Below, in pieces: positions 1 to 64,000 of a stretch of DNA of 64,000 nucleotides. Location of the stretch: positions 75,751,429 through 75,815,428 of the forward strand of contig CM049312.1 of assembly GCA_026874595.1 (NCBI GenBank). The letters are read 5' to 3'. The notes below the pieces were generated by a model. It did not search any database, was not told the DNA's origin, and saw nothing but the letters and a program-made list of their open reading frames with translations. Within the stretch, counting starts at the first letter, position 1; each line of letters starts with the position of its first letter. The translations under genes were made by a program, and so were the position numbers. Origin of the DNA: Sipunculus nudus (lineage: Eukaryota; Annelida; Sipuncula; Golfingiida; Sipunculidae).

Positions 1-507
1 ATATCTCAGGAATGATTTGTCGTATCAACCTGAGATACTGCATGTTCATACATTCTTGACAGCTTTCCTATAGGCCGAACTGGTAGCGCTACCTATATTA
101 TAATTTTGTAGCCATACATCCATGCCCGTATCTCAGGAACCAAATGTTTCAACACTTCTGTGTACAGAGAACAGGTGCGAGACCATTCAGTTAAATGAGA
201 ATATTTTAGTAGGCAGATAACACTGCATCAGAAAATGGTCAAGTACATGTATGTGTATTCTGTACTTGCACCCAGGTGAAAAAAATTAGTACTAGCTTTG
301 TCAGAATTTAGTTCTTTATAATGGTCAAGTATATTGCATTTGTCAGGTTCTTATTATGTCTGTAGACCTTGATTTAGATTACTATAAAATTTTACAGACC
401 TTTACCTCGAGCATGCGCACAGCGCCTCATGGTTGTCTTCTGTGCTCGGTTCCTGTGAGCCAGGTTAGCGGGTTTTATTAAATATTAGTTACACGCAAGG
501 TTTATAA
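1..507. other. No recognised feature
   Basis: Intergenic AT-rich sequence. I see no gene or repeat beyond short homopolymers. Confidence 0.5.
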
Positions 508-1492
508 GTTTTTTTAGCTCTACTGACTGAAAGCCATCTGAGCTATAGCGATAATCCTTTGTCCGGCGTCGGTCCGTCTGTCCGTCCGTCGGACCGTTAA
601 TAAGGCACAGATCGTAACCGCTGGTCCTGGAATCTTCTAAATTAACATCCAGAGAGGTCCATGAAATATCTCCTAGAAAACCTTTAATTAGGTCTCTGTT
701 AGCCATATTCTTCTAGCTATGGGGCTCCGAAGTACCCCCCAGAATAATGGAAAATTTGATACAAAAGCTCAAGTATCTGAAAAACGTATGCATTGATCAC
801 CATGATTCTTTGCATGGATAATGATCATGGAATGTTTCATCAGTTTCTGCAGTCTGGTGGTCCCACCTGTATTTTTTTTCAATTTTTACGAATTGTTTTC
901 TCCATTTTCGAGACCTCTTAAGATGCCTCAGTTGATCTGTTAATAGGACACAAATCCTAATTACTGGATCTAGAATCTTCTAAGCTGACATCCAGGGAGA
1001 TCCATGAGAAGTCTCATGCGAAACCTGAAATTAGGTCTCTGTTACCCATATCCTCCAAGCTATGGGGCTCAGAAATACCACCCAGAATAATTTAAAATGT
1101 GATAAAAAAAAAAGCTCCATTATCCGAACAACTAATGCGTTAATCACCATGATTCTTTGCATAGATATTGGTCATGGAGTGTTTCATCAGGTTCTGCAGA
1201 ATGGTGGCGCTACCTGTATTTTTTTCTCTATTTTTGAGACCTTAACAGATGCGGGCATCTGTTAACAGGGCACAAATCCTAACCACCGGACCCAGAATCT
1301 TCTTTCTTGATATGCAGGAAGGTCCATGAAAAGTCTCCTTGGAAACCTAAAATTGAGTCTCTGTTACCCATATCCTCTGAGCTATGCTTAAATTGAATGG
1401 GGATACCACCTACAAAATTTTGCATTGATAAAATTCCTTTTGTGAATGTTTGTCTAGTCAGCTGAGCGTCATGACCCCTGGGTCACTTGTTT
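508..1492 (-). mobile_element. Pearl-like element, complete, minus strand
   Basis: Read on the minus strand, it starts ACAAGTGACCCAGGGGTCAT then GACGCTCAGCTGAC (1491-1457) and has about three core units (GGTAACAGAGACC near 1368, 1040 and 705). It ends with a (GGAC)n microsatellite (561-595) and hairpin AGCTCAGATGGCTTTCAGTC (543-515). This is the smallest complete copy in the window and shows the basic layout: palindromic 5' end, cores, microsatellite, hairpin. Confidence 0.82.
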
Positions 1493-2129
1493 AATAGAGA
1501 TACGAGTAAGTATGAATTATTATTTTACCTTTATTAATACTTTAAATGCATAAATATGGTTATAATTCGTTTGTATTCTAAAATGGAATATTGATGTTTG
1601 TAATTTGAACTTTGGGCCTGACCTCTTAATTCCTCAATAAACTATTTCTTCCTAATTTCTTTCCTTCTGTCTTTCTTTCAAAGATATATTACCAGGCATA
1701 TGATACATTTCAATGAAACGCAACAACAAATATTTACCAAACTTTGATTCCCGGCAAAAACCAAGTATATTCGATGAAGTCCAAGGTCACAAGACATTCG
1801 ACGGGCGTATCATGCACTCTCGGTGCACGTATTCCTCTTGTGAGATTATAGATTTCTCTTTTCTAAATCACGCATCATTCATTAACACTGCATGATTATA
1901 GATCGTTACTGCATTAAGCCTATTTTGTGATATGAGGGATATATATATATATATACACACACACATATATATGCCAACCCTAAATATGTAAGCGTTAGCC
2001 TAACGATTTTGAGATTACTACAACGCCTACCGGCTCTTTGAGCAATCTCTACAGCTTTTTCTTACCCTGCTTCCACGAAGCATTAATTTTGACTGAATAA
2101 ATCATATATTTATATATATATATATATAC

Positions 2130-2169
<40 letters not shown>

Positions 2170-3949
2170 TATCAAAGGGCACCAGTACTTAACTCAATAA
2201 CTTCAGCATGACACATCGTTTTCGTTTAAGTATATATAGTATAACAAGGTTACTGTAATCTTGGATATTAATGATAACCAGTACTTAACTTCAGCATGGG
2301 TCAATATTTTCGTTTGATTTATTTTGACAAGTTAACTGAAATTTTACAAGAAAACTGAACCAATAGATATTGTTTCTGGTCTGAATTGTAATGGAATGTG
2401 TTTATGAAATATTTTTCAAACATATGATTTGTTCATATAAATACATTGCCATTCGGCTTCTATAGAAAAGGCCCTAGACCCTCCTTGGGCAGCCACTCGA
2501 CCGCAGGCTAAATCATTTGGAATTTCAAATTTTGGAGTGTATGTAATTCCAATAATGTTAAAATATGCTCAGCTTTGGCAGCAATCGTGATACTGCCGAC
2601 TGTGTGACGTCATGATCACGTGCAGATCATTGCACCGGGACCACTGGTACAGGCCAGACGTGAGCTATAAAATATTTATAAACCTTGAAATAGCGGACAT
2701 TTGCGATGGCCTACGCACCATGGATTGACTATCCATATGCTACCCAGGGTCAACACTTCACATAGCCACCAAAGGTGACTAAAATGTTAGATAAATGTCA
2801 TTGTACAATTTAATCACCAAATCCGCCCATTCAATCTAGGTGGAATTATACGCCCCAAACGGTATTTATCTTTAAAAGGGTGAAAATCCAGAATAATCTC
2901 TGCTATATCATTTTATTTAGACCCAGTTTAGTCATAATAGGCTAATACGCATATATTCCCATTTTAAATATTGTAATTCCTTAATAATACAGAATTAGAA
3001 TACATAGGCATGACGCTATAAATACGTTCTCAGTTATCAATTCTTGGTATATACGACCCGTCTTCTTGAACCAAAACACTTAATAACTGACGTAAAAAGA
3101 ACTTCCTGTTGCCAATCTGTAGAAGTTATGTTCTATATAAGATACTTTTACAGTGCCGCAAACGTTTAAATGCTACAATGTCAACAAAACTGATAAAGCA
3201 GCTCCCTTTCCAGAAAATACGACCGTATCGTGTACAAACACCACTTAGCTCATGGGGAGGCGACGAAACAGTCGACCCATCATCAGTCATGAGACGTGTC
3301 GTCGCTGAAGACGGCTACACATAACACATTTTTTTCCTCTCAGCTACGGATGCTCCTTTCTTCGGAAATTTAAGAACCAGACTCAAATTCCAGAATACAA
3401 AGGCTAGGTCACATTTGTTTTTTTAGCTATGACAACATGACCCAGAGGCCTTTTTTTTTTTAATGAATGGACTATTCTTGACCTAACGATTTCAGAATAC
3501 AAGATCGACGTTCGGGTGGCAGGCTGCCGCTATTTGTTTCGTGTGAGAAATCGTCTTAGGCCACACGAAAGAACTTCGTTGTTCTACGGAGACTAGGAAA
3601 CCAACATATTTTGTGAGGGGCGATGTTTTTCCTTTATCGGTGGAGATCAAATACTTGGATTCAGAACATAAAATGGTGTAAATGATCAACAAAAAATAGG
3701 AGTCCACTTCTCATAGCTCAAGGAAACTGTGTCAGCACAAATTAACATCATTTTACATTAACATCTTTATATGAAAATAAAAAAAAACAAAAAAAAAAAA
3801 ACATGAAAATAAGGAGCTCAAATCCGTAGAACAATACATTTTTCTGTATGGCTTTTGATTTGTAACACACCAGCGCCCCCTGTTGCATATCTGAGTTATG
3901 ATTACTCTGTAACCCAGCTAAAACGTGCTACTGTAACGGTTATCTGTAA
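1493..3949. other. Intergenic, no gene recognised
   Basis: Apart from the microsatellites at 1938-2168, nothing recognisable. Frames up to ~71 codons near 3109-3324 match no family I know and lack supporting context. Confidence 0.5.
1938..2168. repeat. TA/CA/TG microsatellite pair
   Basis: TA-CA run at 1938-1971 and TA-TG run at 2108-2168, separated by ~130 bp. They are inverted relative to each other (TATATACACACACA versus TGTGTGTATATA type), so they could pair. Confidence 0.85.
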
Positions 3950-3982
3950 ACAAGGGACCCATGGGTCACGGCGCTCAGCTGT
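3950..3982 (+). mobile_element. Solitary Pearl-like 5' terminus
   Basis: ACAAGGGACCCATGGGTCAC followed by GGCGCTCAGCTG, the same palindrome and sub-terminal repeat as the complete elements. No 3' hairpin was found before the next 5' end at 5608, so this is a truncated copy. Confidence 0.65.
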
Positions 3983-6865
3983 TATTTATGATCATAAAAT
4001 ATGATTTGGAAAAAGGGGTAGACAAATGTTGTTTTGTGTGGTAATATAAGCTGATTTATGAGGATGATGGCGTTTAACACTTATGTTAAGATTTTGATAA
4101 AATTCTTGGAGCGGGAAGAGGGCTGATGTCATTTATATTATTTATATTTGGAAAAGAAATGCTATTTTTACACAGGCTTTGATTTGGCCTAATAACTTTA
4201 TCTACATTGCAGTAGGAGTATTTAAAAAAAAAATCCACCACACATCATGTTAATTATCATGCTTTTTACAAGGGAGTTACTGTTATTCTATAATTACAGG
4301 TTACCCATACCCAAGAGCAGCAATAACACAAATGATATGAGAGTTTAAATATTTATTTTAAAAAAATAATTGCAATTATTGGGCCAAATATAATTTTAAT
4401 AAAAAAAAACTAACAGTATCATCTGGAAAGATTTTTTTAATGTAATATAATATAATCCAGGATATACAAATTTCACAAATTTAAATAACGATCATAAGTA
4501 GCTGGTTTTAGGGCTTTGATTTATAAATAAAAAATATTATATTCACCTTTGAATACTGTCACTTCACTGTCTACAAACTATACATAGCAAGACACTTATG
4601 ACAATTATTAATATTATAGACATCATAATGAGAACTTGTCTAAGATCTGATTTTTTTAAAATATTTTTGAATATATTTTTTTTTAAACATGTATCAGAAA
4701 AAAAGTTATCTCAGCTTTGAAACTAATACATGTGTTAAAAATAACCCAAGGATCAAAACACTCAATATAATATACAGGGAGCAAACTGGAGTTGTGAATG
4801 TTTAATTTCATTTACTGAAATATAGGAAGCAGTACTATAAATTTTGAATATTTACCTATCCCATGAAACAGCTGATACAGCTATGAGTCTTTATGTCATA
4901 AGTCAAACATATTGACAACTTTAATGAGCATTTGTCGGAGTAATATTTTAAATTTTACATGTTTCAATAAAAAAAAAGTAATAAATATAAACCAAAAAAT
5001 TAAACACCCAGAAACGACCTGGAAATTAAGATCAATTTAATATAATTAACTGCATCCTTGTCTATCATTTATTAGCTTCATATAATCCCTAATAGTAAAC
5101 AACAATTTATATTTAATTTATATATTTTTAATTCTTATGATTGAAATGAAAAATGCCCAATAGTGACTCCATGGTGTGATTTGGAATACATATTCGGCCA
5201 TCCATGGAAGATCCATACTACATCAGTTATTGCAGTAATTCCCTGTAACTATAAAATTTCGTTTCCATTATTGCATGTTTCTTAAAGTTGTTATTATAAA
5301 TCAATATATATATATTTAATTATTGTTTATGTTTTAGGCCAAAACAACTACGAGAGGAGGGGGTTGGACTGGCTGGCTGCAGAGTATGCCTCGCTTTAAG
5401 CATACATAATTTCATTATTTTGGCCTGAAAGGTCAACAAGAGGACATACAGAGGGGCTTCAGTATAGCCTAGGTGTGACATAGTCTCATAAAAGTTCACT
5501 GGTAAATAAAGTTTTTGGTGAATTCCTTGCAAATTTCAGAATTAATAAGCTGAAATCCTTACGTGTGCATGATATGAAAATTAAATAAACAGTGCTTACA
5601 GATAAAAACAAGGGACCCATGGGTCACTGTGCTCAGCTGAAGTTGACCTTGAAGGTAAAAATCTAAAATAATATCAAATGGAGATAAAGAGTGAGAGAAA
5701 GAGGTAATAGAGGCCATGGCTGGTTTATATATGATTGGTTTGTATTGATGAGCAAGAAATTGTTGCTAATAAAATTTTGTGACCTGACCATGTGTTTCCT
5801 AATGTTGAAACTGAAGAATGTTAGCAGTCTGTGAACAAATGATCTGTACCATTACCATGATCATTAGATGGCTTTTTTATTTAACTGTTGACATTTCAGA
5901 AGTTTACACATTTGTACAATTGAATCTATTTTTTTTGGAAAATATATATTATTAAATATATATGTATTTTTTTTATTTTATTAAATGTATACAGTTGAAA
6001 TATAACTAATTAACATATATATATATAACTAATACAGGGCTAAGCCTGATCTCCAATTCGGCTAAGGCAGGAAAATAATGAGCAAATGTTTGTATTAGAT
6101 CCTCATTTTTTTATCACATCAATTTTTTTTTATTATAAGTTTATATTTCTATACATTTCCAATATTACATATATATCTTAATATAAAAGTTGATTCATAA
6201 TTCGCAATTGCATCATCATGAGTCTCAATCTTGTCAGATATCACCACATCATGCATACAAATGTTAATTTATTTTTTATATATCTTTTAAATCTGCAAAA
6301 CAATAAATATAAAAAAATAATACTTGGTTTAGATTTGACAATTTTAAATACGTCTTTATTTATCCATAATGTGCTTCTAATTTTACAAATATAAGCATAC
6401 TGATGGGTTTAATTATATTTATTAAAATCATTTAAAAGAAAACTGATTCCTTTAAAAATGCTAATTTAACACAACATGACATCTTCTGGATTACACCTTG
6501 AATTACTTTTTCAAGGAAGGTTTTTGTATAATGGAGATACAGTGAAAACGATAACAATTACTGCATAACACTTGGTAGGTTTGGTTTCCAGAGAATAAGT
6601 GTACACCTGTCACAGCAGGGGATCTCCCCCAGTGACTGTAACAAATCAGAAACCCTGGCATAGCTGACTTCCAGTGACCTGGAGTGGGACCCTGCATCTG
6701 TAACCTGTAATCAAAGCAAATGACTACAATAGAGCCTCAAGAAAAAAAATCAATAACTAGCCTAATTTTTAAGCTTTTATATTCAAATTTCAGATTTAAA
6801 CAAATGAAATACTTATGTTAACATGCTGTGAAAATTAAATCAATGGTACTTGCAGGAAAAAAAAC
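3983..6865. other. Very AT-rich intergenic stretch
   Basis: Many poly-A/poly-T tracts and no open frame of note. It holds the isolated Pearl-like 5' end at 5608. Confidence 0.5.
5608..5640 (+). mobile_element. Pearl-like 5' terminus
   Basis: ACAAGGGACCCATGGGTCAC followed by TGTGCTCAGCTGA. The nearest 3' hairpins in the same orientation are at 7445 and 8001, so it may be the head of a ~1.9- or 2.4-kb element. Confidence 0.65.
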
Positions 6866-7476
6866 GTGCCATGGTCAAATTTGGGCAAAATTTAAGGTAC
6901 TGATTTTATTTTTATGCTAATAACTTAAAATATTTACAAAATTCAGATCTAATTTTGGGTAAACAATTGAATCTTAATTAAACATAGTTATATACTTGGG
7001 AAAATACTCTAGTTTCAAAATTTTTTCATGTTAAATGAGTAAATATTTTTCCTGATTTTTTACAAAGTCCATTTTGTTCGGGCCCATAACTTAGAGAAAT
7101 TATACTTAACAGACTCAATTTCTGGCATGTACATAGAAACTATATAGAGGAATATTTATGGTAAATATGAAGAAAAACAGATGAGTCGTTTTGATATTAG
7201 GCAGTCCTGAAGTGTGAAAATAGGTTTTTAATAAAAAAAATTGAGGTTTTTCCTTTATTTCTCTAAGGAAAGAAGTCGCAAAGACCCCGTTTTCGGCTTG
7301 GTAGGAGATCTTGGGGACATCTAACATTATGCCAAATTTTGGATTCCTAGGTCTTACGGTATCAAAACGTGCCACATCTACGGACGGACGGACGGATGGA
7401 CGGACGGACAGACGGACGGACGACGGACAATGGACCACGACTACAGCTCAGATGACTTATAGTCAGCTGAGCTAAA
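6866..7476 (+). mobile_element. Pearl-like 3'-end unit, copy 1
   Basis: Begins CGTGCCATGGTCAAATTTGG and ends with a GGAC-type microsatellite (7380-7432) and hairpin AGCTCAGATGACT-TAT-AGTCAGCTGAGCT (7445-7473) plus CTAAAA. The core sequence differs from the GGGTAACAG cores, but the terminator is the same. It may belong to the 5' end at 5608. Confidence 0.7.
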
Positions 7477-7477
7477 A

Positions 7478-8036
7478 ACGTGCCATGGCCAAAATTTATG
7501 GTACTGTTTTTATATTTATGCGAATAACTTATAAAATTTGAAAAATTCAGATCTAATTTTGATTTACAATTGAATCTGGAATAAATAAAGTTATATCCCT
7601 GAATAAAGATTCTAGCTTCAGCAATTCTTATGTTGAGTAAATACATCTCCTGATTTTTTACAAGGTGCATTATGTTCAGGCCCATAACTTTAGCAAATTA
7701 CGCAATACTGAGCTTATTTCTGGTAATTACATAGGAAATGTATGGAAAAATATGCATACAAAATATAATCAAAAACAGATCAGTGGTATTGATATTAGGC
7801 AGCCTTGAAGTGTAACAATGGGTTTATAATGAAAAAAACGGAGGGTTTTCCTTAATATCTCGAAGGAACGAAGTCCTAGTGAACCAATTTTCGGTTTTGT
7901 AGGAGATTTTGGGAGCATCTTACTTTAGGCCGAATTTCAGATTAGTAGGTCCAATGGTTTCAAAACGTGTCAGTTTAACTGAGGGACAAAGGACCACGAC
8001 TATAGTTCTGATGACTTATAGTCAGCTGCGCTAAAA
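7478..8036 (+). mobile_element. Pearl-like 3'-end unit, copy 2 (tandem)
   Basis: Diverged tandem copy of 6866-7476, again starting CGTGCCATGGCCAAAATTTA. It ends with a decayed hairpin (8001-8033) and a nearly lost microsatellite (GAGGGACAAAGGACC). The two copies abut at CTAAAAACGTGCC. Confidence 0.7.
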
Positions 8037-8417
8037 ATAAATGACTAAACTTTGAGGAAACAGTAAACAAACCAGAGGACTAGTATTTCATACATTTATT
8101 GACTTTCTTCACACATGTACATCAATATATGTACATCTACAGGGTTCACTACAACAGCGATAACATCATCAGGTATGACAAAGGGTAACGTTCATATCAC
8201 CCGGGACTTACCAGGAAACAAAACTGGTCTTATTACAGATAAATCAGACTAGATTTATTACAGAGAATAACGCGAAGACTTGTTTATGCACACAGGCCTG
8301 ATCTCCCCAGGTCCTGTTACAATAATCCCTTTTTATTTGAACATAAAAATTATAATTTTTAAATTTTATATACACCCTCCCCCGGGGCGTAGTATTCACT
8401 ATGGTTAGATACAATAT

Positions 8418-9172
8418 AAGAAAAATGTATCTGTGTAATGTGAACAGCAGATGGATTTATCTCACCATGAAGATAAAAGTACATTCATAATCTTGCTGAT
8501 CGTTTGAATAAGCAGAGCTTTGCTGACTCATATATGAATATGCAAAAGACGTCTTGATTAACTTTTCACCTCGACTCATCCCTTTGCACGATAAATTTGC
8601 ATATTTTCATATGCAAATATGCATCTTACAATATGCAAATCTGCACTGTAATATGCCAATCTGCCCACTTTTATACGCAAATTCGCAAATTATCACATGC
8701 AGATCCAAACATTATCACTTGCATATCTGCACAGTATTATATGCAAGTCAGCAATACCCTGGGCACCAACCATGACTTCTTATAATTGTTTAAGAATATA
8801 AGAATAAAATGTATCTGTGTAATGTGAACAGCAGACGGATTTATCTCACCATGAAGATAAAAGTACATTCATAATCTTGCTGATCGTTTGAATAAGCAGA
8901 GCTTTGCTGACTCATATATGAATATGCAAAAGACGTCTTGATTAACTTTTCACCTCGACTCATCCCTTTGCACGATAAATTTGCATATTTTCATATGCAA
9001 ATATGCATCTTACAATATGCAAATCTGCACAGTAATATGCCAATCTGCCCACTTTTATACGCAAATTCGCACATTATCACATGCAGATCCAAACATTATC
9101 ACTTGCATATCTGCACAGTATTATATGCAAGTCAGCAATACCCTGGGCACCAACCATGACTTCTTATAATTG
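8418..9172 (+). repeat. 384-bp-period tandem duplication rich in octamer motifs
   Basis: Copy 1 (8418-8788) and copy 2 (8802-9172) are nearly identical. Each contains ATTTGCAT and two ATGCAAAT (8595, 8611, 8633; and 8979, 8995, 9017), the canonical POU/Oct octamer in both orientations. Several related ATGCAnAT words follow (ATATGCAAGTC, TTGCATATCTGCAC). The very high identity suggests a recent duplication. Open frames across it are by-products. Confidence 0.88.
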
Positions 9173-10204
9173 AATATGTCGTGTAATCCTGGTTGTGAAC
9201 AACATTTTGCAAAAATGAAACAGAAGATGGTCTTATATGAAAAAGTATTTTAAAAAGCTTTGTTACTGCGGCAGATATGACGTCATACACAAAACTGATC
9301 GATGGTGTCGATCAGACGACAATGAAGGTACATGGCGCCCTCTGCTGCGGAAATTTGATTACATTTGTAGCTACATAAAAAGCAAGTGAATACACATTTT
9401 CAGAACACCGAGAATACACATTTTCAGAACACCGAATTCAAGACATATGATAAGAAGGGAAAACAAATGGTTTGACCATGCTGCATGTAACGTCAATAAG
9501 TGGTGCCATGTATTTATGAAAATGAAAACAACTGTCTTCATGTGGAATGGAGAAAAGAGTATTAAATTTACTGACACTGCACAAAAATAGCAATTCAGCG
9601 CACTATGCGCCTTAAAAAATATAATTTTCAAAACTACAATTTGGAATGTTATCAATGATACTCAAGTAAATAAGATGTAGTTCTGCTGACCATAGCTGAT
9701 CCATCAAAAAATGTCTGAAACTAAGCGAGTAGAAGAAAACTTTAAAAGTATTTGTAGACTACTTGTACCCATAAATATGAATAAGAACTATTATTGTCCT
9801 AATATATGACTAGAGTTTAAATAACAAATTCAGCATACATTATTTGGTAAGAGCGAGCAAGATATTTCAACATGTCCGTGTGTGAGCGAGTTTCGATGTT
9901 CTACAGACCTATGGTACTCTCTCAGCTTCAGATCTAGTAGTCACACGGTACATCGTTCATGAATATTCATAAGTAGTTTAATATTCATGTGGCACTGTGA
10001 CCAAAACCTCTTCTGCTGAGATAACAAGCAACTTAATTACGAAAATGGTTGGGCGATCACGTAAAAATTTCATTTCTTTTTGGACAGATCTTCAACCAAG
10101 AGATTCAATTTCGTGATATATTTTGGCTTGTGGAAGTCGAAGCACAAAGGCGGCCAGTGGGTTTTTGCTTTGTTTGGATACAATATATTATTGACATAAT
10201 CTTC

Positions 10205-10300
10205 TTAAGTTATTGTCACACTTCGCAGAATCGAACTCACAAGATTACGACTCTCCCGGTCAGGAGCGTCACAAACTAACCCCCACAATGCACCACGCCT
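10205..10300 (-). mobile_element. tRNA-like remnant (SINE head or tRNA pseudogene)
   Basis: Minus-strand GGGGGTTAGTTTGTGACGCT, CCTGACCGGGAGAGTCGTAA and GTGAGTTCGATTCTGCGAAG resemble a tRNA with A-box, anticodon-arm and B-box (GTTCGATTC) regions. The acceptor stem does not pair, so a functional tRNA is unlikely. Confidence 0.4.
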
Positions 10301-13164
10301 TCTAAATACACAGATGGCGAAGGTATAAAAGTAGTGAAGAGGATAATGTAGTCCGTTCAAGAAAGTTGGACAGGAACTGTGTCCAAGCAAATTACAAATT
10401 ATTTTTTTTTGTGGTAAGGACTTCACAGGATAATTAATTTGAAATGTTAACAGAGAGTGTTTCACTGAAATGGAACAAACGTAACAAATTTTGATTTGAA
10501 AGTTTGAGACAAGTAGTCCCGGCCGAACGACAGTACCTGACAGGAAGTGGTTCGTTTTGAGTACAAACGACCTCTGGCGGAAGGTTCAGTTATTGAAATT
10601 TAAAGAAAATAGAGGACAGACGCAAGCCTAACCGGTCATGCATGTGACTGAATTTTCAATTAAACATAGCAAATTCTCCTTTCAGAAATGTGGAGTATGG
10701 CACGTCTTCATCAGAACTGATACTTTTCACATGATCTTTACGAAATATGCCTGCTGTACACATAAGTCTGTAGAATAGCACACTGAAGAGTCATTATAAT
10801 AGTATACATAAACCTTTTTTGAAATATCTCACTGTTTTGATCATTAAATAATGTCTCTGTGCATATACATATTTAAAGAACATTTACAGAAAAAAAGTAA
10901 TATCAAACATGCCATTAGCAATAGGTCCTATATATGACTGGTCAGTCAGACAGCAAGTTGTTAATGGATATTAACAAAGTCGACTGTTTGAAATAATGTC
11001 AACTGATACAAAAGGAATAAAAATAAGCACAGGTGCTTACACATGTATACTGTTTTGCACAATTCTGCAAGACTATGCGTAGGCCTACATGATAATATAG
11101 TTGTGTATATAAAAACAAATACATTATGCCTTTTTGAAGTGCATATGCAGGATTTCAACTTGCAGAAAACGGAATATGGGTTTGTTATCAGACCCATTTC
11201 CATTTGTCTGTAAACAAATACAGATACTGACGCAGTTGTAAATATTACAAAGCAATGTTTTTAAAACGTTTACGCAAGTTAAAAGTTAAGTTAATGTCTC
11301 GTTTTCTCCTGACTAGTCTAACATTAAAGTCTTGAACAATCAATGAACACAGAATGAAATTTTGATACATCCTGTTTGTTGCCTAAAGTTGTGAATTCAA
11401 GTGACAAAGCACGTCATCCGCTTGGAAATAAAGACTCTTAGCCTGTGATCCACTGTGCTATGCTGCCACCTGCTGGGCTTTGACTGAACTATATACAAAA
11501 CCAAAAAGTGGTCTCATATATCTACTATTCAAACTCACAATAACTGGAATTGACTGAATTATGACTGTTTTATATATAAAGTAAATAGTGTATAAATAGA
11601 TGGCATAGGAATGTGAGAAAACTATAAACAATGTATACTGATCTCTAATCATATATGTTTTAGTTGGATTTGATGACATTCATAATAACTGAACCTTTAA
11701 CTTTTTACTGGTTTGCAGTGACAAACTTGTACCCAAGAGAAAACAGGTAAACAAAATGTACACATGCTATCACGTCTATAAATAAAATTCTACAGTACAA
11801 AAATTATAAATTGATAAAAATAATGCACCCTGATAGATAAGTTTGTGTGCCTTTCCAGCCTTAAATATAAAGCTTTACACTGGCCTGTACTATTAAAGCT
11901 GAATTAAACAAAATAAACAAAGTTTTACTGGTAATAAATAGTAAAAGCAAGGTATAGTGTGATGCAGGTGAGAGGTCACCATGGAAGGTCAGAGGTCATT
12001 CTAAAAGCTAGGGCATATCAGGTGGTTTACTAGCCGCCTGCGGCGACGAAACGTCTTGCATTGTTAATGGACATGTACTCTCAGATATATCTAACATTTT
12101 ATAGTCACCCTTGGTGGCTAGTGGTTTACAGGAGTTAATGACTTTAGCTTGACATATTTTTGAGTGCACTTGTTGCAAGCTAACTGCATGGAACAGAATT
12201 CTGGACATATGAATTGCTGGGAGTGACATCTAGTGATGAATTGTTAAACTAAATTATCAACTTAACCCTGCACGTCTTTATTCCCCCTCTGAACCACTGG
12301 TGAAATTTGATACGTATCTGTCACCAGATGGCGTGCATGTTTCACACTGTTATGACAATTACAATGTATGTCATTTAATTTAATGTCAATAATGAAAACT
12401 GCTAATGCGATGACAACTAAATCATTAACTGATCTGCATTTTGTACCTTTACATAAAACAATACCGTAAGGTAACAGGTTAAATTAATATTTACACAATT
12501 ACGCACTATTACATTTGGATTTAATGACCATCTGAGCACTAAATCACATATAGGTCAAGGAAAATTTGTTGTTACTGACAGACTATGACTAAACTGACTA
12601 AACAGAATAATCAGAGAGTTGGCTTTTAACCCTGTGATGTTAGATTGATAATATGGTGACTGCACCTGCTGATCTGTGATTGACAGGTGTCAATCATTTG
12701 TGGGTTTTTCAAAATATAGGTTTCACTGTATTTTACATATGCACAACATATACAATCTTTACTCAATTCATGTATACATCACAACATACATATATATGTA
12801 TAAATATGTAATATGTGTATATCTTTCTATTTACAATCACTATACAAGGCTACACATATGAAAATATACTTTCTGTATTCACATTACAGTAACACATGTC
12901 ATGACTATAACAGGCTATCCTTAACATTAACTATATCTTATAATATCATTTTCCTACAATGAATATATAGATCTTATTTACACAATTTACACAAACATAT
13001 ATTGACATCATTTGGTGGGATTCATCTGACATTTTTTACAACAAGTAACATAAATAGATCAAGAATTATTCTATTCTAGGATAGGAAATTTTTGTATCCT
13101 CAATCTGAAGAGGGTGTGGGAATGCCCAATCTGTGTGGAATGGGGTTTCCTCATCGTATTTTGT

Positions 13165-13335
13165 GGAAATCTGCATCTGTATGTGGTAGGGAAACCCCAT
13201 ATGTGTGTGATTGTGTATCTCCATCTGTATGTGGTAGGGAATCCCCATGTGTGATTGTGTCTCCCCATCTGTATGTGATAGGGAATCCCCACATGTGATG
13301 GGGTATCCCCATCTGTATGAAATGGGGGATCCTCC
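13165..13335 (+). repeat. Degenerate ~50-bp minisatellite
   Basis: Repeated CCCCATCTGTATGTGATAGG and GAATCCCCACATGTGATGGG phrases, three to four copies with indels. Further decayed GGGGAATCC words continue to about 13520. Open frames on both strands here come from the repetition. Confidence 0.75.
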
Positions 13336-13996
13336 ATTTGCATGTGATCACTGATTTGTATGAAAAATGTTCACTGCACATAAAGGTGAATTCTAGGCTG
13401 AGCAAACTCACCTTAATGTAATGGGGAATCCCTCACCTGTATTAGATGGGAATACCCTAAACCTATGCGCATGGGGGATCCATCCACTTGAATTTTTTTT
13501 TTTAAGGAATCCCATCTATGTATAGTAGTATGCCAAAGGGGATTCACGATGATTGAATTCAAAAGAATCTGTGTAAGACAGAGATGCTATTAATCTGTGT
13601 GATACTTGGAATGTTTGCAGATGCGTGTCATGTTGAATTCCCACCTAGACCGGGGAATTCCAAGAAAGATAATTTAATTCTACTGGCTAAATGAATAAAT
13701 ATATTAATATCTTAGTAAATAATACAGATCTCCAAAATACATGTGAAATAAACTTGCAAATTGCTTGTCCAGCTTGAAGATTGTCTTATAGACTTAATAA
13801 GCACAATAACTTGATATTTTCCCTTAAATAACTAATGTATTTCTATTTTGTCCTTTTGATGATCAGTGATCTAATATGTGAAGCAAATGATTTATACATT
13901 ATGTATGTATAGCCCATTACTCTAATAATCTAAGGCAAATGACAATGTATAAGAATAAATATCACATAGATATCAAGTTTGATCATTTAGCTATTT

Positions 13997-13999
<3 letters not shown>

Positions 14000-14084
<85 letters not shown>
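14000..14084. repeat. (TA)n microsatellite
   Basis: About 42 uninterrupted TA dinucleotides downstream of the SGSM stop codon. Confidence 0.97.
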
Positions 14085-14087
<3 letters not shown>

Positions 14088-15467
14088 GATGTTATACTCT
14101 GTGTATTACCACATTAAAATTCAGCAAACTTCAATTTATGATAAAGTAAAATATTCTGATTTGTCTGATATCACAAAAATATAGCTAATATTGAGGACTG
14201 TGCCACTAACTAGAGCATTTCCTAATTAAAGAAGACATCATTCTGTTTAATCTGTTAATATTTTACATACAATTTTGAATAAAGTAATTTATAACATAAT
14301 TTATAACATAATATATAACATTATCACATTGTATGTACCAATATAACTGAGACAGAGACAAGATACGACTAACATTTATGATACATTATTTATAAGTTTT
14401 CTACATATGATTTTGAATAACCATTAAACATATATATATATATGTTATCATATTTATGTTTCCATGTAAAATCTGCCATGATCATGAGAATGACAATTAA
14501 ACTCTGTATAATACAATATAATGAGCCCAGGACAATTTTCAATGACAAATTTTAAAAACAACAGTACTTTAATAATGAAAAAAAAAAGAAAAGTGATCAC
14601 ATGATTAACACAGTACGACTTGATCATGTGGACTAGAATACTCAAGGAATTACATGGCCTACATCAGTTTAAGATTACACTAAACAATACATAAACTAAA
14701 TCTACATTTACACTCTGCATTCCTGTTTCATAAAGAAACCCTCCTCACTCTGTGAGAAAAACTGCTGACTTGGGGATACCCTATACATGGGGTCACATTT
14801 TATATATATAAGGCTGTAATTTTACTTGTCTAAAAAAAAATTACACTATAGGAAACAAATAAGGTATACATGTATTCTCATTCATTAACTTATTTGAGAT
14901 GCTGAATAAAATTCTCTCTCATTTCAAGTCAAATCGGGTCACATGTAACCCCTTATTGACACTAAAACTTGGCAGAATTTCTCTCAAACTTTAAACTTAC
15001 AGGAGAACAATTAAATGCTCACCATGCTTTTCTTAAAATAAGGTTTTTGACTGTTAAATAATGCATTGGAAACAGCACATTTGTTGCTTAAGCATGGATA
15101 AACCAGTTATGATGCCTACAACTCATATTTCACCAATGGATTTTCACTTGTACAAGCTTAACATGAATTTGTAAGATTATATATTACTGGTAAATGTTTC
15201 ACATCGCCTTCTATCAGGCTAATCATATATCATCAATGTATAAATACATGGCAGTTTGACAATACCGATACAATACCTGACTTTGCATCCCCATGTATCA
15301 TTACTGGTGTTTAGTTCAGCCCTAACATATTATATAATGAGTATATTTTCTTGCTTATGTTAACAATAAACATGTATATATATATTTATATAATTTAAAG
15401 CAATGTTGTTAAGCTTTCATGACTAAGCGTAGTTAGCTCTGGCAGTGGTACACATTTGGAGGAACAA

Positions 15468-15556
15468 TCATTTGTTCTCGATGAGGTCCTGCAGTTTGTA
15501 GACGAGGTCTCGTGCCAGCTTCAGAACCTGTTTGGCATTGTGCCTCTCAGCCATTT
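15468..15556 (-). CDS. SGSM1: SGSM exon O, C-terminus with stop codon
   Basis: Encodes [20 protein letters not shown] and LQDLIENK followed by TGA at 15470-15468. The acceptor is GTATTTTACAG. The family normally ends at this point (…LIENK), so the C-terminus is complete. The 3' UTR continues leftward; no clean AATAAA on the minus strand was found in the first ~1 kb, so the cleavage site was not placed. Confidence 0.96.
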
Positions 15557-18500
15557 CTGTAAAATACACAAAGCAGCTGACAGTTGACTGACCTCTGACG
15601 TAATATATGAACAAAATACCACTTTCATAATTGACAATATTTTGAAACCTTTGTAAACACAAAGCCAACTGCAGGATCCTTGCAAGCATATTGTTATCTT
15701 AAATCATCTCCAATAGGCCTGTATTATCCCATGAATACAACATGCACATTAATGTCAAGTTTACTATTGCAGAATTTGATGATACCCTTACCTCAAATGA
15801 TCTCAAATGGGCCTCTTTTACCCCATTACTGTGACTTCAACATTACTGTGATACCTATTTTTACACAATCTGGTGATATCCCTGCATCTATATTGTTTTC
15901 TCATAAGTTTCCTGATAGCCCTGTATCATCCCATTACTATGACTTACCATTGAAGAATTTGATGATGTCAGTAAAATCCATATTGTTATCCAATATGATC
16001 TCTCTATAGTACTCAACCAGGGCAAGAGCAATAAACAGCACAAAGTGGGTGGAGCTTATATGTTTGGCAGCCCAGATGGTCTCCCACACTGCAAATACAT
16101 CCTCATACACCAGCTCTGAAATATGAATATTCATGGTAAAAATGTATATGACTATCAGAATAATTATCAACACAGTAGGTGGAGCTAGTGGAAGCCTAGA
16201 CAGTCTCCAGACTGGAAACATATCCTCAAACACTGACTCTGAAATATGAATATTCATGAGTTAAACAATACATATGATTAGAAGGATAATCAAGCTTAAA
16301 GTGGTGGAGATTTTATGCCTGGCAGCATAGATGCTGTCACAGACTGAAATCATATCCTCAGGCACAAGCTCTGAAATATGAATATTCATGAGTTAAACCA
16401 CATATATGATTATATGGATAATCAAGCTTAAAGTGGGTGGAGATTTTATGCTTGGGAGCAAAGATGCTATCATAGACTGCAAACACATTGTCATACACTA
16501 GCTGTGAAATATGAATATTCATGTGTAGAGTTATGCACTGGACAATTAGGATAATAATCCACAATTGGGTGGTGCATGTATGCCTGACAATGTAGATGGT
16601 TTCCGGGACTGCAAACACATGCATCCTCATACCCCAGTTCTGGAATAAGAATATTCATGAGTTAAATGTATGCACATGGTAATAAAGGCCATGACCTTGC
16701 TTATTTATTAATATATCAGATCCAAATTATTTAATTTAAAACAACAACTGAGGACAATTTGACAGGACTGACTTGAATGCTATGGTTAAAACTGTCCTAC
16801 TCCACTGCTATAGTGATATTTCCTACATATGTTTCTATCAATATGTATATCACATTATAAAAGAAGGACTGTCCTAACTTATAAAATAAATACAACAATG
16901 CACCTGCAAAACCAATACGTTCCACATCATCAAATGTTTCTATTTTAAGTAACAGTTTTAATAACAGATAAATCTCAGTGTTGCAATGTCATACATGCAG
17001 CAGTTGAAGGAAGGCATTATTGGTACAACAATTGTGCATGGCATCTTATGTAGACTGTTTGCAAGTACCGTAAAATCTCCACTTAAAACCGCACTTCTGA
17101 TTAAAACCGCACCCAGAATTCGCCGAAATTCCAGGTGAGACACTGCGAGGGGCTCAAATACTAAGAACCCCCCTTTAAAACCGCACCAACTTTCGCTACG
17201 GAATGATTTGACAAAAGACACAATCAAGCTATCATCTAGAAATGAACACGCATAGGTTGAGACTCAGCCATTCTTGTCCACTTTAAAATTCCTTGGGCAT
17301 TTTATTTAAACACATCATAACACTTTTTTGCAGGGTCACTCAAGCATGAAGATTGGGAAGACGTAAGGGCCGGTGAACCACTGCCTGTTTATAAAGATTT
17401 TATATTCCGTGCCGTATTCTTGTTTGCTACTGATTTGTCATTATATTTTGGAAAAAAATATTCTGCTGATCCATTTCAAGTCACTGTATATTTTAATTCT
17501 AAAAGTAATATTTTGAAATCTTAATTTATGATGAAAATTCCATTTTCTGGAATTACTCGGAAGATTAAAACCATTTTCATACCGGTTACTTCGGTATTAT
17601 ATCGTCACATCGTACGTTGACATCGCTCCATGTCACATTTTGCTGGTGCGTTTGAAAACATCACTGGTCAACTCAACTAAATATCAAAGTAACTGAAGTT
17701 ACCTTGTCGAGATACGCATAGGAAACATACGTATAGGAAACATGACGCTTGAAAACGAGTGATTTTAAGGTAAAATTAAATCGGCCAGTCGGGGTAAGCA
17801 AGTTTTTTTCCTGAAGAAAGTTTCCGTGTGGGGAGCCATTTTGTAAAGGCAGTGTTCGCGCAAGGCGAAATAGGTGGCTGTTCTGTTTACCACCCACCGC
17901 GTACAGCCGTTCAAAATATTCTTAGCAGAATACCGGGGCGTTTCAGCACATGGCGGCACTCAAACTTGATTTTAAAACGATCGTCTGCCATTGTGTGACT
18001 CTTTACAATGTCAGCTTTTTTATTCATTTTACGTTTTAAACAAATAATCATTGCTAAATAATGCCTCAAATGGGTTTAAAGTAGGCTTTTATTTCAATTT
18101 AGCTTGATCATGCCCAACGAAGTGGGCCGCTGTGTGTTACAGCAGGGTTGTTGTAAACGTATTATTTGGTGACAATTACCAAGATTTTATAACAAGTTAT
18201 ATATCACACGAAAACTAATCAGCAATATTTAATTTATAAATAACAAATAATCGTAAATAATACATTTACACACGGCTCCCATGCATGCGAGCCTGCTGCT
18301 AAGAACGGCCTTCGAAAGTTGCAATATTATCGCCCACTCGCCAGCCCAAAAACGATGTCTGTCAGGAAAATATTCAGGAAACCCTTCTAGTATTAACTGC
18401 ACAGTGCTTTCAGGAAATCAACCTGATTTCAAGATTTTGAATTTCTTGATTAAACCGCGGTTTTAAGTGGAGATTTTACGGTAAGTGCAACAGTTCAATA

Positions 18501-21500
18501 ATTCATCCATTCCACTGAAATTGCAAGGCAGTCTTGAAGTTTCAAATTAAGTAAGGGTTAAACAATGGCATTTTGTTTTTTTGTTTATCAGGACTACATG
18601 TCACTACAGGGGAATAATACAGAGGCAGCTAACCACATACATTTTAAAGGGGCCTATTCCCTTATCTGACATCTATTAACTGAAGATACTCGCTTGAACA
18701 TTTCATAACAAGAGCACCGCCAACTTGCATAATACGCCCATTGTGTATCTGGTGACTTATGACCTCATTAAATATGCATGAATTTTGTTGAGAAGGTAAT
18801 TCAGGTGAGAAACTCTATTGGTTAATATATATAATGAGTTTCATGAAAATCCATGGTATTTTTGGTAAGTCACTAGGTTGCCTCCAAAGTGCTGTGACCT
18901 CTGAACTCATTGAATGTGCATGGATTTTGCTGGAAGTCAAACTTTGGTCAGATATTTTATTGATTAACATTTCTGATGAGTTTGATAAAAATTCTTCATA
19001 TTCTTCAAAAGCTATTAAGCTGACAACACAAAGTAGCCTAGGAAACTAAAAGTTAAAGACGGGCGGTGGGTAAAATATAATACTCCAGTCTTACGATGGT
19101 CGCATAAAAATAGGCAAGAAAACACTGATCCCACAGTATACAGGCTGTTAATTTTCTTTGTACTCCCATTTATAAAATGTGGGGAGCCCGTAAAAATAAT
19201 CAAAACAGATCCAACAAGGACATCTGGCGGCAAGTCTGACAAAGCAGAATATTAAAAAAGGACTTCCGCACAAATGCAACCACCACATGTTTTCTGTTTG
19301 TCAACATGTACCATGTATTCATTAATATGTATGCAGAGTAAGCCTCTACTATAGATAAGGCAGAGTAATTCTACAGATCAGACAAGTGAATAGCCAACTT
19401 TAAGTCTTGATTGACAGATCAGAACATTTATGACTTTACCTCTTTTGAAATCCAGCAAGAACCATCGGTAACAGAAGTAGAAGTGTGTGTAGTCTCCGTT
19501 CTGGTGCATGTGCTCAAACAACTCAGGATCCAAAATCTAAAATATGCATAAATCATAAATAAACATAAACAAAAGGGTTAAAGGGAAATAAGCACCAGTG
19601 AATAATAATGAGACATCACTGTAGGCCATTAGCTGCTTAAAGTTGTTTTTATACCTGGATGTGTAAGGCATGCTGGAATTTAAAAAAAAAATGACATGAC
19701 TCCAGACATTTCAGAGAGTTTAAAGGGGCCTATTCCAATATCTTACAACTTTAACCCTTTACTGTTCAGATTAGCCTGTGGATTGTCACACTCCTACTGT
19801 TCAGATTTATTTTGCATTTTTTCCACATTTTGACATGAATCTATATAAGAGACATTAACTCAGTAACCGTTAAAGGTATCTTTGTGAAATTTTCAGCTTT
19901 TACTGTCAGGTATATGTCCATCATGTTATTTTATTTATTTTCTGTATACCTGGTTTGATATGTATGTAACTAAGGTATATACAGGTAAAAACAGGTAAAT
20001 CTGTACTAACTGTATTTCCACTCACTGGTACATTACCAAAATGACCCCTTTCATCCTGTTCAGGTAACCCATAAACCCTTTGATAAAAAAAGGGAAATGT
20101 AAGGATTTTTTTTCACTCTAAGGTAATTATTAATTAATGGTAAGAAAAAGGTAAATGATTTGGTTTAATACTGGAAAGGGAACCACCAACGAACCAGAAT
20201 GTGCAAGTAAATTAGATTTTTCTGTGGAAATCAAATATTTTTCACCTGAAAAGCTTGCTGACCCAAAGAGCACATTCTATGATTATTAACATATAACACA
20301 TATGTTTACCTGTACAGGTAAGTAAAGGTAAATTATTTTTTTTTCTGAATATGTTAGCAAACACCTTGTTCATCAATATAGTTACTATAAATTAATACCT
20401 TCTCTATTTATGGACTGTATAATTCATTTTGATATAAGAACAGGTGCTTTTAATACAGTAATTAAGTTACCTATGTGAATAGTACCTTTGTTCTTCAAAT
20501 GATCTAATTACCTGTGGCTGTGACAAAATCATGCTGAAAACAAGCTGAGAAGAATATGGATAAACAAGTGTCAACTGTGTAAAACCATTATATTTTGATT
20601 TTTCAGACATGTAAAACATAAATTGATAATTTTGGTTACGGTTACACATAAAAACATACTCACCTGTACAGGTGAGTTCAGGTAAATACAGGTAAATTAT
20701 TTTTTTAATGAAGTATATATTTTATACATGTAATAAGGGAGAAAAAAAACATACAACTAAATTTTGAGTGCCATGTGTAAAATTTATGAATTATAGGTAC
20801 TAACTGCACTATTTATTGGGTTACCTGAAATGATACCTTTGATCTTAAACAGATTTAATTACCTTTGTAAGTACAGAATATAAAGACAACTTTTCATTTT
20901 AAAAGTGGAGAAGAAATTTTTGAAGGAGTTAAAACAATATGCAGAAACTATCTTTTAATTAACTGCACAGCCACGAGACTTGTGGATTTCAATTTTGCCA
21001 ATTTCTACCTGTAAAAGTTTACTCACCTGCACAGGTAAGATCAGGTAAATAAAGGTAAATTCTCATTTTTTTATTTTAAATTATATATTATACTTGTTAT
21101 AAGGGACATTGCAATAAAAACTATTTACTTTTGTCCAATGTGCAAAATATATAATTTATGGGGGTGAAATGCACTAATTATCTGGTTACCTGTAATATAC
21201 CTTTTTATGTCAAATTAATATATTTTTACATGTGCAGGCAAAAACAAATCGCCGACTGATTTTAAAATAAAATCTGGAAAAATGTGTCTACCCTGTTTGT
21301 TAACATTTCATGCAATAATAAAATTGCTGTTTAGTTGGTCTGTCGCGTTTATCTGCACTGGTAAAAATCCAGGTGCGACAGGTAAACAGGTGTGCACTTG
21401 GTTCGATCAACGATTAGCCTAAATAAACGTTGATATATCCAAATCTTTCCCATTCGAAACATGGCGAATGTACTAAAATTTGAAATAAAAAATCAAAACA

Positions 21501-24500
21501 AATATGTCTTGCACTTGTGAAAACTCTTATTTTCTTAATTGAGGGTATCCATGCAATTTCTTTTGAAGTAACCGCCCCTCCGCGGCTGACGGTGATTGAG
21601 CGATAATGAGTGAATTTAGCAATATGTAGCACACAAGGTACATTAACGAGGCGGTTTTGCAGACTTTAGTCACAGAATTATCCTATCTAGTCAATATTAC
21701 GGAAAAATAAAAATAAATAAAACATTTACTGGACAATTAAGATGCAAGACGACACGTCTGTTTGGGTTTTTTTCCTGAACGGTCCAATTTTACCGCGTCA
21801 TCCCTCAGCCAGCGGTGACGCACTGACGCTGCAAACTTTTCTCACCCAATCGTATCTACTTTTACATCAGCAAGGTTCACGTGACTGGGTCTGGCGTGTT
21901 TATTTTGTAAAGTCTTTTAAATGGACATGGTTCACGTGACTGAGTCTGGCGTGTTTATTATAAGAAGCATCATGAGATGCTGTGCCGACTGGCGGTCTGA
22001 TTATTCTTTTTTTTTGTGGGGGGGGGGGGGGGGGGGAACATCCTCTCACGTCATGCAATATGTATGCATTAGAATCGATTCTTTCCCGCAGGGATCAGAA
22101 ACAATGAAAACACTGGTAGTACTAGTGGAACAATAATTTATTACATATATATAATAAATAGGCCAATGCACATTAATGTAAACAAATCGTTATTAACAAG
22201 AATATAAAATAACGGAAAAACAATATTTTTTATTGTGGAAAAGGTGTTTTTAAAATGTGCTATTGGGGATTGCACATAATACCAAAGTTTATAAACGTGA
22301 GAAAACGATATTAAACTGTGAAGTAACACCAAAGAAACATGTTTTCACAGTACATTTTAATGTATGTTATGTTAATCAAATATATAGGCCTACGTAAGTC
22401 CAACAATGCTTATCAAAATCATGCCTAGTTACTATGATTTCATAGCAGTACATTCTGGTATCTTAGAGGAAAATTGCACGTAGGCTTACATATCTTCATG
22501 CACTTACTTATCCAGGTCTTCAATTTGCACTTTATTTCAGTGACATTTAAATGAAGCATAATTACGTCATATGAAATTAATATAAAATGGAAATATAATA
22601 TATAATTACATTTATTTAATTCAACTTCACTTGAAGAAAAGTAGGAAATTTATTTAATAATTTTGAGATGCACAATTCCTTGGTTAACTAGATGTATACA
22701 CGAGACCTAACTTCAAATCATATAGCTAATCTGGTAACCTCCGTATGCAACTTTGTACATTTAGGCCCTCATATAGTCAGAAATCATGCACTGCTGATAA
22801 AACTTCAGCTTTAGCAGGAAAGCATGCGGTCTCCCCAGGCTGCAAGGTGCATGGTGATTTCACGGAGAGGCAGAGTTCCAGTTAATTATAAAACAATATG
22901 CAGCAACAATTCAATAATTCTTAAGAAGCACCTGGAATGTTCCAAAAACTTCTAATAAGTTATGATCTCTTGGGTGTTTGTTTATTTATTTATTTTGTAT
23001 TCACCAGTCCCGTCAGCTGTAGAGACGCGGACCATGACCTACACCTGGCAATTATACATGTCGTTCGGTTCCCGAACATTGTAAATGATGTCATTATCCT
23101 TTGATGATTAATGTAATAGATGCCAATTTAAATTAGTAATTTTCACTCCGAATCCCCGTCTGGTTGGCCACATGTTGTGTGCTGTCTTTCCGCTAAAATC
23201 TTCTGTGTGATAGGAAAATTTCCTTGTGCTAATAAAACTGTCAATCAAACGTGAAAATGACAAGGTCGGTGGGTAAAAATAGAAGCCGACACCCTGTGGT
23301 ATTTTAGGTCTTCGAAAGGGGCAAGTTTGAGACAAAGCCATCAAACATTTTGCAATATAGATATATTTGTATACCTGCGTCTTATAAATCTTATTTTACA
23401 GCAATGGAAAGGTACAATTAGATTTCAGTCTAATTTGTCCACCTGCATGGTTTCTCGATCGTCATTTTGAGTACACCAAGCGCATGCATATCGAAAGTCC
23501 GCATCTTTGGTCTTAATATTTTACTTTCACTGTGTCACCGTCACTATATATATACGCTATAGCTTCTAATTCAAGATTGGCGAATGCATTTTATTCATTT
23601 TCTTGCATGTATCATGACTGAGACTGACTCCGCCGTATGACTTTAAAGGATTATCATGACCACGACACATTTTCCATATTTAATCCCTGGGCCATGCATG
23701 CAAGCGTTGACTGGGTTTTGAGAGCGATATCAATATAAAGCGGCGTTTATACCGGGTGCACGTACGGTATATGCGATATATATGCAGTCTGCGGTATACG
23801 TTATGTATTTTTTATGAATATAGGCGGCGAATGAACCCGATTTGAGAAACTTTCATGGATGAAATATAAAAAGGAGTTATAAGTTCTGGTATTAGTGATC
23901 AGATTTTATGTTTAAAAGGTACAAACATTTATAACGCAGTACTATTCCTTACAACAATAAATATGCCTGTTATAGGCAAACGTATTACCAAAAAAAAAAT
24001 ATTTACTTCAATTCATAAAATAATAGGTTATATTTTTAAAATTTAGTTTGCTATGTGCCATATATATTTAAAGATGTTTTGCAGCTCCGCCCAAAATCTG
24101 TTTCACTGGCAGTGACAACTACTGGTGCTTTTATCAATCACTAATGAAAATTATAATACGCACATAGGCCTATATATACACACACACACACAAAAGCGCG
24201 CACACGTGCACGTAAACATGTAGCCTATACATATAAAGGAAGTACTACACATATAAAAATTTGTAAAATCTGTTCAGTATGTGTTAAAACCGTATTAATA
24301 CATATTTGTTCAAGCGTATAAGTCACTTACTGTCTTGTTTTACATATTCAAGGATCTGGGTGTATAGGCGTAAAGTTCCACGTACGTCGTAAAATAATTA
24401 CTTCAATATTTTATGGAGTATAAAGTTATCTTTATATTTTACACTGGAAAATTAACTATATCTCTATAATATCCGGCTGTTTCTAATTTAAGACGGTATT

Positions 24501-27500
24501 AATTTTATTTTCAATCCAAAAAGCCTCTTAGAATGATTGACAGTTCTTGTGCCCGATTACGATTGTACATAAAATGTTTGGCACAGAAATGATCACTAGT
24601 AAACAATCAGACATCACATATATATACGACATGATATATGACAGTATCTTCGATTTTTAGTTAAGAAAATATGTTAATATTTAAAATAAATACTCATTTT
24701 ATTATATGATATCGGTTAAAAATGGTTTTCCAGTGCCAGTACATGACACAGTAAGGAGGTCACGCAGATCACGTGCGTGGTGTCTGTCAGACGCTTCAGT
24801 CAGTCGGACGGCGATCATTGGTCACAAGTTAAACCAATAAAAAAGGGGATAATATATGATCTTGGAAATGTTTAACGGAAGTTAAATCTGTAAACACACT
24901 GCACTTGATTTTGTCACCAGGATTGATTGCCAACATTTGGTAATTTACCGATTTCTGATGAATTTAGCGTAGGAGTCTGATTTTACTCTCGCAGCCGACA
25001 TGTTACCAGGGCCCACGTAACAAGGCCACGTGAGTGAAAGTCAATCATTTTTATATTTTTCCAACAAGTCTGCGTTCGCGCCAGTTTGGATCTTGGTCAC
25101 ATGTTAGAACAACACTTGACGTTTTTCTCTTTCATTTAAGTACAAATATGATGGATGACAATAGACATTTCACCCCCAAAACTTGCCCCAATTACGGGTA
25201 TGTAAAATGGGCTTTAGCGCGCCCGGGCGGGCGCCTTTGAACTACAGACCCGTGACAAACGCGCGCCCTGGCGGGCGTTATTGGAGTTTAAAGCCTTAAA
25301 CTAAGGATAATCCCTTGATCCTTTAATATAAATAGGTCAGATGATCCATAGTTTTGCAAAGGGTGTTTTTTTTAATTTAAACAATTTAAACACACAGCAA
25401 CCAATCACCTTAGGTTACACTGATCTTCTGTTTGTCAACTTTGGCACCTGTATCTTGTTTGCTAACAGCATGTTTGGACCTTTAATACCACAAAGAACTG
25501 TACACCATCTGACATAATTAGAATTTAATGATCAAATAATTTTTGCTTTAACTTTGATACTGTTATTTATCTCCATTATATTCATGAGAATTATGAACAT
25601 TTAAAGTCACCAAGGGACATTGCAAGGTGGAACTACTTGTGGTATAAGATTTATAGCAATTTATATTTTGTGAAGATAATTTATATGTAATTTATGACAA
25701 TTTTCTTATTCTGTCATCATATACAGATGTATTGCCACAAAACCTGTTTGCCGTTTCTTCTCACCTGAATCAAGGATCGCATGTTGGCAAAGTGGGTGTC
25801 CATGGCGCCCCCATGTGGGGGAAAATTAGCTGACATACGCTTCATCAACTGGCAGAAACAGCTGTACGTCTTGGCCTCTATAATAAAGCAAGCACTTTCG
25901 TCATTATCACCAAATATGAAAGAATTTTAGTATAAATAATTAGTATATTATCGATCCCACAGCTTCTGGCTCAAATATTCACACACATGGACTGTTGGTA
26001 ATAAGTTATACAGTCTAATCAGACTTTGGTTGTATCAGCACTTGTTTGAATCTACACTGGATTAGAACTAAATGGTTTACATAAGTCCAGAAGTAGAATG
26101 CTTTGCATTTGCCCTGTAGTCTGCTTAACAAAAGCCTAAACTGGTATATTCAATAAAACATGAGTTTGCTGTTTGCACTTTGTTGTTAATCCAATTAACT
26201 GTGCTGCTATAAGTGATATTTCATGGACAGAATTGAATCAAATGGTAGCAAAACTGGCCTTACCCAGACTAGAAACAAATCTGCTTGACCCAGACTAGAA
26301 ACAGATTTGCATGATGCAGACTAAAAGCAGATCTGCCTGACCCAGACTAAAAAAAGATTTGCCTGACGCAGACTAGAAACAGATTTACCTTACCTAGACT
26401 AGAAACAGATTTGCGTGATGCAGACTAAAAGCAGATTTGCCTGACGCAGACTAGAAACAGATTTGCCTTACCCAGACTAGAAACAGATTTGCCTTACCCA
26501 GACTAGAAACAGATTTGCGTGATGCAGACTAAAAGCAGATTTGCCTGATGCAGACTAGAAACAGATTTGCCTTACCCAGACTAGAAACAGATTTGCCTTA
26601 CCCAGACAAGAAACAGATTTGCCTTACCCAGACTAGAAACAGATTTGCCTGTACGTAGTAGTAAACCAAGCTACTGTAGACCACCTTTCAAGCAGACTAC
26701 ACTTTTGTCTACAGTAGACAGAACTGATGTGGACTAGTCGCCTAGTGTGGACAGAGTAATCCAATGCATGATCAGGATTTGCTGGTTCAGATTGGCCTTA
26801 AAACAGATCATTATTTAAAATTCAACTCCCCCCCCCCCCCACACACACACACAAATACGCACATTATACTTTCATGATAGCAATGGCAAAGCCACATTAT
26901 TAAATGCATTATTAAACAAGTGACCCAGGGGTCATGACGCTCAGCTGACCAGGAAGACATTGACAAAAGTAATTTTATCATCTGAATGTCAAATTTGAAT
27001 GAAATACTTTTTCCAAACTTGACCTTTTGTATAAAATCATCCAATATTCATTGGGGTACTATGGAGCTCTGTAGCATGAAGGATATGGGTAACAGACACC
27101 TATTTTCAAGGTTTACATGATGACTTTTCAGGGGTCTCCCAGCATGTCAAAAAATAAAATTCTAGGTCCAGTTATTATGATTTGTGCCCTGTTAACAAAT
27201 CCAAATGTTTATTCTGGGGGGTATTTCAAAGCCGCATAGGATGAAGGATATGGGTAACAGAGATGTAATTTCAGGTGCACAAGGAGACTTTTCAGGGGCC
27301 TCCCAGCATATCAAGAAAGGAGATTCTAGGTCAAGTCATTATAATTTGTGCTCTGTTAACAGATGACCAAATCTTTATTCTGGGGAGTACTTCGGAGCCC
27401 CAGAGCATGAAGGATATGGGTAACAGGGACCTTATTTCGGGTTTCCATGTAGACCTTTTATGGGCTTCCCTGGAGGTGAGGACAGAAGATTCTAGGTCCA

Positions 27501-30500
27501 GTCATTATGATTTGTGCCCTGTTAATATATGACCAAATCTTTATTCTGGGGGGTACTTCAGAGCCCCATGGCCCACAGAATATGGGTAACAGGGACCTTA
27601 CTTCAGGTTTCCATGTAGACCTTTTATGGGCTTCCCTGGAGGTGAGGACAGAAGATTCTAGGTCCAGTCATTATGATTTGTGCCCTGTTTACAGATGACC
27701 AAATGTTTAAAGATCACAAAAGTAGAGAAAAAAAATCGTAAAAAATAAAAAAAATATAGGTGGCGCCACCAATCTCCAGAAATTGATGACACATTCCATG
27801 ATCAATATCCATGCAAAGAATCATGGTGATCACTGCAATAGTTGTTTAGATACTTGAGCTTTTGTATCAAATTGTCCATTATTCTGAGGGATACTTCAGA
27901 TGACTTACAGTCAGCTGAGCTGAAAACACTTAATGGTCAATATCCATGCAAAGAATCATGATGATCTCCGTATTAGTTGTTCAGATACTTCAGCTTTTGT
28001 ATCAAATTGTCCATTATTCTGAGGGATACTTCAGAGACCTATAGCTTGAAGGATATGGGTAACAGAGACCTAATTTCAAGTTTCCACAGGCAATCTTCAT
28101 GGGCCTCCTTGCATGACAAGAATGAAGTTTCTAGGTCCAGTTGTTGCAATTTGTACCCTCTTGATAGATAACATAGGTGGCGCCACCAGTCTGCAGGAAC
28201 TGATGGAACATCTCATAATCAATATGTATGCCAAAAATCACGACCATCAGTGATGTAGTTATTGAGATATTGAAGTTTTTGTATGAAATTTTTTACTTCT
28301 CTGGGGGGGGTACTTTGGGGCCCCATAGCTCGAAGGATATGGGTAACAGAGACCTAATTTCTGGTTTCCATGGAGACTTTTCATAGGTCTTCTAGTGTGT
28401 TGAGAATGAAGATTCTAGGTCCAGTCGTTACTATTTGTGCCATGCTAACAGATGACAGCATCCTTAAAGGTCTCAAAAACAGAGGAAAAAATCGTAAAAA
28501 ATCGAACGATACAGGTGGCGCCACCAGTCTGCAGGAACAGATGACACATCTCATGATCAATAGTTATGCCACAAATCATGACCATCATTCAAGTAGTTAA
28601 TGAGATATGAAGTTTTTGTATGAAATTTTTTACTTTTCTTGGGGGTACTTTAGGGCTCCATAGCTCGAAGAATATGGGTAACAGAGACCTAATTTTGGTT
28701 TCCATGGAGACTTTTCATAGGTCTCTCAGTGTGTCGAGAATGAAGATTCTAGGTCCAGTCGTTATGATTTGTGCCACGTTAACAGATGACAGCATCCTTA
28801 AAGGTCTCAAAAATAGAGGAAAAAATCGTAAAAAATCAAACAATACAGGTGGCGCCACAAGTCTGCAGGAACTGATGGAACATTTCATAATCAATATGTA
28901 TGCCAAAAATCATGACCATCAGTGGTGTAGTTATTGAGATATTGAAGTTTTTGTATGAAATGTTTGACTACTCGGGGGGGGGGGGGGGGGGGGTACTTTG
29001 GGGCCCCATAGCTCTAAGGATATGGTTTACAGAGACCTAATATCTGGTATCCAAGGATATTTTTCATGGACCTCTCAGTGTGTCAAGAATGAAGATTCTA
29101 GGTCCAGTCGTTACGATTTGTGCCATGCTAACAGATGACAGCATCCTTAAAGGTCTCAAAATTAGAGGAAAAAATCGTAAAAAATCGAACAATAAAGGTG
29201 GCACCACCAGTCTGCAGGAAGTGATGACACATCTCATGATCAATAGTTATGCCACAAATCATGACCATCAGTCAAGTAGTTAATGAGATATTGAAGTTTT
29301 TGTATGAAATTTTTTACTTTTCTTGGGGGTACTTTGGGGCTCCATAGCTCGAAGAATATGGGTAACAGAGACCTAATTTCTGGTTTCCATGGAGACTATT
29401 AATAGGTCTCTCAGTGTGTCAAGAATGAAGATTTTTGGTCCAGTCTTTACGATTTGTGCCTTGTTAACAGATGTTTACATTTTAAAAGGTCTCAAAAATA
29501 GAGAAAAAAATTCGTAAAAAATTGAACGATACAGGTGGCGCCACCAGTCTGCAGGAAGTGATGGAACATCTCATGATCAATATGTATGACAAAAATCATG
29601 ACCATCAGTCAAGTATTAAATGAGATATTGAAGTTTTTGTTTGAAATTTTTTACTTTTCTGGGGGGTAGTTTGGGGCCCCATAGCTCGAAGAATATGGGT
29701 AACAGAGACCTAATTTCTGGTTTCCATGGAGACTTTTCATAGGTATCTCAGTGTGTCGAGAATGAAGATTCTAAGTCCAGTCATTACGATTTGTGCCTTG
29801 TTAACAGATGTTCACATTTTGAAAGGTCCCAAAAATAGAGAAAAAAATTCGTAAAAAATAGAAAAATACAGGTGGCGCCACCAGTCTTCAGGAAATGATG
29901 GAACCTCTCATGATCAATATGTATGCCAAAAATCATGACCATCAGTCAAGTAGTTAATGAGATATTGAAGTTTTTGTATGACATTTTGGACTTTTCTGGG
30001 GGGTACTTTGGGGCCCCATAGCTCGAAGGATATGGGTAACAGAGACCTAATTTCTGGTTTCCAAGGAGATTTTTCATGGACCTCCCAGGATGTCAAGTAA
30101 GAAGATTCCAGTTCTAGCGGTTACGATTTGTGCCTGGTTAACGGACAGACGGACAGACAGACAGACGGACAGACAGACGGACAACGGACAAAGAGTGATC
30201 GCTATAGCTCAGATGACTTTCAGTCAGCTGAGCTAAAAATTAAATATGACATGAATATTAACTAGACATTTCTTGGCACCGCAGGTGCCAGAGTATCCCA
30301 AGACATAGTAGCCCCCCCCCCCTTTAAGAAAAGGCCCCCATTTTTAGCAGCATATACTGACACTTGGCATATTTATTGTTTCTTCCATCTATCAATCCAC
30401 AATCTTGTTGAAGATGTTGGTCCTGTGACCTTGATCTTTTTAAAGATGTGTCCTGTGACCTTGACCTTTGACCTCATGACCCAAAAATCAATTTGGGTCT

Positions 30501-33500
30501 TGCTTTTCCAATGGAACATATACAAGTCAAATTTAAAATCCATACATCAATAAAAGCAGGAATTATCATCCAGAAACTTATTTTTGGACAGATGGCGTGT
30601 GACCTTCACCTTTGACCTTGTGACCTCAAAATTGATAGGGGTCTTCCACTCATGGCAGGTGAACTATATGTGCAAGATGAAAGATCTGAGATGAATTGTT
30701 TGGCTGAAAATGCATCCACAATCTTTTTAAAGATGTTTCCTGTGAACTTGACCTTTGACCTCATGACCCCAAAATCAATTCTGGTCTTGCTTTTCCAATG
30801 GAACATATACAAGTCAAGTTTGAAATCCATACATCAATAAAAGAAGGAATTATCATCCAGAATCTAATTTTTGGTCAGATGGCTCCTGTGACCTTCACCT
30901 TTGACCTAGTGACCTCAAAATTGATAGGGTTCTTCCTCTCTTGGCAGGTGAACTATATGTGCAAGATGAAAGATCTGAGATGAAATGTTTGGCTGAAAAT
31001 GCATCCACATCTTTTTTTTTTTTTTTTTTTTTTTTTATTATAAACATAAGTTACATATAACACAGTACATTATATATCGTGACAGTGTAATGACAGTGAC
31101 AATACATACATACATACGAATACAAACGACAAGGTACATTACAAAAATAAAAATGTTCTTGTGATTTGAAATGTGGGGTAAATATTTTTTCTTTATACTG
31201 TATTATTCGTTTCCTAAGTGTATGCTTTGAAAGTTTTCCACTTTTGAATATGTGTCACCATTTTACCTTTCGTCCTTGCAATATGTTCTTCAATTTTATA
31301 AATTTGTGTGACATACGTTTTATACACAGAGAATACTGGTAATTTCCCTTTACATTTACATGTATATATATAATGTTTTAGTAACAGTAATAGAGTATCC
31401 AGTAAGCTGTCGCCCGAGGTGTTGAGTATTAATATTGTTTCTGTTAATGTATTACTTAAGTTTAAAAGTTGTTCCAGGTCTTTTAACCAGCTCTTAAATG
31501 TTACTAATAGATTATGGGTTACCTCACAGTGATAAAATATATGTAAGTAAGTTTCTTTTTCCTTTTTACAAAAAGAACAATGTTCACTTTGGCTTATTTT
31601 CAGTTTGTAAAGAAGTGGATTAAGTGGTAAAATCCTATGTAATAATTTAAATTGAAAGATTCTTAGTTTCTCTGAAATAGTAATCATGGCAATATTCTGG
31701 AATGCCTTAAAGATATTTTCTTCATTTTGTAAACTTAATTCACCAATCCATTTCTTTGTTTGCTTTTCTGGTTTCACGCAGATAGATTCAATTACATTTA
31801 AGTATACATACCGTGCCGTGTTTTTCTTATTTATTATTTTGTCCACTGTATATTCTTGTGCTTCTAGACTAGGGTTATTTTTTATCTCTTTTTTCCAACA
31901 GGTTGGAATTGCGTTCACTAAACCTGCATATTTTATAAAGTTTGTACTAACTTTGTATTTGTTAATGAATTCTTTATATGTCAAAAATGCTAGATAATTG
32001 CCCGATTTTTTTGTTATGTCTGAAAGAGTGTTTATACCTGCAGTATGTAATTTCTTATAAAAAATTACTTTATCTTTAACCTTTATATGAGAGTTATACC
32101 ATAATGTTTGCCACTGAATTTCGTCTGATTTAACGGACTTGTTAAAATTGTATTTGCACCAATGGTGAAGCACATCTTTCCAGAATGGATCACATGAGTC
32201 ACTAAAGCTATGTATGTCATGTTCTTTCAAATTACATTTAAAAATAATTGAACCGAGGTTTTTAAATTGTACATTAATAATCTGTCTCCATCCATCTTCT
32301 AAAGGGCCACTGAGGAACCGTTTAACCCATGAAATTTTTAAAGATTGCATGTTAGATGGAAGATGAATCATATTAAGCCCTCCTTTATTTCTTGGTGCAA
32401 TAATTGTAGATCTGACCTGTTTTTAATTAGTGTACATACCCCCTTTGCTTGGTTGGTGCCGTGGCTAAAAAATATATGGTTACCCCATTCTGTTTTCCAT
32501 CTATTTTCACAATCTTTTGTGCTGTGAGTTTCTTGTAAAAATATGATAGAACTTTCTTTCCTATTCAACCAATGAAAAACTTCTCTTCTTTTTGAGTAAC
32601 TTGCTAGACCTCTAGCATTGAGTGATATTATTTGACAAATATTGGTCATAAAAGATTATATTGATTAGTTTTTCTATACTGGGGGAAGTGCCAGTATATA
32701 TGAATACCCTTGCATTTGTTAATGTACCTAAAATATATACAACACATACAGTAAACATGTAAAAATACATAGAATACACTAAATAATATAAACAATGACA
32801 TAAACATCAGAAAAATAAGCTTACCGGTTATGACAAGTTATAAGTTCTGCTACAGATCTAACAGAAAGAGTACCTGTCTAGTGCTGAGTGTTGACTACTA
32901 ATCAGTAGAGCTCTGTTCATTATCAGTGAAAACTTTATATTATATAGTGAAAGTGGACTGTTATTCATCTAGATAGCATCTTGAGAAGATTTTCCTCCCA
33001 AGGATGTCTAACACGATAGCACATGTGATATCACAAAAAGTGTCTTCAACTTTAACCCAATCATTACACTAATGATGTATAGTTGACCAAATCTTATCTT
33101 TTGTATTACTACCCTTCAATAAGTTAATACTGACATTGTGACTGGTATCTCGTGATAATATAATTTGAATTAATGATGAAATTGGTTGTAATCAACATAG
33201 TAGTAATATTAATTAAGCCTCATCTGACTTATAAAATTATGTTCATGATATTATAGAGTATATAAGTAATAGAGGTAAATACAAAATTTTCCCCAAACCA
33301 TAATACCTCCTTTCAACAAGGTCATCAAAGAGCATGAAATATCCATGTTTGACTGGTCTATTTTCCATTCCAGAAAGTGTTTAGGTCTGTATGTATTAAA
33401 ATCTGTAAAAAGTTCTCATAGATATCAATACATTTACTACAGTCGATAGCATAGTTATGGTACAACTGAATCTGGAGGACCTGTTTTCCTTTTGGAGGCA

Positions 33501-36500
33501 GGTGTGCGTACTAATATATAGTTAGTATGAGTTGCTGAAAATATTCTATTTTTTTTAATGCATCAATGCCGTAGTAACAAAAATGACAATAGTAATAAAC
33601 ATTGTTGTGGATGATCAGACATATGTCAAAACTGTTATTACTCCTTTCCACACTAATACCTGTATTAACTACAGTAAAACAGACAATCTTATATGCATCT
33701 AAACATGACTGGACTATGCCTTCAGAATGCTTAGAGTGATGCTCAAGCAACTGTCATTTAACATTAAATTGATGTTTGATAACAATTTACTTATAATAAT
33801 TGAATGTTAAGAAGTGAAGAAAATAAATAAGATTTGGAATTATAAGCAGCAATGATCTATCCACTTTTGATAAGTATTTATTTATTAACATATCTTCATC
33901 CTAATCAAAACATTCTTTTGACAAGTACTTGTTACACACTAAATCTAAAGAGTGAAATCCACAGTGGCATGCATACATACTTTTAACAATACTTAGGAAG
34001 TAGAACCTATTAAAAAAAAAAAAAAAAAAATAACAGGAGCATTAATAAAATTTCTTTTGCAAGTCCTACTTGTAGTGGTCAAGTTACTAGTCACCTGCAA
34101 GAAAGGAGCCTTGAAAGGGGACCTGTCAACTGTTTGGTATTTTCAAAAGCTTCAAAGATACAGCAGCCAAAACATTGATGGCTACTCGTGCAGGAACACA
34201 CCTGCTCTATTGTTCTAAAAGATAAAAGTGAGGTAGCCCATGTGTAGTAACAAAACTTGGGCTGCATTTTATAGTTCTTTACAAACTATATTAAAAAATA
34301 TTACATAGTCACTTTTGGTGAAAGCAGAAAGGAAAATTAAAATTAATTTCAAAGAACATTTGGGTGCTTTTAAACACTCTTTTGGAGTAACTAGTATATT
34401 GGCTGTTACTTCTTGTATAATACAGTAATAGTTAGACCTTAAGTGTTGTCATAATATCAATAATATCAGTAATGTAAAAGTCATGTGGCATGTTAACATG
34501 TAATAAAAAGTAATAAAGTAAACATTTTAAGTTCAAAGAACACATCTTTGGAATGTTGACTGTACACAGCTTATGTAACAAACAACTGTCAGTCCTGGAG
34601 CATTGTCATGAATATCATTGATATCTGACATATAAATGGTATGTTAATAGTTAGCATATGATAATGGATAGTACAAGATTAAAAATTGAAAAATCGATAG
34701 ACCTGGTGTATTGTCATGAATATCATTGATAATTGATATCTGTCATATAAATTTCACATTGAATGTTAACATTAGGTAGTAGATAAAAGTAGAATAAATT
34801 TAACGTCTAGGAACACACCTGTGGAGATGTAGACTGCTAATGGCTTATGTAGTAAAGCAGGGGTTAGTCCGGGTGAGTAGTTATGAATATCAGAAGTATC
34901 TGACATATAAATGATATACTGAATGTTAACATATAATAGTGAATGGTTAAAAACAAAAATTCAAGGAGCCCACATTTGGAGATACTGATTGGTAACAGCT
35001 TTGTAATAAACAACTAGTAGTCCTAGAGTGTTGTCTTGAATTTCATAATATCTGGCATATAACTGGTATGTTGAATGTAAACATATGATGATGCCTAATA
35101 CAAGATTTAAATTTAGACTAAAAAAGGAACCCACTCTGGGTGTTGTCGACTGCTAACAGCTAATATAACAAATCAACAGGTGGTCTTGGACCGAGAAGAG
35201 TTGTTGTGAATATCTGACATATGAATGGTATGTTGAATATTAACATAGGATTGTGAATAATGGAAGAAAATAAGTATTGATTAACTTCAAGGGACTTCAG
35301 GGAAGTTAGTAATTACCAGCTTATTTAATAAAACAATGGATAATCTGGTGTGTTGTCGTGAATTTCATTAATATTCTGACATACAAATGGCCTATTAAAT
35401 ATAAACATATGATAATGGCCAGCAGAAAAAAGGTAATTTATCTACAAAGAGTACAACTTTAGGGATGTTGACTAAAACAAGCAGCGAGTAGTCTTGAACT
35501 TAGTGTTGTCAAGAATGCCAATAATATCTGACATATAACCGTGATGCTGGATGTTAACACAGGATTTCAAAACTTAGAGAATTAAACCAAATTTGACCTC
35601 AAAAGGATATATTTTTGGTATTAACCAGTATGTTGGCTGGTAACCAAAGATTATGAAGAAAAAAAAAAAAAAGCGAAGGGTAGTCATGGAGTGTCATCAT
35701 GAATATCATTTATACGTGAAATATAATTGGTATATGGAATGTTAACATATGATAGTGTTAACACTGAAGTTGAACCAGAATTCTCAACTAGTGCATATAG
35801 CATATAACATGCGGTAACGAAGAACATTTTTTTTTTTTTTAAACTACAACGTCATACGGAAATGAGCCTAGTAAATATTATGTTGCCTACTAGAGTTTAG
35901 AGGCATATAAATTACAACTTACATCTGACAGTTTTTGTTTTTTTTTATGACAAGTCCCATTGGAGTACTTCTGCGTTTTGGATGGCAACATTCTGACAGA
36001 AGTCTCAAGGTACGCACTGGGCGATAAAGGATATCTGCAGTTTCATCGGGTCTCGCCTAGCCATAAAAGTGGTCTGGATCCCTGATCATTGTTAATGTAT
36101 GCTCTAATTTTTGGGAGATGGGAACTTTACTTTTCCTGGGGCTCGGTCTTGGCACTCTGGCCCTCCTGGTGGCTTGTCAAGTGCAAACCAGCAGGCCGCG
36201 GTTCGACCACGTGTGTTGTGTTGTGATAGGGTGAAGCTAACGTAGACCACCAATACAGAGGCGTCTAATCTTATTATTTCATTGCCGAGGTACAATTGAT
36301 TGGCACGTCTTTGCCGTCAATTATTAGTCGTCCACGCCAGAATCTCACTTTCAGGTGGTCTTCGTGGGCTTTACGCATTTGGGGGGCCGCTTTCTTTTTC
36401 ATGAGGTAATCCTTGTTGGTCAGGTCCTCCGCCAGGAAACTTGACGACGGATTAGCTTGGGGGTTTTGACTTCTTGTTTCCTTTTGTGTTTTCAGCAACT

Positions 36501-39500
36501 TGTTCCTTATTGGTCTGGAGTACAATCTTGCAATTATGTATCTGTCGCCTTTTGCTTTTGATTTGCCTGTTCTATGAGCATTTTCGATTGTGTTCAAAAT
36601 ATCCCTCATATCTGCACCCTCTAGAAGCTTCTTTTCATGAATAAACTGTGACACTATGTTTTTGCAATCTTCGCCTTTTTGTTCTTTTATGCCAATCAGT
36701 CTAATATTGTATTCCCTGCTATTTCTTTCTGAATTCAACAGTTTTTCTTTCATCCTGGAGATTTGTGCATCTTTTTCCTGATTCTCTTTTTTCAAAATTT
36801 GTATTTCATTTCTCAGTGATTTGTTCTCAGTCTCAAAGTTTTTAAATTTTTTTGTCATTTTCTCAACATTAGATTGGGTGAATTCCAGGCTCTGCACAAC
36901 AGTATCCATTTGACATTTCAATTCTGAATATTTTTTGTCTGTTTTTTACAGTCATTTTTGATAGATTCGATGTCCTCACGTAGGGAGTCTGTGAAATCTT
37001 TTATGGCAGATTGTAAAACCTGTTCTAACTGAGCGCAATTGGTATTTACAATACTTGTAATGTCACTCGCCTGTACTGACTCTTGTCCCTGCCCTTGCAT
37101 CTCCGACTGTGTGTGTTCTACAGAAGTTTTTTTTGGTCCTATCTCCAAGTATTTGTCCAAACTTGTTTGTTCTTTGGCTGTTAGGTCACTTTTGCTCCTT
37201 GATCTGGTTAAAATATTGAACTGGTCAGCCATAATCACTATAGACAACAAAGTATACCGAGAGCGCACTGATGGAACGTCTGTTCACTCGGCCATATTGA
37301 ACCGGAAGTCCCATCCACATCTTTTTAAAGATGTGTCCTGTGACCTTGACCTTTGACCTCATGACCCCAAAATAAATTTGGGTCTTGCTTTTCCAATGGG
37401 ACATATACAAGTCAAGTTTGAAATCCATACATTAATAAAAGCAGGAATTATCATCCAGAAAATAATTTTTGGGACAGATGGCTCCTGTGACCTTAACCTT
37501 TGACCTTGTGACCTCAAAATTGATAGGGGTCTTCCACTCTTGGCAGGTATACTATATGTGCAAGATGAAAGATCTGAGATGAATTGTTTGGCTGAAAATG
37601 CATCCACAATCTTTTTAAAGATGTTTTCTGTGAACTTGACCTTTGACCTCATGACCCCAAAATCAATTTGGGTCTTGCTTTTCCAATGGGTCAAATACAA
37701 GTCAAGTTTGAAATCCATACATCAATAAAAGAAGGAATTATCATCCAGAAACTAATTTTTTGACAGATGGCTCCTGTGACCTTCACCTTTGACCTTGTGA
37801 CCTCAAAATTGGTAGGGGTCTTCCTCTATTGGCAGATGAACTCTATGTGCAAGACGAAAGGTCTGAGATGAAATGTTTGGCTGAAAATGCATCCACAATC
37901 TTTTTAAAGATGTGTCCTGTGACCTTGACCTTTGACCTCATGACCCCAAAATCAACTGGAGTCTTGCTTTTTCAATGGGACATATATAAGTCAAGTTTGA
38001 AATCAATACATCAATAAAAGCAGGAATTATCATCCAGAAACTAATTTTTTGACAGATAGCTCCTGTGGCCTTGACCTTTGGCCTTGTGACCCCAAAATTG
38101 ATATGGATCATCCACTATTGGCAAGTGAGCTATATATTCAAGATAAAAGACCTGGGATGAAAGTTTGGCTTAAAATGCATCCACAGTATCTTTTAAGATG
38201 CCAGTCCAGTGACCTTGACCTTTGACCTCATGACCCTAGAACCTAAAGGGTTCTTACTTTAGTGGTGGGCTATACATAAGTCATGTTTGAAATCCATATG
38301 GCTATCAACACTGGAGACATCATAAGAGGTGTGTGATTTTCACCATATATGGCAATATTCAAGGTCAAGGCCACTCTCATAGGAGAGGTCATGACCCCAA
38401 TTTAAATTAACATCATCCCATAACCCATACCTATGTATATGCATAATATAAAAGAAATCTGTCCATTTGTTTTTGACTTATAATGCTCACAGTACTGTAA
38501 GGTGGCAATTTTAGGGGTATTAAACGGCACGAAACAAGTAAAGAATAATAGGTGGCGCCACCGGTTTCTGGAACATGACAACCCTATCCATGATCTTCTG
38601 TCAACTTGATTTTGGGATAAATCCATGCAAGATTTCTTGAGATATTAAAGAATTTGTGTGATTTTCCCCAAAATTGGACCTATTCAAGGTCAAGGACACT
38701 CTCCTAGTAAAGGTCATGACCTCATTTTAAATAGACATCGTCCTCTTACCCATATCTATACATATACCAAGTTTGGTAAAGTTCCGTGAAATATATTTTG
38801 GGTTATCGCGCCAACAAGATTTATATGCGGCGGCGGCGGCGGCAGCGGGACCAGTATGAAACATAGTATCCCCCGACTTTGTCTGGGGATACAAATATAT
38901 ATTATGAGATGTATTTTCAACACCTAAAGGTCCTTTTCCAATATCTGACTCCTATTAACTAAAGATACTCCCTTGAACCTTTTTGAAATAAGGCCAGAAA
39001 ATTCTGATCCCACCACACACAGGCTGTTCATTATGGTTATATCCACAAATTTATAACTTATGGGGGGGGGGGGCATGCTAAAATAGTCCAAACACATTCT
39101 ACAAGGACATCTGATGTCAAGTCGGACAAACCAGAGTTTTAAAAAGGGCATTTTGCAAATAGTGACCATTCAACTTTAACATATATGTTACCATCCACAT
39201 TAGGTAATTTTTTTTTTCAGTCTGTCAACATTGCTGTGTTTACTAACAGCTTGTCTATTAACAAGCTCATACATCCGTCACAGAGGCATTATATGAACTG
39301 TTCTTGATAGAAATTACCTAAAGTTTATTAATTTGTACGCAGAGTAAGCCAGAATTCACATCAGTTCTACAGAAAAGGTAGATGAACTGCTGGCTTTAAG
39401 TCTGTAGCATGCTGACCCAGGATTGTGGTGGATCATGAAAATTCTCACTGTAAATAAAGAAGCTCACAATTTCCCAGCTTTGCTTCCTGTGCTAAACCCC

Positions 39501-42500
39501 AAAACCACAGAAGCCTATGAAGCTGATTTCAGCATTAAAAATTTAGAATAAGGTGTTTGGTATTCTTGTCTCCAGGTTCCTGTCTCCGTAACCTTGACAT
39601 TACATCATTAAGGAGACCCAGCGAAATTAAGATGAGGTGCTCATGTCAAGCAGGTGTCTCCATCATACTCACCATCATCAAAGATGACGAGGAGGGGGGC
39701 GACCAGGTCACACATACCCTGGATGTACCCGACGTCAAGGTGTTCCCACACATACCTGAAAATAACCACAGGCGGAACATGACAGGTAATGAAGGTGTTT
39801 GATATAAGAATTAGTAAACAAAGTCCATTTACATCTAATATGTCAAACATCCCTACCAGATCAAATGTTGTGGCCTTATACTGTGACTGGCTTCATATTC
39901 AGGATGTTAAACTTTCTAGATTTTAATTTTTTCATCATTTCTCAAGGGTTCAATTTTCAAAGTATCTTTGTACAATAACTTACATATTCATTATTAATTA
40001 TATTAATTAACATTTGTTCAAAATTGTAAGAAAATTGAAGAAGAACCAAATGGACAACAAACAGTACTGTTCATCAATGGAAGATAATATGTGAGTAATA
40101 TTTGTTGATTAAGAGGTAACATATATAAGATCTAATGTTACACAAAATATGTATTTTAAGCCTTTTTTGACATGCCCTTGATGATTGGACTTCTTATTAA
40201 TGAAGGTTTTATTTTTTGCAATATTTTCATTTCTGTGGAAATTGCAAATTTTAAACCCTTGCAGACAAAAGGCTGATCACAGTATCTTGTTAATGATATG
40301 CCATGCACTTGCCTACTCTAGATCTTGTGTGAATGATGGACAGACAAAATGTACTTGGGTTTGTCTGAAAAAATCATTATTAGCTTCCAGAACAGATGGC
40401 CGAATATGAGTGATGACTAAGTGTAAAGACTGACCGTACATTAGATCTGAGACACAGGAGAGGAGACTCACGTGCACATAACGTTCCTGAGTTTCTCAAG
40501 GTTAGCCGGCGTGAAGTACCAGTAGTTGCGGTCACATCGTTGGACATCTTTGTCGATCCTGTGCAGATTTAATGCCACATTGTCCAGAAGCTCAGCCTGG
40601 TCAGAATAAAACACATATCATACCTCTTGTACATGGCTTTTGTTTTTTTATATATAGCTGTGTTGGTGTACACTCACCCTTATAAAAAACACAGCATTTA
40701 TTATTTTATTATCTATTGGAGGGGTGCATATTACACCCATCATATGTCTTGTGACCTCTGACCTCATTAAATATGTATGGATTTTGCCAAGGATTTATTT
40801 TAGGTGAGATAACCTATTGGTAAATATTTATAATAATTTTTATAAAAAATTGATAAGATTTTGGTTAGTCACGAAAGTCTGATAATCTCTAACCTCATTA
40901 AATATCCATGGTTTTGCCTGTAATTGAACTTAGTGAAATAATCTATTAGTACGTAGTTATGGTGAGTTTTGTGAAAATATATCAAATGCCTGGTAAGTTC
41001 TCATGGGGACACTTAAAGTTAATGGACTGACAGCAGGGGTAACCATAATATGTCCATTTATAAATCAACGTATAAATTTAATGTACATACAGAATAGATG
41101 CCTCCCTGTGAGCACGGAGATGCTGTTAAACTTTCCCGGGATGCACAGAGATGTTCTACAGAACAGAAAAACATAATTCGTAATTTAAACAAATCAGTGA
41201 GTATTGGTTTCATCGATATTCATATTATAAGATTCATGGGTAATTATCAGGGTTGGTTTCAGGATTCCAGGAATCCTCCTTAAAAAACAAATAACCCCAA
41301 TGAACATGTAAAGTGCACCCCTACCCTCCATATATACAAAAGATACATTTCCAAAAACAAATTTCCCTTAAAAACTTCATCAGATGTGTTCTGTTTTAAT
41401 GTAAATTGTATAAATCCTCAGTGAGACCTGTTAAAGAAGAAAGGTTTTTGTTTTCATGCCTCCTTGCCTTTTTTTGTGGATGTTAACCACCTCCATTTTG
41501 TAAAGCTGGCTTAACTAAGTATTTTATACATCTGTATAATCCCATTCAAGTTTCTGACTATGTGACAGGGCTTAAAAATATGATTAACCTGGTGTCAACC
41601 AGGCCTTGTGTTTGATACCTGTGGAGCAAATCTTGAGCATATTCATGGGGTTACTCGTTTATCATTACTGACTGTTCCCCCTAAAAAAATTTAAATATAA
41701 ATAAATATGAGGGGGCCTTCCTACTAAATGTAAAATCCTGAAACCAACTCTCTGTTATTATGCAGTAATTTCTATATGTGAAAATGATATAAAAGTTTCC
41801 ATCATGCCTTTGATTGCCTTATATTCTACATGAATCCTCTCAAAGAATATGACACCTGTTCTTTTGCTTATCTTTTTCAAAATATCCCTTCATGTGTAAA
41901 AGTGTAAAAAATCTGAGGATTGCGAGATTCAATGAAATGGATCTGAAAATTGAGCCAATAATCATTTTTACCTGCTCCATCATCAGAAGTGCTGAGTAGG
42001 TCCGCTCTGGGCGGAGTCTTCTCTCTTAGCTCCCCCCTCTCTTCTGTCAATCCTGTTCCTGACTCCGCCCCCAGCTCTGTGCTACCACTGTCTACAGAGG
42101 GATTAGTGATAATGATACCCCTATCTTCACGGTCTTGTGATAAGTTTTCAACATTTTTATCAGTGTCACTGCTGTCACAGCGCTCCTTAGAGCTGGCTGA
42201 AGCCTGCTGGGCCAACGAGTCCCCAAGTCCCTCATCTGGCGATGTCGTAGACGTGCTGTCTTTTATACTGACGCAACGTGTGACTAGTTTGTGATCTGTG
42301 GGTTTGGCTTGAACTTCATGTATAGAAGGAGTGGGCGTTTCCTGGTCTGGAGTGGGCGTGGTCACAGCGGTCTCGCTCTCCTCTGGAAGCGTTGATGGGT
42401 GGGAAAACTCTTCTGAATCAATGCTTTCAAAAACATCGTTACTGAGACTAGAATCTTTGCGTACAAGGGGTATTGTCCCGTCTTGACTTTCTTGTGATAA

Positions 42501-45500
42501 TTTTGCCAGATTGGCCGCCATGATTTCCTTATCTCTCTGCCGTACGATGGCTTCGACCGCCAACCACTCAGACATCGTAGCCTCAAAGTGCTGCTGTATG
42601 GACTCTTCCAGTTCGTTCCTCTGATCAGGAGTGCTACCAAACTCGTAATGACCCAGCAAATATGGCCAAACCTGTAAAACAATACACACAGTAATCTAAT
42701 AAATCAGTTCTCCATTTCCAGGGTTTATAAATTCCTCAAGAATCTCACTGAAACAACACAATAATTATTATCATGTATAATTTTTCCAAACACTGTGAAA
42801 GCCTGGTTTTGAATAATAATCATTCTAAGCATTTTAACATTGTTTGCCTGTAAATCTACCTTACAAATAAACTAGATGTGTCAGAACAACACGAATGTCC
42901 TCTTCTGGGGCAAATTAGAAATATTTGTTAAAGTTTGTAAAATTTTCTGTGTTCAGGAGCTGTCATACGGTCAAAAGTAGGTGAACCAGGACAAAATGTG
43001 AACTCGATCTGTAAGTGGTTATTATGCACCCACACAAAAAAAATTAGGCCAATATCTGCAAACTAAGACAACTGCAACGAAACACAAACTCAATCTATAA
43101 CTGGTCATGTTCTGTCAAGGTCCAATAAATCAGGTCAATATTTGCAAGCACTGTGAAAAAAAGTCAGTACATGTGAATTTATCATGAAAATTTCTATTTG
43201 CATGAAATTTTCTGTTCTTTAACTGTCATACGGGACAAAATGCAAACTCAACCTGTAAGTGGTCATTTGGCACAACAAATTTCAGGCCAATATCTGCAGG
43301 CATTGTGAAAAAAAGTCTGTAAATGTGCATTTATCATGAAAATCTAATTTTTTCATAAATTTTCTATGTTCAGGAGCTGTCATACGGTCAAATGTAGTTC
43401 AACTGGGACAAGTGGTCATTTTGCTGCCACATACTAACAAGTGACCCATGGGTCATGACGCTCAGCTGACTGGGAAGAGCTTCGCAAAAGGAAATTTTAT
43501 CATCAGAATGGTATAGTATACACCCATTCATCTGAAGCATCAAACAGATTAACCAACAGGCCAAGTTTTAGTCTGTATTTATATATCTCAAAAATAGAGA
43601 AAAAATGTGTGAACTTTAAAAACTAGAATACGGGTAGCCGACAAGTGAGTACGTGTATCTGCCAAAATCAGAATGGAACTGGTGAAGTGAGGCATGGATT
43701 GAGTGGCAAGGGGAAATAGAGTGAGGTATGTTGCATATTAGCATAGATGTCTGCAGCCTAAATGTGTAGGTAGGTTGTGCCACCTACCACAAATCCAGAA
43801 AGCTGTCCAAGTTGTATACATATGCAAAATTTTAGGCAGAAAAGTCAAACCACTACATGCACTGCATGTTCCCGAGATATGAGCTTGGATGTCTGCAGCA
43901 TAAACAAGAATGTAGGTGGCGCGACCTGTCATAAAATCAGGAAAGCTATCCAGGATGTATAAAACTGCAAAATTTTAGGCAGATATGTCAAACCACTGCC
44001 GAGATATGAGTGACATTATCCCACGGCAGACAGACAGACGCTGACCAAAAATGGTTTCAGGTGGCGCCACCATTTTTGCGTATGATTAAGAGCTATTTGA
44101 GATCTATACACATGCAAAATTTTGGCCCAATCGGTCAAATGGTTCCCGAGATATGAGCTTTGATGTCATCAGCGTGAACGTGAATGTAGGTGGCGCCACC
44201 TGTCATAAAATCAAGAAAGCTATCCAGGATGTATACGCATGCAGAATTTCAGGTGAATTAGTCAATACACTGCAGAGATATGAGTGATTTCAACCCAAGG
44301 CAGATGAACAGATGGACACTGTGCAAACGAGGTTACAGGTGGCGCCACCATTTTTTGTGTATGTTATAGAGCTATCCAAGGGCTTCATTTGTATAAATTT
44401 TATTTCCTGATCGGTCAAACAGTTCCCGAGATATGAGCTTGGAAGTCATTTGCGTGAAAGTGAATGTAGGTGGCGCCACCTCTCATAAAATCAAGAAAGC
44501 TATCCAGGATGTATATGCATGACAAATTTCAGGTGAATTAGTCAATTCACTGCAGAGATATGAGTAATTTTAACCCAAGGCAGATGAATAGATGGACACT
44601 GTGCAAACATGGTTACAGGTGGCGCCACCATTTTTGTGTATGTTATAAAGCAATCCAAGGGCTTCATTTGTATAAATTTTATTTCCTGATTGGTCAAACG
44701 GTTCCCGATAAATGAGGGTTTATGTGTGGGATCAGACGCACAAATGGACGCTAGATAGAAGGTCAGAGGTCAACGCTAATTGGTTAGGCACCAGTTCACA
44801 TGTGCCCCGATAATTGGTGTAAGTTTCGGAAAAATTGGTCCATTAGTCTCAGAGGAGCTCTCTTGAAACGAACGCGGCGCGGAGGAGCCCGGTCAAAAAC
44901 ATAGTATCTGCAAAACTTTGTTTTGGCGGATACAAAAATACAGGTGGCTCCACCAGTCTGCAGAAACTAATAAAAAAACTTAATGGTCAATATCCATGCA
45001 AAGAATCATGGTAATCTCCGCATTAGTTGTTCAGATACTTCAGCTTTTGTATCAAATTGTCCACTATTCTGAGGGATACTCTGGAGTCCTATAGCTTGAA
45101 GGATATGGGTAACAGAGACCTAATTTCAAGTTTCCACAGGCACTTTTCATGGGCCTCCTTGCATGACAAGAATGAAGATTCTAGGTCCAGTTGTTGTAAT
45201 TTGTACCCTGTTGACAGATAACCACATCTTTAAAGGTCTCAAAAAAAGAGAAAAAATTTGTAAAAATTTGAAAAAAATAGAGGTGGCGCACCCAGTCTGC
45301 AGAAACTGATGGAACAGCTCATGATCAATAAGTGTGTCGAAAATCATGACCATCAGTGTTGTAGTTATTGAGATACTGCAGTTTTTGTATCAAATTTTCG
45401 ATTATTCTGGGGGTATTTTGGAGCCATACAGCTTAAAGAATATGGGTAACAGAGACCTAATTTCAGGTTTCCATGGAGACTTTTCATGGGTCTCCCTGTG

Positions 45501-48500
45501 TGTCAAGAATGAAGATTCTAGGTCCAGTTTTTATGATTTGTGCCCTGTTAACGGATGTTCATATCTTTAAAGGTCTCAAAAATAGAGAAAAAATTCATAA
45601 TAAAACCCGAACGAATACAGGTGGTGCCACCAGTCTGCAGAAACTGATGAAACACTCCATGATCAATATCCATGCAAACAATTATGGTGATCTCTGCATT
45701 AGTTGTTCAGATATTTCAGCTTTTGTATCATATTTTTCATTATTCTAAGCTGTACTTTGGAGTGTCATAGCTCAAAGGATATGGGTAACAGAGACCTAAT
45801 TTCTGGTTTCCATGGAGACTTTTCATAGGTCTCTCAGATTTTTCATGGACCTCTCAGTGTGTTGAGAATGAAGATTCTAGGTCCAGTCGTTACGATTTGT
45901 GCAACATTAACATATGACAGCATCCTTACAGGTCTCAAAAATAGAGGAAAAAATCGTAAAAAATTGAACAATACAGGTGGCGCCACCAGTCTGCAGGAAC
46001 TGATGGAACATCTCATGATCAATATGTATGCCAAAAATCATGACCATCAGTGATGTAGTTATTGAGATATTGAAGTTTTTGTATGAAATTTTTGACTATT
46101 CTAGGGGGTACTTTTGGGCCCCATAGCTCGAAGGATATGGGTAACAGAGACCTAGTTTCTGGTTTCAAAGGAGATTTTTCATGTACCTCTCAGAATCTGA
46201 AGTTACAAGGTTCTAGTTCCCGCGGTTATGATTTGTGCCTTGTTAACAGATGTTCACATTTTTAAAGGTCTCAAATATAGAGAAAAAAATTCGTAAAAAA
46301 TCGAAAAATACAGGTGGCACCACCAGTCTGCAGGAAGTGATTGAACATCTCATGATCAATATGTATGCCAAAAATCATGACCATCAGTCAAGTAGTTAAT
46401 GAGATGTTGAAGTTTTTGTATGAAATTTTATACTTTTCTGGGGGGTACTTTGGGGCCCCATAGCTCAAAAGATATGGGTAACAGAGACCTAATTTCTGGT
46501 TTCCAAGGAGATTTTGCATGGACCTCTCAGAATCCCAAGTTACAAGGTTCTAGGTCCAGTGGTTACGATTTGTGCCTGGTTAACAGACGGACAGACAGAC
46601 GGACGACGGACAAAGAGTGATCGCTATAGCTCAGATGACTTTCACTCAGCTGAGCTAAAAATTAGGTCAATATCTGCGGGCATTGCTAAAAAAAAGTCCA
46701 TACATGTGCATTTGTCTGGAAAATTTCTATTTTTTCATGAAATTTTCTATGTTCAGGAGCCTTCATACGGTCAAAAGTAGGTCAACCAGGACAAAATGCA
46801 AACTCCATCTGTAAGTGGTCATTATGCACCCACACACCACAAATTAGGCCAATATCTGCAAGCATTGCGAAAAAAAACGCCGTACATATGCATTTCTCAT
46901 GAAAATTTCTATTTTTCATGAAATTTTCTATGTTCAGGAGCTGTCATACGGTCAAAAGTAGGATGAAACGAGAACTTGATCTGTATCTGGTCATTATCTG
47001 CCCACACATAAAAAATCAGGCCAATTTCTGCAGGCAATGCAAAAAAAAGTCCCTACAACTGTTTGATTTCAGAATGACTGAAGGTCAGAATGACGGACAT
47101 GGGTAAAACAATATGCCCCGGCCACTTTGTGGCGGGGGCATAAAATTAAACTGATCAGAGTAATTTCAGGTTAGAATTAAACTAAATTATGAAATATTAA
47201 TACTCAGTACTACTGTATGGAAATATCTATGGAAATATGGGACTTATAGGGGCAGATCTTAAAGGGTTACCAGTAGGTAACAATTTCACTACAATCTAAG
47301 GACCTTTGACTTTGTGTGTAATAATTACAGTTCATGCATCTGACCTCAGTCAGACACATACCTCTTTCCTGATGTCATTCTCACAGCCGCCATAGTAAAC
47401 CAGTCGGTACATTTCTTCACGGTTTGTGACCTGAAAAACACACATTAAGGTCATCTAGTTGTAAACTGATTACTGACATCTGATAGTGCTCAATAAAACT
47501 TAGTGTGATGGAAACTGACAAATTTTATTGGGAATTTAAGAATAATACATGGGTAATACATTAGATATTAAAATTTGATACCATATGGATAGAAACAGTT
47601 AACAACAGTGGTGATTTGTGTAGACTGGTTGAGTTATACATGTGCATTTTTATCTCTGTGACCCAGCTTGTGACATCTGGGTTTTACTGTATGCAAAATG
47701 GCAGATTCAAGAGGGGTTTTCAGAAACTGGGAGAAAGAAACCTGTAAGGGTTCTATGAGGGCACAGAAAGTAACACAAAAGTACTCTGAGGACAGGGGCC
47801 ACGTAAGAATGTATTTGTGAAGAGAGTTTGGTAACCAGGGGATGTGTATCAGCAAATTATGGTGTGGTATAACACAACTCTGTGACCACTGCAAATTATA
47901 GTAGGTTGCAGTTCAAAGTAGGACTGGAGAAGCTTAAATATATACAAATTGTAGTTTCTCACCACTCCATTGTTGACCATGTCCGCCCATGCTTCAGCAG
48001 TGATTCCATCGGAGGCGTCGGAGGGGTTGTCAACGGGGACAACTGTGGTGTTCACTAGACCTGATAGATGTGTTCGAACTGTTTTCAGGTGACGGCAGTG
48101 GGCCAGCCCTGAAAAATGTATGCAGCATATGACCAGCTCTACAGAGGACAATCCTCACATGTTGTTTATGATAATCCTATTACACCTGAACTGCTAGGAA
48201 CATTCAAACTATGTTTGCTGGATCTTGCCCCTGGAGATTCCATAAAGGTTAGTAAAATTCTGAACTCAGGGACTTACACTGTACATAGCTGTAGCTTTTA
48301 ACCGTATCACATGGTTATCATCAGCAGACTAACATGCAGGTGTCAAATGACGTCAAATCAGGGGTCACATGACGTCAAATCAGGTCTGCTGCTGATGATG
48401 ATCCGGTCAAAAGCTACAGCTACTTACAATGTAAATCCCCTTAGTTCAGAATTTTACTAAACGTTTTGCTAGGAACATTGTTTCTTTAACAAATGTTGCC

Positions 48501-51500
48501 CCTATTTAAAGAACGATTTAAAACACAATAGGTTCTATGATTGTGTGTATCTAGAGCTGTTGATTCTATAAAATAAGAAACCAAATTTTAGATATCTTGC
48601 AGTCATGGTATTGTTACAAAAGCCAGCTTCTATATTAGGAATGACCATACCTAAAACTGCAAATATTTCCTATACAAGCACATAAATTGCAGTGTCCAAA
48701 TAAACATAAAAACAAAAGGAAAGCAAAGCATGGAAAACAGAATTTTTTTCTAATAATGGCAACCAATAATTTTAACCATAGCTTCAATGTGGGTAAGTTT
48801 CATCCGCATATAATTATTTAAAAAAACAACAAGATCATGAAAATTAATTTCACAGTACTTTATGGTAAATAGGTTATAATAATTTGAATAAGTGAATGAC
48901 GAACTTACAGCCATAGAAGGCTCGTGATAAGATCTGATTCCTCATTGTATCACAGAGTTGTTTCACAGCGCTCCGACTGAGAACGAAAACCAACAACAAG
49001 TTAGTATCACATTAACGTGTGCCATGTTTTATCCTTATGCTACTGAAAATGTGAATAATGAAAGCAATATATCTGACATTAGATTAAAGACAGTCATAGT
49101 TAAAAATTATTTCAGTGTTTCCTAATTTTAATCTTTCTAAGAGGCTTTTCTCCATTTCAAAATTTTCTCCATTTCGAAAGAAATTCATTTTTTCATGATT
49201 GCCTCTTAAAATTCTTCCTTTCATAAATACAGTACAGCATATTTGCCTATTATAGAGAGGTGACTCTGATAAAGGGGTGACCGTTAAGAGAGATGCTCCG
49301 TTTCTTTCACATATTTTCAGTCTGATTATTTATCAAAACTTGGGGTCTTTACCCAGATATATTACAAAATGTAGTCAGCAATTTTCTTACACATAAAACA
49401 CATGGGCATGCTGCTAAAAATGTGCTAAGTAGAAACTTCATGACATTTTCACCTTAGAAGGTACATTTTGTGTGGCAGATCAATAGGCTTCACCTCTAAT
49501 CCCAGTCTCTTATGTTTATGTACAAATATAAAAGTGGAAGCTGTTAAATATTAAAGTAAAATCTCTGATTTCCTCTTTGTGTCATACCTGTGAGCGTTTT
49601 TAGATATACAGCTGTTATTAAAATGCTGCTGTGTCTTGGCGTATGACTGTATGGCAGACACTGGCTGTTGGGTGAGGGGGCTCTGTGCTGACGCTTTCTT
49701 TTGTGGCCACGGGAAATTTTCACTTTTTTCCTTCAGTCGTGGTTCCAACATTTCTCCTGAAGTGAGGAAAACACTGTTTTTACAAATGTAACTTGATTGG
49801 ACAGAAATCACAAAAAAAATAACATTTCATTTATTTTACATTATGGTTTGTACAGATCTTATATTATATTGATTTGATGGGGGGGTATTAACCTATATTA
49901 TCTGGCTTTGACAGGTGCAATTTACCTATAATATCTGGCTTTGATAGCTAGTTTTTACCATATCAGGCTTTGAAAGATGGTATTTATCTGTAGTATCTGA
50001 CTTTGAAAGGTGGTATTTACCTACAGTATCTGGCATTGACAGCTAGTGTTTACCATATCAGGCTTTGAAAGATGGTATTTACCTACAGTATCTGACTTTG
50101 ACAGGTGGTATTTACCTACAGTATCTGGCATTGACAGGTGGTATTTACCTATAGTATCTGGCTTTGACAGGTGGTATTTATCTATAGTATCTGGCTTTGA
50201 CAGGTGGTATTTACCTATAGTATCTGGCTTTGAAAGATGGTATTTATCTTTAGTATCTGGCTTTGACAGGTGGTATTTACCTATAGTATCTGGCTTTGAC
50301 AGGTGGTATTTACCTATAGTATCTGGCTTTGACAGGTGGTATTTACCTATAGTATCTGGCTTTGACAGATGGTATTTACCTATAGTATCTGGCTTTGACA
50401 GATGGTATTTATCTATAGTATCTGGCTTTGACAGGTGGTATTTACCTATAGTATCTGGCTTTGACAGGTGGTTTTTACCTATAGTATCTGGCTTTGACAG
50501 GTGGTATTTACCTATAGTATCTGACTTTGACAGGTGGTATTTACCTATAGTATCTGGCTTTAACAGACGCTATTTACCTATATTATCTGGCTTTGACAGA
50601 TAAACGATCCGGAACACGTAATCCGTGGCCTCTTCATCCATGTCACCTTCATCTCCCTCGTCTATGGATGTCTGACCTTTTTGACCATTCATTTTGCTTC
50701 CTTTGCGCTTTAATTTTGGGAACACCTTGCCTGCTTGGAACAGGAGAGACCATATTAGTATGAAGGTTCTAGTCACTGTTAGAAAATACTGAACAGCAAC
50801 AGTACGCAACAATGTAGCTATCAGTAGACTCTTTTTTTTCCACATGCACTGGTACTTCACATTCTGGGGTAGTGAGGTTGGCTTTAGATTTTCAGGGTTA
50901 ACTTTTTGTAGTTTTCCATTTTTTCAGGGTTTTTATGGAGAGTTTCACTTTTGTAACTAACCTACAAAGACTATACCTTTTCATTACATGAATTTTAATA
51001 ATCTAAATAATCTAACAATCATTACATGAATGCATTTATAATCTAAATTATATGACAATGACCCAAGGGAACACTGAATGCCAGTAGAATTTCTTTTTCA
51101 TTAGGGTAGACAAATATAAAAGCCATCCACAGTAACCATCGTCTGGTTATCAAGGTGGAGTTAAAAAATATTCAAGTAGAATTTAAAAAAATATGCCAGA
51201 GGCTCTGACAACAACTTAACTGTTGAAAATCAAGATCCTTGTATACTTGAACCATTTAAGGCATAACAAAATATGACAATCTTTGTTTCATTACTGACCC
51301 AAACACTCAGTGTTATTCTCTGCCGGCAGTTGTCGCTTTGCAATGATACTTTTGTTTTAGGTGACAATTTTAAACTATTCTGATGTATCAGGCATCCTAG
51401 CCAGGGTACATTAAACATATTTACCAACTTATATCAGACATATGCTTGGAGGCATTACTTCACTACGTGATTAAGTATATATATAAAAAGTCTGTATTTT

Positions 51501-51541
51501 TCAAATTTAATTCATATCAATCACAAGAAAGGGTCATAATT

Positions 51542-51616
<75 letters not shown>

Positions 51617-54600
51617 TTAAAACTGATTTCAAATGAGAATATTACAAATAACCTGTAAGGAACTGAAAATGTGAATGGAATGAACAATTTATTGTATTAA
51701 TTATCTTATTACTATTTTGAGCTCTCCCTTAACATGTGAATGAGGAGCCATGCAACACTAAATTAGAAATAAATTAGTTAGAATTAGAATTCATCTCTCT
51801 TCTCTAACAGGAATAAGAAATATTCTGAAGAGAAGATAAATTCAGTGTGAGTGTTGACACTTAGAACATGAATTTATACATTCAAGAGAATAAGCAAATG
51901 CAGAAAATAAATTATACTGCCAATTCACATGAGTCAGCTGAAATTCATTATTTTGGAAGAATCATTTGGATTTAAACATTCCTCCTTATCAGCCATTATA
52001 CAATCATTTTATTAATATGACACTGAATTTTTATTAAAGCATATCCAGACAAAATGACACAATTTCTTGGATTGGGACAGGCCTGAGCGACTTCAGCAGG
52101 GACTGAGTTTTCCATGGGCCAAGGTTGCCCACTGGATACACACAGTTGGCATGGTTTCTGATAGATGGCACTGTCATACTCTTTGCAAAATAATGTCAGA
52201 TTTATCATGATTTATGGAAATAAAGGGAAAAAACAGCCCTTGGAAAAAACTTGGTAACGTTCACAAAACTTCAAGACAAAAAAAAAAGAAAGAAAATTTT
52301 GTAGCTTGAGGATTAAAATGTATGCAAATTCAATTTTTGGTAAAATTATAATCATGCAATTAAACTACCTTCCATATTCTTCAGGAAATAACATGCAATG
52401 AGAGGTTTAAATCAGTGTCACAGACAAAATCTGCAAAATAACTGAGAGACCCATGGTCCTTGGTGCTCAGCTGAAAGTGGCATGTTGGGATATTCTAAAG
52501 ATTGTTAAACATAAAGATAACCATCAATAAATATAAATGTCACACAAACAATTATCAACACTTATCATGCCCCAGAATGCAGTCTGAAAAGAAAATCCTT
52601 CTATGTCTTATTTCAAATTCATAAATTACTGATATTCTAACTCACTTAGCTTACATTCTTATGTCTGAGAAGTGTATAAACTTTAGTCTAGATGTAAAAT
52701 GTTCCCAGGCTGCATTCTGGGCACAATGTTATCATATATTATAAATAATTAGTAAATTCATTGGTCCTGTACTGTACAGTTGAGGGCTTATTTACAATGC
52801 AACAAATATAAAAATTTATACAAAAAAATATTCTGAATGATAAATATAAAATCTTCTGGATCACACAATTTGAACAGCAAATGTTCTTACAGTTACATAT
52901 CATTAAATATGGACAATTCATAAATTATTCAAAATTTGCTTATAAATATAACAATAATAGATTATAAAATTTCACAAGAAGATCTGTTTTGTGATGAATA
53001 CTTACTTTAATGTGCAGAATATTTAAAATACATCAAATTTGGAAGCACAGAGCGAGCAAATGAAAACTGACCAAAGGGACACACATTAAATTTCACTATA
53101 AACTCACAAAAAGCCCTCTGTCAGAAGGGGAGTGTGTCAAAACTAATTATTACATCACACTGAAAAATTAACATATTATAAAAGAAATCAAAAGTGCCAA
53201 AGCCAAAGCCCTTCCCATGCATACCTTTACCTCTCTGAGTCCAAAGGGGCGGGTCTAACTGGCCATGTGGGAGGAGCCCATTCTCTAGACATGACAGGAA
53301 TGCTAGCAAGTGCCCGCCTTTTGGAAAGTGAATGGGGGGTCTCTGTACACCATCCTGGCCAACTAGAACGATGGTTCCACCACTGTCAGCTGTAAGACAG
53401 CAAGAAAAACAAAATTAGAATTTCTTACATAATTTACAAAATACTTTAAGAGATAAAGAAATTATACAGTCACAGTTAGACAGATATGCTATGAAACAAT
53501 GTGTCATGTTTGATAAAGATAAGTGGAACTGTACAACTCTGCCATAATTTTTATCTTCTTGGAACAATATGACCATACCTAGACCTGTGAGTGATCACTT
53601 ATATAAATGACTAGAAAATAGGGACCTGTTGGGAACTGTCACAGAGGAAGGGCATACTGCCGCGTATGGGTCCCGAGACCCGAAAAGTAGCAAACTACCC
53701 AGACCCATAAGGTAACGACATCTGGTGGTTGATATGGAACCAATTATTTATGACTTTGTGGTAATGGGCTGAGGTGAAGATCAGCACTGGCGAAGTCGAG
53801 AGCAGTGTGATGTTATGTGACAGTTGTGGGATGTGAAGCTGCTGGGAATTCAATTGTGTACAGGAGGAAGGGCCAAATTGACGTGGCTTCTGTAAGTTAG
53901 GGCATGTGACTGAAGCTGATAGCAAACTGGCCCACTGTCATGGCCTGTTTCTGCTGGAGTCCTGGGACAAACAAATATACAGACAGGACAATTTTAGTAG
54001 TTTATAAAAGATTTAACACAAATGAGATACAAGAAATTCTTATTTTTTATGGTAATAATGTATGTATTACCAATTTTGCCTACAGTGTCAAATTAGCATA
54101 GAGAAAAATTTCTGTCTTAAGTACAACTTTTCAATTTTTCATGGATTGAAGATGAGTGTAAATAATCTTACTGAAAGGATCCATAATAAGAGTCAAGCAA
54201 AACTGACATCTAAGGATTCTTTCAAGGTGTAAACCTATGAGGCACCAACAGGCAAATGTGATGTGTCTGACAATAATAACAATCATATAATCAATATTAC
54301 TATAAATCATTTAGCTCTTAAAGAAATGGAGAAAAGTGATATTTTAGTCTCTCTGTCAGTTAGTTTTGTAATACCAGGCCAAATCTTCCTATGAAATTTC
54401 AGCAAAATCCATACATTGCAATGTTACATACAAACCCTTAAAAGGTACATACACTTTTGCATCAATATGTGTATTCTCTCACACTATCGCTTCATTCTGG
54501 CTGGATACAAAAGGTTCAAACTACCTGGGCACATGGACTTTTTTTCAGTTTTTTGGTGGAGGTAATGGCATTCATTTTTTAATGCTAACTTTACTATATA

Positions 54601-57600
54601 TATGCAAACCTACAGCGTTTGAGACTACGTGAGGCAGTATCACATGCTTCATCTCATTTTATCCTGGCTTTAACAAGCCTGGTGACTACTGCACCTGCAG
54701 GCCCTGGGTACGTAATCATCTCCATTGCTGAGTTATACCAATGAGGAGCCCCTGAAAGGCGCACTCATTTTGGGGTGAAACTAGACCATTGGGCACGGCC
54801 TTCCCATTTAGCCTGTGGACCACTCACCCTGGGTTGGGGCTGACCGTGAAAAATCTCACCGCCACGGCTGAGACTTGAGCTCACTATATCACGGCTTTGA
54901 TTCCTTTCCTCTACCCCTGAGACACAGAAGCTGGTACAGGGCATGTATACTTGCTAACTCCAGTTCTCCTGTTTGCCAAATATTGTGTTCTGTGTGTGAG
55001 TAAACACAGTCCATACAAGACAGGTTGATCCTGGTCTGCTCTTACAAATGTGCAACAATGCTCAAACAAGTAGAAGTAACAGGGACATGGTTGTGAATCT
55101 TTTTTGTGAAGATAAACAGCATGGCCACCAGATGGCATGGGCTATGTTTATGTTTAGCCCCACTGGACACACCTGCAGCAAGTTTATTTCCACTTGTGTC
55201 CAGGAGTCCACACACTCAGAATAAAATACTGGCTGAAATGTTTCAAAGAGAAAAATATTTCATGTCTATTTAAAATACCTGGTAAATAAATGGGTACTTT
55301 TAAATAAACAAATTAATGTTATAACCAGACCTCTCAGGAATCTGTGGTGGGGTTACTAAAGGAAACAAGGATCATCCAAAAAGCCTCACAATCACAATTT
55401 TAAAGGTATCCATTCACCTCCCTTTTGAAAAAGAATTTATGTGATTTCTGGCTTCCTCTGTGTATATATTAATGATCTAAGGGTAATTTTTGTTATGAAA
55501 AATTTCTTATAGCACCTCCTGGAAGGATGCATGAACTTGTTTGTACACACAGTAATGTTGACAAACAGGAAAAACATGTAACTTAAAAGTGGTAAGTTGA
55601 AAATATGCGGAGGTAGAAAGGTCACTTATTGCAAAGTGCCATTTGCAAAGCTCTGGCTTATCTGAATTGCTGCAAGATGCCCTTGATAAATTTTTAAAAT
55701 TTTTTTGGTGAGCCCCCACATATTATAAACTAGTTGATATAAACAAAACAAGCAACCTGACAGCGGTGATATTTTCTGGCCTATTTTTTGTAACAAGTGA
55801 CCCATGGGTCATGTCGCTCAGCTGACAGGGAAGAGATTCGCTAAAGGAAATTTTATAATCAGAATGGTAGTATATACCCATTCAACTGAAGCATCAAACA
55901 GATTAACCAACAGGCCAAGATTTAGTCTTTATTTATATATCTCAAAAATAGAGAAAAAATGTGTAAACTTTAAAAACTAGAATACCGGTAGCCGACAAGT
56001 GAACACGTGTTTCCGCCAAAATCAGAGTGGAACGGTTGAAGTGAGGCATGGATTGAGTGGCAAGGGGAAATAGAGTGAGGTATGTTGTATATTAGCATGG
56101 ATGTCTGCAGCCTAAATGTGTATGTAGGTTGTGCCACCTACCACAAATCCAGAAAGATGTCCAAGTTGTATACATATGCAAAATTTTAGGCAGAAAAGTC
56201 AAACTACTACATGTGTATGAGTGATTTTAGCCAACGGCAGACAAACAGACAGACGCTGTGCAAAAATGGTTACAGGTGGCCCCTCCAGTTGACCTATGTG
56301 AGATCTATACACATTAAAAATTTTGGCCCAATCGTTCAAACGGTTCCCGAGATATGAGCTCGGATGTCTGCAGTGTAAACTAGAATGTAGGTGGCGCCAC
56401 CTGTCATAAAATCAAAAAAAGCTATCCAGGATGTATAAAACTGCAAAATTTTAGGCAGATATGTCAAACCACTGCCGAGATATGAGTGACATTATCCCAC
56501 GGCAGAAAACAGACAGACGCTGTGCAAAAATGGTTGCAGGTGGCGTCACCAGTTTTGCGTATGATAAAGAGCTATGTGATATCTATACACATGCAAAATT
56601 TTGGCCCAATCGGTCAAACTGTTCCTGAGATATGAGCTTGGATGTGATCAGCTTGAACGTGAATGTAGGTGGTGCCATCTGTCATAAAATCAAGAAAGCT
56701 ATCCTGGATGTATATGCATGCCGAATTTCAGGTGAATTAGTCAATTCACTGCAGAGATATAAGTGATTTTAACCCAAGGCAGATGAACAGATGGACACTG
56801 TGCAAACATGGTTACAGGTGGCGCCACCATTTTTGTGTATGTTATAAAGCAATCCAAGGGCTACATTTGTATAAATTTTATTTCCTGATTGGTCAATCGG
56901 TTCCCGAGATATGAGGGTTTGTGTGTGGAAACAGATGCACAAATGGACGCTGGATAGAGGGGAAAGGTCAGAGATCAACACAAATTGGTTAGGCACTAGT
57001 TCACATGTGACTAGATAATTGGTGTAAGTTTCGGAAAAATCGGTCCATTTTTCTCAGAGGAGCTCTCTGGAAACAAATGTGGCGGCGGCGGAGGAACCCG
57101 GTCAAAAACATAGTATCTGCAAAACTTTGTTTTGGAGGATACAAAAAAACAGGTGGCTCCACCAGTCTGCAGAAACTAATAAAAACACTTAATGGTCAAT
57201 ATCCATGCAAAGAATCATGGTGATCTCCGCATTAGTTGTTCAGATACTTCAGATTTTGTATCAAATTGTCCATTAATCTGAGGGATACTTCAGAGTCCTA
57301 TAGATTGAAGGATATGGGTAACAGAGACCTAATTTCAAGTTTCCACAGGCACTCTTCATGGGCCTCCTTGCATGACAAGAATAAAGTTTCTAGGTCCAGT
57401 TGTTGCAATTTGTACCCTGTTGACAGATAACCACATCTTTAAAGGTCTCAAAAAAAGAGAAAAAAAATTCGTAAAAATTTGAAAAAAAATAGAGGTGGCG
57501 CACCCAGTCTGCAGAAAGTGATGGAACAGCTCATGATCAATAAGTATGCCGAAAATCATGACCATCAGTGTTGTAGTTATTGAGATATTGAAGATTTTGT

Positions 57601-59083
57601 ATGAAATTTTTGACTACTCTTGGGGGTTCTTTGGGGCCCCATAGCTCAAAGGATATGTGTAACAGAGACCTAATTTTCTGGTTTCCATGGACACTTTTCA
57701 TAGGTCTCTCAGTGTATAAAGAATGAAGATTCTAGGTCCAGTCGTTACGATTTGTGCCACGCTAACAGATGACAGCATCCTTAAAGGTCTCAAAAATAGA
57801 GGAAAAAATCGTAAAAAAAAAAAAACGAACAAATACAGGTTGTGCCACCAGTCTGCAAGAACTGATGAAACACCTCTTGATCAATATGTATCCCAAAAAT
57901 CATGACCATCAGTGATGAAGTTATTGAGATATTGAAGTTTTTGTATAAAATTTTTGACTACTCTGGGGGGTACTTTGGGGCCCCATATCACAATGGATAT
58001 GGGAAACAGAGACCTAATTTCTGGTTTCCATGGAGACTTTTCATAGGTCTCTCAGTGTGTCAAGAATGAAGATTCTAGGCGCAGTCGTTACGATTTGTGC
58101 CACGCTAACAGATGACAGCATCCTCAAAGGTCTCAAAAATAGAGAAAAAAATTCATAAAAAATCCAACGTTACAGGTGGCGCCACCAGTCTGCAGGAAAT
58201 GATGACACATCTCATGATCAATAGTTATGCCACAAATCAAGACCATCAGTCAAGTAGTTAATGAGATATTGAAGTTTTTGTATGAAATTTTTTACTTTTC
58301 TGGGGGGTACTTTGGGGCCCCATAGCTCAAAGAATATGGGTAACAGAGACCTAATTTCTGGTTTCCATGGAGACTTTCCATAGGTCTCTCAGTGTGTCGA
58401 GATTGAAGATTCTAGGTCCAGTCGTTACGATTTGTGCCTTGTTAACAGATGTTCACATTTTAAAAGGTATCAAAAATAGAGAAAAAATTCGTAAAAAATT
58501 GAAAAATACAGGTGGCGCCACCAGTCCTCAGGAACTGATGGAACATCTCATGATCAATATGTATGCCAAAAATCATGACCATCAGTCAAGTAGTTAATGA
58601 GATATTGAAGTTTTTGTATGAAATTTTTTACTTTTCTGGGGGGTACTTTGGGGCCCCATAGCTCGAAGGATATAGGTAACAGAGACCTAATTTCTGGTTT
58701 CCAAGGAGATTTTTCATTGACCTCTCAGAATGTAAAGTTACAAGATTCTAAGTCCAGCGGTTACGATTTGTGCCAGGTTAACGGACAGACGGACAGACGG
58801 ACGGACAGACAGACGGACAGACGGACAAAGAGTGATCGCTATAGCTCAGCATGACTGAAAGTCAGCTGAGCTAAAAACTCCAAGGAATAACCTTTAGTTT
58901 ATAAGGGTCAGATAGGTGATTTTGCCCCTTTAATAACCTTTCCTAGGTCTCATTTCTTTCATCATCAGACTAACCCTTCAGCCGTGTAACATTTAAATGC
59001 GATCCTCATACTTACGTTGTTGATGACAGTGCAGGTACACAATCTCCTCCATAAAAATGGCCACCGCATAATCCCAATACAGG
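15468..59083 (-). CDS. SGSM1: SGSM1/2-like RUN-TBC RabGAP, 15 exons, 5' partial
   Basis: Small G protein signaling modulator, a cytoplasmic/endomembrane Rab GTPase-activating protein of the SGSM1/SGSM2 (RUTBC) type. Fifteen minus-strand exons join in phase into 756 codons ending in TGA. Residues 1-127 (numbered from the first complete codon here) match the Rab-binding region ([28 protein letters not shown]). Residues 184-225 carry the conserved linker FYGWLAHCRHL. The TBC domain starts at [11 protein letters not shown] (278) and is interrupted by a ~230-residue Ser/Glu-rich insert, as in vertebrate SGSM1/2. It resumes with the arginine finger IDKDVQR (R552) and glutamine finger YIQG (Q586), so both GAP catalytic residues are present. 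The protein ends ...KLQDLIENK. The C-terminus looks more SGSM1-like, but a single invertebrate gene may be co-orthologous to SGSM1 and SGSM2. The RUN domain and start codon are not in the window. Exons: 59083-59016, 53389-53231, 50730-50578, 49756-49588, 48976-48909, 48108-47963, 47430-47362, 42671-41972, 41155-41091, 40596-40472, 39755-39673, 25877-25765, 19536-19440, 16115-15948, 15556-15468. Confidence 0.93.
15948..16115 (-). CDS. SGSM1: SGSM exon N, TBC domain (true copy beside degenerate duplicates)
   Basis: Encodes [40 protein letters not shown] and [15 protein letters not shown], the end of the TBC domain. The acceptor is TTCATATTTCAG and the donor is CAATG|GTAAGT. Four degenerate copies of its acceptor and first ~80 nt lie directly upstream in the intron (see the repeat entry). 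This copy is the only one with the complete exon and a donor. Confidence 0.96.
16116..16670 (-). repeat. Tandem array of four degenerate copies of exon N's 5' half and 3' splice site
   Basis: Directly upstream of exon N, a ~123-138-bp unit repeats four times. Each copy has a pyrimidine/AT stretch with GAATATTCAT, an acceptor-like CAG (at 16241-16239, 16373-16371, 16504-16502 and 16642-16640; the true one is 16118-16116) and about 80 nt resembling the exon start. Conceptual reading of the third copy still gives [20 protein letters not shown]; the others are more decayed. None carries the exon's second half or its donor. They look like pseudo-exon fragments made by tandem duplication. Confidence 0.85.
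17066..18483. mobile_element. DNA transposon with 27-bp perfect terminal inverted repeats
   Basis: The left end TACCGTAAAATCTCCACTTA (then AAACCGC, 17066-17092) is the exact reverse complement of 18457-18483. If the outer TA is the target duplication, this is a TA-inserting (Tc1/mariner/pogo-like) element with a 25-bp TIR. The motif TTAAAACCGCAC repeats inside the left end (17083, 17103, 17175). No transposase was recognised in 1.4 kb, so it is probably non-autonomous. It lies in the intron between exons M and N. Confidence 0.85.
18640..19420 (+). repeat. Dispersed repeat K, copy 1, split by repeat J
   Basis: Shares GGGGCCTATTCC, TCTGACATCTATTAACTGAA, CAGGCTGTTAATTTTC, CAACAAGGACATCTGGCG and GCAGAGTAAGCC, in order, with 38920-39415. 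It is interrupted at 18708-19030 by another dispersed repeat (ACAAGAGCACCG start). It ends ~20 bp from the exon M donor. Confidence 0.7.
18708..19030 (+). repeat. Dispersed repeat J, copy 1
   Basis: Starts ACAAGAGCACCGCC. It contains TGACCTCATTAAATATGCAT, GAATTTTG and GAGTTTCATGAAAATCCATG. It matches 60253-60772 and, more distantly, 40717-41060. 3' truncated relative to the 60-kb copy. Confidence 0.7.
19440..19536 (-). CDS. SGSM1: SGSM exon M, TBC domain
   Basis: Encodes [20 protein letters not shown] and [12 protein letters not shown], the TBC block with the [13 protein letters not shown] signature. The acceptor is CATATTTTAG and the donor is AGAG|GTAAAG. 97 bp. Confidence 0.96.
19960..21240 (+). 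repeat. ~355-bp tandem array with ACCTGTACAGGT palindrome
   Basis: Units recur at about 353 and 363 bp. Each is centred on CACCTGTACAGGTG or a variant (20308, 20661, 21024), followed by CAGGTAAATACAGGTAAATT and AT-rich sequence; a weaker unit lies near 19980 (ACAGGTAAAAACAGGTAAAT). It lies in the intron between exons L and M. Confidence 0.75.
21300..25764. other. Intron L-M, part without named repeats
   Basis: Contains a 55-bp-spaced direct duplication of GGTTCACGTGACTG/GTCTGGCGTGTTTAT (21874 and 21929), a CA run (24178-24192) and a CG-rich patch (25205-25282). The rest is AT-rich without a recognised feature. Confidence 0.55.
22017..22037 (+). repeat. Poly-G run
   Basis: TGTGG followed by about 18 G. 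Other G runs mark core starts at 28974-28993 and 39061-39072. The length in an assembly is uncertain. Confidence 0.8.
25765..25877 (-). CDS. SGSM1: SGSM exon L, TBC domain
   Basis: Encodes [20 protein letters not shown] and [17 protein letters not shown], nearly invariant in SGSM proteins ([13 protein letters not shown]). The acceptor is CTTTATTATAG and the donor is ATTCAG|GTGAGA. It is separated from exon K by a 13.8-kb repeat-filled intron. Confidence 0.95.
26262..26650 (+). repeat. 26-bp minisatellite, about 15 copies
   Basis: The unit is CAGACTAGAAACAGATTTGC plus CTTACC, with variants GATG/GACG in place of TACC. The variants alternate in a partly regular order, suggesting a two- or three-unit higher-order repeat. 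Intronic (exon K to L intron). Confidence 0.9.
26669..26717. repeat. Short inverted repeat
   Basis: CTACTGTAGAC (26669-26679) and GTCTACAGTAG (26707-26717) are perfect inverted repeats separated by about 27 bp, directly after the minisatellite. A cruciform or RNA hairpin is possible; no function is claimed. Confidence 0.6.
26916..30239 (+). mobile_element. Pearl-like composite element, 11 core units
   Basis: The 5' end is ACAAGTGACCCAGGGGTCAT followed by GACGCTCAGCTGAC. The 3' end is the hairpin AGCTCAGATGACT-TTC-AGTCAGCTGAGCT (30206-30234) and CTAAAAA. GCTCAGCTGAC (5') and GTCAGCTGAGC (3') are inverted repeats. An AGAC/GGAC microsatellite precedes the hairpin (30141-30190). Between them are eleven units marked by GGATATGGGTAACAGAGACC (about 27083, 27247, 27414, 27573, 28052, 28336, 28674, 29019, 29356, 29694, 30032). 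The first four are ~165 bp apart; most later ones are ~330 bp and include GGTGGCGCCACCAGTCTGCA. A 3' hairpin remnant at 27895-27935 suggests fusion of two elements. Confidence 0.85.
31214..32371 (-). pseudogene. LINE ORF2, post-RT C-terminal domain with zinc knuckle
   Basis: Open for 385 codons to a stop at 31214. It begins just after GGLN with [20 protein letters not shown], the conserved segment that follows the RT domain in L1 ORF2. Later it contains the zf-RVT region [20 protein letters not shown] with the CCHC knuckle [18 protein letters not shown]. The YxDD catalytic motif of reverse transcriptase is absent because the RT domain is deleted. Confidence 0.9.
32368..32649 (-). pseudogene. 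LINE ORF2, endonuclease N-terminus (truncated)
   Basis: 93 residues starting [20 protein letters not shown]. They show the first APE-type endonuclease motifs, LNARGL (catalytic Asn) and FLQETH (catalytic Glu), then GVCTLIKN. The frame stops after [11 protein letters not shown]. The later endonuclease motifs (Asp/His) and the whole reverse-transcriptase core are missing. It runs straight into the [10 protein letters not shown] sequence of the ORF2 C-terminal part in another frame, the mark of an internal deletion. Confidence 0.88.
32650..34429. other. Unassigned part of the LINE inter-ORF spacer
   Basis: AT-rich sequence between the ORF2 start and the tandem array. It has a poly-A run at 34012-34030. 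I recognise no protein domain. It may be foreign DNA inserted into the LINE or an unusually long inter-ORF region. Confidence 0.5.
34430..35780. repeat. ~115-190-bp degenerate tandem array inside the LINE span
   Basis: Recurring block TCTGACATATAAATGGTATG followed by GAATGTTAACATATGATA, at about 34626, 34741, 34901, 35053, 35215, 35377, 35529 and 35717. Spacing is about 115-190 bp, mostly 150-165. GTCATGAATATCATT precedes most copies. It lies between LINE ORF1 and ORF2, where L1 elements normally have a short spacer. No coding capacity was seen. Confidence 0.8.
36274..36921 (-). pseudogene. LINE ORF1, coiled coil and RNA-binding part
   Basis: Open for about 215 codons. It begins with a heptad-like coiled coil ([20 protein letters not shown]), then an RRM-like block ([13 protein letters not shown] ... 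[20 protein letters not shown]), then a basic C-terminal domain ending [17 protein letters not shown]. This is the L1 ORF1p order (coiled coil, RRM, CTD), a nucleic-acid chaperone that coats the element's RNA. There is no in-frame ATG at its upstream edge, so it is the continuation of the frame-shifted N-terminal part. Confidence 0.85.
36918..37230 (-). pseudogene. LINE ORF1, N-terminal part (before frameshift)
   Basis: Starts [20 protein letters not shown] and continues as a polar, Gln/Ser-rich N-terminus leading into a helical segment ([20 protein letters not shown]). The frame ends at NIQN with a stop, while the coiled coil continues in another frame immediately downstream. The region between is A-rich (AAAAAACAGACAAAAAATAT), a likely place for a one-base slip. 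About 104 residues. Confidence 0.8.
38920..39415 (+). repeat. Dispersed repeat K, copy 2, uninterrupted
   Basis: Same ordered blocks as 18640-19420 without the inner insertion: AATATCTGACTCCTATTAAC, CAGGCTGTTCATTATGG, CTACAAGGACATCTGATG, GCAGAGTAAGCCAGAATTC. It starts just after the hairpin-ended element at 38892. Confidence 0.7.
39673..39755 (-). CDS. SGSM1: SGSM exon K, TBC glutamine-finger exon
   Basis: Encodes [20 protein letters not shown] and LLVIFDD. The YxQG motif (Q586) is the second catalytic finger of TBC GAPs. The acceptor is TTATTTTCAG and the donor is GATG|GTGAGT. 83 bp. Confidence 0.95.
40472..40596 (-). CDS. SGSM1: SGSM exon J, TBC arginine-finger exon
   Basis: Encodes [40 protein letters not shown] and C. 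It holds the TBC motif IxxDxxR (I546, D549, R552), whose arginine completes the Rab active site. The acceptor is TTCTGACCAG; the donor TGCAC|GTGAGT gives a Thr codon split AC|G. Confidence 0.95.
40717..41060 (+). repeat. Dispersed repeat J, copy 2
   Basis: Contains TCTTGTGACCTCTGACCTCA and TTAAATATGTATGG with a second similar unit. It ends with ACTGACAGCAGGGGTAACCA and TAATATGTCC, like the 60-kb copy. Lies just downstream of exon I. Confidence 0.65.
41091..41155 (-). CDS. SGSM1: SGSM exon I, small 65-nt exon
   Basis: Predicted because direct joining of the flanking exons would create a stop (G+GC TGA). This 65-nt segment lies between TTCTGTAG and GTATGTAC, takes two bases (AA, giving GAA) and ends in phase 0. 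It stays open as [20 protein letters not shown] and S, leading into [14 protein letters not shown]. The resulting YS-AELLD junction resembles the YSxELLD motif of SGSM proteins. Confidence 0.78.
41972..42671 (-). CDS. SGSM1: SGSM exon H, TBC start plus long disordered insert
   Basis: A 700-bp exon. Residues 278-340 ([20 protein letters not shown] ... [16 protein letters not shown] type) are TBC-domain sequence. The rest is a low-complexity Ser/Thr/Glu/Asp-rich insert with many SP/TP sites, such as [16 protein letters not shown]1/2 of vertebrates also have the TBC domain split by a long poorly conserved insert at this point. The acceptor is TTTTACAG; the donor GCAG|GTAAAA leaves one base, which needs the 65-nt exon downstream to restore frame. 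Confidence 0.93.
42872..47146 (+). mobile_element. Hairpin-ended repeat family hosting a nested Pearl-like element
   Basis: Starts near ACTAGATGTGTCAGAACAAC. Tandem units carry GTCATACGGTCAAAAGTAGG and CTGTAAGTGGTCATTATGCA (about 42964, 43228, 43381, 46767, 46945). It ends with the hairpin TATGCCCC-GGCCACTTTGTGGC-GGGGGCATA (47112-47142). Positions 43437-46661 are a nested insertion: the flanks CACATACT and TTAGGTCAATATCTGC rejoin to match the neighbouring units. The 5' boundary is approximate. Confidence 0.75.
43437..46661 (+). mobile_element. Pearl-like composite element nested in another repeat
   Basis: The 5' end carries the perfect palindrome TGACCCATGGGTCA (43442-43455) and GCTCAGCTGAC. 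The 3' hairpin is at 46628-46656, with GACGGACAGACAGACGGACG just before it. The inside is two-part. Positions 43740-44880 hold units of AGGTGGCGCCACCT with TCAAGAAAGCTATCCAGG; at 44904-44933 is an internal hairpin of another family (GTATCTGC/GGCGGATAC around AAACTTTGTTTT). Positions 44935-46560 hold GGGTAACAGAGACC-type core units. It interrupts the family whose hairpin lies at 47112-47142. Confidence 0.85.
47362..47430 (-). CDS. SGSM1: SGSM exon [13 protein letters not shown], entry to TBC domain
   Basis: 23 codons, phase 0 at both ends. It encodes [20 protein letters not shown] and RKE, the TBC-domain entry that reads YYGG..EIR in the family and leads into VWPYLLGHY of the next exon. The acceptor is TTTTTCAG and the donor is GAG|GTATGT. 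Confidence 0.93.
47963..48108 (-). CDS. SGSM1: SGSM exon [20 protein letters not shown]
   Basis: Encodes [20 protein letters not shown] and then [18 protein letters not shown], matching the SGSM segment just before the TBC domain. The acceptor is CATTTTTCAG and the donor is GTG|GTGAGA. It ends in phase 0. Confidence 0.94.
48248..48462. mobile_element. Foldback MITE with two CRE palindromes
   Basis: About 80-bp imperfect inverted repeats (GTTAGTAAAATTCTGAACTC on the left, AGTTCAGAATTTTACTAAAC on the right; inner arms AGCTGTAGCTTTTAACCG and CGGTCAAAAGCTACAGCT) surround a ~50-bp centre. The centre carries TGACGTCA twice (48348-48355, 48370-48377). It is small, has no coding capacity and can fold into one hairpin. 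It lies in the intron between exons E and F. Confidence 0.82.
48909..48976 (-). CDS. SGSM1: SGSM exon [21 protein letters not shown]
   Basis: Encodes the strongly conserved SGSM segment [20 protein letters not shown] followed by YG; the Trp codon TGG is split across the intron (T|GG). The acceptor is TCGTTCTCAG and the donor is GGCT|GTAAGT. 68 bp. Confidence 0.93.
49588..49756 (-). CDS. SGSM1: SGSM exon D, variable linker
   Basis: Encodes a polar linker beginning [20 protein letters not shown] and containing Gln/Ser-rich sequence, ending ISKNAH. The acceptor is TTTTCCTCACTTCAG and the donor is CACAG|GTATGA. It takes GA and passes AG on (Ser with the T of the next exon). Sequence conservation is weak, so the call rests on splice sites, matching phases and position between conserved exons. 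Confidence 0.8.
49888..50600 (-). repeat. 33-bp minisatellite seeded by exon C's 5' splice site
   Basis: About 21 tandem copies of a 33-bp unit. Read on the minus strand, a unit is CTGTCAAAGCCAGATACTAT followed by AGGTAAATACCAC. The first unit is the end of exon C itself with its donor ATAG|GTAAAT, so each intronic unit carries a near-perfect copy of the donor. Copies at the far end (49888-50060) are more diverged. On the plus strand the same array leaves one frame open with an 11-residue repeat, which follows from 33 being divisible by three. Confidence 0.93.
50578..50730 (-). CDS. SGSM1: SGSM exon C, acidic linker; end is seed of a minisatellite
   Basis: Encodes [11 protein letters not shown], then an acidic run ([11 protein letters not shown]) and [16 protein letters not shown]. 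The acceptor is TTCCAAGCAG and the donor is ATATAG|GTAAAT. The last 22 nt of the exon plus 11 intronic nt are the first unit of the 33-bp tandem array that fills the next 700 bp of intron. If a downstream copy of the donor were used, the frame would read GGT AAA TAG and stop at once. Confidence 0.88.
51544..51613. repeat. (TA)n microsatellite
   Basis: About 35 TA dinucleotides in the intron between exons B and C. Confidence 0.97.
52440..52478 (+). mobile_element. Decayed Pearl-like 5' terminus
   Basis: GAGACCCATGGTCCTTGGTG followed by CTCAGCTGAAAG resembles the family's 5' end with several substitutions. No matching 3' end was seen. Confidence 0.4.
53231..53389 (-). CDS. SGSM1: SGSM exon B, Rab-binding region core
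   Basis: Encodes [40 protein letters not shown] and [12 protein letters not shown], the most recognisable block of the SGSM Rab-binding region. The acceptor is CTGTCTTACAG and the donor is AGAG|GTAAAG. 159 bp; the phases fit exon A (C+CT) and exon C (G+GC). Confidence 0.95.
53390..55792. other. Intron A-B, left part
   Basis: Contains the probable SINE at 54659-54930. Elsewhere no recognised feature. Confidence 0.5.
54659..54930 (-). mobile_element. tRNA-derived SINE (probable)
   Basis: On the minus strand, CTCAGGGGTAGAGGAAAGG resembles a pol III A box and GAGCTCAAGTCTCAG resembles a B box at tRNA-like spacing. They are followed by a non-tRNA body (GGTGAGATTTTTCACGGTCA, CCAGGGTGAGTGG). This tRNA-like head plus unrelated body is typical of SINEs. 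The family is not identified and boundaries are approximate. Confidence 0.5.
55793..58877 (+). mobile_element. Pearl-like composite element, paralogue of the 43.4-kb copy
   Basis: Same order of parts as the element at 43437-46661: palindrome TGACCCATGGGTCA (55798-55811), a block with AGCCGACAAGTGAACACGTG, units with AGGTGGCGCCACCT (for example near 56392 and 56816), an internal hairpin at 57113-57142, then core units with GGGTAACAGAGACC. It closes with a GGAC/AGAC microsatellite (58783-58829) and hairpin (58843-58872). The matching two-part architecture shows that the composite multiplied as a unit. It lies in the intron between exons A and B. Confidence 0.85.
59016..59083 (-). CDS. SGSM1: SGSM exon A (first in window), Rab-binding region
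   Basis: Encodes [21 protein letters not shown], the stretch that in SGSM proteins opens the Rab-binding (PH-like) region after the RUN domain. The acceptor is TTTCTTTCTAG and the donor is C|GTAAGT. It takes two bases from an upstream exon that is not in the window and passes one base (C) on. 68 bp. Confidence 0.9.
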
Positions 59084-62000
59084 CTAGAAAGAAAATAAAA
59101 ATCATCACTTAAGGAATGGCAACTGAAGTGATAAGACAGCTCAACCTGCATGAAGGTGAAAACTGAAACCACAAGCGTGTTTTATACAACCATGTACGAC
59201 ACACAATAGATAACAAGAGGCTCAATCAACATCTACGTTTTCCTTAAAAGCAGCACTCATGTCTTTTTATGAATAAAAACACTGAACGGCACAAAGACCA
59301 GGTTTGCTTGGGATTAATGTACAAATACATCTGTAATGCTTACCGCTGGTATTTATAGAGCACTTTAAGTTTGTTGTACTTCCATCATAAGTTTACTATA
59401 TTGCCACTGAATTTCAAAGAAGAAGACTAAAGCCTATGAAAACTTTGTGTCCCCTTCTCAGTATTACCTTGTATGAAAGAAAAGTCTTGTAAGATCTTAC
59501 ATTTAAAAAATCAGCATCTCAGATATTTGAATAACCAATTATTTGTGTATAATCTAACACATCTCAATGTTCATAACTGCATGAAAATCAACAGAATTTA
59601 TTACTTTTAAGATATCTACATCATATCTTATAGCAATGTTTTTAAAGATTTTTGAGACCAAAGATTTTTCAAATACGAATTATTAATTTGCATATACAAT
59701 GTATTAATTATGCATCAAACAAAAATAACTGTTTGCTTAAGGCAGGAGGACAAAAGTGAACCCCTGCACATCTAATGAGGTGTACCTGTAGTAAAATATG
59801 ATAAGTACAAACAATACTATGATCATCTAGATGAATGAGAATGCTATGATTATCCAGATCATTATCACAGAGGTAAGTACAGAAATCATGACAGTTAATT
59901 TATCAGTTTATCTGAGGGTTCACATATGTTAAAAAGGGTTAAATCAGTTAGAAATAATTCTGCACTACTATAACTATGACTGAAATACAAACAATACTAT
60001 GCCACATTTCATGAATTAAGTCACATGAGATGTGAAATCACAAATCAAGATTGGGCATTTATATTTGACTGGTAGGCCAACCTGAGTTGTGACACAAGTC
60101 ATTCAGGGAACTGGACTGCAATAGCCCTCAATCCTATTGCATCTACATTGTTGTACACACTGATTAATCTTAATATTAGGCTAAGAGTGATGAGTTAACA
60201 CAACTGGTATATTTTAAGTGACAGCATACCTGTAGGCCCTGAGGCATTGTAAACAAGAGCACCCCAAATGTGCATAATATGCCTGTTCTATGTCTTGTGA
60301 CCTTGGACTTCATAAAATATGTGTGGATCTTGCCAATAATCAAATTCAGGTGAAAAACTGAATCAGTTAATATTCATTATGAGTTTCATGAAAATCCATC
60401 AGATATTTTGTTTTTTCATCACGGCACCACCAAAGTCTGTGACCTTTGACCTCATTAAATAAGCATGGATTTTGCTGGAAATCAAAATAAGGTGAGATAT
60501 TATATTGATTAATATTTCTGTGCAGTTTTATCAAAATCCAACATATTCCTGTTAAGTTATTGCGATGACACCACAAAGTAGCATAGTGACCTCTGACCTT
60601 ATTAATATGCATGGATTTTGCCCATTATGAAACTGGGGAGAGATGATCTATTGGTAAGTTTTTGGTGAGTTTTATGATATTCCATCAAAGCACTGGTAGG
60701 TTATTGTGGCGACACTGAGTTAACGGACAGATGGGTACACCGTAATATGTCCTGTCACAGACGGTGGTATAAAAATTACAACAATAATTTTTGCATCCTC
60801 TTTGAGCTACACAGTGTGGTTCTTGAATTACACGGCATTCCACTCAGAAAGGTTGATAGACTTATCTCAGCGGGGAAAATGCCTGAATTAGAATCAAGCC
60901 TCCCCTCCCAATGGTTAATGAAGGGTTAAGTCTTTCAATATTTAGGTTAATTTTTAGGGGATAAACTTTCTTAGGTTCCCCCTAAATGCAACTAGAATTT
61001 ATCTTTTACTGTCACTGTTTGCACTAGTTCTTCAATATGGCCAAATTTTTAAAATCTGAACATTGTTTATGACAACACTAATAGTCAAGGTGACAGATTC
61101 ACACCTAATATTTATTTTTGACCTTATAATTTGAACTTTGAAGAACCAATGATATTCTGGAGGGATTGAATGTCTGGTTGAAAGTGTTATCTATAGCTCT
61201 TGGCAGTTCAGTTGAAATTCTTCACTATTTTGCATGGAGGTTCTGGTAGGAAAAGTGGGCCATGGATTTTAAGTTGTTTCTGTCCATGGGCTAAATTGTT
61301 CATGTTGGTAACTAGAACTCATCATTAATCTTACACTATATAAATAAGTATTAACAATTTAACACAAGCGTTTCTTGACAGCATTGATGAACAAGCAAAA
61401 CAAATTGTCAGCGGGAGGGGTTTTGGTGGTAAGATATGTTTTTACAGGTGCAAGGGTTCCATTGATTGCTCAGGAATAAACTATATAAAGTCATTATCTG
61501 CCTAAGAACAATTTATTCAACTACACTTTTTAACTTTAACCATAAAACTATGACTTTAACTATAAAACCATGATTGTAGAATGATACATCATTATCAAAG
61601 TAGTCAAAGTCATTTCATGTCTGAAACTTCAAATAAAGTGAAATTATAACTACCAAGATACCAAAGAATACATGAGCTGACCAATACCATATCCTTCAAT
61701 AGGTTACTTTAAAATATACTGTAAAAGTCATTCAAACCAAATCAAACCAACTAAGTAAAATATTCAAAAGAGACAAATTTAAGTTTTATCCAGGATGCCA
61801 ACAGTAATTCAAATAGTCATGCAAATAATCTGCCCATGCACCTGCAAAAACATAGCTATCACAAGCACAGTCACAAGTTCAGGAAAGCTCTCTATCAATG
61901 TTTGACAGTTGGTTAATTTAAAATTTGTTCAATACATTTTTACTCATGATCAATTCATTATTCAATTTGTATAGAACTTTAATCATGAAAATAATACACT

Positions 62001-64000
62001 CTTTTCTGCAATATGCAAATATTATTTCCATACAGCCATAATCATTTTGGTAATTTATGCATAAATATAAGCTCATCAGAGGGTGGTTTAAATATCAGTT
62101 TTAGGGATCAATTTCAGGAAAACAATCCTTCTTGTATGGTTTAAATAAATAACACAACTGAGTTACTGAGAAATAAAGATCATTGGCCTCACTTTATAAT
62201 TACATATAATTACACTGATATGACTGGAAGCTTACAGACTTATATAATTTCTTATATAACTAAAGACTGTTATATAATCATGGAAATGTGCAGTAATTGA
62301 CATCAGGAGTACGGATGTGTGGGGATGTAGACTTTTTCAGATAAAATCAGATAAAAGAAATTTAATTGATGAAAAGCTGGTTAGTTTTAATTGGCAGCTT
62401 ATTTTGATCTACATTCTAGGAACACCCTGTTCTTTTTGGTAACATTTTAAGTATACTGTTAGATAAATTTGCCATAAAATTACATGTGTTTTTGATGACC
62501 TAATCTGGAAATAAAAAATATGATAGTGATATTAAATACTGACTACCGGTATATATATATATACTGAGATTTTCTATTATTTTTCTAGAGCTGTCCCTCC
62601 AAACTAGCCATTTCTCACATTAAATTATGTACATATAATAACCCAGCTGGGTTGTACTGAATATTCCTTTCAATCACTGGAAGGTTACTTGGTTCTTTGT
62701 TGTTTATCAGATTGTAGCTTAATTTGTTTGTATAATGTCAGAAATGTTTCATTCATGATTTATTCCAATAAATGTTGCCAAAATGAGTGAAACAAACTTG
62801 GAAAGAGTATATCATCAGGAAAAGGGTTGACCTTACTGCCACACAAGACAGTAGTACCATGGCTGCTCCTAGGTGGCGCTACTTATTTGCAAACTCAGTT
62901 GGGGAATCAAAATTCTTATTTGTTGATTACCTAATCATAAATAAAGCAAACACCAGTGGAAAACTTGTATTTGAACTCAAGACAGGTTATACTAAAACTC
63001 AAACAGAAAAACACTTGAGGGTCAAAGGTTATTACGCATATATACATGCTACAGCGGGGCATGCAAGAAAACAGAATCCTGGACTACTCACAACTTCTTG
63101 TTACCATTTTTCCGATGGCTATATCTTGTATATATGGGCCTACATACACACATAAAGCAACTTAAACAAAGGAACCACAATAATATATGGGTACAAGTAA
63201 AACATAAGTTAAAGAAATGTGACATTAAAACTGATATCTCAAAGTGAAAGAAAAACATGTTTTTGTCATCAATTTTGTTTTAATTTGTTATCCACAATTT
63301 CTAAATACCAATATGTTCATCATGGATAGGTCAAGCATTACCTATATTTCAGAATATTATACCCATACTTCAAAAATATTTAATAAAGGCAAATCATTAA
63401 ATAAATATATTTAAACAATTTTCATTTATGGATATCTACAATAAAATATTATGATAACTTATTTTTGAAAGAAAAAAACATATTTAAACTTTTTTTTATT
63501 TGAGATATCTTCAGTTTTAATATGCATATTTTTCTAATACATCTTTGACAATTCCATTTCTGTCATCATTGAGAAATGATTTAAAGAAACTGACAAAAAT
63601 AACACAGAAAGCATTATAAAAGATATGATATCTGTACAGCAAAAAAGTATTAGCACAAAATAAACTGACGTGTCAAAATGCTGACTTGAAAATAACTGAA
63701 ATCAAATTTGTACATTTTCAATGTTAATAAAATGGATTAAAAATCCTAGGAAAAAAATCAGAGTGAAAAAGTAAATACTCATCAAAAAAATTTATAGTTT
63801 ACACTCATGCTTTTAATATACGCTAAAGTACATGATGCAGACAAAATAATTGGGGCAAATAATACGCGGCCACTTTACAACATTCAGTTAAAAAAAAAGA
63901 AGAAAAATATGGGAGTCAACAGCATGAGAAAATACAATTTTCACACTTAAAATGTTTTCAAAATGTTTCAAAATAGACATAGGATTTAATCAATTTGTGG
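59084..64000. other. Intron upstream of exon A
   Basis: Besides repeat J (60253-60772) nothing is recognised. No RUN-domain exon was found on the minus strand, so the preceding exon is probably beyond the window. A plus-strand frame of 122 codons at 62787-63155 matches no family I know. Confidence 0.5.
60253..60772 (+). repeat. Dispersed repeat J, copy 3 (most complete)
   Basis: Starts ACAAGAGCACCCCAAATGTG and has three ~140-bp internal units around TGACCTTTGACCTCATTAAA. It ends TACACCGTAATATGTCCTGT ... ACGGTGGTATAA, whose arms TACACCGT/ACGGTG(G)TA can pair. No coding capacity was seen. Confidence 0.65.

Follow-up and report, generated by a model that had tools for sequence, protein, structure and literature searches.

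Tandem arrays that span a splice donor are already known as a kind, with ABCA7 as the studied example, and the array that we describe here, in an SGSM gene of Sipunculus nudus, is another member. A different human minisatellite, that of the 6-16 gene (IFI6/G1P3), has a 12-bp unit. It provides multiple splice donors (Turri et al. 1995, cited in PMC2572611 and PMC4526556), with two downstream repeat units acting as donors to give three mRNA species (PMC4526556). The human ABCA7 intron 18 VNTR (De Roeck et al. 2018; PMC5954066) has a 25-bp unit and 23.7 copies, or 592 bp in hg19; its first GT is the canonical exon 18 donor, and a C-rich region is described there. According to the same source, use of the second-unit donor shifts the frame and leads to a premature stop, retention of one unit amounts to 2 ± 1% (by one reading of a “respectively”), transcripts with the premature stop increase with cycloheximide, and longer VNTRs go with more exon 19 skipping and lower total expression, one-unit retention being unaffected (PMC5954066). 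This precedent shows that such an array can matter, though not mainly through the ratio of unit retention. Further afield, internal tandem repeats at exon–intron boundaries of human duplicated genes are said to create new introns in paralogues of recent origin (PMC2812944), and intron gain via tandem duplication of AGGT segments has also been described (PMC4974935). Papers on intronic minisatellites of C. elegans (PMC4039745), on earthworm metallothionein introns (PMC12783039) and, as a review, on the structure of precursor RNA (PMC9977717) shed no further light on the case.

How does the SGSM array compare? Like the ABCA7 VNTR, it lies at an exon–intron border and is similar in copy number and length, and in both arrays the first unit holds the canonical donor and use of a later donor meets a premature stop; in SGSM, 17 of the 21 later units still have a donor-like GT. 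The differences are in the details: the ABCA7 unit (25 bp) begins at the GT and shifts the frame, whereas the first SGSM unit (33 bp) takes in 22 nt of exon and leaves the frame unchanged, so that a TAG is read; and length variation and splicing effects have been measured in ABCA7, whereas the SGSM array is described from sequence. In 6-16, the later donors give protein isoforms, whereas those of SGSM all meet the stop. With the repeats of human duplicated genes, our array shares the expansion of a boundary minisatellite, a change of splicing being described there (PMC2812944), and with the AGGT-duplication introns, it shares AGGT in tandem units, but the SGSM acceptor lies outside the array. 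Our searches of one open-access library, general as to organism and in one case asking for SGSM, brought up no array of this sort in any SGSM gene. The SGSM array suggests that the ABCA7 arrangement is no one-off; what is new is the prediction that the decoy donors are hidden in hairpins formed with the next copy and that, of 18 GT donors, the true one lies most open.

The host gene is SGSM1/2 and is read from the minus strand within the window (the whole stretch of 64,000 nucleotides that was analysed). Its assembled exons match the Rab-binding domain of Pfam PF12068 (E 3.4e-22) and chain B of PDB 4qxa, SGSM1 (E 1.6e-40); the latter alignment ends at the residue just before copy 1 of the array, and the seven exon C residues inside the array lie outside it. 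One open frame joins exons C (50730-50578), D (49756-49588) and E (48976-48909) to the start of F (from 48108), and more SGSM exons were located, with a TBC-domain query, as far as 15471. The features on which the argument turns are these (a slash marks the exon–intron junction):

50578 to 50730, minus strand: SGSM exon C, 153 nt, in frame with D, E and F and matched to PDB 4qxa; ends in the true donor, with its final 22 nt, 50578-50599, belonging to copy 1
49884 to 50599, minus strand: 33-bp minisatellite, 22 copies, each across a donor-like junction (TRF and unit-by-unit split)
49757 to 50577, minus strand: host intron, 821 nt (from frame and acceptor)
50570 to 50577, minus strand: first intron bases, GTAAATAG, with the donor GT at 50577-50576 and TAG at 50572-50570
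49884 to 50566, minus strand: the 21 later copies, 17 with GT kept and 13 with TAG/GTAAAT (copy table)
49588 to 49756, minus strand: SGSM exon D, 169 nt (from the open frame)

TRF reports the minisatellite with period 33, 21.9 copies and a score of 1075; split unit by unit, it yields 22 copies running from 50599 to about 49884, 20 of them 33 bp long and two (nos. 17 and 20) 29 bp. Copy 1 begins within exon C and spans the donor, 50578/50577; its exonic part agrees with the unit consensus at 21 of 22 nt, and beyond the junction it reads GTAAATAGCGT. The intron that follows consists of 694 nt of array and a 127-nt tail holding the acceptor, which ends at 49757. A preliminary description had proposed a minisatellite of about 21 copies, its 33-bp unit composed of the last 22 nt of exon C and the first 11 nt of the intron, with the exon end at 50578 as the true donor. 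We agree on each point: the count is 22 by unit, copy 1 does start 22 nt inside the exon, and the frame stays open across exons C, D, E and F when the exon ends there. When 461 array bases were searched against the 1.43-Gb, 153-contig assembly (by a method that omits very common words and scores the best candidates only), there were three matches, all at the SGSM locus.

GT is kept in 18 of the 22 copies, that is, in the true donor and in 17 of the 21 later copies, so the expectation of about twenty near-identical later donors stands for those 17 but fails for copies 6, 11, 13 and 19, where the donor +1 G has changed to A. The longer motif TAG/GTAAAT occurs in 14 copies with the true donor counted, which means that 13 later copies are identical to it over −3 to +6. 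Outside the array, the window has the same 9-mer once on its minus strand and never on its plus strand; its recurrence in the array is not due to chance. Variation falls at +1 in four of 19 copies and at +11 in five of 19, and the array therefore holds decoys without a general loss of donors. We found no mark of selection in the array.

Any use of a later donor enters GGT AAA TAG (50578-50570), in frame with exon C, and the premature stop that the preliminary description had foreseen is thus borne out. The in-frame TAG is present in copy 1 alone (1 of 22). In that frame the consensus unit reads through without a stop, which is uninformative because its plus strand is equally open. A coding tandem repeat is ruled out by the TAG in copy 1, the frame-breaking 29-bp copies and the openness of the plus strand.

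The locus is, in other words, a natural experiment on how the spliceosome chooses among identical 5′ splice sites: nine core positions are common to 14 copies, and only the first copy yields protein. On a weight matrix of human frequencies, the donor of exon C scores low (1.44, where those of D and E reach 4.06 and 1.88), but its U1 duplex energy is not low (−6.7, as compared with −7.2 and −5.4). On the matrix, from the start of exon C to exon D, the true donor ties with its 13 twins and is outscored by two GTs that lie within exon C (50677 and 50647). Were 14 identical sites to compete freely, productive splicing would drop to about 7%, which means that donor 1 must be favoured in some way. 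Aligners produce false splices between repeats (EASTR, PMC10632439), and short reads mapped across such an array call for caution.

How did such an array arise? Over copies 2-22, divergence from the consensus grows with distance from the exon (Spearman 0.67, p 0.001); pairwise identity averages 95.3% among copies 2-14 and 77.6% among copies 15-22, and five copies are identical to one another; the youngest copies would then be those on the exon side. Only the two end copies, 1 and 22, carry GATAATATAG, as expected if growth from within split one ancestral junction, and 12 of the 20 inner copies carry GATACTATAG. Copies 15 and 18 are identical and copies 17 and 20 are one base apart, a sign of a 95-bp higher-order duplication. 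All this fits ordinary minisatellite growth, and such behaviour, with young copies beside the exon, makes it likely that an array whose copy number is known from one assembly varies in length between individuals. Taken alone, its overlap with an exon does not exceed what random placement gives: among 27 tandem-array intervals of period at least 10, one overlaps any of 13 SGSM exons (some with approximate edges) by at least 10 nt, and circular shifts of the intervals gave a mean of 2.8 overlaps, with a probability of 0.14 for one or fewer. With 26 merged intervals, the mean was again 2.8, with at least one overlap in 99% of shifts.

Given the array, junction, frame, stop and copy pattern, all of which are established, we favour, with a probability of roughly two in three, a minisatellite born of slippage at the junction, in which donor 1 dominates, some splicing leaks to nonsense transcripts and the array is mainly a tolerated passenger. 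A 33-bp stretch lying across the junction of exon C with its intron would have been tandemly duplicated again and again, each duplication adding a copy on the intron side, and because copies were added there, the exon-attached copy would have kept both the protein and a working donor. We infer that this exon-proximal donor serves nearly all transcripts, since it is the first to be transcribed and gives the shortest exon, which at 153 nt is of normal size; folding may perhaps aid it by concealing the donors that follow. The low matrix score of donor C and its 13 equal twins speak against this. Occasional use of a later donor would add units with the in-frame TAG, and the leaked transcript would probably be removed by nonsense-mediated decay.

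Might the array instead do something? The preliminary description had set such tuning of splicing beside neutral slippage. U1 binding to many identical donors could delay or divert splicing, and array length would then set the productive fraction of SGSM mRNA or the skipping of exon D or C. The 13 later copies that match the true donor over −3 to +6, all of them running into a stop, speak for such tuning by competition, and in ABCA7 exon 19 skipping and expression do track VNTR length (PMC5954066). However, the ABCA7 isoform that retains a unit is unchanged with length (PMC5954066), four SGSM copies have no donor at all, we found no mark of selection and the predicted folding conceals most of the decoys, and we regard tuning as rather unlikely.

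That folding deserves a closer look. In the consensus unit, AUAGGU (−4 to +2) is predicted to pair with the ACCUGU that begins the next copy, in a stem of six pairs with a loop of seven bases and an energy of −4.3 kcal/mol (38-nt piece). An example is:

50530 to 50548, minus strand: decoy hairpin of copy 2, AUAGGU, 7-nt loop, ACCUGU (predicted only)

Copy 1 has GUCUGU in place of ACCUGU, and its predicted fold leaves AGGUAA in the loop. The predicted probability that AGGU is free is 0.44 for copy 1 against a median of 0.018 for the 17 other GT donors (60-nt folding window, 37 °C), and copy 1 is predicted to be the most exposed of the 18 at 10, 20 and 37 °C with two window sizes and again in a 200-nt folding window at 37 °C. 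This ranking omits the four copies without GT, which are themselves predicted to be fairly open (0.24-0.44, read one base off in the 60-nt folding window), as the lost pair would predict.

Is the contrast more than an accident of a few substitutions? Four random substitutions in a consensus copy 1 reached 0.44 in none of 300 trials, and substitutions placed as observed did so in 3% of 300. When exposure is taken over nine donor positions, the contrast shrinks (0.08 for copy 1, with a median of 0.012 for the others) and was reached by 1% of random substitutions and by 10.7% of those placed as observed (300 each). Simulated arrays with shuffled units gave an equally large contrast in 13 of 1500. 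As for the hiding itself, shuffled units conceal AGGU as well as the real unit does in 7% of 2000 cases and the 9-mer in 11.5%, 10% of 254 other minus-strand AGGT sites are predicted to be as hidden as the median decoy, and a real donor, that of exon E, is predicted to be equally hidden (0.008). Covariation in the hairpin is weak: its score was reached by 39 of 500 shuffles and the number of pairs changed on both sides was matched by 121 of 500, using the 11 distinct rows among 18 copies, whereas the same 18 copies with identical ones counted apart gave p 0.02-0.03 (both tests omit the end copies, 1 and 22, as well as both copies of 29 bp). The folding contrast, then, lies near the 1% level and belongs to a hypothesis formed post hoc; we treat it as a lead. 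It would be unexpected for a pure passenger and to that extent counts against our favoured reading, although its level is only about 1%.

One could build on it a bolder proposal, of decoys that mask themselves. Each unit would carry both a donor and, by way of the next copy, its antidote; new copies would arrive already folded, the partner of copy 1 would have changed, the array would be tolerated, and selection would have kept donor 1 exposed. We consider this quite improbable, and yet it offers a testable structural reason why such donor arrays may be tolerated.

Two further possibilities fare worse. Because most units contain ATAG/GTAAAT, with AG adjoining GT, each might serve as acceptor and donor at once, so that parts of the array were spliced as small exons or removed stepwise, and tandem AGGT duplication is a described path to introns (PMC4974935); but the AG of the unit has no preceding pyrimidine tract and the reading frame agrees with an acceptor at 49757, beyond the array, which makes exonisation very unlikely and rules out AGGT intron gain for the acceptor in use. 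That the copy number is wrong and partly a product of assembly is scarcely credible, for although it rests on a single assembly, the 716-bp array is short relative to long reads, and its ordered copy differences and 29-bp variants are not made by collapse or stutter.

The same gene holds a second junction array, a mirror image of the first, at 16668-16115 on the minus strand. Here the true exon start is preceded by four tandem copies, 123-136 bp long, in each of which an intron end is joined to the first part of a TBC exon; the true start forms the fifth.

16115, minus strand: true start of the TBC exon; decoy starts at 16238, 16370, 16501 and 16639

The five copies are 70-85% alike over 115 nt, and a 19-nt block at the acceptor, CATGAATATTCATATTTCA, whose core is the perfect palindrome ATGAATATTCAT, is invariant in four of them; an invariant run of this length appeared in none of 20,000 column permutations (the block having been chosen after inspection). 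Splicing to the nearest decoy acceptor would lengthen the exon by 123 nt, an open stretch that stays in frame with the phase-1 end of the preceding exon. In both arrays, the exon-attached copy is the intact one—the first for donors and the last for acceptors—as slippage under selection for protein predicts.

On the gene strand, a 26-bp array of 15 copies (TRF) at 26257-26651 contains 10 occurrences of TTTCTAG and six of the donor-like TGGGTAAGG, acceptor-like and donor-like sites lying a few bases apart. It was considered as a second donor array and ruled out, as it lies about 350 nt upstream of an SGSM exon (25908-25762) and meets no junction. Three other arrays (28175-30142, 44934-46587 and 57143-58782) apparently share one 337-bp unit, with AGGTGGCGCCACCAGTCTGCAG in the consensus, and arrays of 278-280 bp lie at 56294 and 43868. 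No tRNA was found in the window. On the minus strand, an open stretch at 31217-32655 matches zf-RVT (E 3.2e-08) and, weakly, an endonuclease (E 0.045), and another at 36277-36945 has weak coiled-coil-like matches; together they look like pieces of a non-LTR retrotransposon, of which the stretch at 36.3-36.9 kb may be the first ORF. Finally, at 8413-9172, a 384-bp unit stands twice in tandem with 98% matches, which points to a recent duplication.
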